The notes under the pieces were generated by a model that was not told where the DNA came from, did not search any database, and saw nothing but the letters and a program-made list of their open reading frames with translations. This document shows, one piece after another, positions 1 through 64,000 of a DNA stretch of 64,000 nt (its first letter is position 1; every line of letters starts with the position of its first letter). The stretch comes from Mycteria americana (lineage: Eukaryota; Chordata; Aves; Ciconiiformes; Ciconiidae): NCBI RefSeq assembly GCF_035582795.1, contig NC_134365.1, forward strand, positions 222,163,887 through 222,227,886, in the 5' to 3' direction. The position numbers and the translations under genes were made by a program.

Positions 1-207
1 CACCGAGAGGGTTATCAAGCATTGGAACAGGCTGCCCAGGGAAGTGGTTGAGTCGCCATCCCTGGAGGTATTTAAAGGACGTTTGGATGAGGTACTTATA
101 GACATGGTGTAGTGGTGGTTTTTGGCAGTGTTAGGTTTATGGTTGGACTCGATGATCTTAAAGGTCTTTTCCAACCTATATGATTCTGTGATTCTGTGAT
201 TTCTGTG
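1..207 (+). mobile_element. CR1 LINE, 3' tail (cut by window start)
   Basis: This matches the last ~207 bp of the CR1 at 23125-24191. It encodes the end of the CR1 ORF2 and the short 3' tail with repeated ATTCTGTG units. It is followed by AACCAG (208-213), the right target-site duplication seen intact around the 23125-24191 copy. Confidence 0.9.
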
Positions 208-2400
208 AACCAGAAAAAGTATCTACCAGGACTAACAAACGTTTATACCGGTTACATCTAGGTAACTAGGACAGATCTATTTGCCACTACTCCCCGGGCA
301 TTATTCCTCATTTTACATTTCCTCCTATTGTTTTCTTTTCCACCTTTGGATTGTTAGCACAACATACGGAACATTTTTTTAACACTATGATGTCGGCAAT
401 ACTTTGCATTTGTGGTCCCATAACATATTTTGTTTTGCAGTAAGGACCAATGCGTCAGAGCCCCTATGCGTTTCTTGGTGCAATTTCTTGAATGCAAATT
501 CCATTATCCTTTTGGGGATTAGAAGTTGGTTTCAAGGTGTCATCCACCATCCCTGTTCGTTTTTATACAATCCAATTGTTCAGCTAATTGATCTTCCTTT
601 TCAGTGTATTGTGGTGGAGTTAGTTCTAGACGACGTCCTGGGATTAAAGCTCCTTCCACATTCGACCTTTTCAGGGCTGCTTCTTTTGCAGCTATGTCCG
701 CTTTCCGATTTCCCTGATTAGATCACTGTTCCCTTTTTGGGGTGCGCCCTGCAATGAATTATTGCAGCTTTCTTTGGCTGTAATACAGCTAATTTCAGTT
801 CCATATTTAACAGGAGTTCCTTGTCAGTTTACAAGTCCCCTTTCTTTCCAAATTGCCCTGTGAGCATGGGCAACTCCAAAAGCATAGTTTGGATCTGTGA
901 AAGTATTAGCCTTTTCCCAGTACTTTTCTTCTGGAGCTCGAGTTAGAGCAATCAATTGCACCTTCTGGGCTGAAGTATTTTGAGGCAAAGATTCGGCTTC
1001 CAAAGCATGGTCTCTGGTCACTACTGCATATCCAGCCCATCGCTTTCCTCCGGACATGAAACTTGAGTTAGGGCTCCTAAAGCCACCTGCTGCCTCTCAT
1101 GCACAGATAGCTGAAAGGGTTCTTCTAAATTTGGAAGTCCTCATGCAGGGGCTTCCATAAGTCTTTTCTTGATTTCCTCAAAACACTTTTGACACTCAGC
1201 AGTCCATTCAAATAGTCCCTCCGGAGCCTTGATGGCAGCATGCGGTGGTTTAGCGATCGCTCCAAAACTAGGAATCCACAGCCCACACCGTCCAGCCCTA
1301 CCCAAGAATCCTCTCCGCTCTTTTTTTGATGCAGGCACAGCAATTCTGCCAACTGCCTCCTTCCGCTCTGCGCTCAATTTCCTCTGTCCCTGCGTGATTT
1401 CAAATCCCAGGTATCGAACTCTATCTTTTGCTATTTGTGCCTTTTGTTTTTGGAGACGTGATATCCTGCGAGTCCTGCAAAGTTCAGCAAACTAACTGTA
1501 GCTTCAAAACATTCACTGTACTTGCTTGAGCCAATTAATAAACCATCACCATATTGCAACAAGGTCATGTGTCCATTATTACCTTGCCATCGTTCCAATT
1601 CTTCTGCCAGTAGGTTACCAAATAACGTTGGGCTGGTTTTGAATCCTGTGGTAGTACAGTCCAACATAATTGAGTCTTTCGTCCGGTGGTCGGGCTTTCC
1701 CATTCGAAAGCAAAGATGCGCTGACTCTGTTCATCCACCGGAATGCAAAAGAAAGCATCTTTTCAATCTAGAACTGTAAAATACAGATGATTTTCAGGGA
1801 TGGAAGCAAGGGAAGTATAGGGCTTTGGCACCGCAGGGTGGACATCGACTGTGTGAGAGTTAATTTCCCACAGGTCCTGTACCAACCCATATTCTTGAGA
1901 ATTCGGCTTTCTTACTGGCAAAATGGCAGTATTACATTCTGATTGACACTCCCGTAATAGCCCATATTCTACAAAAGAATTAATGAGTGCTTCCAGTCCT
2001 TTCCGCCCCTCTCATCCCATAGGGTATTGTTTCTTTCTTACCGGTTGGGCTCCAGAGTTCAACTCAGTTTGGACTGGGGAAACGCTTTTTGCTCGTCCCG
2101 GCTTCCCCGACGCCCATACCAGCGGTATCGCTGCATTCAATCCTTCTTCGGGAACGTCGGCATTTTCATCCCTTTCACCTTGAGTCAGCAGACCCATTTG
2201 TGCTTTCCAGGCGTTTTCTGGGGGAATGTGCAGCTGTACCAAATTTTCAGAAGAAGTTATTTGTGCATTTAACTTGCACAGCAAATCTTGCCCCGACAAT
2301 GGCAAGGGGCACTCTGGCATGTAAAGAAATGAACGACTTACCGTGGTATTTCCAATTGTACACTCCACTGGTTGTAAGAATGACCTTCGAGTCCTTTTCC
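208..2400 (-). pseudogene. Class I ERV pol remnant (RT, RNase H, integrase start)
   Basis: On the minus strand, broken frames give a gammaretrovirus-like pol. A reverse transcriptase part lies near 1431-1860, connection/thumb near 1140-1380, RNase H near 720-1057, and the start of integrase near 208-450, cut by the CR1 at 1-207. The RT catalytic box near 1550 reads YGDG, so two of the usual Y-x-D-D positions are lost. Several stops and frameshifts are present. It is an old, inactive provirus fragment. The right-hand continuation is the gag/protease remnant; the left-hand continuation lies outside the window for this unit. Confidence 0.85.
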
Positions 2401-2433
2401 CGGTGGCACCAATGACACTAGTCTTGATTTTAC

Positions 2434-3625
2434 TTAAAGGTCCTGTACAATCAGGTAGGACGAGTGAGTTGCTCCGCTATCTATTAAGAAATCTATTGTT
2501 TCGTTCCCCAGCTTTGCTGGAACAAGAGGATCGGCTGGGGAAACTTTAATATATTCCTCCGGCCCCCTGCAGGCCAATCCCATCTCTGCCAATACCTCAG
2601 CAACTGCCTCTGCTCCTCTTTCCTGGTCATTCGAAAGGCATGGGCAATCTCTTTTCCAGTGGCCCTCTCGCTTACAATACGCACACTGCTTCGCTCCGAA
2701 AGGAATATCACTATGACTTTCCCCGGTATTCCCACGATTTCCTCCTCTACCTCGAAAGCCTCCTCTAAAATTTCCTCTGCCTCCTCCTCTGCCTCTTCCT
2801 TGCCCTTCTGACAAGGTGGCCAACAAGGAAGCTTGTAATTTTGATTTCTTTTGTTTTTCCTTTTCCCGGTTATTACAACCTTTGCAAGCAGTTGATAATA
2901 ATGGGGATATCGTCATGCCATCAGCACCATCCACTTTCTGCAATTTCTTTCTAATGTCGGGTGCTGCCTGACCAATGAACAACACATTAAGAAGTCTAGA
3001 ATCATTCTCATCCGCGGGGTCCAAATTAGCCCGCTTCCCAGCTGCTTCACATAATTTTTCAGAAAAGACCCATGGGGGGTCTTCATCTCCCTGTCGTATT
3101 TCACACAGTTTTGCCCAGTTCTGTGGCTTCTGGATTCCACGCTGGATTCCACACAGAATACATTTTTGGCATTCTCTTATTCCCTGTGACCCTCCACCAG
3201 TGTTTGGATCCCACCCGGGCTCCCCCCTGGGGAGACAGGCATCTAGGTATTCTCTGTAGTAAACAAATATTCCAAAAGAGCCTGACTGTCACCCCAATTA
3301 GGATTAGGAGTCATCATTACAGTTTTATGAGGCGCAACTAACACCTCAACATCCTCATCCTTTTCCTCTGTACCATTCGTTTTTGTTTTACAGCTTGTAC
3401 AACGAGAATTGCTATTCTTTTTCTTGACCAAATAGACACCATTTTGGTAGTTAGAATCCACAAGCCCACAGTTCTTCCAACTTCCCAATTGTTTCTTAAA
3501 GCAAAGAACACATCTACATACGGTATTTCATCCCATTTTTCACTCCTTCGACAGAATAACATTAATTGTAATACGGTATTATACTTCTTAGATCCATTTT
3601 CAGGCCATTTTTCACCATCATCCAA
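2434..3625 (-). pseudogene. Class I ERV gag-protease remnant
   Basis: Broken minus-strand frames cover a matrix-like part (3338-3625), a capsid-like part (2913-3490) and a nucleocapsid plus protease part (2434-3024). Nucleocapsid carries one CCHC knuckle (C-x2-C-x4-H-x4-C) near 2640-2690, preceded by an Arg/Gly-rich stretch. Protease still shows its D-S-G-A-T active-site motif near 2470. One knuckle and a gag-pro order fit class I (gammaretrovirus-like) ERVs. Frame changes between the parts show that it no longer makes a full polyprotein. Confidence 0.83.
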
Positions 3626-3660
3626 TTGATATTGCGGCCGCCATTGATTACGATATCGTT

Positions 3661-3712
3661 TCGCTACCGATCGCTACCGATCGCTACCGATTCGCTACCG
3701 TATCGCTACCGA
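3661..3712. repeat. Short tandem repeat, ~10-bp unit TCGCTACCGA
   Basis: Five near-perfect copies of TCGCTACCGA with 0-2 bp spacers lie just upstream (in ERV orientation) of the gag remnant. The same array is in unit 2 at 27645-27696. Confidence 0.9.
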
Positions 3713-4080
3713 TAAAGCCTAATCTGATGTTTCCTACCCTATTCACAGACCCAGAACAGAATGGGGGACGTCTCCCACCACTAAAACAGGCGGTAGAAAC
3801 AGTATGCTGCTGCGGCGTACCTCTCTTCGATGCGCCTCACGCAGAGCCCAGATGGGACAAAATGTCCCCAGATGCAGGCTACTTCCCAAAGGACTTTTCC
3901 TTTTTCCCTTGATCAGGTAAGGCCTCTTTTCCAACAGCGTTGCACCGTTGTGTCGCTTACCGCCTGACTGCAGGAGAGGAGCCGATGGAGTCCCCGATCA
4001 ACAGGTCGGTGCGCGCTGCGGTTCTCCTCCCCAACATCCACATGAGGTGAATTGTGTGGTTATATTTGATTATCACAACA
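3713..4080 (-). repeat. 5' LTR/leader of the class I ERV
   Basis: On the minus strand the element starts TGTTGTGATAATC at 4080, similar to the start of the 3' LTR at 22312. It is flanked at 4081-4084 by CCGG, the 4-bp target-site duplication. The inner LTR border and the primer-binding site could not be placed, and the body of this LTR differs clearly from the 3' LTR. Confidence 0.6.
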
Positions 4081-4084
4081 CCGG

Positions 4085-4712
4085 TGGTTGCTTCCACCAT
4101 TGTAAGCACATGGCGCTTGCCTTGGCGGGTTTCTGGGAGTGGGATAGAATGGATCTGCCAGGCCTCCCCATATTTCTATTTCAGCCATCGTCCTCCGTGC
4201 CAGCGAGCCTTTAACCACTTGACTGCAGATCCACCTGCTGGTTGTTTTGATGTTCCTCAGTGGCCCGGCTCTTGGGTATGTGAGCATCTACGTGACGTAT
4301 TTTACAACCAGGTTCTCCACCCGGGCAGCAATGTCTTGCCACGCTGCGGCAGCACAGACAGGTTTGCCTCTGCGCTGCCAGTTGCTCCGCTTCCACTGCT
4401 GCAAGCACCCCCACAGAGCAATTGCACTTAAACGTGACCCCCTCACTCCACGTAGCATCAGATGCATGAGGCGTAGAGGGGACCCTCCCTTTGGACATCC
4501 AGCCCAGCACCAGCAGTCGGGGTGCCAGCAGGAGCTGTGCTTCAGGACCAACCACTTCCAAAGCAGCTCGAACCCCTTCATATGCTGCCAGTATCTCTTT
4601 CAAGTTGGAGTACAGCGGGCCTGGGATCCTCTGTATCCCCGACTCCAAAACCCTAAGGGTCAACCTCGAGTCTCCCCTGGTGCTTTCTGCCAGAGGCTCC
4701 AGGTAGGGCCAT
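4085..4712 (-). pseudogene. ERV-L pol remnant: RNase H and integrase start
   Basis: Minus-strand broken frames match the RNase H domain and the beginning of integrase of an ERV-L type element. The sequence is cut at 4080/4085 by insertion of the class I ERV and at 4712/4718 by a solo LTR. It continues the ERV-L pol remnants at 5534-6022 and 6606-6810; its far 3' part appears in the array at 20743-21735. Confidence 0.8.
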
Positions 4713-4717
4713 TCTCC

Positions 4718-5528
4718 TGTCGCAGATGGAGTGAGTGTGCACTTCACTCGTTAGAGAAAAGTAAAAAAATATAGTTTATTGATACAGAATAGGGAGTTAA
4801 CAAAGTTCAATGCGACAGTGTTTTAATAAGATTCGATGGCGAGGTGCACTTGATTATTTACTGCATAGAGGACAGGGTCAGACAAAACTGTCAGGGAGAC
4901 CCTCCCGTTGAGTCATGAGGTTCGGAAAAGATCCCCTTGCTTTCTAAACTCCTTCTCAGAGAGGAGTCTAGGTGCGGCTAGATCCAGTCCTAGTCCCAGA
5001 CTTGGTCAACGGTTTATGTCTAAAGGATTATATATGTGCGCAATCAATCCTTTATATCACTTAGCTAAGATTTCAAAGTTTAGCATGCTATTAGTCACTT
5101 ACCGAGGATCTGTTGCGGCAAGGAATCTCTCAACCTCGAGGAGTAACCTTGAGAGGCGTCCCTGCTCAAGGGGAGATCCTGGCGTGCAGCCCGCTGCCGT
5201 GCAGGAGAGCTCAAAGGGCTCTTGGGCTGCTCACTATTTATGGGGGATAAGATGACTGACTCATAGTCATATTTGCATGCCGACCACAGGTTTTAGTTTC
5301 TTGGGTGGGTGCACAACACAATAGCCCTAGGCACAACACAATAGCCCAACACAGGCTATTGTTGGGCTAATAGCCCAACCCTTAGGTTATTGTGTTGTTA
5401 TCTGTCTCCTGAATCCACTTTGAGCCGATGGTGACCAGATGCATCCATTTACAATCACCACTGGTGGTTATCACCTAAGCAGGGTTGCAGGAGATAAAGG
5501 TCGAGGGCGGGGGAAGCACACCATCACA
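4718..5528 (-). repeat. Solo LTR (tRNA-Ser-primed ERV family)
   Basis: The LTR runs TGTGATGG (at 5528, minus) to CTGCGACA (at 4718) and is flanked by the 5-bp direct repeat TCTCC at 4713-4717 and 5529-5533. An AATAAA lies near the 3' end (minus, ~4775). It interrupts the ERV-L pol gene. The LTR at ~7890-8235 belongs to the same family and is followed there by a primer-binding site, which confirms the 3' border. Confidence 0.88.
5312..5398. repeat. Inverted-repeat cluster inside the solo LTR
   Basis: Repeated copies of ACACAATAGCCC and its reverse complement (GGCTATTGTG, GGTTATTGTGTTG) form nested arms, with outer arms at ~5313-5329 and ~5381-5398. The stretch could fold into a branched hairpin in single-stranded form. 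Confidence 0.75.
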
Positions 5529-5533
5529 TCTCC

Positions 5534-6022
5534 CCGGCTGCGGTGTAGAGCACATTCTTTACATCTTGCCCTGCCTGGACTGGCCCAAGGGCTACTGCGT
5601 GAACTGTCTCCCGTTCAATGTGTTCAAAGGCTTGGCGTTGCTCAGGGCCCCACTTGAAATCGTTCTCCTTCGGGGTCACTTGATAGAGAGGGCTTGCGAT
5701 CAGACTGTAATTTGGAATATGCATTCTCCAAAAACCCACAACGCCTAAGAAAGCTGGTGTTTCCTTTTTGCTAGTTGGTGGAGACATGGCTGTTACTTTG
5801 TTGGTCACACCCACTGGGATCTGACGACGTCCACCGGGCCATTTTATTCCTAAAAACTGGATCTCCTGTGCAGGTCCCTTGACCTTACTTTGCTTTATGG
5901 CAAAACCGGCTTTCAGGAGGATTTGGACTCTTTTCTTCCCTTTCTCAAAAACTTCTTCTGCTGTATTGCCCCACGCGATGATGTCATCAATGTATTGCAG
6001 ATGTTCGGAGCTTCACCCTGTT
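5534..6022 (-). pseudogene. ERV-L pol remnant: RT palm and connection
   Basis: The minus strand encodes an RT catalytic box of YIDD type near 5980-5995, then the RT connection region (frame 5524-5814) with the LG-x-x-GF-WR-like motif. It is cut by the solo LTR at 4718-5528 on one side and the solo LTR at 6028-6600 on the other. The same pol gene resumes at 6606. Confidence 0.83.
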
Positions 6023-6027
6023 CCAGT

Positions 6028-6600
6028 TGTGCTGGTTATGGCTGGGATAGAGTTAATTTTCTTGATAGTAGCCAGTATGGGGCTATGGTTTGGATTTGTG
6101 CTGAAAACACTGTCGATAACACGCTGATGCTGTAGTTGTTGCTAAGTACTGCTTACACTGGTCACGCACTTTTCAGCTCCCCGTGCTCTGCCAGGCGCTC
6201 GGGAAGCTGGGAGGGGGCACAGCCAGGACAGTTGGTCCAAACTGCCCAAAGGGCTATTCCATACCATATGGCGTCATGCTCAGTATAGAAAGCTGGGGAA
6301 GAAGAAAGTAGAAGGAAAGAGGGGACATTGGGAGTGATGGCGTTTGTCTTCCCAAGTCACCTGATGGAGCCCTGCTTTCCTGGAGATGGCTGAACCCCTG
6401 CCTGCCCAAGGGAAGGAGGGAATGAATTCCTCGCTTTGCTTTGCTTGCGTGCGGCTTTTGCTTTCCCTATTAAACTGTCTTTATCTCAACCCACGAGTGT
6501 TCTCACTTTTACCCTTCCGATTCTCTCCCCCATCCCAGTGGGGGGGAGTGAGCGAGCGGCTGCGTGGTGCTCAGTTGCCGGCTGGGGTTAAACCACGACA
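6028..6600 (+). repeat. Solo LTR of ERV-L type, 573 bp, with 5-bp TSD
   Basis: It runs TGTGCTGG to CCACGACA and is flanked by CCAGT at 6023-6027 and 6601-6605. It splits the RT coding region of an ERV-L remnant in the opposite orientation. Its first half matches the LTR at 20301-20742 (minus strand). Confidence 0.93.
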
Positions 6601-6605
6601 CCAGT

Positions 6606-6810
6606 GCAGTCTGGATCAGTCCCTGGCAAATGGTGGGGCTGTGTTTCCACCCCTGGGGCAGTCGATTCCAGGTGGACTGGACGCCCCTCCAGGTGAAAGC
6701 AAGCTGTGGCCTGCACTCTGCTGCCAAAGGCATTGAGAAAAACGCATTAGCGATATCAGTTGTGGCACACCACTTGGCTGCCTTTGACTCCAGGTCGTGC
6801 TGAAGTTCTA
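6606..6810 (-). pseudogene. ERV-L pol remnant: RT fingers/palm
   Basis: The minus strand reads the RT motif with D-I-A-N-A-F-F and the P-Q-G-W motif that comes before the YIDD box. The reading continues beyond the solo LTR into 5534-6022. The right border is set by the CR1 at 6811. Confidence 0.83.
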
Positions 6811-7795
6811 GCATAGAATCATAGAACCATAGAACCATAGAATCATAGAATGCTTTGGATTGGAAGGGACCTTTACAGGTCCCCTAGTCCAACCCCCCTG
6901 CAAGAGCAGGGACATCTGTAACTAGATCAGGTTGCTCAGAGCCGCCCATCCAACCTGACCCTGAATGTCTCCAGGGATGGGGCCTCCACTCTGGGCAACC
7001 TCTTCCAGTGCTTCCCCAGCCTCATTGTGAAAAATTTCTTTCTTAAATCCAGTCTAAATCTGCCCTCCCTTAGTTTAAAACGATTGCACCTTGTCCTGTC
7101 ACAACAGGCCTTGCTAAAAAGTCTGTCCCCCTCTTTCCTGTAGGCCCCCTTTAAGTAATGTAAAGCTGCTATAAGGTCTCCCGCAGCCTTCTCTTCTCCA
7201 GGCTGAACAACCCCAACTCTCTCAGCCTCTCCTCGTAGGAGAGGTGCTCCAGCCCTCGCATCATTTTCGTGGCCCTCCTCTGGACTCGCTCCAACAGCTC
7301 CATGTCCTTCTTGTGCTGAGGGCTCCAGAGCTGGACGCAGCACTGCAGGCGAGGTCTCACCGGAGCAGAGCAGAGTGGCAGAATCCCCTCCCTCGACCTG
7401 CTGGCCACGCTTCTTTGGATGCAGCCCAGGATACGGTTGGCCTTCTGGGCTGCGAGCACACATCGTTGGCTCATGTCCAGCTTTTCGTCCATCAGTACCC
7501 CCTAGTCCTTTTCGGCAGGGCTGCTCTCGATCACATCATCGCCCAGCCTGTATTGAAACTGAGGATTGCCCCGACCCAGGTGTAGGACCCTGCACTTGGC
7601 CTTGCTGAACTTCATGAGGTTCACACAGGCCCACTTCTCCAGCTTGTCCAGGTCCCTCTGCATGACATCCCGTCCTTCTGGCGTGTCAACTGCACCGCTC
7701 GGCTTGGTGTCATCCGCCAACTTGCTGAGGGTGCACTCGATCTGGCTGTCAATGTCACTGATGAAAATATTGAACAGCCCTGGTCCCAGTACGGC
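6811..7795 (-). mobile_element. CR1 LINE, 5'-truncated, minus strand
   Basis: The minus-strand translation in broken frames (7836-6936) shows the C-terminal CR1 ORF2: an F-A-D-D-T-K-like box with the phenylalanine changed, the leucine/arginine-rich region, and the end motif. The 3' tail at 6811-6850 has repeated ATAGAATC/ATAGAACC units. Stops and frameshifts show that it is inactive. Confidence 0.9.
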
Positions 7796-7889
7796 TCAAA
7801 GCGGATTCGGGAGACAGAGAACGCCACCATAGCCAAGGGCTAACTTGAGCAATGTGCCCAGCTAACCACAGTGCTGGTCAATGGCCGAC

Positions 7890-8235
7890 TCAAGCCACAT
7901 TTGGAAGAAACTAAAATCGGTGGTCGGGATGCAAATATGACTATGAGTCAATCATCTCACCCCCATAACTGGAGAGCAGCCCGAGAGCCCTTTGAGCAAT
8001 CCTGCACGGCACCGGGCCGCACGACAGCATCTCCCCTTGAGTAGGGAGGCCTCCCAAGGTTACGCCTGCTGCTGAGATCCCTCCCTCCTCGATATGGAGA
8101 CATTCCTTGCCACAACAGGTCCTTGGTAAGTGACTAATGGCTTGCTAAACTTTGTGAGCTTCGCTAGGGCTATATCTTAGGTTGATTGTGCACATATAAT
8201 CCTTTAGAGTGAAGTGAACCTCTCCATCTGCGACA
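7890..8235 (+). repeat. LTR of tRNA-Ser-primed ERV, 5'-truncated
   Basis: This is homologous on the plus strand to the solo LTR at 4718-5528 and ends with the same CTCCATCTGCGACA. Homology starts near 7890; the 7796-7889 stretch between CR1 and LTR holds nothing I recognise. It is followed by a primer-binding site. Confidence 0.82.
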
Positions 8236-8238
8236 AAC

Positions 8239-8256
8239 TGGCGTAGTTGGCGGGAT
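8239..8256 (+). other. Retroviral primer-binding site, tRNA-Ser-like
   Basis: TGGCGTAGTTGGCGGGAT lies 3 bp after the LTR end. It matches, at 16 of 18 positions by memory, the complement of the 3' end of vertebrate tRNA-Ser(AGA). A search against avian tRNA genes would settle the primer. Confidence 0.65.
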
Positions 8257-8545
8257 GGCAAGGAGTATCACCGATTATTTTCGGAGGCATGGAGTGAACC
8301 TGAGGCCCAGCTTCTCAGAAGAGTGGGCTCGTGACAACTGGCATCGTTGGGAAGCCGTTGAAGAGCACCTAGAGGTAACCAGGGGCCGTACAAAGGATGG
8401 CAAAGGGCAAGGAGTTATCTGCAAGAGGCTAGGCACCTGTTTAGAAGCTGCATATCAAGAAAGGGAGAACAGAAATAGAGAGGAGCAGGACCTAGAGAAA
8501 GAAACAGAAGGTAGAAAGGCAGCTGAGTTGCTACTGTCTTTATAA
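8255..8545 (+). pseudogene. gag-like leader frame of the tRNA-Ser-primed ERV
   Basis: A 96-codon frame starts with ATG inside the primer-binding site, which is closer than the usual leader. The peptide is charged, with two Trp residues near residues 24-31 and a Glu/Arg-rich coiled-coil-like end. By position it should be the start of gag. I see no diagnostic motif. Past the stop at 8545 the Glu/Lys-rich coding character goes on to about 8640, and the element is cut before the hexamer array at ~8740. Confidence 0.45.
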
Positions 8546-8766
8546 ACCAAACAAGTGCAGAAAGAGTTACAGGAGGAAGAGGAGAAAGGGCAAAAGTTGG
8601 GAGAAAAGGTCAAGACGATGCTTATGCAGGGACACCACTTGTCACTGATCTCCATGTGGACATTGAGCCATAGACCACCACCCTCTGGATACGAACATCC
8701 ACCCAATTCCTTATCCAATAAACACTTGTTCAGCTGTCCTTGGCTGGAGGGCCAGGTGTGCGGGCC

Positions 8767-9112
8767 CTTCTTCTCCTTCTCCTTCTCCTTCTCCTTCTCC
8801 TTCTCCTTCTCCTTCTCCTTCTCCTTCTCCTTCGCCTTCGCCTTCTCCTTCTCCTTCTCCTTCGCCTTCTCCTTCGCCTTCGCCTTCGCCTTCGCCTTCT
8901 CCTTCTCCTTCTCCTTCGCCTTCGCCTTCGCCTTCTCCTTCTCCTTCTCCTTCTCCTTCTCCTTCTCCTTCTCCTTCTCCTTCTCCTTCGCCTTCGCCTT
9001 CGCCTTCTCCTTCTCCTTCTCCTTCTCCTTCGCCTTCGCCTTCGCCTTCTCCTTCGCCTTCGCCTTCGCCTTCGCCTTCTCCTTCTCCTTCTCCTTCTCC
9101 TTCTCCTTCTCC
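8767..9112. repeat. Hexamer array (TTCTCC)n with TTCGCC variants, 346 bp
   Basis: A nearly pure pyrimidine array on the plus strand in which TTCTCC and TTCGCC hexamers alternate in blocks. All six frames stay open, giving low-complexity frames such as (EK/AK)n, (GE)n, (SF/AF)n, poly-R and poly-L. It starts just after a short sequence shared by gene copies A and B (TTGGCTGGAGGGCCAGGTGT) and ends ~285 bp before the TATA box of copy A. Unit 2 has one more hexamer. Confidence 0.95.
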
Positions 9113-9261
9113 CCCTCGCTGAAGCACCCCCAGCTCCCCCATCCTGCAGACCATGGGCTTCCAGCAGCTGCCATCCCTGACTTCCAGGGGGACATTCCAG
9201 GGGGACACCCGTCCTGAGCCGCTCGCACCCACCCGTACCAGCCAGGGAAGGGCGTGGGAGG

Positions 9262-9388
9262 CCACTGGGTGTCACAATGGGGGTCCCTGCCTGCCCCACG
9301 GGGTCACAATGGGGGTCCTAGCCAGCCCCACGATGTCACAAAGGGGGTCCCTGCCTGCCCCACGGGGTCACAAAGGGGGGCGTGCCTG
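9262..9388. repeat. Promoter-proximal tandem repeat, ~33-bp unit, ~3.8 copies
   Basis: Units contain [16 protein letters not shown] followed by GCCTGCCCCACGG. They lie directly upstream of the TATA box of copy A. Copy B has only two units at the same place (18657-18718), so the number of units changes between paralogs. Confidence 0.85.
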
Positions 9389-9398
9389 CCTGCCGTAC

Positions 9399-9404
9399 TA
9401 TAAA
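9399..9404 (+). promoter_or_regulatory. TATA box of gene copy A
   Basis: TATAAA followed by GGAGGG lies 209 bp before the start codon. Transcription should begin near 9430. The same box and 370 bp of flanking sequence are conserved in copy B. Confidence 0.7.
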
Positions 9405-9607
9405 GGAGGGTGCAGCTCCCCGCGGGAGCAGGCAGCAGGCGGTGGGCACCGCAGTCTGGCCTCATCTCGGCAGACTGCAGCCTCAGCCTCTGCCACACCA
9501 GCAGTGTTGGGGGTCCCGTCACTGCCCACCCAGGAGGTCCCTGGGGATCCGCGCGGCGGGCCTCTGCTGCTGACCCGGAGTGCCGCAGCTGCACCGCAGC
9601 CGCTGCC

Positions 9608-11262
9608 ATGGGGCACTCCAACGTCCCAAGCCTGGCTGAGCTGCTCCCGCTCCTGATGCTGGTGCTGCAGCTCAGCCTGGTCTCTGCCATACTGCGGGCC
9701 AAGCGGCTCAAGGTAGGTGACCGCTGGACCGCACCACACTGCACCGCACTGCACCGCAGCGTGGAGTGTGGTGGGGTGGAGTGGTGTAGTGTGGGGTGGT
9801 GTAGGGTGGTGTAGCGTAGTGTGGATGGGGGGCTGCGGCGTGGGGGGCTGCGGCGTGGGGCTGGGAGCTGCTCCCGTCTCAGCCAGCTCCTGGGGGTCCT
9901 GCAGAAATGGTGGAAGAAGTCGAAGCGTCGGACGAGGACGGCGAGAGCCCGGCAGGAGGACCACACTGCGTCTGCTCCCTCAGCAGGTTCTTCGCCAGCA
10001 GATGGAGGAGTGGAGAAGGCCAGGCAGACCCTGGAGATGTGGTGAGTGCTGGGGGAGACCCCCAGGTTCTGCCCCAGATCCTCACCCTGTACCCTGACCC
10101 TGCCCACGCTGGGCAGCCCTGCCCGCCGGCCGAGGACGGGGTACTGCCCGTGGGTCCCACTGGTGGGGCCGGGGTGCAGCGGGGTCTCTTCCCTCTTCTC
10201 CTCTGCAGGGCGAGCACAGAGGTGTCGAGCAGGGAGCGCCTGTCCCCGCGGGCCCCGCTGGCCTCCATGGACTCCCTGGGCTCCCTGGCCTCGTCTTCCG
10301 TGAGCTCCCTTTACTCCTTCCCGGAGCCCTGGCCCGGTGCGATGGCGGAGCTGGCAGCACTCAACCGCTCGGGACCCCCCCAGTCCCCCAAGGCTGAGAA
10401 GGGGCCGGCGGGGGACTCGGAGCCAGCCCTTGGCCACGACACCCCACTGGAGCTGCCAGCGGGGACAGAGCGGGAACGGGTCTCTGAGGACCGCGGGGAC
10501 AGGGTGCAGAGCCCCGTGGACATGGAGCCGACCCCCGGCAGTCCCCCAGCCATGGCCACGGTCAAGGGGGAGCTCGTCCTCGAGCTCATCCGCATTCTCC
10601 GGGCCACCCAGGCGGTGCACGAGCAGCAATGTGAGCTGCTGCGGGCAGCGCTGGCCCAGTGGCGGGGGGCGGCGGGGGCCTGCAGTGGGACCCTCCCCGG
10701 GGAACTCTCCCTCCCCCCCACCAGGATGGAGGCGCAGGGGCAGCTGGGGGCCAGAGTGTGTCCCCAGTGCCTTGGCGTGGAGCTGCCGGGGGCGGATGTG
10801 GCCATGGAGAAGGACAAGGACACGGGAGCAGACCAAAGCAGCTCCATGGAGATGGAGAGCAGCAGCCCCACTGCGACAGGCAGCAGCCGCCCTATGGAAT
10901 CGGGCAGGAGCAGCCCTGACGACCTGGGCAGGAGAAGCCCAAAGCAAGTGAAGAGGAGCAGCCCCATGGAGCCAGAAAGCAGCAGCTCCATGGGGCCAGG
11001 CAGGAGCAGCCCCACTGCTCTGGGCAGGAGCACCCTGGCAGAGCCCAGCCCACGGCGACGGGTGCCCATGGGCAGGACTGGTGGCCGGGCGTCCCCAGGG
11101 CCGTGCAGGGCAGGACGGTGCCTGTGTGAGGGCTGCGCCCGGCTCTGGAGCTGCCTGAAGACCTGGTGGAGACGCCGCTGCCGGCCCCGCCACGTTCACT
11201 TCTGCAAGCCCCCGTGGTGGCAGCGCTGGTCCCACAAGTCCAACGGGGTCCCCTACCACTGA
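9608..11262 (+). CDS. Uncharacterised membrane-anchored, Ser/Pro/Arg-rich protein, copy A (431 aa)
   Basis: I do not recognise this gene. The exon model is 9608-9712, 9905-10041 and 10209-11262, with GTAGGT and GTGAGT donors, CAG acceptors and matching phases (1296 nt). Residues 8-27 are hydrophobic and are followed at once by a Lys/Arg-rich stretch (KWWKKSKRR), which predicts a signal anchor with the C terminus in the cytosol; a cleaved signal peptide is also possible. Exon 3 has a Ser-rich block, a conserved helix (ELVLELIR to ALAQW), nine 8-residue S/P/G/R repeats, and a C terminus rich in Trp, Cys and Arg. The second exon fuses the two short exons seen in copies B and C, with leftover intron read through in frame. 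Promoter and exon 1 match copy B, the body matches C, and the 3' flank matches D. Whether it is expressed cannot be seen from sequence. Confidence 0.72.
10837..11052 (+). repeat. 24-bp coding tandem repeat, nine units (copy A)
   Basis: Nine consecutive 8-codon units have the consensus S-S-P-x-x-x-G-R. The frame and the 24-bp period are kept throughout. The same nine units occur in copy C; copy D keeps about three. Confidence 0.9.
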
Positions 11263-11324
11263 GCAGCTGGGGGTCGCGGGGCTGGGAACCCCCCTGGGGC
11301 ACCCCTCCATCTGAAATGTTAAAA

Positions 11325-11330
11325 ATTAAA
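11325..11330 (+). terminator. Polyadenylation signal ATTAAA of copy A
   Basis: ATTAAA lies 63 bp after the stop codon, followed by a T-rich stretch (TGTTTTCTCTGTCTTTGG). It is conserved at 35315 (copy A2), 53622 (copy C) and 56643 (copy D). The near-absence of further 3' UTR suggests a very short one. Confidence 0.75.
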
Positions 11331-11504
11331 TGTTTTCTCTGTCTTTGGTGCCGGGCTTCATCTACCCATCCCGCGGCTGGGGTGCGACCCACTCACTGCC
11401 CAATCCCTTACAGGGACGAGCTGGCACAGGGCACCACTGGCACCCAGAAAACTGGGGGGGGGGTGGGGGTGTCTAGTCCCCCAGTGGGTGTGCTGGTGTC
11501 TGGG

Positions 11505-11860
11505 GGCCTGGGTGGGCTGGAGAAATGGCCCAGCAGGAACCTCGTGAAGTTCAAGCAGTGCCAAGTCCTGCCCCTGGGGAGGAACAAGCCCAGGCACCAG
11601 CACAGAGCTGAGGGCTCAGGGGGATCTCATCCGTGGGATCTCATCCACACCTGCGGGGAGGGTGCCAAGGGGACGGAGCCAGGCTCTTCCCAGTGGTGCC
11701 CAGTGCCAGGACCAGAGCCCATGGGCACACGCTGGAACACAGGAGGGTCCCTCTGCACAGCAGGAAACACTTTTCACTGGGAGGGTGGCCCAGCCCTGGC
11801 CCAGGTTGCCCAGGTGGAGTCTCCATCCTTGGAGGTACTCAAAACCCCCTGGACACGGTC
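11505..11860 (+). mobile_element. Old CR1 fragment downstream of copy A
   Basis: The translation still resembles the CR1 ORF2 C terminus, with a leucine-glycine-arginine-asparagine box and a PSLEV end motif, but has many stops. About 500 bp here, up to ~12018, are almost identical to 56840-57340 downstream of copy D. Confidence 0.7.
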
Positions 11861-12383
11861 CTGGGCCACCAGCTCTGGAGCTTGGACCCGATGGAGCCCA
11901 GAGGTGCCTCCAGCCTCAGCAGTCTGGTCCTGTCTCTGCCCCAACACCGAGCGGGTGCCTCCCTCCCCGGGCAGAGGCAGCTCAGGGCCCCGGGGCAGGT
12001 CAGAGGCCCCTTCCCACCACCAGCCCCAGCATGTCCTCGGTCCTGTCCCTGAGCACGGCCGGAGGGGCTGAGCCCCCAGACACTGCAGGCACCCAGCCCA
12101 GGCCTGTGCTGCGCTCGTGTGCTGGCACCTGTCCCCCTGGTCACCCCCCGCGAGGACCCGCCACCCCCTCAAGGCCGCCGTGACCGTGGGGTGAGGCTTG
12201 GGAGCAGAGCTGCAGGGCCAGAGTGTTAAAGGAGAAGCCGCTGCCCGAGCACTCACACACCGTTCAGCAGTCGCACACACACCACCCAAGACTTTACCTG
12301 CTGGCACCGCAGTCCCTTCGCAGCGGCAGCTCCACGGAGCTGACGGGTGCCCCTTTTCGACTCCTCGCTCACACACACACGCT
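11861..12383. other. No gene seen
   Basis: GC-rich sequence without a supported frame. The first ~160 bp continue the block shared with the copy D flank. Short (AC)n runs lie at 12250-12375. Confidence 0.6.
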
Positions 12384-12905
12384 CATCAAGTCCAACCATA
12401 AACCTAACACTACCAAGCCCACCACTACACCATGTCCCTGAGCACCTCATCCAAATGTCCTTTAAATACCTCCAGGGATGGCGACTCAACCACTTCCCTG
12501 GGCAGCCTCTTCCAGTGCTTGATAACCCTTTCAGTGAAGTAAAATTTCCTAATATCCAGTCTAAACCTCCCCTGGTGCAACTTGAGGCCATTTCCTCTTG
12601 TCCTATCACTTGTCACCTGGGAGAAGAGACCGACCCCACCTCTCTACAGCCTCCTTTCAGGCAGCTGTAGAGAGCGATGAGGTCTCCCCTCAGCCTCCTT
12701 TTCTCCAGGCTGAACAACCCCAGCTCCCTCAGCCGCTCCTCATAAGACTTCTGCTCCAGACCCTTCCCCAGCTCCGTTGCCCTTCTCTGGACACGCTCCA
12801 GCCCCTCAATGTCTCTCTTGTGGTGGGGGGGCCCAACACTGAACACAGCATTCGAGGTGCGGCCTCACCAGCGCCGAGTACAGGGGGACGATCACCACAG
12901 GGGCA
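12384..12905 (-). mobile_element. CR1 LINE, 5'-truncated, minus strand
   Basis: Minus-strand frames (12425-12846) encode the CR1 ORF2 C terminus of the same subfamily as 23125-24191, with frameshifts. The 3' end lies at 12384. The right end runs directly into LTR sequence at ~12917. Confidence 0.88.
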
Positions 12906-12916
12906 CGATCACAGGG

Positions 12917-13323
12917 GATACGACGTACACCAGACAAATTTATTGGTACAGCGGTGAAACCAGCTCGAGCCGAGTGTCTCCGGAGAGGGACCCAGAACAA
13001 CGAAATCCCTGGGTAATTAGACCCTTACAGTCTAAATTCCCCTCCCCTCAGGAGACAGTCCGGACCAATAGTAGTATCAGGGTCTGGGGTCTTCCCGTTC
13101 TTCATTGGGCCCTTTCCTTGTGGGCCGATTCTTCTCTTCTCTCTCAGATTGCAGCTTCTGCTGAGGTTGAAGCCTCCTTATCTTTCTGGTTTGCACCGGT
13201 TTCAGGGGCCTTCCTTCATGTAGCCAAGTCAAAGTTCAGTGCACGGTCGGCGGATCCAGGTGCCAGTTCTTGGGGCCTAAGGCTTCAGCGAGCCTTGATG
13301 CTAATGCTAAAGTGACGACTACA
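12917..13323 (-). repeat. Class I ERV 3' LTR (U5 end missing)
   Basis: The LTR starts TGTAGTCG at 13323 on the minus strand, directly after a purine-rich tract (GCAAAGGGAGGACAG, the polypurine tract). An AATAAA sits near 12930. It is ~98-99% identical to the LTR at 51476-51952, which carries ~65 bp more at its U5 end. Here the LTR is joined to CR1 sequence instead. Confidence 0.8.
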
Positions 13324-13496
13324 ACTGTCCTCCCTTTGCTTTTTTTTAATCAAGCATTCCTACTTAATATGTCAGACAAAGGTCAGACAACGCCCGCAAA
13401 TTCTTTCAAGGCAAACAATTAACCACCGTGTTCGCATAGATAATATGATTACAAGTAACACATGAAGGCAAAGCACAATACTGTTATCATGGGATG

Positions 13497-14305
13497 TCAC
13501 GTGGTTGGAGAGACAGTTGTCAATACTGGCATAGTAGTTTCACAAGTCACATTGACAAATCCCAAATTACCATTTATAACACACTGGGTCAATCGTTCAC
13601 CTCCATCCAACGGGCCGGTCTTAGCTGGGATATACGTCCCTGGTAGGGCCAAATGTCTCCCAAAGAGAATTTCTGCTGCTGTCAGCCCTATGAGTTGTTG
13701 CGGGGCATTTTGCACATCCCGCAGGGCTAAGTGCAGTGCGTCCGGCCACTTCCAACCTGTGTTTGTAGATTTTCTTCCTACCTTTTCCTTTAAGGTTCTG
13801 TTTGAGCTTCCTACCTGTCCTGAGGATTGTGCGTGATAGGGAGTGTGCAAGTTCCTCTCTATACCTAGCGACTTATCTAGTTGACCGATTGTATTTGCTG
13901 TAAAATGGGCACCCCTGTCTGATTCAATTCATTTGGGAACTCCGTATCTGGGTATAATTTCCTTCAATAATGCTTTTATTACTCCTCCTGTCTCTGCTTT
14001 TCTTGTGGGGAATCTTTCTACCCAACCTGACACTTGATGAACTATAACTAGTAAGTGTTTGTATCTACTGGCGGATGGCATATCTGCGTCATCTATTTGT
14101 AATTGCTGAAAAGGGAAATAGGCCCATGGTCGTCCCCCTGACTCTGAACTCCACTTCATACTTGAAAACTTTTGGCAGGGTGGGCAGCTACTGCTGATCC
14201 TCTTTGCGGCGGCATTATTCCTGGTGCTGTCCATCTTTTTTGTACCTGGTTAGCCACTGCCTCTGCTCCTCCATGACCTTGGTCATGAAACCACCTAGCC
14301 ATGGT
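13497..14305 (-). pseudogene. Class I ERV integrase remnant
   Basis: Minus-strand frames at 14156-14434, 13929-14234 and 13497-13850 cover the zinc-binding N terminus, the core and the C-terminal part of a gammaretrovirus-like integrase. Frames shift between the pieces and the zinc motif is incomplete. It is cut near 14310 by the CR1 that carries the long ORF2. The LTR at 12917-13323 is its 3' LTR. The 13324-13496 stretch has no recognisable env. Confidence 0.8.
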
Positions 14306-14313
14306 CATTTGAC

Positions 14314-16899
14314 GTGCCATGGTTGGAGGGAGCGGCTGACAGCGAGGACAGTCGGCCTGAGTCCTCGAGATGCGCGGGGTACGCTTGGGCACAGCCGAAG
14401 TCGAGCGGAGTTGAGCCAGGGGATATTGAGGCAACGGGAGCCAAGAGGGAAACTCCAGTGAAATGCCTCAAAGCACGCAAGGGGTGTTCTTCTATGAAGG
14501 AGGCACGGACGACAGCCCAGCTGAAGTGCCTCTACACCAATGCACGCAGCATGGGTAACAAGCAGGAGGAGTTGGAAGCCATTGTACATCAGGAAAACTA
14601 TGATATGGTGGCCATCACGGAAACGTGGTGGGGTGACTCGCACAACTGGAGTGCGGCGCTGGATGGCTATAAGCTCTTCAGGAGGGATAGGCGAGGCAGG
14701 AGAGGTGGTGGGGTAGCCCTATACGTCAGGGAGAGTCTGGATAGTTTAGAGCTCGATGATGGTGATGATAGGGTGGAGTGCCTATGGGTCAGAATCAGGG
14801 GGAAGGCCAACAAGGCAGATATTGTGGTGGGAGTCTGTTACAGACCACCCAACCAGGATGAGGAGACAGATGAACTATTCTATAAGCAGCTGGGAGAAGC
14901 CTCACGATCGCTAGCCCTTGTTCTTGTGGGGGACTTCAACCTGCCAGATGTCTGCTGGAAATACAATACAGCAGAGAGGAAACAGTCCAGGAGGTTCCTG
15001 GAGCGTGTGGCAGATAACTTCCTGACGCAGCTGGTGAGTGAGCCAACGAGGGAAGGTGCCGCGCTGGACCTCTTGTTCACCAACAGAGAAGGACTTGTGA
15101 GCCATGTGATGGTTGGAGGCTGTCTTGGGCAGAGCGATCACGAAATGATAGAGTTTTTGATACGTGGAGAAGCGGCGAGGGGGGTCGGCAAAACTGCCAC
15201 CTTAGACTTCCGGAGGGCGGACTTCAGCCTGTTTAGGAGACTGGTCGAGAGAGTCCCCTGGGAGGCAGCCCTAATGGGCAAAGGGGTCCAGGAAGGCTTG
15301 ACATTCCTTAAGGAGGAAGTCCTAAAGGCACAAGAGCGGGCTGTCCCCAGGTGCCGAAAGACGAGCCGGCGGGGAAGAAGACCGGCCTGGCTGACTAGAG
15401 AGCTCTGGCTCGAACTGAGGAGAAAGAGGAGAGTCTACGACCTCTGGAAGAAGGGGCGGGCAACTCAGGAGGACTACAAAGGTGTAGCGAGGCTGTGCAG
15501 GGAGAAAATTAGAAGGGCCAAAGCTGAGCTAGAGCTCAGTCTGGCTGCTGCTATAAAAGACAACAAAACCCACTTCTTCAAATACATTAGCAGCAAAAGG
15601 AGAGCTCAGGAGAATCTCCAGCCCCTAGTAGATGGGGGAGGAAACACAGTGACCAAGGATGAGGAAAAGGCTGAGGTACTTAATGCCTTCTTTGCCTCAG
15701 TCTTTATTAGCAGGGCCGAATGTTCTACGGGTACCCAGCCCCTGGAGTTGGAAGATAGGGATGGGGACCAGACTGGAGCCCCCATAATCCAGGGGGAAAT
15801 GGTGAGTGACCTGCTGCACCACTTAGACACTCACAAGTCTATGGGGCCTGATGAGATCCACCCGAGAGTGTTGAAGGAGCTGGCAGATGTGCTCACCAAG
15901 CCCCTTTCCATCATTTACCAGCAGTCCTGGCTAACTGGGGAAGTCCCTGCTGACTGGAGATTAGCGAATGTGACGCCCATCTTCAAGAAGGGCCGGAAGG
16001 AGGACCCGGGGAACTACAGGCCTGTCAGCCTGACCTCGGTGCCGGGGAACCTGATGGAGCAGATCATCCTGAGTGCTATCACACGGCATGTAGAGAATAA
16101 CCAAGGGATCAAGCCCAGCCAGCATGGGTTCAGGAAAGGCAGGTCCTGCTTGACCAACCTGATCTCCTTCTATGGCAAGGTGACCCGCCTAGTAGATGAG
16201 GGAAAGGCTGTGGATGTTGTCTATCTAGACTTCAGTAAAGCCTTCGACACAGTCTCCCACAGCATTCTCCTGGAGAAACTGGCTGCTCATGGCTTGGACG
16301 GGTGTACTCTTCGCTGGGTAAAGAACTGGCTGGACGGCCGGGCCCAAAGAGTGGTGGTGAATGGAGTTTACTCCGGTTGGCGGCCGGTCACAAGCGGTGT
16401 TCCCCAGGGCTCGGTGTTGGGGCCAGTTCTGTTTAACATCTTTATCAATGATCTGGACGAAGGGATCGAGTGCACTCTCAGTAAGTTTGCAGACGACACC
16501 AAGTTGTGTGGGAGTGTTGATCTGCTGGAGGGTAGGCAGGCTCTGCAGAGGGACCTGGACAGGCTGGATCGATGGGCTGGGGTGAATTGTATGAGGTTTA
16601 ACAAGGCCAAGTGCAAGGTCCTGCACTTGGGCCACAGCAACCCCATGCAACGCTACAGGCTTGGGGAAGAGTGGCTGGAAAGCTGCCTGGCAGAGAAGGA
16701 CCTGGGGGTGTTGGTTGACAGCCGCCTGAATATGAGCCAGCAGTGTGCCCAGGCGGCCAAGAAGGCCAATGGCATCCTGGCCTGTATCAAAAATAGCGTG
16801 GCCAGCAGGACTAGGGAAGTGATTGTGCCCCTGTACTCGGCACTGGTGTCCGAGGGAAGTGGCTGCCTTAGCTGCCAAGCCACTCTCCATGATATTTGA
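14314..16899 (+). CDS. CR1 LINE ORF2: endonuclease-reverse transcriptase (861 codons open)
   Basis: Open without a stop for 861 codons. The natural start is unclear; a better one may be the ATG at ~14491. An apurinic-type endonuclease domain spans about residues 70-290, with the ITETWW and SDHE motifs. The reverse transcriptase domain spans about residues 480-830, with [24 protein letters not shown] and the catalytic FADD box at about residue 723. It would nick target DNA and copy CR1 RNA in the nucleus. The last ~120 residues of a normal CR1 ORF2 are missing: at ~16848 the sequence jumps into a different CR1. The element inserted into a class I ERV integrase. The long open frame suggests fairly recent insertion, but without its own 3' end it should not be mobile. 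Confidence 0.88.
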
Positions 16900-17563
16900 A
16901 AAGTCATGGCAGTCAGGCGAAGTCCCTGGAGCCTGGAAGAAGGGAAACATTGTGCCCATCTTCAAAAAGGGTAGAAAGGAGGACCCTGGGAACTACTGAC
17001 CTGTCAGCCTCACCTCTGTGCCTGGGAAGGGCACGGAACAGATCCTCCTAGAAGCTATGCTACAGCACATGGAGGACAGGGAGGTGATTCGAGACAGCCA
17101 ACATGGCTTTGCCAAGGGCAAGTCCCGCCTGGCCAACCGAGTGGCTTTCTGTGAGGGAGTTGCCACATCAGAGGACAAGGGAAAAGCAATGGATGTCATC
17201 TGTCTGGCCTTCTGTAAAGCCTTTGACACGCCCCCCCACAAGATCCTCCTCTCTACATTGGAGAGATAGGGATTTGATGGGTGGACTGCTCAGTGGAGAA
17301 GGAATTGGTTGGATGGTCGCATCCGGAGGGTAGCGGTCAACAGCTCAATGTCCAGATGGAGATCAGTGACAAGTGGTGTCCCTCAGGGGTCCGTACTGGG
17401 ACCAGGGCTGTTCAATATTTTCATCAGTGACATTGACAGCCAGATCGAGTGCACCCCCAGCAAGTTTGCAGATGACAGCGAGCTGAGCGGTGCAGTTGAC
17501 ACGCCAGAAGGACGGGATGTCATGCAGAGGGACCTGGACAAGCTGGAGAAGTGGGCCTGTGTG
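16850..17563 (+). mobile_element. Second CR1 fragment joined to the first
   Basis: The RT region of another CR1 subfamily starts before the FKKGRKEDP motif and runs to just after the F-A-D-D box (FADDSEL). It has stops at 16999 and 17269 and further frameshifts. It is in the same orientation as the ORF2 copy and starts within its C-terminal coding region, earlier in the element, so the pair is not a simple continuation. Confidence 0.85.
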
Positions 17564-17784
17564 AAGCCCAGGTTCTCCTCCGCGGGGGGGTCCTGCTGCC
17601 TCCTGCGGGCTGGGGGGGCAGGAGGCCGGGGGACACAGCTGACCCCGGCGGGCCGAGGGGACGCTGCAGCCTGCCTGGCATCGCGCTGCCCGCTCAGACG
17701 GGCAGGCTTTTCCAACACAGCCCTCACTCGGGCCTGGCCTGGCGTCGCCCAGCTCGGCTGCGGGTGCCGACCTCTCAGAAACCT
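17564..17784. other. No gene seen
   Basis: GC-rich unique-looking sequence. I recognise nothing in it. Confidence 0.5.
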
Positions 17785-17945
17785 CTTGGGGCTTTGGTGC
17801 TTTATTTCCCTTGACTAATTAACCTGTCTTTGTCTCCAGACCAGAGTTTCCTTTATTTCTCGCATTTGCCCTCTCAATTCTCCCCCATCGCACTGCGGGG
17901 AGCGAGCGGCTGGGGGGGCTCGGCTGCTGGCTGGGGTCAAGCAGC
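17785..17945 (+). repeat. ERV-L LTR, 3' fragment
   Basis: Resembles the last ~150 bp of the solo LTR at 6028-6600 (CTCAATTCTCCCCCATC and the GAGCGAGCGGCTG block). Its end is eroded. The 17946-18045 stretch after it has no recognisable feature. Confidence 0.6.
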
Positions 17946-18079
17946 CAGGGCCTGGGCTCAGCAGGGAGGGACCTGGGGTGGGTTTGGGCAGGAGCTGGGC
18001 TCAGCATCGAGGGGATCCTCTTTAATTTCAAAAGTTCTCGCCAGTGCTGCCGTTGGCTGGAGGGCCAGGTGTGGAGGCC

Positions 18080-18504
18080 CTTCTCCTTCTCCTTCATCTT
18101 CATCTTCTCCTTCTCCTTTTCCTCATTCTCCTTCTCCTCATTTTTTCTCCCTTTCTCTCCTGTCGTTGTCTTTCTACTTCTGCTTCTGCTTCTGCTTCTT
18201 CTTTTCCTTCTTCTTCTCCCCCTCCCCCTACCCCTCCCCCTTCCCTTCCCCATCCTCCTTCTCCTTCTCCTTCTCCTTCTCCTTCTCCTTCTCCTTCTCC
18301 TTCTCCTTCTCCTTCTCCTTCTCCTTCTCCTTCTCCTTCTCCATCTCCTTCTCCTTCTCCTTCTCTTTCCCCTTTCCCTTCCCCCTCCCCCTTCCCCTTC
18401 CCCTTCCCCTTCCCCTTCCCCTTCTCCTTCTCCTTCTCCTTCTCCTTCTCCTTCTCCTTCTCCTTCTCCTTCTCCTTCTCCTTCTCCTTCTCCTTCTCCT
18501 TCTC
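18080..18504. repeat. Pyrimidine hexamer array upstream of copy B
   Basis: (CTTCTC)n with CTTCCC, TTCATC and TTTTCC variants. It is homologous to the array upstream of copy A (same left neighbour TTGGCTGGAGGGCCAGGTGT and same right neighbour CCCCTCGCTGAAGCACCCCCAG) but of different composition, without the TTCGCC blocks. Confidence 0.92.
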
Positions 18505-18720
18505 CCCCTCGCTGAAGCACCCCCAGGTCCCCCGTCCTGCAGACCATGGGCTTCCAGCAGCTGCCACCCCTGATTTCCAGGGGGACATCCCAGTCCCTCA
18601 TGAGCCCCTCGCGTCTGCCCGTACCAGCTGGGGAAGGGCGTGGGAGGCCACTGCGTGTCACAAAGGGGGTCCCTGCCTGCCCCACGGGGTCACAAAGGGG
18701 GGCGTGCCTGCCTGCCGTAC

Positions 18721-18726
18721 TATAAA
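18721..18726 (+). promoter_or_regulatory. TATA box of gene copy B
   Basis: TATAAA in the same context as copy A, 209 bp before the start codon. Two upstream 33-bp units are present instead of almost four. Confidence 0.7.
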
Positions 18727-18929
18727 GGAGGGTGCAGCTCCCCGCGGGAGCAGGCAGCAGGCGGTGGGCACCGCAGTCTGGCCTCATCTCGGCAGACTGC
18801 AGCCTCAGCCTCTGCCACACCAGCAGTGTTGGGGGTCCCGTCACTGCCCACCCAGGAGGTCCCTGGGGATCCGCGCGGCGGGCCTCTGCTGCTGACCCGG
18901 AGTGCCGCAGCTGCACCGCAGCCGCTGCC

Positions 18930-20300
18930 ATGGGGCACTCCAACGTCCCAAGCCTGGCTGAGCTGCTCCCGCTCCTGATGCTGGTGCTGCAGCTCAGCCT
19001 GGTCTCTGCCATGCTGCGGGCCAAGCGGCTCAGGGTAGGTGACGGGTGCACCACACCGCACTGTGCCGTGGTGTGGTGTGTGGTGGGGTGAAGTGGCGTG
19101 GGGTGGTGTGGCGTGGTATAGCATGTGGTGGCATGCCGCTGCGGGCTGTGCTGTGGCGTGGTGTGTATGGAGTTGCATGTGGGGGCTGCTGCGTGGGGCT
19201 GGGAGCTGCTCCCGTCTCAGCCAGCTCCTGGGGGTCCTGCAGAGATGGTGGAAGAAGTCCAAGCGTCGGACGAGGACGGAGAGAGCCCGGCCGGAGGAGC
19301 AGAGTGGTGAGTGGCCCCGGCACTGAGTGCCCTGCAAACGGCCGAAATCCCACAGCAGCCCTGACCCGGGGCTGTGCTGGGGGCTGCCGGCCGTTCACTC
19401 CGTCTCCTCTCTTGGCAGATTCTCTGCCAGCGGATGGAGCAATGGACAAGCCCAGGCAGAGCCTGGAGATGTGGTGAGTGTGGGGGAGACCCCCAGATCC
19501 TGCCCCAGACCCTCACCCCGTACCCTGACCCTGCCCATGCTGGGCAGCCCTGCCCGCGGGCCGAGGATGGGGTGCTGCCCGTGGGTCCCGCTGGAGGGGC
19601 CGGGGTGCAGCGGGGTCTCTTCCCTCTTCTCCTCTGCAGGGCGAGCACAGAGGCCTTGAGCAGGGAGCGCCTGTCCCCGCGGGCCCCGCTGGCCTCTATG
19701 GACTCCCTGGGCTCCCTGGACTCCTCTTCCCTCGGCTCCTTCTACTCCTTCCCAGAGCCCTGGCCTGGCGCGATGGCAGAGCTGGCGGCGCTCACCCGGT
19801 CGGGAACCCCCCGGTCCCCCAAGGCTCTCGAGGGGCTGGTCGGGGAGCCAGGGCCGGCCCTTGGCCAGGACACCACACTGGAGATGCCCACGGGGATCGA
19901 GCAAGAGCGGGTCTCTTGGGATCGTGAGGACAGGGCGCAGAGCTCCATGGACGTGGATCTTCCCCCCCACAGCCTCTTGGCCATGGCCACAGCCAAGGGG
20001 CAGGTGGTCCTCGAGCTCATCCGCGCTCTCCAGGCCACCCAGGCTGTGACCGAGAAGTACTGTGAGCTGCTGCAGGTGGCACTGGCCCAGTGGGGAGAGG
20101 CGGTGGGGGGCGGCGGAGGGGCCTGCGGTGGGAGCCCTGCCCGGGAGCCCTCCCTCCCCCCCACCCAGATGGAGGTGCAAGACCAGCTGGGGCTGTTGGG
20201 GGCCAGCGTGTGGCCTTGGAGCGGAGCTGCCATGGGTGGATGCACATGTGGCGAAGGCTGTGGATCCGGGACCAGAAAGAAGCAGCCTCCTCCTCCTTAG
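18930..20300 (+). CDS. Uncharacterised membrane-anchored protein, copy B, C-terminally truncated (294 aa)
   Basis: Exons are 18930-19034, 19243-19306, 19419-19473 and 19640-20300, all with GT-AG borders and matching phases (885 nt). It keeps the intron between the two short exons that copy A has lost. Exon 1 differs from copy A by two residues. The last exon is much more diverged, but the Ser-rich block and the conserved helix (VVLELIRAL to ALAQW) are clear. The frame ends in TAG at 20298-20300, exactly where LTR sequence begins. The 8-residue repeat block and the Trp/Cys/Arg-rich C terminus are therefore gone, and no ATTAAA follows. It may be a truncated functional variant or a decaying copy; the junction TAG looks like a by-product of the deletion. 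Confidence 0.65.
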
Positions 20301-20742
20301 AAAAAAAATACAATAATAATAATAATAATAAATTGTAATGAAAAGGAAAACAACAAGACAGCGAGAGAGGAACAAAAGCCAGAACAAAACCCAACTGATG
20401 CAACCTCTCACCAGGTGCCGACCGACACCCAGCCAGTCCCCGAGCAGCGATCTCTGTCCCCTGGCCAACTCCCCCCAGTTTCTATACTGAGCGTGACATC
20501 GCATGGTATGGAATAGCCCTTGGGCCAGTTTGGATCAACTCTCTCGGCTGTGCCCCCTCCCAGCTTCTTGTGCGCCCGGCAGAGCACGGGGAGCTGAAAA
20601 GTCCTTGACCAGTGTAAGCAGTACTTAGCAACAACTACAGCATCAGCGTGTTACCAACATTATTCTCATACTAAATCCAAAGCACAGCACTATACCAGCT
20701 ACTGGGAAGAAAATTAACTCTATCCCAGCCAGAACCAGGACA
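20301..20742 (-). repeat. ERV-L 3' LTR, truncated at gene copy B
   Basis: On the minus strand the LTR starts TGTCCTGGTTCTGG at 20742, right after a purine-rich tract (AAGGGGTGGGCGC). It runs 442 bp to a (TAA)n/A-rich stretch (20301-20331) and then stops at the copy B coding sequence. The start matches the solo LTR at 6028; the 3' third is missing. Confidence 0.85.
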
Positions 20743-21731
20743 GCGCCCACCCCTTATTCTATACCATCTTCGTCATGCCCAGGTTCTACCCTTTCTGATA
20801 CATTCCAATTGATCTCCACCACTTTCCCTGTCTTTTGATATATGCACACAGATATCATTCCCTTGGTCTGTGGGCCATCCCCCTAAAATGTCCGTTGGGT
20901 TCATTTAGTCCGTGACTTTGGGCTCCATCTGGCATAACGGTCCTTCAGGGCAGGAGAGGTGGTGTGTGGTGCTGGCTTGTTGCACGCTGAGGCCAGTTCT
21001 GGTTCCATCACCGCTGCACTTTGCTTGCTTTCATCAATGTTCGTTCTCCATTAACCTGGGCGATTCTTACTGTAATACCGTTGATATGGCATATAGCAAC
21101 CATGGTTGTGATTACATGCAGTATTTTATAGCAATTAACATCAGACCATTCAGTCCATTGGCTATTCTCACCCAAAATCTAATCCCCTTGAGGTACACAG
21201 CGGGCTTCCCCATCCTTTCGCATGACCCACCAAGCGCACCCGGGTCCTTGAGCAAAAGCAATCCCACGAAGGCGTTTGCCTTTGCCCGAGGCAGGAGCAA
21301 CCCAGACTGTCTTCCCTGGCCTATTTTTTACGGGCACTACAGGGACTTTATCCCCTTCTACAGTACGTCAGAGCTTTGATTGGGCAGGGCCAGCTCCATT
21401 GACAGATCCCCTAGTGTTGACTACCCAGGTGGCCTTTGCTAAATGTGTATCCCGACGTTTGAATGTCCCAGCACCCGTTGCTCTCAGCGTAGTCTTTAAG
21501 AGTCCATTGTATGGTTTGATTTTCCCGGAGGCTGGTGCGTGACAGGGGATGTGATATACCCGCTCGATGCCGTGCTCCTTGGCCCAGGTGTCTCTGAGGT
21601 TGTTTGGGAAATGAGTCCCGTTGCCCGACTCAATTCTCTCTGGGGTGCCGTGTCGCCATGGGACTTGCTTTTCAAGGCCCAGGAGAGCGTTCCGGGCGGT
21701 GGCATGGGGCACGGGATATGTATCCAGCCAG
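20743..21731 (-). pseudogene. ERV-L integrase remnant and 3' region
   Basis: Minus-strand frames (21368-21735) give the integrase core from just after the first catalytic Asp region to its C-terminal end. The second Asp position reads Gly-Asn-Gly and the Glu is replaced by Lys, so the catalytic triad is lost. It is the continuation of the ERV-L remnant at 28069-30794 in the neighbouring unit, separated from it by the class I ERV. No env follows, as is usual for ERV-L. Confidence 0.82.
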
Positions 21732-21735
21732 CCGG

Positions 21736-22312
21736 TGTTGTCCCCAAAATCGGGCTTCACGTACCCGGTGTGCAAAATGCCAATACACGCACAGAGCAGA
21801 GGTATTCTATTGCATGTTTGCGCAGCTACGGGTGCCTGTCTCAAGACAGCACGCCACGCGTTCAAATTAACAGTCATTGATACACAAAGCATTAACATAT
21901 TCAACTTCCTAATACACATGCAATATTCTTCTATTAAATGATTGGTTAAAGTCTCTTCGCCCAGCGTGTAAATTAGTGCGCACGCTTAGTTGTTCTTCTT
22001 CAACTTCATCCTTTCAGTCGGTGGTATAATTGGGGTAGGTGGTGCGTGAGTCGGTGGTCGCGAGCTCCCCCTGCCCGCATTACCTTTCCCCTAGTTTCCT
22101 ACTTTCTTGGCAGATCTCAGCGGTTCTTCATGGTTTACTACCTAGACCAGTAACACATCAGTTACACTTCTGCTTTCGACAGCCACATGCTGCTTCTCAG
22201 ACCAAGGAACGTTGTCTAAGTTCCTATGGAGACAGGGTCGGGCTCTACGATGGATTTCTATAGCAACGTCAGCATTATGGGAATTGTATACTTACCTTTG
22301 ATTATTACAACA
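21736..22312 (-). repeat. Class I ERV 3' LTR, 577 bp
   Basis: On the minus strand it starts TGTTGTAATAATC at 22312, preceded by the polypurine tract AAAGGGGGGAAT (22313-22324). It ends GGGGACAACA at 21736. CCGG follows at 21732-21735, matching CCGG at 28065-28068 on the other side of the provirus. Confidence 0.85.
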
Positions 22313-22324
22313 ATTCCCCCCTTT

Positions 22325-23118
22325 GAGACTTATCGAAATCCAATTTTTCGACAAGTCTCACTTCTGTTTTGTACAACTAACAGATGGGATGGAGATGTTT
22401 GTCTAGTGATTAGACTTTTTAAACGTCTAAACGTGACACAAACAGTTATTACAATTATTACGAAGATAATTCAATTCTGTACTAGACTTTGTAACCATCC
22501 TCTCAGGGAGAATCCTAAACCATGTGAAACCTTATGAAGCCATCCTGTTTCCACTTTTCCTTTAGTGGCTCGTCTGGCCAAGGTTGAATGTAGACAAGAT
22601 CTCCCGGCTGAAAAGGATGGACAGGGGTATCCAAAGGCCAAGGTGTCCTCTCATTTAAATACCTATGAAACAAAGAGAAGATCTTCAAAAGAGAAATTAA
22701 ATACCCTTTAACTGTTCCCTGTCCTTTAATGTACGTTTGATAGGATATGCTTGTGCATACATTATCTCAAAGGGGCTTACTCTTCCTCTGGTTCTTGGAG
22801 TTACCCTAACTCTCAATAGGGCCTAAGGTAGGGCTCCTACCCGTTTGAGGTGAGCTTCCTGACACAATTTTGGAATTTGCCTCTTCAGAGTCCGATTCAT
22901 TCGCTCTCTCTTTCCACTGGATTGAGGTCTCCATGGGGTATGGAGATCCCATTTTATTTTCAAAATTTTTGATACTCCCTGTACTGCTTCTGCTATGAAA
23001 TGAGGTCCGTTATCAGAAGATATTCCTTCTGGAACACCAAATCTAGGAATTCTTTCTTTTAACATTACTTTCATTACCTCTCTTGCCTTATTGGTGCGAC
23101 AGGGGAAAGCTTCAGGCC
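22325..23118 (-). pseudogene. Class I ERV integrase, C-terminal half
   Basis: The minus strand encodes the second half of the integrase core, with an S-D-N-G-P-H-F motif and a following region in which the Glu context is altered (SGKRERMNR), and then the C-terminal domain near 22540-22620. The first half of this integrase lies beyond the CR1, at 24198-24450. No clear env frame is present between integrase and the polypurine tract; env appears deleted. Confidence 0.85.
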
Positions 23119-23124
23119 AACCAG

Positions 23125-24191
23125 GTAAAGAACTGGCTGGACGGCCGGGCCCAAAGAGTGGTGGTGAATGGAGTTTACTCCGGTTGGCGGCCGGTCACAA
23201 GCGGTGTTCCCCAGGGCTCGGTGTTGGGGCCAGTTCTGTTTAACATCTTTATCAATGATCTGGACGAAGGGATCGAGTGCACCCTCAGTAAGTTTGCAGA
23301 TGACACCAAGTTGTGTGGGAGTGTTGATCTGCTGGAGGGTAGGCAGGCTCTGCAGAGGGACCTGGACAGGCTGGATCGATGGGCTTGGGTGAATTGTATG
23401 AGGTTTAACAAGGCCAAGTGCAAGATCCTGCACTTGGGCCACAGCAACCCCATGCAACGCTACAGGCTTGGGGAAGAGTGGCTGGAAAGCTGCCTGGCAG
23501 AGAAGGACCTCGGGGTGTTTGTTGACAGCCGCCTGAATATGAGCCAGCAGTGTGCCCAGGCGGCCAAGAAGGCCAATGGCATCCTGGCCTGTATCAAAAA
23601 TAGCGTGGCCAGCAGGACTAGGGAAGTGATTGTGCCCCTGTACTCGGCACTGGTGAGGCCACACCTCGAATACTGTGTTCAGTTTTGGGCCCCCCACTAC
23701 AAGAGGGATATTGAGGTACTGGAGCATGTACAGAGAAGGGCAACGAAGCTGGTGAAGGGTCTGGAGCAGAAGTCTTATGAGGAGCGGCTGAGGGAGCTGG
23801 GACTGTTTAGCCTGGAGAAAAGGAGGCTGAGGGGAGACCTCATCGCTCTCTACAGCTGCCTGAAAGGAGGCTGTAGAGAGGTGGGGGTCGGTCTCTTCTC
23901 CCAGGTAACAAGTGATAGGACAAGAGGAAATGGCCTCAAGTTGCGCCAGGGGAGGTTTAGACTGGATATTAGGAAATTTTTCTTCACCGAGAGGGTTATC
24001 AAGCATTGGAACAGGCTGCCCAGGGAAGTGGTTGAGTCGCCATCCCTGGAGGTATTTAAAGGACGTTTGGATGAGGTACTTATAGACATGGTGTAGTGGT
24101 GGTTTTTGGCAGTGTTAGGTTTATGGTTGGACTCGATGATCTTAAAGGTCTTTTCCAACCTATATGATTCTGTGATTCTGTGATTTCTGTG
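23125..24191 (+). mobile_element. CR1 LINE, 5'-truncated, with intact TSD AACCAG
   Basis: It encodes the last 337 codons of CR1 ORF2 in one open frame (from VPQGSVLGP and FADDTKL to the natural end near 24096) plus the 3' tail. AACCAG stands at 23119-23124 and 24192-24197. The integrase coding sequence on either side joins in frame across one copy of the duplication, so this is an undisturbed insertion and not the recombination point of the tandem array. Confidence 0.92.
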
Positions 24192-24197
24192 AACCAG

Positions 24198-26384
24198 AAA
24201 AAGTATCTACCAGGACTAACAAACGTTTATACCGGTTACATCTAGGTAACTAGGACAGATCTATTTGCCACTACTCCCCGGGCATTATTCCTCATTTTAC
24301 ATTTCCTCCTATTGTTTTCTTTTCCACCTTTGGATTGTTAGCACAACATACGGAACATTTTTTTAACACTATGATGTCGGCAATACTTTGCATTTGTGGT
24401 CCCATAACATATTTTGTTTTGCAGTAAGGACCAATGCGTCAGAGCCCCTATGCGTTTCTTGGTGCAATTTCTTGAATGCAAATTCCATTATCCTTTTGGG
24501 GATTAGAAGTTGGTTTCAAGGTGTCATCCACCATCCCTGTTCGTTTTTATACAATCCAATTGTTCAGCTAATTGATCTTCCTTTTCAGTGTATTGTGGTG
24601 GAGTTAGTTCTAGACGACGTCCTGGGATTAAAGCTCCTTCCACATTCGACCTTTTCAGGGCTGCTTCTTTTGCAGCTATGTCCGCTTTCCGATTTCCCTG
24701 ATTAGATCACTGTTCCCTTTTTGGGGTGCGCCCTGCAATGAATTATTGCAGCTTTCTTTGGCTGTAATACAGCTAATTTCAGTTCCATATTTAACAGGAG
24801 TTCCTTGTCAGTTTACAAGTCCCCTTTCTTTCCAAATTGCCCTGTGAGCATGGGCAACTCCAAAAGCATAGTTTGGATCTGTGAAAGTATTAGCCTTTTC
24901 CCAGTACTTTTCTTCTGGAGCTCGAGTTAGAGCAATCAATTGCACCTTCTGGGCTGAAGTATTTTGAGGCAAAGATTCGGCTTCCAAAGCATGGTCTCTG
25001 GTCACTACTGCATATCCAGCCCATCGCTTTCCTCCGGACATGAAACTTGAGTTAGGGCTCCTAAAGCCACCTGCTGCCTCTCATGCACAGATAGCTGAAA
25101 GGGTTCTTCTAAATTTGGAAGTCCTCATGCAGGGGCTTCCATAAGTCTTTTCTTGATTTCCTCAAAACACTTTTGACACTCAGCAGTCCATTCAAATAGT
25201 CCCTCCGGAGCCTTGATGGCAGCATGCGGTGGTTTAGCGATCGCTCCAAAACTAGGAATCCACAGCCCACACCGTCCAGCCCTACCCAAGAATCCTCTCC
25301 GCTCTTTTTTTGATGCAGGCACAGCAATTCTGCCAACTGCCTCCTTCCGCTCTGCGCTCAATTTCCTCTGTCCCTGCGTGATTTCAAATCCCAGGTATCG
25401 AACTCTATCTTTTGCTATTTGTGCCTTTTGTTTTTGGAGACGTGATATCCTGCGAGTCCTGCAAAGTTCAGCAAACTAACTGTAGCTTCAAAACATTCAC
25501 TGTACTTGCTTGAGCCAATTAATAAACCATCACCATATTGCAACAAGGTCATGTGTCCATTATTACCTTGCCATCGTTCCAATTCTTCTGCCAGTAGGTT
25601 ACCAAATAACGTTGGGCTGGTTTTGAATCCTGTGGTAGTACAGTCCAACATAATTGAGTCTTTCGTCCGGTGGTCGGGCTTTCCCATTCGAAAGCAAAGA
25701 TGCGCTGACTCTGTTCATCCACCGGAATGCAAAAGAAAGCATCTTTTCAATCTAGAACTGTAAAATACAGATGATTTTCAGGGATGGAAGCAAGGGAAGT
25801 ATAGGGCTTTGGCACCGCAGGGTGGACATCGACTGTGTGAGAGTTAATTTCCCACAGGTCCTGTACCAACCCATATTCTTGAGAATTCGGCTTTCTTACT
25901 GGCAAAATGGCAGTATTACATTCTGATTGACACTCCCGTAATAGCCCATATTCTACAAAAGAATTAATGAGTGCTTCCAGTCCTTTCCACCCCTCTCATC
26001 CCATAGGGTATTGTTTCTTTCTTACCGGTTGGGCTCCAGAGTTCAACTCAGTTTGGACTGGGGAAACGCTTTTTGCTCGTCCCGGCTTCCCCGACGCCCA
26101 TACCAGCGGTATCGCTGCATTCAATCCTTCTTCGGGAACGTCGGCATTTTCATCCCTTTCACCTTGAGTCAGCAGACCCATTTGTGCTTTCCAGGCGTTT
26201 TCTGGGGGAATGTGCAGCTGTACCAAATTTTCAGAAGAAGTTATTTGTGCATTTAACTTGCACAGCAAATCTTGCCCCGACAATGGCAAGGGGCACTCTG
26301 GCATGTAAAGAAATGAACGACTTACCGTGGTATTTCCAATTGTACACTCCACTGGTTGTAAGAATGACCTTCGAGTCCTTTTCC
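24198..26384 (-). pseudogene. Class I ERV pol remnant, unit 2
   Basis: Copy of the 208-2400 remnant, offset 23,984, with one substitution (25989). In this unit the rest of the provirus is present: LTR and integrase C terminus lie to the left across the CR1 at 23125-24191, and gag and 5' LTR lie to the right, giving one provirus from 28064 down to 21736. Confidence 0.85.
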
Positions 26385-26417
26385 CGGTGGCACCAATGAC
26401 ACTAGTCTTGATTTTAC

Positions 26418-27609
26418 TTAAAGGTCCTGTACAATCAGGTAGGACGAGTGAGTTGCTCCGCTATCTATTAAGAAATCTATTGTTTCGTTCCCCAGCTTTG
26501 CTGGAACAAGAGGATCGGCTGGGGAAACTTTAATATATTCCTCCGGCCCCCTGCAGGCCAATCCCATCTCTGCCAATACCTCAGCAACTGCCTCTGCTCC
26601 TCTTTCCTGGTCATTCGAAAGGCATGGGCAATCTCTTTTCCAGTGGCCCTCTCGCTTACAATACGCACACTGCTTCGCTCCGAAAGGAATATCACTATGA
26701 CTTTCCCCGGTATTCCCACGATTTCCTCCTCTACCTCGAAAGCCTCCTCTAAAATTTCCTCTGCCTCCTCCTCTGCCTCTTCCTTGCCCTTCTGACAAGG
26801 TGGCCAACAAGGAAGCTTGTAATTTTGATTTCTTTTGTTTTTCCTTTTCCCGGTTATTACAACCTTTGCAAGCAGTTGATAATAATGGGGATATCGTCAT
26901 GCCATCAGCACCATCCACTTTCTGCAATTTCTTTCTAATGTCGGGTGCTGCCTGACCAATGAACAACACATTAAGAAGTCTAGAATCATTCTCATCCGCG
27001 GGGTCCAAATTAGCCCGCTTCCCAGCTGCTTCACATAATTTTTCAGAAAAGACCCATGGGGGGTCTTCATCTCCCTGTCGTATTTCACACAGTTTTGCCC
27101 AGTTCTGTGGCTTCTGGATTCCACGCTGGATTCCACACAGAATACATTTTTGGCATTCTCTTATTCCCTGTGACCCTCCACCAGTGTTTGGATCCCACCC
27201 GGGCTCCCCCCTGGGGAGACAGGCATCTAGGTATTCTCTGTAGTAAACAAATATTCCAAAAGAGCCTGACTGTCACCCCAATTAGGATTAGGAGTCATCA
27301 TTACAGTTTTATGAGGCGCAACTAACACCTCAACATCCTCATCCTTTTCCTCTGTACCATTCGTTTTTGTTTTACAGCTTGTACAACGAGAATTGCTATT
27401 CTTTTTCTTGACCAAATAGACACCATTTTGGTAGTTAGAATCCACAAGCCCACAGTTCTTCCAACTTCCCAATTGTTTCTTAAAGCAAAGAACACATCTA
27501 CATACGGTATTTCATCCCATTTTTCACTCCTTCGACAGAATAACATTAATTGTAATACGGTATTATACTTCTTAGATCCATTTTCAGGCCATTTTTCACC
27601 ATCATCCAA
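26418..27609 (-). pseudogene. Class I ERV gag-protease remnant, unit 2
   Basis: Copy of 2434-3625 with the same frame breaks, the same CCHC knuckle and the same DSGAT protease motif. Confidence 0.83.
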
Positions 27610-27644
27610 TTGATATTGCGGCCGCCATTGATTACGATATCGTT

Positions 27645-27696
27645 TCGCTACCGATCGCTACCGATCGCTACCGATTCGCTACCGTATCGCTACCGA
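27645..27696. repeat. Short tandem repeat TCGCTACCGA, unit 2
   Basis: Identical to 3661-3712, five units. Confidence 0.9.
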
Positions 27697-28064
27697 TAAA
27701 GCCTAATCTGATGTTTCCTACCCTATTCACAGACCCAGAACAGAATGGGGGACGTCTCCCACCACTAAAACAGGCGGTAGAAACAGTATGCTGCTGCGGC
27801 GTACCTCTCTTCGATGCGCCTCACGCAGAGCCCAGATGGGACAAAATGTCCCCAGATGCAGGCTACTTCCCAAAGGACTTTTCCTTTTTCCCTTGATCAG
27901 GTAAGGCCTCTTTTCCAACAGCGTTGCACCGTTGTGTCGCTTACCGCCTGACTGCAGGAGAGGAGCCGATGGAGTCCCCGATCAACAGGTCGGTGCGCGC
28001 TGCGGTTCTCCTCCCCAACATCCACATGAGGTGAATTGTGTGGTTATATTTGATTATCACAACA
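27697..28064 (-). repeat. 5' LTR/leader of the class I ERV, unit 2
   Basis: Starts at 28064 on the minus strand and is flanked by CCGG at 28065-28068. It pairs with the 3' LTR at 21736-22312 of the same provirus. The inner border is not placed. Confidence 0.6.
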
Positions 28065-28068
28065 CCGG

Positions 28069-28696
28069 TGGTTGCTTCCACCATTGTAAGCACATGGCGC
28101 TTGCCTTGGCGGGTTTCTGGGAGTGGGATAGAATGGATCTGCCAGGCCTCCCCATATTTCTATTTCAGCCATCGTCCTCCGTGCCAGCGAGCCTTTAACC
28201 ACTTGACTGCAGATCCACCTGCTGGTTGTTTTGATGTTCCTCAGTGGCCCGGCTCTTGGGTATGTGAGCATCTACGTGACGTATTTTACAACCAGGTTCT
28301 CCACCCGGGCAGCAATGTCTTGCCACGCTGCGGCAGCACAGACAGGTTTGCCTCTGCGCTGCCAGTTGCTCCGCTTCCACTGCTGCAAGCACCCCCACAG
28401 AGCAATTGCACTTAAACGTGACCCCCTCACTCCACGTAGCATCAGATGCATGAGGCGTAGAGGGGACCCTCCCTTTGGACATCCAGCCCAGCACCAGCAG
28501 TCGGGGTGCCAGCAGGAGCTGTGCTTCAGGACCAACCACTTCCAAAGCAGCTCGAACCCCTTCATATGCTGCCAGTATCTCTTTCAAGTTGGAGTACAGC
28601 GGGCCTGGGATCCTCTGTATCCCCGACTCCAAAACCCTAAGGGTCAACCTCGAGTCTCCCCTGGTGCTTTCTGCCAGAGGCTCCAGGTAGGGCCAT
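28069..28696 (-). pseudogene. ERV-L RNase H/integrase start, unit 2
   Basis: Copy of 4085-4712. Its integrase continues at 21731 after removal of the class I provirus and one CCGG. Confidence 0.8.
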
Positions 28697-28701
28697 TCTC
28701 C

Positions 28702-29512
28702 TGTCGCAGATGGAGTGAGTGTGCACTTCACTCGTTAGAGAAAAGTAAAAAAATATAGTTTATTGATACAGAATAGGGAGTTAACAAAGTTCAATGCGAC
28801 AGTGTTTTAATAAGATTCGATGGCGAGGTGCACTTGATTATTTACTGCATAGAGGACAGGGTCAGACAAAACTGTCAGGGAGACCCTCCCGTTGAGTCAT
28901 GAGGTTCGGAAAAGATCCCCTTGCTTTCTAAACTCCTTCTCAGAGAGGAGTCTAGGTGCGGCTAGATCCAGTCCTAGTCCCAGACTTGGTCAACGGTTTA
29001 TGTCTAAAGGATTATATATGTGCGCAATCAATCCTTTATATCACTTAGCTAAGATTTCAAAGTTTAGCATGCTATTAGTCACTTACCGAGGATCTGTTGC
29101 GGCAAGGAATCTCTCAACCTCGAGGAGTAACCTTGAGAGGCGTCCCTGCTCAAGGGGAGATCCTGGCGTGCAGCCCGCTGCCGTGCAGGAGAGCTCAAAG
29201 GGCTCTTGGGCTGCTCACTATTTATGGGGGATAAGATGACTGACTCATAGTCATATTTGCATGCCGACCACAGGTTTTAGTTTCTTGGGTGGGTGCACAA
29301 CACAATAGCCCTAGGCACAACACAATAGCCCAACACAGGCTATTGTTGGGCTAATAGCCCAACCCTTAGGTTATTGTGTTGTTATCTGTCTCCTGAATCC
29401 ACTTTGAGCCGATGGTGACCAGATGCATCCATTTACAATCACCACTGGTGGTTATCACCTAAGCAGGGTTGCAGGAGATAAAGGTCGAGGGCGGGGGAAG
29501 CACACCATCACA
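28702..29512 (-). repeat. Solo LTR (tRNA-Ser-primed family), unit 2
   Basis: Copy of 4718-5528, with TCTCC on both sides (28697-28701, 29513-29517) and the same inverted-repeat cluster at ~29296-29382. Confidence 0.88.
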
Positions 29513-29517
29513 TCTCC

Positions 29518-30006
29518 CCGGCTGCGGTGTAGAGCACATTCTTTACATCTTGCCCTGCCTGGACTGGCCCAAGGGCTACTGCGTGAACTGTCTCCCGTTC
29601 AATGTGTTCAAAGGCTTGGCGTTGCTCAGGGCCCCACTTGAAATCGTTCTCCTTCGGGGTCACTTGATAGAGAGGGCTTGCGATCAGACTGTAATTTGGA
29701 ATATGCATTCTCCAAAAACCCACAACGCCTAAGAAAGCTGGTGTTTCCTTTTTGCTAGTTGGTGGAGACATGGCTGTTACTTTGTTGGTCACACCCACTG
29801 GGATCTGACGACGTCCACCGGGCCATTTTATTCCTAAAAACTGGATCTCCTGTGCAGGTCCCTTGACCTTACTTTGCTTTATGGCAAAACCGGCTTTCAG
29901 GAGGATTTGGACTCTTTTCTTCCCTTTCTCAAAAACTTCTTCTGCTGTATTGCCCCACGCGATGATGTCATCAATGTATTGCAGATGTTCGGAGCTTCAC
30001 CCTGTT
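29518..30006 (-). pseudogene. ERV-L RT palm/connection, unit 2
   Basis: Copy of 5534-6022 with the YIDD-type box. Confidence 0.83.
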
Positions 30007-30011
30007 CCAGT

Positions 30012-30584
30012 TGTGCTGGTTATGGCTGGGATAGAGTTAATTTTCTTGATAGTAGCCAGTATGGGGCTATGGTTTGGATTTGTGCTGAAAACACTGTCGA
30101 TAACACGCTGATGCTGTAGTTGTTGCTAAGTACTGCTTACACTGGTCACGCACTTTTCAGCTCCCCGTGCTCTGCCAGGCGCTCGGGAAGCTGGGAGGGG
30201 GCACAGCCAGGACAGTTGGTCCAAACTGCCCAAAGGGCTATTCCATACCATATGGCGTCATGCTCAGTATAGAAAGCTGGGGAAGAAGAAAGTAGAAGGA
30301 AAGAGGGGACATTGGGAGTGATGGCGTTTGTCTTCCCAAGTCACCTGATGGAGCCCTGCTTTCCTGGAGATGGCTGAACCCCTGCCTGCCCAAGGGAAGG
30401 AGGGAATGAATTCCTCGCTTTGCTTTGCTTGCGTGCGGCTTTTGCTTTCCCTATTAAACTGTCTTTATCTCAACCCACGAGTGTTCTCACTTTTACCCTT
30501 CCGATTCTCTCCCCCATCCCAGTGGGGGGGAGTGAGCGAGCGGCTGCGTGGTGCTCAGTTGCCGGCTGGGGTTAAACCACGACA
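30012..30584 (+). repeat. ERV-L solo LTR, unit 2
   Basis: Copy of 6028-6600 with CCAGT at 30007-30011 and 30585-30589. Confidence 0.93.
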
Positions 30585-30589
30585 CCAGT

Positions 30590-30794
30590 GCAGTCTGGAT
30601 CAGTCCCTGGCAAATGGTGGGGCTGTGTTTCCACCCCTGGGGCAGTCGATTCCAGGTGGACTGGACGCCCCTCCAGGTGAAAGCAAGCTGTGGCCTGCAC
30701 TCTGCTGCCAAAGGCATTGAGAAAAACGCATTAGCGATATCAGTTGTGGCACACCACTTGGCTGCCTTTGACTCCAGGTCGTGCTGAAGTTCTA
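30590..30794 (-). pseudogene. ERV-L RT fingers/palm, unit 2
   Basis: Copy of 6606-6810; the right border is the CR1 at 30795. Confidence 0.83.
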
Positions 30795-31779
30795 GCATAG
30801 AATCATAGAACCATAGAACCATAGAATCATAGAATGCTTTGGATTGGAAGGGACCTTTACAGGTCCCCTAGTCCAACCCCCCTGCAAGAGCAGGGACATC
30901 TGTAACTAGATCAGGTTGCTCAGAGCCGCCCATCCAACCTGACCCTGAATGTCTCCAGGGATGGGGCCTCCACTCTGGGCAACCTCTTCCAGTGCTTCCC
31001 CAGCCTCATTGTGAAAAATTTCTTTCTTAAATCCAGTCTAAATCTGCCCTCCCTTAGTTTAAAACGATTGCACCTTGTCCTGTCACAACAGGCCTTGCTA
31101 AAAAGTCTGTCCCCCTCTTTCCTGTAGGCCCCCTTTAAGTAATGTAAAGCTGCTATAAGGTCTCCCGCAGCCTTCTCTTCTCCAGGCTGAACAACCCCAA
31201 CTCTCTCAGCCTCTCCTCGTAGGAGAGGTGCTCCAGCCCTCGCATCATTTTCGTGGCCCTCCTCTGGACTCGCTCCAACAGCTCCATGTCCTTCTTGTGC
31301 TGAGGGCTCCAGAGCTGGACGCAGCACTGCAGGCGAGGTCTCACCGGAGCAGAGCAGAGTGGCAGAATCCCCTCCCTCGACCTGCTGGCCACGCTTCTTT
31401 GGATGCAGCCCAGGATACGGTTGGCCTTCTGGGCTGCGAGCACACATCGTTGGCTCATGTCCAGCTTTTCGTCCATCAGTACCCCCTAGTCCTTTTCGGC
31501 AGGGCTGCTCTCGATCACATCATCGCCCAGCCTGTATTGAAACTGAGGATTGCCCCGACCCAGGTGTAGGACCCTGCACTTGGCCTTGCTGAACTTCATG
31601 AGGTTCACACAGGCCCACTTCTCCAGCTTGTCCAGGTCCCTCTGCATGACATCCCGTCCTTCTGGCGTGTCAACTGCACCGCTCGGCTTGGTGTCATCCG
31701 CCAACTTGCTGAGGGTGCACTCGATCTGGCTGTCAATGTCACTGATGAAAATATTGAACAGCCCTGGTCCCAGTACGGC
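30795..31779 (-). mobile_element. CR1 LINE, 5'-truncated, unit 2
   Basis: Copy of 6811-7795 with the same disabling changes. Confidence 0.9.
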
Positions 31780-31873
31780 TCAAAGCGGATTCGGGAGACA
31801 GAGAACGCCACCATAGCCAAGGGCTAACTTGAGCAATGTGCCCAGCTAACCACAGTGCTGGTCAATGGCCGAC

Positions 31874-32529
31874 TCAAGCCACATTTGGAAGAAACTAAAA
31901 TCGGTGGTCGGGATGCAAATATGACTATGAGTCAATCATCTCACCCCCATAACTGGAGAGCAGCCCGAGAGCCCTTTGAGCAATCCTGCACGGCACCGGG
32001 CCGCACGACAGCATCTCCCCTTGAGTAGGGAGGCCTCCCAAGGTTACGCCTGCTGCTGAGATCCCTCCCTCCTCGATATGGAGACATTCCTTGCCACAAC
32101 AGGTCCTTGGTAAGTGACTAATGGCTTGCTAAACTTTGTGAGCTTCGCTAGGGCTATATCTTAGGTTGATTGTGCACATATAATCCTTTAGAGTGAAGTG
32201 AACCTCTCCATCTGCGACAAACTGGCGTAGTTGGCGGGATGGCAAGGAGTATCACCGATTATTTTCGGAGGCATGGAGTGAACCTGAGGCCCAGCTTCTC
32301 AGAAGAGTGGGCTCGTGACAACTGGCATCGTTGGGAAGCCGTTGAAGAGCACCTAGAGGTAACCAGGGGCCGTACAAAGGATGGCAAAGGGCAAGGAGTT
32401 ATCTGCAAGAGGCTAGGCACCTGTTTAGAAGCTGCATATCAAGAAAGGGAGAACAGAAATAGAGAGGAGCAGGACCTAGAGAAAGAAACAGAAGGTAGAA
32501 AGGCAGCTGAGTTGCTACTGTCTTTATAA
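31874..32529 (+). repeat. LTR, tRNA-Ser-like primer-binding site and gag-like frame, unit 2
   Basis: Copy of 7890-8545. The LTR ends at 32219, the primer-binding site is at 32223-32240 and the 96-codon frame is at 32239-32529. The only difference from unit 1 in this stretch and its flank is the base at 32640. Confidence 0.75.
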
Positions 32530-32750
32530 ACCAAACAAGTGCAGAAAGAGTTACAGGAGGAAGAGGAGAAAGGGCAAAAGTTGGGAGAAAAGGTCAAGAC
32601 GATGCTTATGCAGGGACACCACTTGTCACTGATCTCCATCTGGACATTGAGCCATAGACCACCACCCTCTGGATACGAACATCCACCCAATTCCTTATCC
32701 AATAAACACTTGTTCAGCTGTCCTTGGCTGGAGGGCCAGGTGTGCGGGCC

Positions 32751-33102
32751 CTTCTTCTCCTTCTCCTTCTCCTTCTCCTTCTCCTTCTCCTTCTCCTTCT
32801 CCTTCTCCTTCTCCTTCGCCTTCGCCTTCTCCTTCTCCTTCTCCTTCGCCTTCTCCTTCGCCTTCGCCTTCGCCTTCGCCTTCTCCTTCTCCTTCTCCTT
32901 CGCCTTCGCCTTCGCCTTCTCCTTCTCCTTCTCCTTCTCCTTCTCCTTCTCCTTCTCCTTCTCCTTCTCCTTCGCCTTCGCCTTCGCCTTCTCCTTCTCC
33001 TTCTCCTTCTCCTTCGCCTTCGCCTTCGCCTTCTCCTTCGCCTTCGCCTTCGCCTTCGCCTTCTCCTTCTCCTTCTCCTTCTCCTTCTCCTTCTCCTTCT
33101 CC
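32751..33102. repeat. Hexamer array (TTCTCC/TTCGCC)n, 352 bp, unit 2
   Basis: One TTCTCC unit longer than the array in unit 1, in the last block before the CCCCTCGCTG boundary. The order of TTCTCC and TTCGCC blocks is otherwise the same. Confidence 0.95.
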
Positions 33103-33388
33103 CCCTCGCTGAAGCACCCCCAGCTCCCCCATCCTGCAGACCATGGGCTTCCAGCAGCTGCCATCCCTGACTTCCAGGGGGACATTCCAGGGGGACACCC
33201 GTCCTGAGCCGCTCGCACCCACCCGTACCAGCCAGGGAAGGGCGTGGGAGGCCACTGGGTGTCACAATGGGGGTCCCTGCCTGCCCCACGGGGTCACAAT
33301 GGGGGTCCTAGCCAGCCCCACGATGTCACAAAGGGGGTCCCTGCCTGCCCCACGGGGTCACAAAGGGGGGCGTGCCTGCCTGCCGTAC

Positions 33389-33394
33389 TATAAA
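33389..33394 (+). promoter_or_regulatory. TATA box of gene copy A2
   Basis: TATAAA, 209 bp before the start codon, preceded by the same ~3.8 tandem units (33252-33378). Confidence 0.7.
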
Positions 33395-33597
33395 GGAGGG
33401 TGCAGCTCCCCGCGGGAGCAGGCAGCAGGCGGTGGGCACCGCAGTCTGGCCTCATCTCGGCAGACTGCAGCCTCAGCCTCTGCCACACCAGCAGTGTTGG
33501 GGGTCCCGTCACTGCCCACCCAGGAGGTCCCTGGGGATCCGCGCGGCGGGCCTCTGCTGCTGACCCGGAGTGCCGCAGCTGCACCGCAGCCGCTGCC

Positions 33598-35252
33598 ATG
33601 GGGCACTCCAACGTCCCAAGCCTGGCTGAGCTGCTCCCGCTCCTGATGCTGGTGCTGCAGCTCAGCCTGGTCTCTGCCATACTGCGGGCCAAGCGGCTCA
33701 AGGTAGGTGACCGCTGGACCGCACCACACTGCACCGCACTGCACCGCAGCGTGGAGTGTGGTGGGGTGGAGTGGTGTAGTGTGGGGTGGTGTAGGGTGGT
33801 GTAGCGTAGTGTGGATGGGGGGCTGCGGCGTGGGGGGCTGCGGCGTGGGGCTGGGAGCTGCTCCCGTCTCAGCCAGCTCCTGGGGGTCCTGCAGAAATGG
33901 TGGAAGAAGTCGAAGCGTCGGACGAGGACGGCGAGAGCCCGGCAGGAGGACCACACTGCGTCTGCTCCCTCAGCAGGTTCTTCGCCAGCAGATGGAGGAG
34001 TGGAGAAGGCCAGGCAGACCCTGGAGATGTGGTGAGTGCTGGGGGAGACCCCCAGGTTCTGCCCCAGATCCTCACCCTGTACCCTGACCCTGCCCACGCT
34101 GGGCAGCCCTGCCCGCCGGCCGAGGACGGGGTACTGCCCGTGGGTCCCACTGGTGGGGCCGGGGTGCAGCGGGGTCTCTTCCCTCTTCTCCTCTGCAGGG
34201 CGAGCACAGAGGTGTCGAGCAGGGAGCGCCTGTCCCCGCGGGCCCCGCTGGCCTCCATGGACTCCCTGGGCTCCCTGGCCTCGTCTTCCGTGAGCTCCCT
34301 TTACTCCTTCCCGGAGCCCTGGCCCGGTGCGATGGCGGAGCTGGCAGCACTCAACCGCTCGGGACCCCCCCAGTCCCCCAAGGCTGAGAAGGGGCCGGCG
34401 GGGGACTCGGAGCCAGCCCTTGGCCACGACACCCCACTGGAGCTGCCAGCGGGGACAGAGCGGGAACGGGTCTCTGAGGACCGCGGGGACAGGGTGCAGA
34501 GCCCCGTGGACATGGAGCCGACCCCCGGCAGTCCCCCAGCCATGGCCACGGTCAAGGGGGAGCTCGTCCTCGAGCTCATCCGCATTCTCCGGGCCACCCA
34601 GGCGGTGCACGAGCAGCAATGTGAGCTGCTGCGGGCAGCGCTGGCCCAGTGGCGGGGGGCGGCGGGGGCCTGCAGTGGGACCCTCCCCGGGGAACTCTCC
34701 CTCCCCCCCACCAGGATGGAGGCGCAGGGGCAGCTGGGGGCCAGAGTGTGTCCCCAGTGCCTTGGCGTGGAGCTGCCGGGGGCGGATGTGGCCATGGAGA
34801 AGGACAAGGACACGGGAGCAGACCAAAGCAGCTCCATGGAGATGGAGAGCAGCAGCCCCACTGCGACAGGCAGCAGCCGCCCTATGGAATCGGGCAGGAG
34901 CAGCCCTGACGACCTGGGCAGGAGAAGCCCAAAGCAAGTGAAGAGGAGCAGCCCCATGGAGCCAGAAAGCAGCAGCTCCATGGGGCCAGGCAGGAGCAGC
35001 CCCACTGCTCTGGGCAGGAGCACCCTGGCAGAGCCCAGCCCACGGCGACGGGTGCCCATGGGCAGGACTGGTGGCCGGGCGTCCCCAGGGCCGTGCAGGG
35101 CAGGACGGTGCCTGTGTGAGGGCTGCGCCCGGCTCTGGAGCTGCCTGAAGACCTGGTGGAGACGCCGCTGCCGGCCCCGCCACGTTCACTTCTGCAAGCC
35201 CCCGTGGTGGCAGCGCTGGTCCCACAAGTCCAACGGGGTCCCCTACCACTGA
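33598..35252 (+). CDS. Uncharacterised membrane-anchored Ser/Pro/Arg-rich protein, copy A2 (431 aa)
   Basis: Unit 2 copy of the gene at 9608-11262. Exons are 33598-33702, 33895-34031 and 34199-35252. I found no difference from copy A in the coding exons or introns, so both encode the same protein. The hydrophobic N terminus, basic second exon, conserved helix, nine 8-residue repeats (34827-35042) and Trp/Cys/Arg-rich end are all kept. ATTAAA is at 35315-35320. If the tandem duplication is real, gene dosage of this product is doubled. Confidence 0.72.
34827..35042 (+). repeat. 24-bp coding tandem repeat, nine units (copy A2)
   Basis: Same nine units as in copy A. Confidence 0.9.
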
Positions 35253-35494
35253 GCAGCTGGGGGTCGCGGGGCTGGGAACCCCCCTGGGGCACCCCTCCAT
35301 CTGAAATGTTAAAAATTAAATGTTTTCTCTGTCTTTGGTGCCGGGCTTCATCTACCCATCCCGCGGCTGGGGTGCGACCCACTCACTGCCCAATCCCTTA
35401 CAGGGACGAGCTGGCACAGGGCACCACTGGCACCCAGAAAACTGGGGGGGGGGTGGGGGTGTCTAGTCCCCCAGTGGGTGTGCTGGTGTCTGGG

Positions 35495-35850
35495 GGCCTG
35501 GGTGGGCTGGAGAAATGGCCCAGCAGGAACCTCGTGAAGTTCAAGCAGTGCCAAGTCCTGCCCCTGGGGAGGAACAAGCCCAGGCACCAGCACAGAGCTG
35601 AGGGCTCAGGGGGATCTCATCCGTGGGATCTCATCCACACCTGCGGGGAGGGTGCCAAGGGGACGGAGCCAGGCTCTTCCCAGTGGTGCCCAGTGCCAGG
35701 ACCAGAGCCCATGGGCACACGCTGGAACACAGGAGGGTCCCTCTGCACAGCAGGAAACACTTTTCACTGGGAGGGTGGCCCAGCCCTGGCCCAGGTTGCC
35801 CAGGTGGAGTCTCCATCCTTGGAGGTACTCAAAACCCCCTGGACACGGTC
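35495..35850 (+). mobile_element. Old CR1 fragment downstream of copy A2
   Basis: Copy of 11505-11860. The stretch 35851-36373 behind it holds no gene that I can see. Confidence 0.7.
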
Positions 35851-36373
35851 CTGGGCCACCAGCTCTGGAGCTTGGACCCGATGGAGCCCAGAGGTGCCTC
35901 CAGCCTCAGCAGTCTGGTCCTGTCTCTGCCCCAACACCGAGCGGGTGCCTCCCTCCCCGGGCAGAGGCAGCTCAGGGCCCCGGGGCAGGTCAGAGGCCCC
36001 TTCCCACCACCAGCCCCAGCATGTCCTCGGTCCTGTCCCTGAGCACGGCCGGAGGGGCTGAGCCCCCAGACACTGCAGGCACCCAGCCCAGGCCTGTGCT
36101 GCGCTCGTGTGCTGGCACCTGTCCCCCTGGTCACCCCCCGCGAGGACCCGCCACCCCCTCAAGGCCGCCGTGACCGTGGGGTGAGGCTTGGGAGCAGAGC
36201 TGCAGGGCCAGAGTGTTAAAGGAGAAGCCGCTGCCCGAGCACTCACACACCGTTCAGCAGTCGCACACACACCACCCAAGACTTTACCTGCTGGCACCGC
36301 AGTCCCTTCGCAGCGGCAGCTCCACGGAGCTGACGGGTGCCCCTTTTCGACTCCTCGCTCACACACACACGCT

Positions 36374-36895
36374 CATCAAGTCCAACCATAAACCTAACAC
36401 TACCAAGCCCACCACTACACCATGTCCCTGAGCACCTCATCCAAATGTCCTTTAAATACCTCCAGGGATGGCGACTCAACCACTTCCCTGGGCAGCCTCT
36501 TCCAGTGCTTGATAACCCTTTCAGTGAAGTAAAATTTCCTAATATCCAGTCTAAACCTCCCCTGGTGCAACTTGAGGCCATTTCCTCTTGTCCTATCACT
36601 TGTCACCTGGGAGAAGAGACCGACCCCACCTCTCTACAGCCTCCTTTCAGGCAGCTGTAGAGAGCGATGAGGTCTCCCCTCAGCCTCCTTTTCTCCAGGC
36701 TGAACAACCCCAGCTCCCTCAGCCGCTCCTCATAAGACTTCTGCTCCAGACCCTTCCCCAGCTCCGTTGCCCTTCTCTGGACACGCTCCAGCCCCTCAAT
36801 GTCTCTCTTGTGGTGGGGGGGCCCAACACTGAACACAGCATTCGAGGTGCGGCCTCACCAGCGCCGAGTACAGGGGGACGATCACCACAGGGGCA
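36374..36895 (-). mobile_element. CR1 LINE, 5'-truncated, unit 2
   Basis: Copy of 12384-12905. Confidence 0.88.
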
Positions 36896-36906
36896 CGATC
36901 ACAGGG

Positions 36907-37313
36907 GATACGACGTACACCAGACAAATTTATTGGTACAGCGGTGAAACCAGCTCGAGCCGAGTGTCTCCGGAGAGGGACCCAGAACAACGAAATCCCT
37001 GGGTAATTAGACCCTTACAGTCTAAATTCCCCTCCCCTCAGGAGACAGTCCGGACCAATAGTAGTATCAGGGTCTGGGGTCTTCCCGTTCTTCATTGGGC
37101 CCTTTCCTTGTGGGCCGATTCTTCTCTTCTCTCTCAGATTGCAGCTTCTGCTGAGGTTGAAGCCTCCTTATCTTTCTGGTTTGCACCGGTTTCAGGGGCC
37201 TTCCTTCATGTAGCCAAGTCAAAGTTCAGTGCACGGTCGGCGGATCCAGGTGCCAGTTCTTGGGGCCTAAGGCTTCAGCGAGCCTTGATGCTAATGCTAA
37301 AGTGACGACTACA
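36907..37313 (-). repeat. Class I ERV 3' LTR (U5 end missing), unit 2
   Basis: Copy of 12917-13323, joined to CR1 at its left end. Confidence 0.8.
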
Positions 37314-37486
37314 ACTGTCCTCCCTTTGCTTTTTTTTAATCAAGCATTCCTACTTAATATGTCAGACAAAGGTCAGACAACGCCCGCAAATTCTTTCAAG
37401 GCAAACAATTAACCACCGTGTTCGCATAGATAATATGATTACAAGTAACACATGAAGGCAAAGCACAATACTGTTATCATGGGATG

Positions 37487-38295
37487 TCACGTGGTTGGAG
37501 AGACAGTTGTCAATACTGGCATAGTAGTTTCACAAGTCACATTGACAAATCCCAAATTACCATTTATAACACACTGGGTCAATCGTTCACCTCCATCCAA
37601 CGGGCCGGTCTTAGCTGGGATATACGTCCCTGGTAGGGCCAAATGTCTCCCAAAGAGAATTTCTGCTGCTGTCAGCCCTATGAGTTGTTGCGGGGCATTT
37701 TGCACATCCCGCAGGGCTAAGTGCAGTGCGTCCGGCCACTTCCAACCTGTGTTTGTAGATTTTCTTCCTACCTTTTCCTTTAAGGTTCTGTTTGAGCTTC
37801 CTACCTGTCCTGAGGATTGTGCGTGATAGGGAGTGTGCAAGTTCCTCTCTATACCTAGCGACTTATCTAGTTGACCGATTGTATTTGCTGTAAAATGGGC
37901 ACCCCTGTCTGATTCAATTCATTTGGGAACTCCGTATCTGGGTATAATTTCCTTCAATAATGCTTTTATTACTCCTCCTGTCTCTGCTTTTCTTGTGGGG
38001 AATCTTTCTACCCAACCTGACACTTGATGAACTATAACTAGTAAGTGTTTGTATCTACTGGCGGATGGCATATCTGCGTCATCTATTTGTAATTGCTGAA
38101 AAGGGAAATAGGCCCATGGTCGTCCCCCTGACTCTGAACTCCACTTCATACTTGAAAACTTTTGGCAGGGTGGGCAGCTACTGCTGATCCTCTTTGCGGC
38201 GGCATTATTCCTGGTGCTGTCCATCTTTTTTGTACCTGGTTAGCCACTGCCTCTGCTCCTCCATGACCTTGGTCATGAAACCACCTAGCCATGGT
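37487..38295 (-). pseudogene. Class I ERV integrase remnant, unit 2
   Basis: Copy of 13497-14305 with the same frame breaks, cut by the CR1 that starts near 38300. Confidence 0.8.
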
Positions 38296-38303
38296 CATTT
38301 GAC

Positions 38304-40889
38304 GTGCCATGGTTGGAGGGAGCGGCTGACAGCGAGGACAGTCGGCCTGAGTCCTCGAGATGCGCGGGGTACGCTTGGGCACAGCCGAAGTCGAGCGGAG
38401 TTGAGCCAGGGGATATTGAGGCAACGGGAGCCAAGAGGGAAACTCCAGTGAAATGCCTCAAAGCACGCAAGGGGTGTTCTTCTATGAAGGAGGCACGGAC
38501 GACAGCCCAGCTGAAGTGCCTCTACACCAATGCACGCAGCATGGGTAACAAGCAGGAGGAGTTGGAAGCCATTGTACATCAGGAAAACTATGATATGGTG
38601 GCCATCACGGAAACGTGGTGGGGTGACTCGCACAACTGGAGTGCGGCGCTGGATGGCTATAAGCTCTTCAGGAGGGATAGGCGAGGCAGGAGAGGTGGTG
38701 GGGTAGCCCTATACGTCAGGGAGAGTCTGGATAGTTTAGAGCTCGATGATGGTGATGATAGGGTGGAGTGCCTATGGGTCAGAATCAGGGGGAAGGCCAA
38801 CAAGGCAGATATTGTGGTGGGAGTCTGTTACAGACCACCCAACCAGGATGAGGAGACAGATGAACTATTCTATAAGCAGCTGGGAGAAGCCTCACGATCG
38901 CTAGCCCTTGTTCTTGTGGGGGACTTCAACCTGCCAGATGTCTGCTGGAAATACAATACAGCAGAGAGGAAACAGTCCAGGAGGTTCCTGGAGCGTGTGG
39001 CAGATAACTTCCTGACGCAGCTGGTGAGTGAGCCAACGAGGGAAGGTGCCGCGCTGGACCTCTTGTTCACCAACAGAGAAGGACTTGTGAGCCATGTGAT
39101 GGTTGGAGGCTGTCTTGGGCAGAGCGATCACGAAATGATAGAGTTTTTGATACGTGGAGAAGCGGCGAGGGGGGTCGGCAAAACTGCCACCTTAGACTTC
39201 CGGAGGGCGGACTTCAGCCTGTTTAGGAGACTGGTCGAGAGAGTCCCCTGGGAGGCAGCCCTAATGGGCAAAGGGGTCCAGGAAGGCTTGACATTCCTTA
39301 AGGAGGAAGTCCTAAAGGCACAAGAGCGGGCTGTCCCCAGGTGCCGAAAGACGAGCCGGCGGGGAAGAAGACCGGCCTGGCTGACTAGAGAGCTCTGGCT
39401 CGAACTGAGGAGAAAGAGGAGAGTCTACGACCTCTGGAAGAAGGGGCGGGCAACTCAGGAGGACTACAAAGGTGTAGCGAGGCTGTGCAGGGAGAAAATT
39501 AGAAGGGCCAAAGCTGAGCTAGAGCTCAGTCTGGCTGCTGCTATAAAAGACAACAAAACCCACTTCTTCAAATACATTAGCAGCAAAAGGAGAGCTCAGG
39601 AGAATCTCCAGCCCCTAGTAGATGGGGGAGGAAACACAGTGACCAAGGATGAGGAAAAGGCTGAGGTACTTAATGCCTTCTTTGCCTCAGTCTTTATTAG
39701 CAGGGCCGAATGTTCTACGGGTACCCAGCCCCTGGAGTTGGAAGATAGGGATGGGGACCAGACTGGAGCCCCCATAATCCAGGGGGAAATGGTGAGTGAC
39801 CTGCTGCACCACTTAGACACTCACAAGTCTATGGGGCCTGATGAGATCCACCCGAGAGTGTTGAAGGAGCTGGCAGATGTGCTCACCAAGCCCCTTTCCA
39901 TCATTTACCAGCAGTCCTGGCTAACTGGGGAAGTCCCTGCTGACTGGAGATTAGCGAATGTGACGCCCATCTTCAAGAAGGGCCGGAAGGAGGACCCGGG
40001 GAACTACAGGCCTGTCAGCCTGACCTCGGTGCCGGGGAACCTGATGGAGCAGATCATCCTGAGTGCTATCACACGGCATGTAGAGAATAACCAAGGGATC
40101 AAGCCCAGCCAGCATGGGTTCAGGAAAGGCAGGTCCTGCTTGACCAACCTGATCTCCTTCTATGGCAAGGTGACCCGCCTAGTAGATGAGGGAAAGGCTG
40201 TGGATGTTGTCTATCTAGACTTCAGTAAAGCCTTCGACACAGTCTCCCACAGCATTCTCCTGGAGAAACTGGCTGCTCATGGCTTGGACGGGTGTACTCT
40301 TCGCTGGGTAAAGAACTGGCTGGACGGCCGGGCCCAAAGAGTGGTGGTGAATGGAGTTTACTCCGGTTGGCGGCCGGTCACAAGCGGTGTTCCCCAGGGC
40401 TCGGTGTTGGGGCCAGTTCTGTTTAACATCTTTATCAATGATCTGGACGAAGGGATCGAGTGCACTCTCAGTAAGTTTGCAGACGACACCAAGTTGTGTG
40501 GGAGTGTTGATCTGCTGGAGGGTAGGCAGGCTCTGCAGAGGGACCTGGACAGGCTGGATCGATGGGCTGGGGTGAATTGTATGAGGTTTAACAAGGCCAA
40601 GTGCAAGGTCCTGCACTTGGGCCACAGCAACCCCATGCAACGCTACAGGCTTGGGGAAGAGTGGCTGGAAAGCTGCCTGGCAGAGAAGGACCTGGGGGTG
40701 TTGGTTGACAGCCGCCTGAATATGAGCCAGCAGTGTGCCCAGGCGGCCAAGAAGGCCAATGGCATCCTGGCCTGTATCAAAAATAGCGTGGCCAGCAGGA
40801 CTAGGGAAGTGATTGTGCCCCTGTACTCGGCACTGGTGTCCGAGGGAAGTGGCTGCCTTAGCTGCCAAGCCACTCTCCATGATATTTGA
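38304..40889 (+). CDS. CR1 LINE ORF2 (861 codons open), unit 2
   Basis: Copy of 14314-16899 with the same translation, including intact endonuclease (ITETWW, SDHE) and RT (FADD) motifs and the same truncated C terminus. Two identical long frames in the window reflect the segmental duplication, not two insertions. Confidence 0.88.
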
Positions 40890-41553
40890 AAAGTCATGGC
40901 AGTCAGGCGAAGTCCCTGGAGCCTGGAAGAAGGGAAACATTGTGCCCATCTTCAAAAAGGGTAGAAAGGAGGACCCTGGGAACTACTGACCTGTCAGCCT
41001 CACCTCTGTGCCTGGGAAGGGCACGGAACAGATCCTCCTAGAAGCTATGCTACAGCACATGGAGGACAGGGAGGTGATTCGAGACAGCCAACATGGCTTT
41101 GCCAAGGGCAAGTCCCGCCTGGCCAACCGAGTGGCTTTCTGTGAGGGAGTTGCCACATCAGAGGACAAGGGAAAAGCAATGGATGTCATCTGTCTGGCCT
41201 TCTGTAAAGCCTTTGACACGCCCCCCCACAAGATCCTCCTCTCTACATTGGAGAGATAGGGATTTGATGGGTGGACTGCTCAGTGGAGAAGGAATTGGTT
41301 GGATGGTCGCATCCGGAGGGTAGCGGTCAACAGCTCAATGTCCAGATGGAGATCAGTGACAAGTGGTGTCCCTCAGGGGTCCGTACTGGGACCAGGGCTG
41401 TTCAATATTTTCATCAGTGACATTGACAGCCAGATCGAGTGCACCCCCAGCAAGTTTGCAGATGACAGCGAGCTGAGCGGTGCAGTTGACACGCCAGAAG
41501 GACGGGATGTCATGCAGAGGGACCTGGACAAGCTGGAGAAGTGGGCCTGTGTG
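40840..41553 (+). mobile_element. Second CR1 fragment, unit 2
   Basis: Copy of 16850-17563. The 41554-41774 stretch after it has no recognised content, and an ERV-L LTR fragment lies at 41775-41935. Confidence 0.85.
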
Positions 41554-42069
41554 AAGCCCAGGTTCTCCTCCGCGGGGGGGTCCTGCTGCCTCCTGCGGGC
41601 TGGGGGGGCAGGAGGCCGGGGGACACAGCTGACCCCGGCGGGCCGAGGGGACGCTGCAGCCTGCCTGGCATCGCGCTGCCCGCTCAGACGGGCAGGCTTT
41701 TCCAACACAGCCCTCACTCGGGCCTGGCCTGGCGTCGCCCAGCTCGGCTGCGGGTGCCGACCTCTCAGAAACCTCTTGGGGCTTTGGTGCTTTATTTCCC
41801 TTGACTAATTAACCTGTCTTTGTCTCCAGACCAGAGTTTCCTTTATTTCTCGCATTTGCCCTCTCAATTCTCCCCCATCGCACTGCGGGGAGCGAGCGGC
41901 TGGGGGGGCTCGGCTGCTGGCTGGGGTCAAGCAGCCAGGGCCTGGGCTCAGCAGGGAGGGACCTGGGGTGGGTTTGGGCAGGAGCTGGGCTCAGCATCGA
42001 GGGGATCCTCTTTAATTTCAAAAGTTCTCGCCAGTGCTGCCGTTGGCTGGAGGGCCAGGTGTGGAGGCC

Positions 42070-42494
42070 CTTCTCCTTCTCCTTCATCTTCATCTTCTCC
42101 TTCTCCTTTTCCTCATTCTCCTTCTCCTCATTTTTTCTCCCTTTCTCTCCTGTCGTTGTCTTTCTACTTCTGCTTCTGCTTCTGCTTCTTCTTTTCCTTC
42201 TTCTTCTCCCCCTCCCCCTACCCCTCCCCCTTCCCTTCCCCATCCTCCTTCTCCTTCTCCTTCTCCTTCTCCTTCTCCTTCTCCTTCTCCTTCTCCTTCT
42301 CCTTCTCCTTCTCCTTCTCCTTCTCCTTCTCCATCTCCTTCTCCTTCTCCTTCTCTTTCCCCTTTCCCTTCCCCCTCCCCCTTCCCCTTCCCCTTCCCCT
42401 TCCCCTTCCCCTTCTCCTTCTCCTTCTCCTTCTCCTTCTCCTTCTCCTTCTCCTTCTCCTTCTCCTTCTCCTTCTCCTTCTCCTTCTCCTTCTC
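42070..42494. repeat. Pyrimidine hexamer array upstream of copy B2
   Basis: Same length as in unit 1 (18080-18504). Confidence 0.92.
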
Positions 42495-42710
42495 CCCCTC
42501 GCTGAAGCACCCCCAGGTCCCCCGTCCTGCAGACCATGGGCTTCCAGCAGCTGCCACCCCTGATTTCCAGGGGGACATCCCAGTCCCTCATGAGCCCCTC
42601 GCGTCTGCCCGTACCAGCTGGGGAAGGGCGTGGGAGGCCACTGCGTGTCACAAAGGGGGTCCCTGCCTGCCCCACGGGGTCACAAAGGGGGGCGTGCCTG
42701 CCTGCCGTAC

Positions 42711-42716
42711 TATAAA
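42711..42716 (+). promoter_or_regulatory. TATA box of gene copy B2
   Basis: TATAAA, 209 bp before the start codon of copy B2. Confidence 0.7.
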
Positions 42717-42919
42717 GGAGGGTGCAGCTCCCCGCGGGAGCAGGCAGCAGGCGGTGGGCACCGCAGTCTGGCCTCATCTCGGCAGACTGCAGCCTCAGCC
42801 TCTGCCACACCAGCAGTGTTGGGGGTCCCGTCACTGCCCACCCAGGAGGTCCCTGGGGATCCGCGCGGCGGGCCTCTGCTGCTGACCCGGAGTGCCGCAG
42901 CTGCACCGCAGCCGCTGCC

Positions 42920-44290
42920 ATGGGGCACTCCAACGTCCCAAGCCTGGCTGAGCTGCTCCCGCTCCTGATGCTGGTGCTGCAGCTCAGCCTGGTCTCTGCC
43001 ATGCTGCGGGCCAAGCGGCTCAGGGTAGGTGACGGGTGCACCACACCGCACTGTGCCGTGGTGTGGTGTGTGGTGGGGTGAAGTGGCGTGGGGTGGTGTG
43101 GCGTGGTATAGCATGTGGTGGCATGCCGCTGCGGGCTGTGCTGTGGCGTGGTGTGTATGGAGTTGCATGTGGGGGCTGCTGCGTGGGGCTGGGAGCTGCT
43201 CCCGTCTCAGCCAGCTCCTGGGGGTCCTGCAGAGATGGTGGAAGAAGTCCAAGCGTCGGACGAGGACGGAGAGAGCCCGGCCGGAGGAGCAGAGTGGTGA
43301 GTGGCCCCGGCACTGAGTGCCCTGCAAACGGCCGAAATCCCACAGCAGCCCTGACCCGGGGCTGTGCTGGGGGCTGCCGGCCGTTCACTCCGTCTCCTCT
43401 CTTGGCAGATTCTCTGCCAGCGGATGGAGCAATGGACAAGCCCAGGCAGAGCCTGGAGATGTGGTGAGTGTGGGGGAGACCCCCAGATCCTGCCCCAGAC
43501 CCTCACCCCGTACCCTGACCCTGCCCACGCTGGGCAGCCCTGCCCGCGGGCCGAGGACGGGGTGCTGCCCGTGGGTCCCGCTGGAGGGGCCGGGGTGCAG
43601 CGGGGTCTCTTCCCTCTTCTCCTCTGCAGGGCGAGCACAGAGGCCTTGAGCAGGGAGCGCCTGTCCCCGCGGGCCCCGCTGGCCTCTATGGACTCCCTGG
43701 GCTCCCTGGACTCCTCTTCCCTCGGCTCCTTCTACTCCTTCCCAGAGCCCTGGCCTGGCGCGATGGCAGAGCTGGCGGCGCTCACCCGGTCGGGAACCCC
43801 CCGGTCCCCCAAGGCTCTCGAGGGGCTGGTCGGGGAGCCAGGGCCGGCCCTTGGCCAGGACACCACACTGGAGATGCCCACGGGGATCGAGCAAGAGCGG
43901 GTCTCTTGGGATCGTGAGGACAGGGCGCAGAGCTCCATGGACGTGGATCTTCCCCCCCACAGCCTCTTGGCCATGGCCACAGCCAAGGGGCAGGTGGTCC
44001 TCGAGCTCATCCGCGCTCTCCAGGCCACCCAGGCTGTGACCGAGAAGTACTGTGAGCTGCTGCAGGTGGCACTGGCCCAGTGGGGAGAGGCGGTGGGGGG
44101 CGGCGGAGGGGCCTGCGGTGGGAGCCCTGCCCGGGAGCCCTCCCTCCCCCCCACCCAGATGGAGGTGCAAGACCAGCTGGGGCTGTTGGGGGCCAGCGTG
44201 TGGCCTTGGAGCGGAGCTGCCATGGGTGGATGCACATGTGGCGAAGGCTGTGGATCCGGGACCAGAAAGAAGCAGCCTCCTCCTCCTTAG
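42920..44290 (+). CDS. Uncharacterised membrane-anchored protein, copy B2, truncated (294 aa)
   Basis: Unit 2 copy of 18930-20300. Exons are 42920-43024, 43233-43296, 43409-43463 and 43630-44290. The only differences from copy B are two bases inside intron 3 (43528 and 43558), so the protein is the same. It ends at the LTR junction with the same TAG and lacks the repeat block and the Trp/Cys/Arg-rich end found in copies A and C. Confidence 0.65.
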
Positions 44291-44732
44291 AAAAAAAATA
44301 CAATAATAATAATAATAATAAATTGTAATGAAAAGGAAAACAACAAGACAGCGAGAGAGGAACAAAAGCCAGAACAAAACCCAACTGATGCAACCTCTCA
44401 CCAGGTGCCGACCGACACCCAGCCAGTCCCCGAGCAGCGATCTCTGTCCCCTGGCCAACTCCCCCCAGTTTCTATACTGAGCGTGACATCGCATGGTATG
44501 GAATAGCCCTTGGGCCAGTTTGGATCAACTCTCTCGGCTGTGCCCCCTCCCAGCTTCTTGTGCGCCCGGCAGAGCACGGGGAGCTGAAAAGTCCTTGACC
44601 AGTGTAAGCAGTACTTAGCAACAACTACAGCATCAGCGTGTTACCAACATTATTCTCATACTAAATCCAAAGCACAGCACTATACCAGCTACTGGGAAGA
44701 AAATTAACTCTATCCCAGCCAGAACCAGGACA
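44291..44732 (-). repeat. ERV-L 3' LTR, truncated, unit 2
   Basis: Copy of 20301-20742, abutting copy B2. Confidence 0.85.
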
Positions 44733-45721
44733 GCGCCCACCCCTTATTCTATACCATCTTCGTCATGCCCAGGTTCTACCCTTTCTGATACATTCCAATT
44801 GATCTCCACCACTTTCCCTGTCTTTTGATATATGCACACAGATATCATTCCCTTGGTCTGTGGGCCATCCCCCTAAAATGTCCGTTGGGTTCATTTAGTC
44901 CGTGACTTTGGGCTCCATCTGGCATAACGGTCCTTCAGGGCAGGAGAGGTGGTGTGTGGTGCTGGCTTGTTGCACGCTGAGGCCAGTTCTGGTTCCATCA
45001 CCGCTGCACTTTGCTTGCTTTCATCAATGTTCGTTCTCCATTAACCTGGGCGATTCTTACTGTAATACCGTTGATATGGCATATAGCAACCATGGTTGTG
45101 ATTACATGCAGTATTTTATAGCAATTAACATCAGACCATTCAGTCCATTGGCTATTCTCACCCAAAATCTAATCCCCTTGAGGTACACAGCGGGCTTCCC
45201 CATCCTTTCGCATGACCCACCAAGCGCACCCGGGTCCTTGAGCAAAAGCAATCCCACGAAGGCGTTTGCCTTTGCCCGAGGCAGGAGCAACCCAGACTGT
45301 CTTCCCTGGCCTATTTTTTACGGGCACTACAGGGACTTTATCCCCTTCTACAGTACGTCAGAGCTTTGATTGGGCAGGGCCAGCTCCATTGACAGATCCC
45401 CTAGTGTTGACTACCCAGGTGGCCTTTGCTAAATGTGTATCCCGACGTTTGAATGTCCCAGCACCCGTTGCTCTCAGCGTAGTCTTTAAGAGTCCATTGT
45501 ATGGTTTGATTTTCCCGGAGGCTGGTGCGTGACAGGGGATGTGATATACCCGCTCGATGCCGTGCTCCTTGGCCCAGGTGTCTCTGAGGTTGTTTGGGAA
45601 ATGAGTCCCGTTGCCCGACTCAATTCTCTCTGGGGTGCCGTGTCGCCATGGGACTTGCTTTTCAAGGCCCAGGAGAGCGTTCCGGGCGGTGGCATGGGGC
45701 ACGGGATATGTATCCAGCCAG
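44733..45721 (-). pseudogene. ERV-L integrase remnant and 3' region, unit 2
   Basis: Copy of 20743-21731. Here the 5' part of the ERV-L is not found to the right, because the array ends at 48180. Confidence 0.82.
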
Positions 45722-45725
45722 CCGG

Positions 45726-46302
45726 TGTTGTCCCCAAAATCGGGCTTCACGTACCCGGTGTGCAAAATGCCAATACACGCACAGAGCAGAGGTATTCTAT
45801 TGCATGTTTGCGCAGCTACGGGTGCCTGTCTCAAGACAGCACGCCACGCGTTCAAATTAACAGTCATTGATACACAAAGCATTAACATATTCAACTTCCT
45901 AATACACATGCAATATTCTTCTATTAAATGATTGGTTAAAGTCTCTTCGCCCAGCGTGTAAATTAGTGCGCACGCTTAGTTGTTCTTCTTCAACTTCATC
46001 CTTTCAGTCGGTGGTATAATTGGGGTAGGTGGTGCGTGAGTCGGTGGTCGCGAGCTCCCCCTGCCCGCATTACCTTTCCCCTAGTTTCCTACTTTCTTGG
46101 CAGATCTCAGCGGTTCTTCATGGTTTACTACCTAGACCAGTAACACATCAGTTACACTTCTGCTTTCGACAGCCACATGCTGCTTCTCAGACCAAGGAAC
46201 GTTGTCTAAGTTCCTATGGAGACAGGGTCGGGCTCTACGATGGATTTCTATAGCAACGTCAGCATTATGGGAATTGTATACTTACCTTTGATTATTACAA
46301 CA
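45726..46302 (-). repeat. Class I ERV 3' LTR, unit 2
   Basis: Copy of 21736-22312 with CCGG on its left (45722-45725). The partner CCGG and 5' LTR are absent, because the provirus is cut at the CR1. Confidence 0.85.
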
Positions 46303-46314
46303 ATTCCCCCCTTT

Positions 46315-47108
46315 GAGACTTATCGAAATCCAATTTTTCGACAAGTCTCACTTCTGTTTTGTACAACTAACAGATGGGATGGAGATGTTTGTCTAGTGAT
46401 TAGACTTTTTAAACGTCTAAACGTGACACAAACAGTTATTACAATTATTACGAAGATAATTCAATTCTGTACTAGACTTTGTAACCATCCTCTCAGGGAG
46501 AATCCTAAACCATGTGAAACCTTATGAAGCCATCCTGTTTCCACTTTTCCTTTAGTGGCTCGTCTGGCCAAGGTTGAATGTAGACAAGATCTCCCGGCTG
46601 AAAAGGATGGACAGGGGTATCCAAAGGCCAAGGTGTCCTCTCATTTAAATACCTATGAAACAAAGAGAAGATCTTCAAAAGAGAAATTAAATACCCTTTA
46701 ACTGTTCCCTGTCCTTTAATGTACGTTTGATAGGATATGCTTGTGCATATATTATCTCAAAGGGGCTTACTCTTTCTCCGGTTCTTGGAGTTACCCTAAC
46801 TCTCAATAGGGCCTAAGGTAGGGCTCCTACCCGTTTGAGGTGAGCTTCCTGACACAATTTTGGAATTTGCCTCTTCAGAGTCCGATTCATTCGCTCTCTC
46901 TTTCCACTGGATTGAGGTCTCCATGGGGTATGGAGATCCCATTTTATTTTCAAAATTTTTGATACTCCCTGTACTGCTTCTGCTATGAAATGAGGTCCGT
47001 TATCAGAAGATATTCCTTCTGGAACACCAAATCTAGGAATTCTTTCTTTTAACATTACTTTCATTACCTCTCTTGCCTTATTGGTGCGACAGGGGAAAGC
47101 TTCAGGCC
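46315..47108 (-). pseudogene. Class I ERV integrase, C-terminal half, unit 2
   Basis: Copy of 22325-23118 with three substitutions within 30 bp (46750, 46775, 46779), the start of the diverged stretch at the right end of the array. Confidence 0.85.
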
Positions 47109-47114
47109 AACCAG

Positions 47115-48180
47115 GTAAAGAACTGGCTGGACGGCCGGGCCCAAAGAGTGGTGGTGAATGGAGTTTACTCCGGTTGGCGGCCGGTCACAAGCGGTGTTCC
47201 CCAGGGCTCGGTGTTGGGGCCAGTTCTGTTTAACATCTTTATCAATGATCTGGACGAAGGGATCGAGTGCACCCTCAGTAAGTTTGCAGATGACACCAAG
47301 TTGTGTGGGAGTGTTGATCTGCTGGAGGGTAGGCAGGCTCTGCAGAGGGACCTGGACAGGCTGGATCGATGGGCTGGGGTGAATTGTATGAGGTTTAACA
47401 AGGCCAAGTGCAAGGTCCTGCACTTGGGCCACAGCAACCCCATGCAACGCTACAGGCTTGGGGAAGAGTGGCTGGAAAGCTGCCTGGCAGAGAAGGACCT
47501 GGGGGTGTTGGTTGACAGCCGCCTGAATATGAGCCAGCAGTGTGCCCAGGCGGCCAAGAAGGCCAATGGCATCCTGGCTTGTATCAAAAATAGCGTGGCC
47601 AGCAGGACTAGGGAAGTGATTGTGCCCCTGTACTCGGCACTGGTGAGGCCGCACCTCGAATCCTGTGTTCAGTTTTGGGCCCCCCACTACAAGAGGGATA
47701 TTGAGGTACTGGAGCATGTACAGAGAAGGGCAACGAAGCTGGTGAAGGGTCTGGAGCAGAAGTCTTATGAGGAGCGGCTGAGGGAGCTGGGACTGTTTAG
47801 CCTGGAGAAAAGGAGGCTGAGGGGAGACCTCATCGCTCTCTACCGCTGCCTGAAAGGAGGCTGTAGAGAGGTGGGGTCGGTCTCTTCTCCCAGGTAACAA
47901 GTGATAGGACAAGAGGAAATGGCCTCAAGTTGCGCCAGGGGAGGTTTAGACTGGATATTAGGAAATTTTTCTTCACTGAAAGGGTTATCAAGCATTGGAA
48001 CAGGCTGCCCAGGGAAGTGGTTGAGTCGCCATCCCTGGAGGTATTTAAAGGACGTTTGGATGAGGTACTTATAGACATGGTGTAGTGGTGGTTTTTGGCA
48101 GTGTTAGGTTTATGGTTGGACTCGATGATCTTAAAGGTCTTTTCCAACCTATATGATTCTGTGATTCTGTGATTCTGTGA
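47115..48180 (+). mobile_element. CR1 LINE at the right border of the array, likely chimeric
   Basis: The left flank is AACCAG (47109-47114), as in the 23125 copy, but the right flank is TTAAAT, not AACCAG. The first ~260 bp equal the other CR1; from ~47374 on there are about eleven differences, including a 1-bp deletion that ends the frame early at 47897. The left part therefore belongs to the CR1 of the class I ERV and the right part probably to another CR1 that sat in the ERV at 48181. Confidence 0.85.
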
Positions 48181-49734
48181 TTAAATACTTCTTTGGCAAA
48201 ACTGGTTTTCCTCCAATTGTCCATATCCCGTTGTCATCTTGTTCTGCTTCCCACTTTCCCACGGTTTCTTTTCCTGTGCTGTAGAGTCCTTTTCATACAT
48301 GGCTTTGGGGTCTCTTAAATGTGGCCATTCGTTCTGATTGTCCATTGAGATTGCAACCATACGCTCCTTCAGAGGTTGCTGGGCTGCAGCTCTCGCAGCT
48401 GCATCAGCTAAAGCATTTCCATCGCTAATTTCTGTAGTATCTTTGCTATGGGCTGGGCAATGTATCACAGCAATTTCTCTGGGTAGTTGGACCGATTCCA
48501 GCAAACTGCGTATTTCCTCTCTATTGGATACCCTTTTTCCTGATGATGTGAAAAATCCTTGTTCTTTCCATGACATTCCCGCTGCACGGCGTTCCCCGAA
48601 GGCATACCGAGAGCCTGTGTAAGTATTGACTCGTTTTCCCTTTCCTAGATGAGCTGTGCGTGTCAACGCTACCAGTTCTGCTCCTTGTGCGCTCAGCCTT
48701 GCTGGGAGTGGTTCAGCTTCCATCACTTGTCCTTGGCTGACCACCTCGTACCCAGTCCGTCGTTGTCCGTGCAAGTAGTAGGATGAGCCGTCTACAAATA
48801 GAGCTAAATCTGGATTCTGCAGAGGAACATCAGTTAAATCTGTTCCTGGTTTGCTAGAAGTAAGCATTACTCGTTTGCACTGATCATGTTCCTCCCCTTC
48901 ATCAGGCGATGGGAACAACATCGCAGGATTCAGGGTATTGCATCTTCGCAGAGTGACGTTATCTGCCATTAGTAGAATTAGTTCATACCTATGTGCCCGT
49001 TGCAGTAACAATGCTTGGGTCGCGTATTGCTTCAATAGTATTTCTACTTCGTGTGGTACATAAACGGTCACTGGATGTCCTAAGACAAGTGGGCGACTCT
49101 TCTCCAATACAGCCGCTGCTGCCGCTACCGATTTATTACAAGCTGGTGCCCCTGTCGCCCCTGGATCAAGCTGACTTGAGTCATAGGCGTCTGGCCTGCG
49201 ATGCGGACCCAGCTTCTGCGTTACTACTCCACTGGCTATCCCTTTTTGCCCATGGACATGCAAATTAAAGGGGTTTGTGCACTCTGGGAGTCCAAGAGTG
49301 GGAGCTGATGCCAAAGCTCCTTTTATCATTTTAAAAGCTTGCTCCCTTTCTGGACCCCACGCACTAGGTTCTATCTCCTCAGTTCTTGTTGCTTCTGTCA
49401 GTGATCTTGTTAATTCTCCCGACTCAGGAATCCACGGTCGACAAAATCCCACAGCTCCAAGGAACCCTCGCAACTGTTTCTTTGTGACTGCACGTGGAAG
49501 CTTTATTATAGCTTCTATTCCTTCTGGGTCTATTACCCACTGCCCTTCCCTTAGGATAAACCCTAAAGATTTCACTTCCTTCTGACACAGCTGAAGTGTG
49601 GACGGGGATGCACGATGACCCTTCTCCGCTAAGGCAGTGCATAGATGTATAGTGTCTTTTATACAGGCATCCTCATCTTTACTTGCTGTTAGCAAATCGT
49701 CTACATATTGTACAAGGGCTGATTTGCCGGGCAA
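48181..49734 (-). pseudogene. Class I ERV (second provirus) pol: RT C-terminal part and RNase H
   Basis: The minus strand has 517 open codons. They start before the YVDD catalytic box (intact, near 49690), continue through RT connection, and cover RNase H (about 48340-48820) with the D-G-S-S motif and the G-A-E-L-V-A-L motif. The third acidic position reads YTGSRYAF, where Asp is expected, so RNase H is probably inactive. The frame ends at the CR1 border before integrase. It belongs to a different provirus from the one in the 24-kb units. Confidence 0.85.
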
Positions 49735-49825
49735 TTTAATTTTAGGTCTCTCAAATCATTTCTCAGTATTTGTGACAAATTGTATGAGACCCTGCAAGCC
49801 CTTGTGGGAGAGGCGTCCAGGTCAA

Positions 49826-50386
49826 TTATTGTCCTTTCCATGTAAAGGCAAACAGAAGTTGGCTGTCCTCATCTACAGGGATGCTAAAGAAGGCAGCCCT
49901 TAGATCAATCACAGTAAAATATCTTGCCCAATGCGGTATTTGTAGAAGTATGGTAGAGGGATCGGGCACTACTGGATGAGAAGTCACTACGTGCTGATTA
50001 ACTACCCGTAGATCTTGCACAAAACGGTACGCCGGGTCCCCATCTTCATCGAATCTATCCTTTCTTACAGGGAGTATAGGAGTGTTACACGGTGACACAC
50101 ACGCCTTCAAAATTCCTTGGGCTAAATACCCATCTATTTGCTTTTGAATGCTCTTCTCAGCTTCTTGGGGACTCGGGTACTGTTTGACAGCCGGAGGGGG
50201 GTGCCCTCCCTTTGTTTTTATGTCTACGGGTTGAGCTGAAACTGGTAATCCCACATCCCTGCTACTTTTACTCCACAACTTGGTTGGTACAGATTTCAAG
50301 ACTTCCGGTATTTTTAGCTCCTTATTTGGGCTTCCAGTGATTACACTCATTCCCACGATTATTAAATCTATTCCTTCGGGCGACAA
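49826..50386 (-). pseudogene. Class I ERV (second provirus) RT N-terminal part
   Basis: A minus-strand 186-codon frame covers RT fingers and palm with Q-D-L-R and F-T-V-I-D-L motifs. Between 49735 and 49825 the frame shifts and the P-Q-G-F region is damaged, so RT is not continuous with 48181-49734. Confidence 0.83.
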
Positions 50387-50486
50387 GTGTAATTCTCCAT
50401 CTCAAGCCTGCAAGAGATCTCTCCCTAACAGGCACACTGAGGACTCCTCTGCAAGAGTATACAAATACTCTTGTTTCCTATGGTTA

Positions 50487-50681
50487 CTAATATGCTTTGC
50501 TCAAATTCTGCTTTCTCTGTCCTGTGACTCCATGTATGGAAATTCTACCTGTGGTCCGAGACCTTCTCAGGGTAAAATTCAAAAGGGATAACGTGGCTCC
50601 TGCTTCTACCAAGAATTCAACTTCACGGCCGTCAACTTCACCTATAATTTGGCCCTGCTGATCCAACTGGGTTACCCACAC
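50487..50681 (-). pseudogene. Class I ERV (second provirus) protease remnant
   Basis: A 64-codon minus-strand frame in which the protease active-site motif reads V-E-A-G-A-T in place of D-S/T-G-A, so the catalytic Asp is lost. Stops separate it from RT (50387-50486). Confidence 0.7.
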
Positions 50682-50779
50682 ATTAAAAATTCCCAGACAT
50701 CCTGCTTCCCATCAAGATCCGCAGGGTCTCTTCCCTCCAGTCATTGTGATTGTGACTCTTCCCGGGCCAGTTCTTCCCA

Positions 50780-51475
50780 GTCATAATTTCCTTCTTTTGC
50801 CCTCTCCCGCGGCCGGAGTGGGCATTCCCGCTGCATATGCCCTAGATTCCCACAATAATAACACTCCCTTCCAACATTCCTTCCCAATCCCCTTTCTTTT
50901 CTCCCAAATCTTAGCTCAGACCTAGTATCCAGTCTCCTTCCCCCGCTTGCCGACCCCTGTCTCTCACTTGCAAATGCCTTGCTAAAGCCGAGGCCAATAA
51001 AATTGCCCCCTGCTCTTTTGTTGTTTTTATTTTTTCCCTTTCTTTAAGCTGATCAGCTTTTTGCCTTTCCTCACGCCCATCCTACACAAACACAGCAATA
51101 CTCAAAATCCTTTGCAAATTCTCCCCCTGCCACCCGGGCATGCGTTCCTTAAAGTAATTCTGTATATCGGGTGCCGCCTGATCCACAAAGATGCTAATCG
51201 CGAGCGCGTCATTACAATTCTGCAGCGCCATTCCTCCGTATTTTAGCAAAGCTTGTCAGAGACATCCCCCAAAATCACCAGGATGCTCCTCAGGCCTCTG
51301 CCTGCATTCTTGTACGTTAGTCCAGTTCACTCCTAGTTCCCCACAGGCTCTAATGGCTTCTACCAAATTTGCAGCCCTGTCTGACAAACGGCTCAGTCCG
51401 CTGCATGATTACAGTCCCAGTTTGGATCATTTGCTGGCCAGGGGTTCAGTAGTATTTCTACTACTAAACTAAATT
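50780..51475 (-). pseudogene. Class I ERV (second provirus) gag remnant
   Basis: A single CCHC knuckle (C-x2-C-x4-H-x4-C) is at 50822-50863 on the minus strand. Capsid-like sequence in broken frames lies to the right, up to 51475. Matrix, leader and primer-binding site are missing: capsid sequence meets the LTR directly, pointing to an internal deletion. Confidence 0.72.
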
Positions 51476-51952
51476 TGTACCCTCGGGCGCTTCCTCTCCC
51501 TCTGGCTCGACCCGAGGTTTCCCGAAGCAGAGTCTCCGATACGACGTACGCCAGACAAATTTATTGGTACAGCGGTGAAACCAGCTCGAGCCGAGTGTCT
51601 CCGGAGAGGGACCCAGAACAACGAAATCCCTGGGTAATTAGACCCTTACAGTCTAAATTCCCCTCCCCTCAGCAGACAGTCCGGACCAATAGTAGTATCA
51701 GGGTCTGGGGTCTTCCCGTTCTTCATTGGGCCCTTTCCTTGTCTCTAGGTGGGCCGATTCTTCTCTTCTCTCTCAGATTGCAGCTTCTGCTGAGGTTGAA
51801 GCCTCCTTATCTTTCTGGTTTGCACCGGTTTCAGGGGCCTTCCTTCATGTAGCCAAGTCAAAGTTCAGTGCACGGTCGGCGGATCCAGGTGACAGTTCTT
51901 GGGGCCTAAGGCTTCAGCGAGCCTTGATGCTAATGCTAAAGTGACGACTACA
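51476..51952 (-). repeat. Class I ERV 5' LTR inside intron 1 of gene copy C, 477 bp
   Basis: The ends are TGTA (51952, minus) and TACA (51476). It is ~98-99% identical to the LTR at 12917-13323 over their shared part, and has a 7-bp insertion near 51741. Its right side abuts sequence homologous to intron 1 of copy A, only a few bases after where the exon 1 donor should be. Confidence 0.8.
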
Positions 51953-52108
51953 ACAAACCGCACTGCACCGCACTGCGCCGCGACATGGAGTGTGGTGGGG
52001 TGGAGTGGCGTAGTGTGGGGTGGTGTAGCGTTGTGTGGAGTGGCATGGGGGCTGAGGCGTGGGGCTGGGAGCTGCTGCCGTCTCAGCCAGCTCCTGGGGG
52101 TCCTGCAG

Positions 52109-53559
52109 AAATGGTGGAAGAAGTCGAAGCGTCGGACGAGGACGGCGAGAGCCCGGCCGGAGGAGCAGAGTGGTGAGTGGCCCTGGCACCCAGCGCCCTG
52201 CAAAAGGCCAACACCCGACCGGAGCCTGACCCGGGGCTGTGCTGGGGGCTGCTGGGCGCTCACTGCGTCTCCTCCCTCAGCAGGTTCTTCGCCAGCAGAT
52301 GGAGGAGTGGAGAAGGCCAGGCAGACCCTGGAGATGTGGTGAGTGCTGGGGGAGACCCCCAGGTTCTGCCCCAGATCCTCACCCTGTACCCTGACCCTGC
52401 CCACGCTGGGCAGCCCTGCCCGCCGGCCGAGGACGGGGTACTGCCCGTGGGTCCCGCTGGAGGGGCCGGGGTGCAGCGGGGTCTCTTCCCTCTTCTCCTC
52501 TGCAGGGCGAGCACAGAGGTGTCGAGCAGGGAGCGCCTGTCCCCGCGGGCCCCGCTGGCCTCCATGGACTCCCTGGGCTCCCTGGCCTCGTCTTCCGTGA
52601 GCTCCCTTTACCCCTTCCCGGAGCCCTGGCCCGGTGCGATGGCGGAGCTGGCAGCACTCAACCGCTCGGGACCCCCCCAGTCCCCCAAGGCTGAGAAGGG
52701 GCCGGCGGGGGACCCGGAGCCAGCCCTTGGCCACGACACCCCACTGGAGCTGCCAGCGGGGACAGAGCAGGAACGGGTCTCTGGGGACCGCGGGGACAGG
52801 GTGCAGAGCCCCGTGGACATGGAGCCGACCCCCGGCAGTCCCCCAGCCATGGCCACGGTCAAGGGGGAGCTCGTCCTCGAGCTCATCCGCGTCCTCCGGG
52901 CCACCCAGGCGGTGCACGAGCAGCAATGTGAGCTGCTGCGGGCGGCGCTGGCCCAGTGGCGGGGGGCGGCGGGGGCCTGCAGTGGGACCCTCCCTGGGGA
53001 ACTCTCCCTCCCCCCCACCAGGATGGAGGCGCAGGGGCAGCTGGGGACCAGAGTGTGTCCCCAGTGCCTTGGCGTGGAGCTGCCGGGGGCGGATGTGGCC
53101 ATGGAGAAGGACAAGGACACGGGAGCAGACCAAAGCAGCTCCATGGAGATGGAGAGCAGCAGCCCCACTGCGACAGGCAGCAGCCGCCCTATGGAATCGG
53201 GCAGGAGCAGCCCTGACGACCTGGGCAGGAGAAGCCCAAAGCAAGTGAAGAGGAGCAGCCCCATGGAGCCAGAAAGCAGCAGCTCCATGGGGCCAGGCAG
53301 GAGCAGCCCCACTGCTCTGGGCAGGAGCACCCCGGCAGAGCCCAGCCCACGGCCACGGGTGCCCACGGGCAGGGCTGGTGGCCGGGCGTCCCCAGGGCCG
53401 TGCAGGGCAGGACGGTGCCTGTGTGAGGGCTGGGCCCGGCTCTGGCACTGCCTGAAGACCTGGTGGAGACGCCGCTGCCGGCCCCGCCACGTTCACTTCT
53501 GCAAGCCCCCGTGGTGGCAGCGCTGGTCCCACAAGTCCAACGGGGTCCCCTACCACTGA
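52109..53559 (+). CDS. Uncharacterised Ser/Pro/Arg-rich protein, copy C, exon 1 missing
   Basis: Exons 2-4 are 52109-52172, 52284-52338 and 52506-53559 with intact GT-AG borders and phases. They encode 391 residues almost identical to copy A, with about a dozen substitutions in the last exon. This copy keeps the intron between the two short exons. The nine-unit 8-residue repeat (53134-53349) and the Trp/Cys/Arg-rich C terminus are present, and ATTAAA is at 53622. Upstream, the LTR at 51476-51952 lies where exon 1, TATA box and hexamer array should be, and none of these is found anywhere nearer than copy B2. It is either a pseudogene by loss of its first exon and promoter, or is started from another promoter. 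It is probably the closest relative of the body of copy A. Confidence 0.55.
53134..53349 (+). repeat. 24-bp coding tandem repeat, nine units (copy C)
   Basis: Same number and order of units as in copy A, with two substitutions near the end. Confidence 0.9.
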
Positions 53560-53621
53560 GCAGCTGGGGGTCGCGGGGCTGGGAACCCCCCTGGGGCACC
53601 CCTCCATCTGAAATGTTAAAA

Positions 53622-53627
53622 ATTAAA
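53622..53627 (+). terminator. Polyadenylation signal ATTAAA of copy C
   Basis: ATTAAA, 63 bp after the stop codon, in the same context as copy A. Confidence 0.7.
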
Positions 53628-53799
53628 TGTTTTCTCTGTCTTTGGTGCTGGGCTTCAGCCACCCATCGCACGGCTGGGGGTGTAACCCACTCACTGCCCG
53701 ATCCCCTGCGGGAAGGGCTGGCACAGGGTACCGCTGGCACCCAGAAAACTGGGGGGTGGCTGTATCTGGTCCCCCCGTGGGTGTGCTGGCGTCTGGGGA

Positions 53800-54115
53800 C
53801 CTGGGTGGGCTGGAGACATGGGCCAGCAGGAACCTCGTGAAGGTCAAGAAGTGCCAAGTCCTGCCCCTGGGGAGGAACAAGCCCAGGCACCAGCACAGGC
53901 TGGGGCCAGCGGCTGGAAAGCAGCTTGGCAGAGGAGGTCCTGGTGGGCACCAAGCTGACCACGAGCCAAGGTGGCCAAGGGTGTCCGGGGCTGCATGAGG
54001 AGGAGCGTGGCCAGCAGGTGGAGGGAGGGGATCCTCAGCTGGGAGGGCTGGGGCTGTTCAGCCTGGGGAAGAGAGGGCTCAGGGGCATCTCATCCATGTA
54101 CATCCATACCCGCAT
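53800..54115 (+). mobile_element. Old CR1 fragment downstream of copy C
   Basis: The translation in broken frames shows a CR1-like leucine-glycine-arginine-asparagine box and the F-S-L-x-K-R-x-L-R motif. It is much less similar to the fragments behind copies A and D than those are to each other. Confidence 0.65.
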
Positions 54116-54495
54116 GGAGGGTGCAAGAGGATGGGGGTGGAGGTGGTGGGCACCATTCAGGCCCTTGCTGGGTTTCGTGGGTGGTTTTGGGGTGGCGTGA
54201 GACCCCCAAAGGGGTAATTCTCATTGCAACTGGGCAGCAGTGGTAACTTGGGACGGAGGAATGACCTGGCATGGCGGGCAAGGAGGCCCCACGGCAAGAA
54301 GGGGTTCAACTGCCTGGAAGCAGGGGTGCCAGGGACAGAAGGACTCCTTGCAAGGGAGTGACGTTTCCCGGGGTGCTGACATAAGGAGCAGCCTCAGCAT
54401 TGCCTTGCAGCCACCCGGGCACGGGAGCGCTCAGGGGCCCGAGCTCAGGGGCCACCTCTGGGCAGCAGAGCTGGGCGGGGGCGCGCCCAGGGCCG
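54116..54495. other. No gene seen
   Basis: Sequence without a supported frame; moderately GC-rich. Nothing recognised. Confidence 0.5.
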
Positions 54496-54499
54496 GGCT

Positions 54500-54692
54500 G
54501 AGGAGCCTCTTGCCCGAACCCAACCTCCCCTTCTCGGGGCCTTCTCGTTTTCTGCCTTCACACCCTCGTGACATCCTCGTCGTCCTCACGAGCTGCCCGC
54601 CCCGTCTCCCACACACCACAGACTCTCGGGTTTCCCCACAGTCCCAGCCACAGCTCTCTCTTCAGCCAGGCCGGGCTCCGCCCCGCCGCCTC
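54500..54692 (-). mobile_element. Old CR1 ORF2 fragment (between endonuclease and RT)
   Basis: The minus-strand translation contains P-A-W-L-x-R-E-L-W-L and the following charged segment, aligned with the linker between endonuclease and RT in the CR1 ORF2 at 14314-16899. Short and decayed. Confidence 0.65.
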
Positions 54693-55420
54693 CTCCTTCG
54701 GCACGCGGCGACGGCCTGCTGCTGCGCCTCCAAGGCCTCCTTCCCCAACAACGCCCGCCCTTCCCGCACCGCTCTGCCCCTCGGGCCCGCTCCCGGGGCC
54801 GCCAGCGCCCGCCGCCCCCGCCCGCCGCTCGCCCAACATGGCGCCCAGCGGCCGGGGCGAGAGACGGCGGCCCCGCCCCGAGCGCCCGGGGCGGCCCTTG
54901 GGAGCGGGGGCGTGGCCGCGGCCGCCCCGGCCCCGCCCAGGTCTCCTCAGCCGCTGCCGCCCGCGCGCGCGGCTCCCGGCGGGTCTCTCCGCTCGCCGCA
55001 GGGCTCCGCGCTGAGGAAAGCCCCGAGCGCCGCCATCAGCCGCTGCGCTGCGCTGCGGCCCGGGCCGGCCCGGGGCTGAGGGCCCGGGCGGGGGAAGCGG
55101 GCGGGAGCGGCGCCGCGGGGCGGAGCGGGCCGGAGCGGCCCCGGCGCCTGGCCGGAACGGCCCGGCGGGGGGGCCGGAGCGGAGCCGGCCCGCGGAGCCC
55201 GGCGGCGGCACCCCCGCTGCCGCGGGCGGGAGCGCCCCGGCAGAGCCCGGCCCCCGGCGGCGAGTGCCCGCGGGCAGGGCGCGCGGCCGGGCGGCCCCGG
55301 GGCCGCGCAGGGCAGGACGGTGCCCGCGGGAGGGCTGCGCCCGGCTGTGGTGCGCGGGGGGCTGCGGCGTGGGGCCGGGCGCTGCTCCCGCCTCCCCCGG
55401 CTCCTGGGCGTCCCGCAGAG
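54693..55420. promoter_or_regulatory. CpG island
   Basis: About 730 bp of very high GC with dense CpG (runs such as CCGCGCGCGCGG), unlike everything around it. It overlaps a fragment related to the last exon of the gene family (55180-55350). No start codon with a supported frame is visible, so I cannot say which transcript it might serve. Confidence 0.6.
55180..55350 (+). pseudogene. Fragment of the gene family's last exon (copy D')
   Basis: The plus-strand frame reads a segment matching copies A/C just before the Trp-rich end (AEPSPRRRVP, then GRCPREGCARLW). It is followed directly by intron 1/exon 2-like sequence of copy D. The base composition is shifted strongly to G+C compared with the other copies. 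It looks like a separate broken copy or an internal duplication. Confidence 0.65.
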
Positions 55421-56579
55421 GTGCTGGGAGAAGTCGGAGCGTGGGCTGAGCGCTGAGCCGGGGCTGTGCCGGGGGCTGCCGGCCGCTCCGTCCGGCTCCT
55501 CCGTCGGCAGCTTCTCCCCGGGCAGATGGAGGAGTGGAGAAGGCCAGGCGGAGCCTGGAGATGTGGTGAGTGTGGGGGAGACCCCCAGGTCCTGCCCCAG
55601 ACCCTCACCCCCTGCCCTGACCCTGCCCGCGGGCCGAGGACAGGGTGCTGCCCGTGGGTCCCGCTGGAGGGGCCGGGGTGCAGCGGGGTCTCTTCCCTCT
55701 CCTCCTCTGCAGGGCGAGCACGGAGGTGTCGAGCAGGGAGCGCCTGTCCCCGCGGGCCCCGCTGGCCTCCATGGGCTCCCTGGCCTCGTCTTCCGTGAGC
55801 TCCCTTTACTCCTTCCCGGAGCCCTGGCCCGGTGTGATGGCGGAGCTGGCCGCGCTACCTGTTCAGGACCCCCCCAGTCCCCCAAGGCTGAGAAGGGGCC
55901 GGTGGGGGACCCGGGACCGGCCCTTGGCTGCGACACCCCTCAAGAGGAGCCAGTGGCGACAGAGCAAGAGCGGGTCTATGGGGACTGAGGGAATAGGTGG
56001 CAGAGCTCTGTGGACATGGAGCCAACCCCCGGTGGTCCCCCAGCCGTGGCCATGGTCAAGGGGAACTTGTGCTCGAGCTCATCCGTGCTCTCCAGGCCAC
56101 AGAGGCGGTGACTGAGCCGTGCTCTGTGCTCCTGTGGGCAGGGCTGGCCTGGCAGTGGGGGTGGCAGGTGGCCCTGTCGTGGGACCCCCACCCCTCAGCC
56201 CCCACCCACCAGAATGGAGGTGCAGGGACTGGTGTGGGCCAGAGCGTGGCCCCAGTGCCTTGGAGCGGAGCTGCTGGGGGTGGACGCGGACAGTGACAGG
56301 AGCAGCTCCCTGGGGCCGGGCAGGAGGATCCCCACTGCTCTGGGCAGGAGCACCCTGACAGAGCCCAGCCCATGGCTGCGGGTGTCCGCGGGCAGGTCAA
56401 ATGGCCAACGGCCCCGGGGCTGTGCAGGGGAGAACGGTGCCTGCGGGAGGGCTGCCCCCGGCTCTGGTGCTGCCTGAAGACCTGGTGGAGACGCCGCTGC
56501 TGGCCCCCCGACATCCGTTGTGCAAGCCCTTGTGGTGGCAGCGCTGGTCCCACAAGACCAGCGGGTTCCCCTTCTACTG
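55355..56579 (+). pseudogene. Gene family copy D, frameshifted pseudogene
   Basis: The order is as in copy C: intron 1-like sequence, a shortened exon 2 (from 55421), the second short exon ending at 55565 with its GTGAGT donor, and a last exon from ~55715. The last exon starts correctly with the Ser-rich block, but a 1-bp shift near 55855, stops near 55985 and further shifts destroy the frame. Only about three of the 8-residue repeat units remain (56298-56370). The Trp-rich end is recognisable near 56470-56530 in another frame. Exon 1 was not found. ATTAAA remains at 56643. It is the oldest copy and lies nearest CHRNA10. Confidence 0.8.
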
Positions 56580-56642
56580 AGCAGCTGGGGGACGTGGGGC
56601 TGGGAACCCCCCTGGGGCGCTCCCCCATGTGAAATGTTAACA

Positions 56643-56648
56643 ATTAAA
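56643..56648 (+). terminator. Polyadenylation signal ATTAAA of copy D
   Basis: ATTAAA in the conserved context behind the pseudogene. Confidence 0.55.
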
Positions 56649-56771
56649 TGTTTTTTCTATCCCTGGTGTCGTGGTTCATCCACCCATCCCGCGGCTGGGG
56701 TGCGACCCACTCACTGCCCAATCCCTTACAGGGACGAGCTGGCACAGGGCACCACTGGCACCCAGAAAACT

Positions 56772-56791
56772 GGGGGGGGGGGGGGGGGGGG
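56772..56791. repeat. Run of 20 G
   Basis: Uninterrupted G tract within the block shared with the 3' flank of copy A, where the tract is ten G then T then five G (11453-11468). Its length may be unreliable in sequencing. Confidence 0.85.
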
Positions 56792-56829
56792 TGTCTGGTC
56801 CCCCAGTGGGTGTGCTGGCATCTGGGGAC

Positions 56830-57185
56830 CTCTGTGGGCTGGAGAAATGGCCCAGCAGGAACCTCGTGAAGTTCAAGCAGTGCCAAGTCCTGCCCCTGGG
56901 GAGGAACAAGCCCAGGCACCAGCACAGAGCTGAGGGCTCAGGGGGATCTCATCCGTGGGATCTCATCCACACCTGCGGGGAGGGTGCCAAGGGGACGGAG
57001 CCAGGCTCTTCCCAGTGGTGCCCAGTGCCAGGACCAGAGCCCATGGGCACACGCTGGAACACAGGAGGGTCCCTCTGCACAGCAGGAAACACTTTTCACT
57101 GGGAGGGTGGCCCAGCCCTGGCCCAGGTTGCCCAGGTGGAGTCTCCATCCTTGGAGGTACTCAAAACCCCCTGGACACGGTCCTG
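56830..57185 (+). mobile_element. Old CR1 fragment downstream of copy D
   Basis: Nearly identical to 11505-11860 (behind copy A); see that entry for content. The likeness goes on to ~57340. Confidence 0.7.
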
Positions 57186-57340
57186 GGCCACCAGCTCTGG
57201 AGCTTGGACCCGATGGAGCCCAGAGGTGCCTCCAGCCTCAGCAGTCTGGTCCTGTCTCTGCCCCAACACCGAGCGGGTGCCTCCCTCCCCGGGCAGAGGC
57301 AGCTCAGGGCCCCGGGGCGGGTCAGAGGCCCCTTCCCACC

Positions 57341-57754
57341 ACCATGGGAGGGAAGGGGCCAGCGCTGTCAGCTGGCCAGCGCTGTCGGGATTCATGGGCG
57401 GTTTTGAGGTGACGTGAGACCCCCGAGCTGCACCGGTAACTGGGGGACTGGGACGGCTCGGGGAGCAGGGCCCTGCCAGCCAGCAGTGCCCGCATAGGGG
57501 CGTGTATGTGTGTCTATATATATCTATATATACATACACAGCCACACAGGGAGAGGCTCTGCCCAGCCCTCCCTTACTGTGCAGCTCCGGATGGTGCTGC
57601 GAGGACCGAGCATGGCCCCACGAAGAGGAGGGTCCCACACCTCTGCGCTGCCCACCCCCAGCCCACGCCAGCTGGCGCTGGTGCCGGTGCCGCAGCCCTC
57701 CCCAAGTCAGTGAGGCCCCGGGACCCCCCCAGCCCCCCGGCAGGAGAAGGAGGA
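57341..57754. other. Intergenic, no gene seen; short microsatellite
   Basis: A (TG)n/(TATATC)n/(TACA)n stretch lies at 57503-57545. The rest shows no supported frame. The CHRNA10 3' end follows. Confidence 0.6.
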
Positions 57755-57768
57755 CGCACGCTGCAGGG

Positions 57769-57774
57769 TTTATT
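57769..57774 (-). terminator. CHRNA10: Polyadenylation signal of CHRNA10
   Basis: AATAAA on the minus strand, 287 bp after the stop codon, the first one met downstream. Confidence 0.7.
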
Positions 57775-58060
57775 TCCAGTTTGTTGGATTTCTTGGGCGC
57801 AGAGTGCAGTGGGGACACGAGCACAGGCCTGGCACAGCCGCCCGGCGCTGGGACCTCTCAGCCCTGCAGCCGGGGCGGCACCGGCGGGGGCGGGGATCCT
57901 GCTGTCGGGGTCCTCTCCCCTGGCGCTGGTGGAGCTCCCACGCTGCGCCTTCGTGGGGGACCAGGGGGTGCTCTGGACGAGCCACCCTCATGGGTCCCCT
58001 GCGGCCACCACCATCCCTGGGGGGTCATGGGCAGGGGGTGCATCGGTGCGGTGGGGGCTG

Positions 58061-60737
58061 TCAGGCAGCTTTGCCCAGGACCAGCACGCTCATGAGGAAG
58101 ACCATGAGGAAGAAGACCCACATAAAGAAGCGGTCCATCACCTTGGCCACCTTCTTCCACTCACCGGTCCAGCGCTGGGCCGCTCGGTGGCGGCGGAAGC
58201 AGCCGGCGATGTAGCCGACGTTCCTCAGCAGGCTGTCGTGGTGGCACAGGCAGTGGTCCCGGGGGCAGGCCTCCACCTCGGTGCCCACCTCCCCTGCCCC
58301 GGGGCTCTCCCCCGGCATGCCGGCATCCCCCCTGCCCGGTGCCTGCTGGGGGCTCTTGCAGCTCTCACCCACCTCGTAGACGCAGCAGAGCCGGGCCATG
58401 TGGTGGAGGATGAGCCGCCTGGCCCAGGGGGGCACGGGCCTGGCCCCTGGGCCGCAGTGGTGGACGTTCATGATGAAGATGGTCAGTGCGGTGGAGGCGG
58501 TGATCATGGTCATGGTGGCAATGTAGTACTTCCCTGCATGGGCAACGGGCGGTGATGCCGCAGCAGAGGGGGTAGAGACCTGCATCCCCACCCCCGTGCC
58601 ACGGCCCCCTGGCATGGGTGCTGCCCATCAGCCCGGCGCAGACTCCCTGGTCCCACAGGAGGGTTCTAGGTGCCGTCGAGGCTCACCGATGAGCGGGACG
58701 CTCTCCGAGGGCGGCATGCTCTCTGCCACCAGCAGCTGGAAGACGGTGAGGGCCAGCAGCACTGTCACCCCCAGTGAGACCTTCTCCCCCGAGTCCGCTG
58801 GCAGGTAGAAGCCAAGGGGTGCCAGGAAGGAAACCATGATGCAGGGCAGGAGCAGGTTGAAGATGTAAAAGGAGGCACGGCGGCGGAGGAGCAAGGTGTA
58901 CGTGATGTCAGGGTAGGGCTCGGAGCAGCAGCCATAGGTGACGACGTTCCTCGTGGCCGGCATGCCCAGCACCTCCCACTCCACGTTCTCCACGAAGTCC
59001 GTCAGGTCCCCGGCGTCCAGCCGGTTGTGGAGGTCGATCTGGTTCCCATTGTAGGTCCAGGAGCCGAAGGTGAGGTGGCACCGCTGCCCATCGAAGGGGA
59101 AGTAGGAGACGTCCACCTTGCAGGAACTCTTGGTGATGGCAGGCGAGTCCCACATGATGTGCCCGTCGGAGCGCAGCACTACGTTGGTCTCCATAGAGCC
59201 GCCGAAGCGGTCGTCGGCGCTGGGGGAGGCATGGCCATGGGGCCGGCATGGCCCCAAGCCTCACCCAGGGCGAGGGTCTGGGGGGCCAGGGCCAAGCGCC
59301 TGCCCCCAACCCCATGTCCCCCCCCCACGTCACCCTGCCCCCCAAGAGGGGGCTCAGTGCCCCCGGCCGCCCCTGCGGTGGCACGTCCCAGCCAGGGTCG
59401 GTGCCAGGCACACCTGGCTGCCGCCAGCCCCCCCGCGCCCCCTGGCCCTCCCTTGTCACCCAGTTGGGGTGACCATCTCCCTGCGTCACCCACACCAGGA
59501 CCCCCCTGCTCGTGCGGCCGCGCAGCCCCGAGGTTGGCAATGCCCCGTGCAGCCCCCAGCCTGAGCCCCCCCAGCTCCGGCAGCAGCATGGGGAGGGGGA
59601 GGGGGGGGGTGTCGAGCACAACCCACTTGTTGTAGAGGACGATGTCCGGCCGCCAGACGTAGCCGCTGGGGATGCGGATGCTGTCGATGCCGTCGTAGGC
59701 ATCCTTGTCCCAGGTGAGGTGGGCGTCCAGCCAGGCCTGGCGGACCCACAGGTAGGAGGTGAGGACCTGGTTCCTCTCATCCTGCCGAGGGGAGAGGGTG
59801 GGCGCGGGGGACGGACCCCGGTGCCGCCTGCTGCCCCCCTCGGCCCCCAGCCCGGTGGCTTCTGCAAGGGGCCCAAGGGGCTGAGCTGCCCTCATGGGGG
59901 TTGTGCTGGTTTTGGGAGGTTGGAGAGGTCTGAGCTGGTTTCAAGTGGGCCAAGCTCATTTAGGGGGTGGGGATGGTCTGAGCTGTCTTGTAGCGGAGGC
60001 TGTGCTGGTTTTGGGGGGTCCGAGCTGTCTTGAAGTGGTCTGAGCTGACTTGGGGGCAGCTGGGCTGGTTTTGAGGGGTCTGGGCTGGTTTCAAGGGATG
60101 AGCATCAGCTCTGGGTTGAGCAGAGCCTGGCTAAGCGGTGGCCAGGAATGTGAGGAGGATGGTCTCATTTTGGCTGGGCTGGGCTGGGCTGCCGGTGCCG
60201 GTGCCATGCCTGGCCACTCACCATGTCGATGATCTGGGAGAGGGTGACCTGGAGGGTGACGTTGAGTGCCCGGTCCGTGTCCTCCACTGGGCGCAGGGCG
60301 CTGGAGTAGTTGGCAAAGAGGTCGTGGAGCAGCTTGTAGGCGAACCTGCCCTGCGCCCCGCGGCAGCCTGCGGGGACCCAGACCGGGGCTGGAGGGGCCG
60401 TGGCAGTGAGCGCTGGGGGTGCGGCCTGACCCCTCCCCGGGACCCCCAGGACCCAGCTGCCGGGACCTACTGGCAGCTGAGCGAGGTGGGGGAGCATGCC
60501 GGGACCCACGACCCTCCCCACCACCAGCCCACGCCCCGCCGTCCCGCCGACCCCGTCCCCCACGCGGGGATGCCTAATGTGCGGGGATGCCGCCGCTCGC
60601 AGGGGCTGGGGGACCCTCTCCCCATGCCAGGGCTGGGTGGGGGTCAGCGCCCCTCGCCACCCCCTCCGCCACTTACCCGGGGCCAGGAGGCAGCTGGCGA
60701 GGCAGAGGGCGAGCAGCGGGCAAGCTCCGGGCTCCAT
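58061..60737 (-). CDS. CHRNA10: Nicotinic acetylcholine receptor subunit alpha-10 (455 aa), five coding exons
   Basis: Exons on the minus strand are 60737-60677, 60367-60222, 59781-59627, 59219-58687 and 58533-58061; all borders are GT-AG and phases join (1368 nt). The product is a pentameric ligand-gated cation channel subunit that pairs with alpha-9 in hair cells. Residues 1-21 form a signal peptide. The extracellular domain has N-glycosylation sites at N40 and N56, the Cys loop C154-C168, Trp175 of the ligand site, and the vicinal pair C218-C219 that marks an alpha subunit. Membrane segments are about 236-260, 266-288, 301-322 and 430-452, with a short intracellular loop before the last. 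The 155-nt exon combines the 45- and 110-nt exons that are separate in most nicotinic subunits. NUP98 next door on the same strand supports the assignment. No disabling change is seen. Confidence 0.95.
59885..60130. repeat. Imperfect minisatellite in CHRNA10 intron 2
   Basis: Repeats of about 20-25 bp around GTCTGAGCTGGTTTTGGGG, with variable spacing and many substitutions, about ten copies. Confidence 0.75.
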
Positions 60738-62494
60738 CCTGCCGCGCTCGCGCCCTGCGCAGGTCCCAGGGGACACAGTGGGGCAGTGCCGCCTGCGAGC
60801 GCAGGGGTGACGTCAGGGCTGGGACAGGGCGGGGGGACACAGCGCTCTGGGGAGCAACAGCCTCTGTGCAGCGAGCGCTGCGGTGGGAGGCAACGGAGAG
60901 TGACCCCCGAGGGGCCCCGGCTGGGACCTGGCAGGGGTCCGGGATGGGGTTTGGGTGCAGCTGAGCCCCTTTGGGCCGGGCCTGGGTGCGGAGCCACTGC
61001 CAGCAGCGACACGCTGCCTGTCGGCTGCCCCCCAGCCCAGGGAGGCTCTGCCCGCCAGCACCCACGCACCCCCTGACCTGTTGCTCCCACGAGACCTTCC
61101 CGGCCGTGCCGGCAGGCAGCCCCTTCTCTGCCTGCTCCAGGCACCTCGGGGCCAGGGCCACGGTGACCAGGGCCGGGCAGCGGGCTGGAGCAGGCAGGGA
61201 CGAGGCCGCTCCTTGCCCCGCTGTCCGGCACCGCGCGCTCCTGCCTGCCCGGAGCCGCCCGCAGCTTCGTGCTCCGGAAGCCGCCCTCTCGAGGCACCGC
61301 TGACCCAGGGGGCTGCAGGGAGCGGGGGTCGCTCCCTGCAGTCCCAGCCCAGAGCAAGCTGGAAAAGGAAACCCCAGCGCCGAACGGGAGATGCCTCGCC
61401 CGCAGCCCGGTCCCAGCCACGTACAGGGCCTGAAGCCCACTGAGGCCACGGCCCTGGGAAGAGTCGAGGGCAGATGCTGCAGATGCCGGGGTGGAAGGAC
61501 CACCGTGCACAGCAAGGGCCATCCCGTGCCCCCTCTTCTCCGGTTTCAGTAAAAGAGCAAGGAAGAGGAAGATTATTCCCATTTGGTGAGAACAAAATCC
61601 TGGGAGGTTAAGGGACACGACCCAGGAGATAAAGCAGCAAGTGGCAGAGAGGTCCCTGCTGCAGGGGTGCCGGAACATCTCCCCAGCTCCTGCCAAGCGA
61701 GAGGCCACCGACTCCTGCTCCCCCGGCACCTCCCTGGCACCTTTCCCACGCTGATCCCCGGCAGCAGATGCCAAGCAGCACGCCGATCAGCTTTAAGGCC
61801 GGAGGTTTTGTTTCCAGGCGGTGAATTATTCATCCCCAGGCCCATGTCCCGGCTGCGCTGCTCCCCCGCCCAGGGCAGCAGCTGGGGTTGCAGAGAGGCA
61901 ATTACAATAATGGAAGGAGGCAAAGCCGGACTGACCTGGCTCCCTGCACGGTGCGCTACGGCTGGTGTCACGTTTAACATGCGGTGATGCTGGCACAGCA
62001 GGACAGGGGTCCCGCGCGGGCGAGGAGATGCAAATTGCCGCAGCTTTTACGGTGGGTGTTTCATGTCCAAGAGCTGGCACTGGGGAGCCGGTGCCCCCCA
62101 GCCCCATCTCCAGCAGCGACCGCCAGGCACCCGGCATCGCCCCGCCTTGGGGAGCGGAGATCTGGAGCACCAGCCCGTAGCTCCCCCCATCCTCCTTGAA
62201 GATAGGGGTGACTTTGTTTATTCCAACTGTTCCTGCTTTCTTCCCGGGGTCTGCCGTGACCCCGCCTTTTCCCTACACTGTCAGTGCCGATGTACCTGTA
62301 AACGCCTTTCCTGTTGCTCTTCACATCCCTCGACAGATCCAGCGCCGGGGGGACTTCAGCTTCCATCCCCGCACCCTCGGGTCCCCGCATCCCTTGGGCC
62401 AGCCCAAGCCGCCCAGGTGCGACACGCCAAGGGTGCAACGTGCCTATGAAACTGAAATCTTACTTACAAAGCAAAGGAAACCGTGGGAATACTA
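60738..62494. other. CHRNA10 upstream / intergenic region, no gene seen
   Basis: GC-rich near the gene; several frames are open, but none has splice or homology support. The part around 61810-62050 is less GC-rich and lacks repeats; it could hold regulatory sequence, but nothing specific is visible. Confidence 0.5.
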
Positions 62495-63877
62495 TAAACA
62501 CTTTATTTATTGTTTTCAAAAAGACAAGAAAATAATCTAGATCATTTATTTATAATTTTTTTTTTTTTTTTAATAAAAACCTTTACATAATCCTCATGCA
62601 TAAAGACCTTCAATGAGCCAACGCACAGCAGCACCAGGCAGGCCGGAGCCGCTGCGAGCACGGCAGGCTGGCTGCGGCAGGAGGCGCGGCTGCAGGAACC
62701 CTGAAATCGGAGCAGGCCAAGAGACAGCTTTTCTTCTTCTTCCAAAAATAAGTCGGTTTCTAAACACAGTAAGAGTAAAGACTGTACACACCAGAGCACA
62801 CGGACTCGGTCAGCTGTTCGCTCGCGGGATGTTCTTACGCTGGATGTTCTTACGCTCCGCTCGACCTAACCCAGCAAACACGGAGACGACCGCGTGCGCC
62901 AGGCAGCACGCGCTGGTCGAGGGCCGCCCGGGCAGCCGGGCACTCGCACACGCGGCAGCGCGTACCCCTGCCTACGCGGGCAGCCGTCCTGCGTGCGGTG
63001 GCGAAGAGGCAGTCCCAAGTGCCTGGGCAGCCAGGCCGCTCTGCTCCTCGGGCAGGTGACCTCTTCTGGCAGTTTTGCTTTCGGCGCAGCGTTTGCCCCC
63101 TCCCATTGGAAGCCTGGAGTCCTGGGACGCGGCAACTATTAGGACAAGCGCCTGCATTTTCCTGCATGCGGGACCCAGGAGATGTCCGTCCTCGGAGGCC
63201 TGCATGGCGCAGAGCTCGCCATAAGGCACACGCGCAGGTGTCACCTCCCCGTCTCCCGAGTCAGGGAAGTAGCTTGCTTTGCTTTTGGAGATGGAGGACG
63301 GAGAAATGAGAGAAACACCATGTTCGCAGGTCTCCAAATTAGTGAGAGAATGCAGAAAAAGACACTTCTGAACTTAGTTTCTTCTTCACCCCCCACCCAC
63401 AGAGCAAACTTCTAACATAAAGCCCCAGTTAAAGCTTATCCGCGGTCAGTTCAGGTGCCACAGGCTCATCGTTTACCAAGTGCAGTCCCACAAAGCGGGA
63501 GCCTGGCCACGGAAAACTGTCCCAGAACTTGCTTCACCATCCTCTGCGCTGCAACGAAAGGAGTGAAACGGATCTGCCAGGAGCGAAGCCCACACCGTGC
63601 CCCCCTCCACAGGTACAATCCCACCTGCAGACAGGTTCGGCAAGAGGTGCTTTATTGATTCTAGGAAAATGCTGAGTGGTTGAGGGCGCCAGCCAGCAAG
63701 GTCCAACCAGTCTCAATGCTCCCCCAGGTTACAAAAATTCCTGCGTTAGCCCACATACTAAAGCTGTTTTACACCCCTACGGAAAAACCTGCGTGGCTAG
63801 CGAGGTTGTTCGCCCTCAGAACAAGGGTAAGGGTTAACAAACGGTAAAAACTGTCCATCGGTGGAAGGGAGCCTTCC
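62495..63877 (-). other. NUP98: Probable NUP98 3' untranslated region
   Basis: Two candidate ends on the minus strand: AATAAA at 63656-63651, about 220 nt after the stop codon, and AATAAATAAA at ~62511-62502, about 1.37 kb after it. An A/T tract with 17 T lies at 62557-62573. No coding frame is supported here. Confidence 0.6.
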
Positions 63878-64000
63878 TCAATGAGTCACTACTGTCAGCT
63901 CCCGTAGGTAAGACTGGGTGAGGCTGCGGAGCTCCTCCAAGGCATAGTCCTCCGGCATAGGCAGCCGCCCGATGTGGGGAGCGAGCAAGCGAAGAGGGAC
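63878..64000 (-). CDS. NUP98: Nuclear pore protein NUP98-NUP96, C-terminal end (partial)
   Basis: The minus strand has 40 codons and a TGA stop (63878-63880); the rest lies beyond the window. The peptide (LAPHIGRLPMPEDYA, then LRSLTQSYLRE) matches the very C terminus of the NUP98-NUP96 precursor, in the part that becomes Nup96 after self-cleavage, a scaffold nucleoporin of the Y complex. The last five residues are less conserved. Position and strand next to CHRNA10 agree with vertebrate gene order. Confidence 0.85.
   Translation of the reverse strand, partial: VPLRLLAPHIGRLPMPEDYALEELRSLTQSYLRELTVVTH

What the first reader, a model, noticed from the sequence alone, without database searches (positions are those of the whole stretch)
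9608..11262. Unrecognised, locally expanded gene family next to CHRNA10
Six copies in the window share a TATA promoter, a short exon with a hydrophobic anchor, a very basic exon, a conserved helix and a Trp/Cys/Arg-rich end. Splice sites and phases are kept in A, B and C, and substitutions respect the frame of a 350-codon exon, which suggests selection. I can name no known family for it.
Basis: partly seen in the sequence, partly recalled or inferred. Interest (0 to 1): 0.8.

Follow-up and report, generated by a model that had tools for sequence, protein, structure and literature searches.

The report
Undescribed, fast-evolving bird gene family
A real but undescribed gene family, so far found only in birds, has been copied several times beside a nicotinic receptor gene; most copies here are broken, but a short stretch of the protein has stayed nearly unchanged between distantly related birds, so it probably does something that matters.

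Summary
The gene is real. Copy A (9608-11262, +) has a TATA box, three GT-AG exons with phases 0 and 2, a 431-codon frame and an ATTAAA signal. Three protein searches found 18 relatives. All 11 that carry a species name are birds (7 species: crane, eagle, two gulls, bustard, hummingbird, ptarmigan), annotated as "uncharacterized" or "early nodulin-75-like". No convincing Pfam or solved-structure match and no paper turned up. A galliform-like record joins exon 3 to exon-2-type sequence at the same phase-2 junction, which suggests a spliced transcript. Constraint is concentrated in a core: 21 of 31 invariant exon-3 residues lie in residues 96-131, and dN/dS in residues 82-140 is 0.22-0.30, against 0.45-1.2 in the next 100 residues.

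A and B recur because a 24-kb block is duplicated (99.9% identical). Only A and its twin are complete: B has a frameshift and a replaced 3' end, C lacks promoter and exon 1, D is a pseudogene. B and C keep an extra intron that A lost. The array lies between an ART gene and CHRNA10.

Best guess at function: a signal-anchored membrane protein whose disordered cytosolic tail presents a conserved binding motif. Topology is inferred; expression by tissue is unknown.

The parts
8770..9112 (.). (CTTCTC)n array, 57 copies, upstream of copy A; similar arrays stand upstream of A', B and B'
   Evidence: for the others
9399..9404 (+). TATAAA box of copy A; also at 33389 (A'), 18721 (B) and 42711 (B')
   Evidence: the 300 nt 9334-9633 match at 100% in all four (family D13)
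9608..9712 (+). Copy A exon 1: 35 codons, hydrophobic anchor ELLPLLMLVLQLSLVSAIL; donor AAG|GTAGGT, phase 0
9905..10041 (+). Copy A exon 2: very basic (KKWWKKSKRRTRTARAR); fused exon that lost 93 nt of an ancestral intron; ends TG|GTGAGT, phase 2
10209..11262 (+). Copy A exon 3 to stop: conserved core, linker, helix, GRSSP-type repeats, Trp/Cys/Arg end
10210..10386 (+). Conserved core (residues 82-140; motif APLASMDSLGSL...SLYSFPEPWPGAMAELAAL)
   Evidence: (21 invariant columns in residues 96-131)
10552..10686 (+). Region of the predicted helix (residues 196-240)
   Evidence: helix in relative P0001; dN/dS about 1
11325..11330 (+). ATTAAA polyadenylation-type signal, 62 nt after the stop
33598..35252 (+). 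Copy A' (twin of A in the 24-kb duplication): exons 33598-33702, 33895-34031, 34199-35252; coding sequence identical to A
18930..20300 (+). Copy B: E1 18930-19034, E2a 19243-19306, intron 112 nt, E2b 19419-19473, E3 19640-20300; 8-nt frameshifting deletion, 3' end replaced by unrelated A/T-rich sequence
42920..44290 (+). Copy B' (twin of B, offset 23990)
52109..53559 (+). Copy C: E2a 52109-52172, intron 111 nt (an acceptor 3 nt earlier is possible), E2b 52284-52338, E3 52506-53559 with intact frame; no exon 1 and no TATA block
55522..56580 (+). Copy D: pseudogene (E2b trace and E3 with several frameshifts); a further E3 fragment lies at 55194-55353
1..47973 (.). Two head-to-tail 24-kb units (1-23984 and 23985-47973), 99.9% identical, each with one A and one B
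58628..59260 (-). Part of the neighbouring nicotinic receptor gene (alpha-7/9/10 type; CHRNA10 by its place)
   Evidence: best scores alpha-7, alpha-9 next; synteny

Best explanation
This is a bird protein-coding gene family at the ART-CHRNA10 interval: fast-evolving, prone to tandem copying, and represented here by one intact gene type (A and its twin) plus decayed copies. The protein most likely inserts its N-terminal hydrophobic helix into a membrane as an uncleaved signal anchor. The strongly basic stretch right behind it would keep the rest in the cytosol. The long tail is predicted to be disordered, carries proline-directed GRSSP-type repeats, and presents a nearly invariant motif (APLASMDSLGSL...SLYSFPEPWPGAMAELAAL) as a docking site. 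A helix and a C-terminal Cys/Trp/Arg-rich helix give two more contacts, possibly to a second membrane or to partners. It would thus work as a membrane-anchored tether or scaffold. Shown: gene structure, the family in birds, the constrained core, and the decay of B and D. Inferred: expression in this bird, topology, docking and tethering. The gene-family part I hold at about 0.9, the topology at about 0.6, the scaffold role at about 0.4.
For: Relatives in 7 named birds at E down to 2e-147 in the single-sequence search. Crane P0001, a gene model covering the whole query, has the same anchor-basic-core-helix-end layout. Spliced-looking galliform-like record P0010 against read-through P0012/P0013. 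Invariants clustered: 21 of 31 exon-3 invariants in 36 of 350 residues, 3.2 expected, hypergeometric 6e-17 (the stretch was picked after seeing the alignment). Two core blocks are 29 of 31 identical to ptarmigan. Core dN/dS 0.22-0.30, codon-blind null P 0.009 for A-B, 0.0115 for B-D, 0.10 for A-D. A hydrophobic segment with 19-residue mean hydropathy 1.55-2.14 and net charge +4 to +11 in the next 25 residues in 7 of the 8 proteins that begin at or near exon 1. Three confident helices and low confidence elsewhere. Mouse Art1 overlaps Chrna10, leaving no room for such a gene between them.
Against: No RNA data for this bird. A-C differences are mostly amino-acid changing (13 of 16; dN/dS 1.45, interval 0.57-5.3); the C-terminal half of A-D gives 1.76 (interval 0.92-4.6; not outside the null) and the predicted helix about 1, so large parts evolve almost freely. 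For A-B the whole first half of exon 3 is only marginally below its null (0.64, P 0.06). Ptarmigan's hydrophobic stretch is weak (1.55) and gull P0018 starts without one (0.13; perhaps a wrong start). The (V/I/A)SA motif at the end of the hydrophobic stretch would also suit signal-peptidase cleavage in 4 of the 5 proteins. Model confidence is low overall (pLDDT 52.8).
Confidence: 0.6

Rival explanations
1. Secreted cationic protein: the N-terminal stretch is a cleaved signal peptide, and the basic N-terminus and Cys/Trp/Arg-rich end act outside the cell, for instance on membranes.
For: (V/I/A)-S-A at the end of the hydrophobic stretch in A, P0001, P0008 and P0011/P0016 (P0016); Cys-bearing C-terminus; net charge +11 to +16 in A, P0001 and P0008.
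Against: Net charge +9 to +11 directly behind the hydrophobic stretch in four of the five proteins, with -1 to +1 in front of it in all five, argues against translocation of the chain (positive-inside rule, recalled). Ptarmigan P0009 lacks the SA motif. Galliform members are acidic overall (-9 for P0009, -30 for the partial P0010).
Confidence: 0.15
2. No functional gene in this bird: the family is real in birds, but all copies here are relics, with A open only by youth or chance.
For: B and D are broken, C lacks its 5' end. Recent copies differ in a near-neutral way (nt/aa differences of the five non-identical full-length E3 copies to A: 16/12, 7/5, 15/11, 17/12, 3/3). Frames are often open by chance here.
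Against: A keeps TATA box, start, both splice junctions, 431 codons and a poly(A)-type signal. All 7 full-length exon-3 copies found in the genome are stop-free without gaps against A, though with so few changes that is weak. Core constraint in A-B.
Confidence: 0.15
3. Strongly diverged member of a known family of anchored, disordered proteins (mitoguardin-like, or testis SPATA31/SPEM-like).
For: Same broad layout (recalled); one of the proteins scanned has a sub-threshold Mitoguardin match, E 0.52 (P0008).
Against: No Pfam family matches more than 1 of 16 members at E 1 or better; no solved chain below E 1.4; a core search with 70 candidates found only this family.
Confidence: 0.1
4. The copy number is partly an assembly artefact: the 24-kb twin units and the palindromic contig C105 are haplotypes or false duplications of one array.
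For: Units differ by only 15 mismatches in 24 kb. C105 holds further A, C, D and B types in an inverted layout, its longest matches to the window 99.4-99.7% identical.
Against: A third B unit lies upstream on the same contig. The differences between C105 and the window exceed those between the tandem units. Bustard and hummingbird also have several entries. This bears on number, not on the existence of the family.
Confidence: 0.35

Closest known systems
Uncharacterized bird gene models (Grus japonensis 'early nodulin-75-like', Lagopus muta LOC125703030, Heliangelus exortis, Chlamydotis macqueenii VSU04_014070/005885, Larus michahellis LOC141737456, Chroicocephalus ridibundus LOC134514842, Morphnus guianensis ACIBXB_003549)
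   Same: Same family: shared core, and in the most complete ones the same anchor, basic stretch and C-terminal end
   Different: Automatic annotations without description; the crane name looks like a low-complexity label. Galliform members are acidic and rich in Glu-Pro repeats; bustard and hummingbird ones carry extra Ser-rich blocks; several models are partial
Mitoguardin (MIGA, PF10265)
   Same: N-terminal membrane segment followed by basic and Ser-rich sequence (layout, recalled)
   Different: Sub-threshold match in 1 of 16 members only
SPATA31 / SPEM-type mammalian testis membrane proteins
   Same: General layout only: N-terminal membrane segment, basic stretch, long disordered tail (recalled)
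   Different: No Pfam match to them; no expression data here
Plant early nodulin-75 (ENOD2)
   Same: Only the crane label; a repetitive low-complexity region may explain it
   Different: No Pfam match for the crane protein; the 10 papers listed with that name are on plants and insects by title, none on birds

Membership tests
Avian family around P0001/P0008/P0009 | Core APLASMDSLGSL...SLYSFPEPWPGAMAELAAL | tested here: met
   A matches; 29 of 31 residues in the two blocks equal to ptarmigan
Avian family around P0001/P0008/P0009 | N-terminal hydrophobic segment followed by basic stretch | tested here: met
   7 of 8 proteins measured, A included; not in gull P0018, which starts short
Avian family around P0001/P0008/P0009 | Phase-2 junction into exon 3 | tested here: met
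   A, B, C in the window; galliform-like P0010 against P0012/P0013 at the protein level
Avian family around P0001/P0008/P0009 | Location on the largest chromosome, between ART and CHRNA10 | tested here: inconclusive
   Shown for this genome. Relatives in 6 of 7 named species lie on contigs of 195-224 Mb, but their neighbours could not be read
Mitoguardin (PF10265) | Match to the family profile above its cut-off | tested here: not met
   Best E 0.52, 9.6 bits against cut-off 25, 1 of 16 members
SPATA31 / SPEM-type proteins | Match to their Pfam profiles | tested here: not met
   No such family listed for A and five relatives at E up to 5, nor for the 18 relatives at E up to 1
SPATA31 / SPEM-type proteins | Testis expression | not testable with these tools
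   No expression data held
Early nodulin-75 (ENOD2) | Match to a plant nodulin or extensin-like profile | tested here: not met
   P0001 has no Pfam match at E up to 5

The most novel reading that the evidence does not exclude
A bird-restricted gene family that arose in the ART-CHRNA10 interval, has no relatives outside birds, and is under a repeated cycle of local amplification, exchange and decay around one nearly immutable short motif, as expected of a protein in a reproductive or host-parasite conflict.
Probability: 0.3. Interest if true: 0.7.

Novelty: new variant of a known kind. Interest (0 to 1): 0.45.

Why it matters
If the family is bird-restricted, it is a clean case of a gene gained beside a conserved pair (Art1 and Chrna10 overlap in mouse) that then kept one motif since galliforms and the other birds parted while the rest drifted. 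It supplies a motif to search with, a synteny anchor to date its origin in crocodiles and turtles, and a warning that automatic names such as "early nodulin-75-like" hide a coherent family. The array is also a natural example of recent tandem duplication, intron loss by deletion and pseudogene formation side by side.

Tried and rejected
Rejected: chance open frame in GC-rich DNA (relatives in other birds); retroviral or LINE origin (introns, own promoter, no such Pfam domain in A or the relatives; the retroelement reading frames are separate); plant nodulin relation (annotation label only). Pfam Gp5_trimer_C matches P0002 at E 0.0008 but with 20 bits against a cut-off of 30.9, over its 8-residue repeats at 247-301; the other weak matches are Ctr (A), Miga, CCDC53, UL17, RR_TM4-6, DUF7607 and Myelin_MBP, one member each; none reaches a cut-off where one is shown.

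Led nowhere: solved-structure search; paper searches for locus names (0 papers), for the crane and its label (listing), for 'nodulin-75-like' (10 papers, none on birds by title), for the motif letters (0 papers), for synteny (listing; passages of two papers) and for hidden bird genes (listing only). The bacterial promoter scan does not bear on this gene. A fold search was not run because the model has only isolated helices. The antisense frame of 673 codons (9304-11325) was tested only by dN/dS: the three antisense frames of the exon-3 half give 0.74-1.10 for A-B, the two other sense frames 0.90 and 1.12, the coding frame 0.64. I take it as a by-product of GC-rich coding sequence, though 0 of 1000 simulations reached 673, so it is not fully explained.

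Not done: a search of the own genome with a diverged relative, to find paralogues elsewhere; a codon alignment across birds (I had no DNA of other birds). Rows left out: the 7-row profile holds A and 6 of the 11 relatives then known; the folded alignment holds 16 of 18 relatives (P0005 and P0017 left out); the tree holds 14 of 18 relatives (P0004, P0007, P0011, P0013 left out) and three window copies.

Full report
What is in the sequence. The window is from a bird-sized assembly (1.35 Gb; window at C1:222163887-222227886) whose contig C1 is 223.06 Mb long, so the locus lies within 1 Mb of a contig end. That it is a bird is inferred from the relatives. In GC-rich DNA a long frame is weak evidence: a run of 350 codons or more in some frame turned up in 4.9% of 2000 simulations of exon 3, and the fixed frame stayed open in 0.4%.

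The copies. Units 1-23984 and 23985-47973 are a tandem duplication with 15 mismatches and 7 gap positions; A and B each occur twice for that reason, and the coding sequences of A and A' are identical. Within the window the TATA block and exon 1 are found in A, A', B and B' only. From 9334 to the end of exon 1, A and B differ at 2 of 379 bases, while they differ by 99 changes in 183 codons of exon 3. So the shared promoter reflects recent exchange or copying, not long conservation. B has an 8-nt deletion and its 3' end is replaced; its two earlier indels in exon 3, of 12 and 9 nt, keep the frame. C has an intact exon 3 but no exon 1. D has several frameshifts. Outside the window there are a third B unit upstream and further A, C, D and B types on contig C105, whose layout is palindromic. 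All 7 full-length exon-3 copies found (A, A', C and four on C105) are free of internal stops and of gaps against A.

An extra intron. A lacks 93 nt there, including the donor, and reads through the remainder in frame (the 93 is my subtraction). Hummingbird isoforms P0011 and P0017 differ by a stretch at this place, which fits optional retention of the intron. The ancestral gene therefore probably had four coding exons.

Relatives. Three searches of about 5.8 billion proteins gave 11, 18 and 10 proteins, 18 different ones in all. Eleven carry a species name: crane, crested eagle, yellow-legged gull, black-headed gull, MacQueen's bustard (two proteins), a hummingbird (four entries, apparently three genes) and rock ptarmigan (common names recalled). 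Seven have none. In six of the seven named species the protein lies on a contig of 195-224 Mb; in the eagle on one of 31.7 Mb. The first two searches scored only the 7992 candidates sharing most words, so remote relatives could have been missed; the third, confined to residues 84-140, had 70 candidates and found nothing outside the family at E up to 5. A tree of 17 rows groups the two bustard proteins together and the three hummingbird rows together, and puts window B with P0005 from another, unnamed source. So copies seem to have multiplied separately in several lineages, and the A/B split looks older than the split from P0005's species. P0005 also shares B's altered 3' end: B's DNA from 20260, read in another frame, gives VDPGPERSSLLLLRKKIQ and a stop; P0005 ends VDPGPDRSSLLLLRKKIQ.

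Transcription. Galliform-like P0012 and P0013 read into exon 3 from sequence that looks intronic (...SSISSC|RTSPRERS), whereas P0010 joins the same exon 3 (383 of 388 residues matching P0012) to PSPTWEL, which resembles the ptarmigan model (SPTWEQ|R). I read this as a spliced transcript at the same phase-2 junction; the phase is inferred from the protein. The meaning of the source label 'lgn' is not given by the tool, and the tissue is unknown.

Selection. Of 32 invariant columns in seven proteins, 21 fall in residues 96-131. Three of the seven lack the N-terminus, so the fair count is within exon 3: 21 of 31 in 36 of 350 residues, 3.2 expected, hypergeometric 6e-17, the stretch having been chosen after seeing the alignment. 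Between copies in the window, dN/dS in residues 82-140 is 0.26 (A-B), 0.29 (B-C), 0.22 (A-D) and 0.30 (C-D); in residues 141-195 it is 0.45-0.69, in the helix region 0.87-1.18, and in the C-terminal half 1.76 for A-D and 1.86 for C-D, which is not outside the null for A-D. A codon-blind placement of the same changes gives P 0.009 for A-B, 0.10 for A-D and 0.0115 for B-D in the core; 0.50, 0.13 and 0.047 in the linker; 0.51, 0.35 and 0.21 in the helix. For the whole 5' half of exon 3 the CpG-aware null gives P 0.06 (A-B), 0.004 (B-C), 0.09 (A-D) and 0.02 (C-D). Recent copies differ near-neutrally (A-C 1.45, interval 0.57-5.3). The pairs share branches and are not independent, D is a pseudogene, and no correction for several tests was made.

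Place. An ART gene lies at C1:222154610-222155272 (-), then the array, then the receptor gene (best scores alpha-7, alpha-9 next; called CHRNA10 by its place), then NUP98 at C1:222243954-222244560 (-). In mouse, Nup98 lies 2.5 kb upstream of Chrna10, and Art1 overlaps its exons 4 and 5 (passage in PMC5613126). So the array sits between two genes that touch in mouse.

How it may work. In five proteins (A, P0001, P0008, P0016, P0009) the hydrophobic stretch (mean hydropathy 1.55-2.14 over 19 residues) is followed by net charge +4 to +11 in 25 residues, with -1 to +1 in front. P0011 and P0017 agree (1.64, +9); gull P0018 starts without a hydrophobic stretch (0.13). By the positive-inside rule (recalled) this favours an uncleaved anchor with the tail in the cytosol. 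AlphaFold on crane P0001 with 16 sequences gives helices 9-49, 191-234, 470-494 and 506-514 and mostly low confidence elsewhere, which I read as disorder (mean pLDDT 52.8, pTM 0.27). The near-invariant motif in such a setting suggests a docking site, and the 24-nt repeat encodes Ser-Pro-bearing units that vary in number between species. The scaffold or tether role is inference.

Comparison with known families. No Pfam family matched more than 1 of 16 members at E 1 or better; the two relatives not in that set have none, and the one match under E 0.001 is below its cut-off and lies on repeats. No solved chain matched below E 1.4, and no paper in the held library carried three of the locus names or the motif letters. 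Resemblance in layout to mitoguardins or to mammalian testis membrane proteins is recalled and not supported by sequence. I therefore call it an undescribed family of a familiar general kind (anchored, disordered, fast-evolving, locally amplified), with automatic entries already in public databases.

Noticed in passing
1-47973: Two 24-kb tandem units with 15 mismatches; a partial third (B part, matching 17628-23984) lies directly upstream on C1. CR1-type repeats (recognised by eye) stand near the unit borders and could have mediated the duplication.
   Followed up: partly
L009-L015 (contig C105, 66,772 bases): Unplaced contig holding the same family in an inverted-repeat (palindromic) layout, longest matches to the window 99.4-99.7% identical; another haplotype, further array or assembly fold-back.
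   Followed up: partly
9304-11325, strand -: A single antisense frame of 673 codons runs across all of copy A including introns; 0 of 1000 order-1 simulations reached this length. It is interrupted in B.
   Followed up: partly
8770-9112 and upstream of B, A', B': Long CTTCTC-type purine/pyrimidine array roughly 200-300 nt upstream of the TATA box of each promoter-bearing copy.
   Followed up: no
9334-9712 against 18656-19034: A and B differ at 2 of 379 bases around promoter and exon 1 but strongly in exon 3, a sign of gene conversion or recombination.
   Followed up: partly
55194-55353: An exon-3 C-terminal fragment (81% identical) upstream of D in very GC-rich DNA, a seventh partial copy.
   Followed up: no
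14299-16899 (+), 2434-3288 (-), 48181-49755 (-): Long retroelement frames: a CR1-like endonuclease/reverse transcriptase frame of 866 codons and retroviral-type gag- and pol-like fragments (recognised by eye).
   Followed up: no
P0011 against P0017 (hummingbird): Two annotated isoforms differ by a stretch at the place of the extra phase-1 intron, suggesting optional intron retention in frame.
   Followed up: partly
20260-20316 (B) against P0005: Copy B's altered 3' end is shared, in another frame, with a protein from another unnamed source, so the truncated B type is older than that split.
   Followed up: partly
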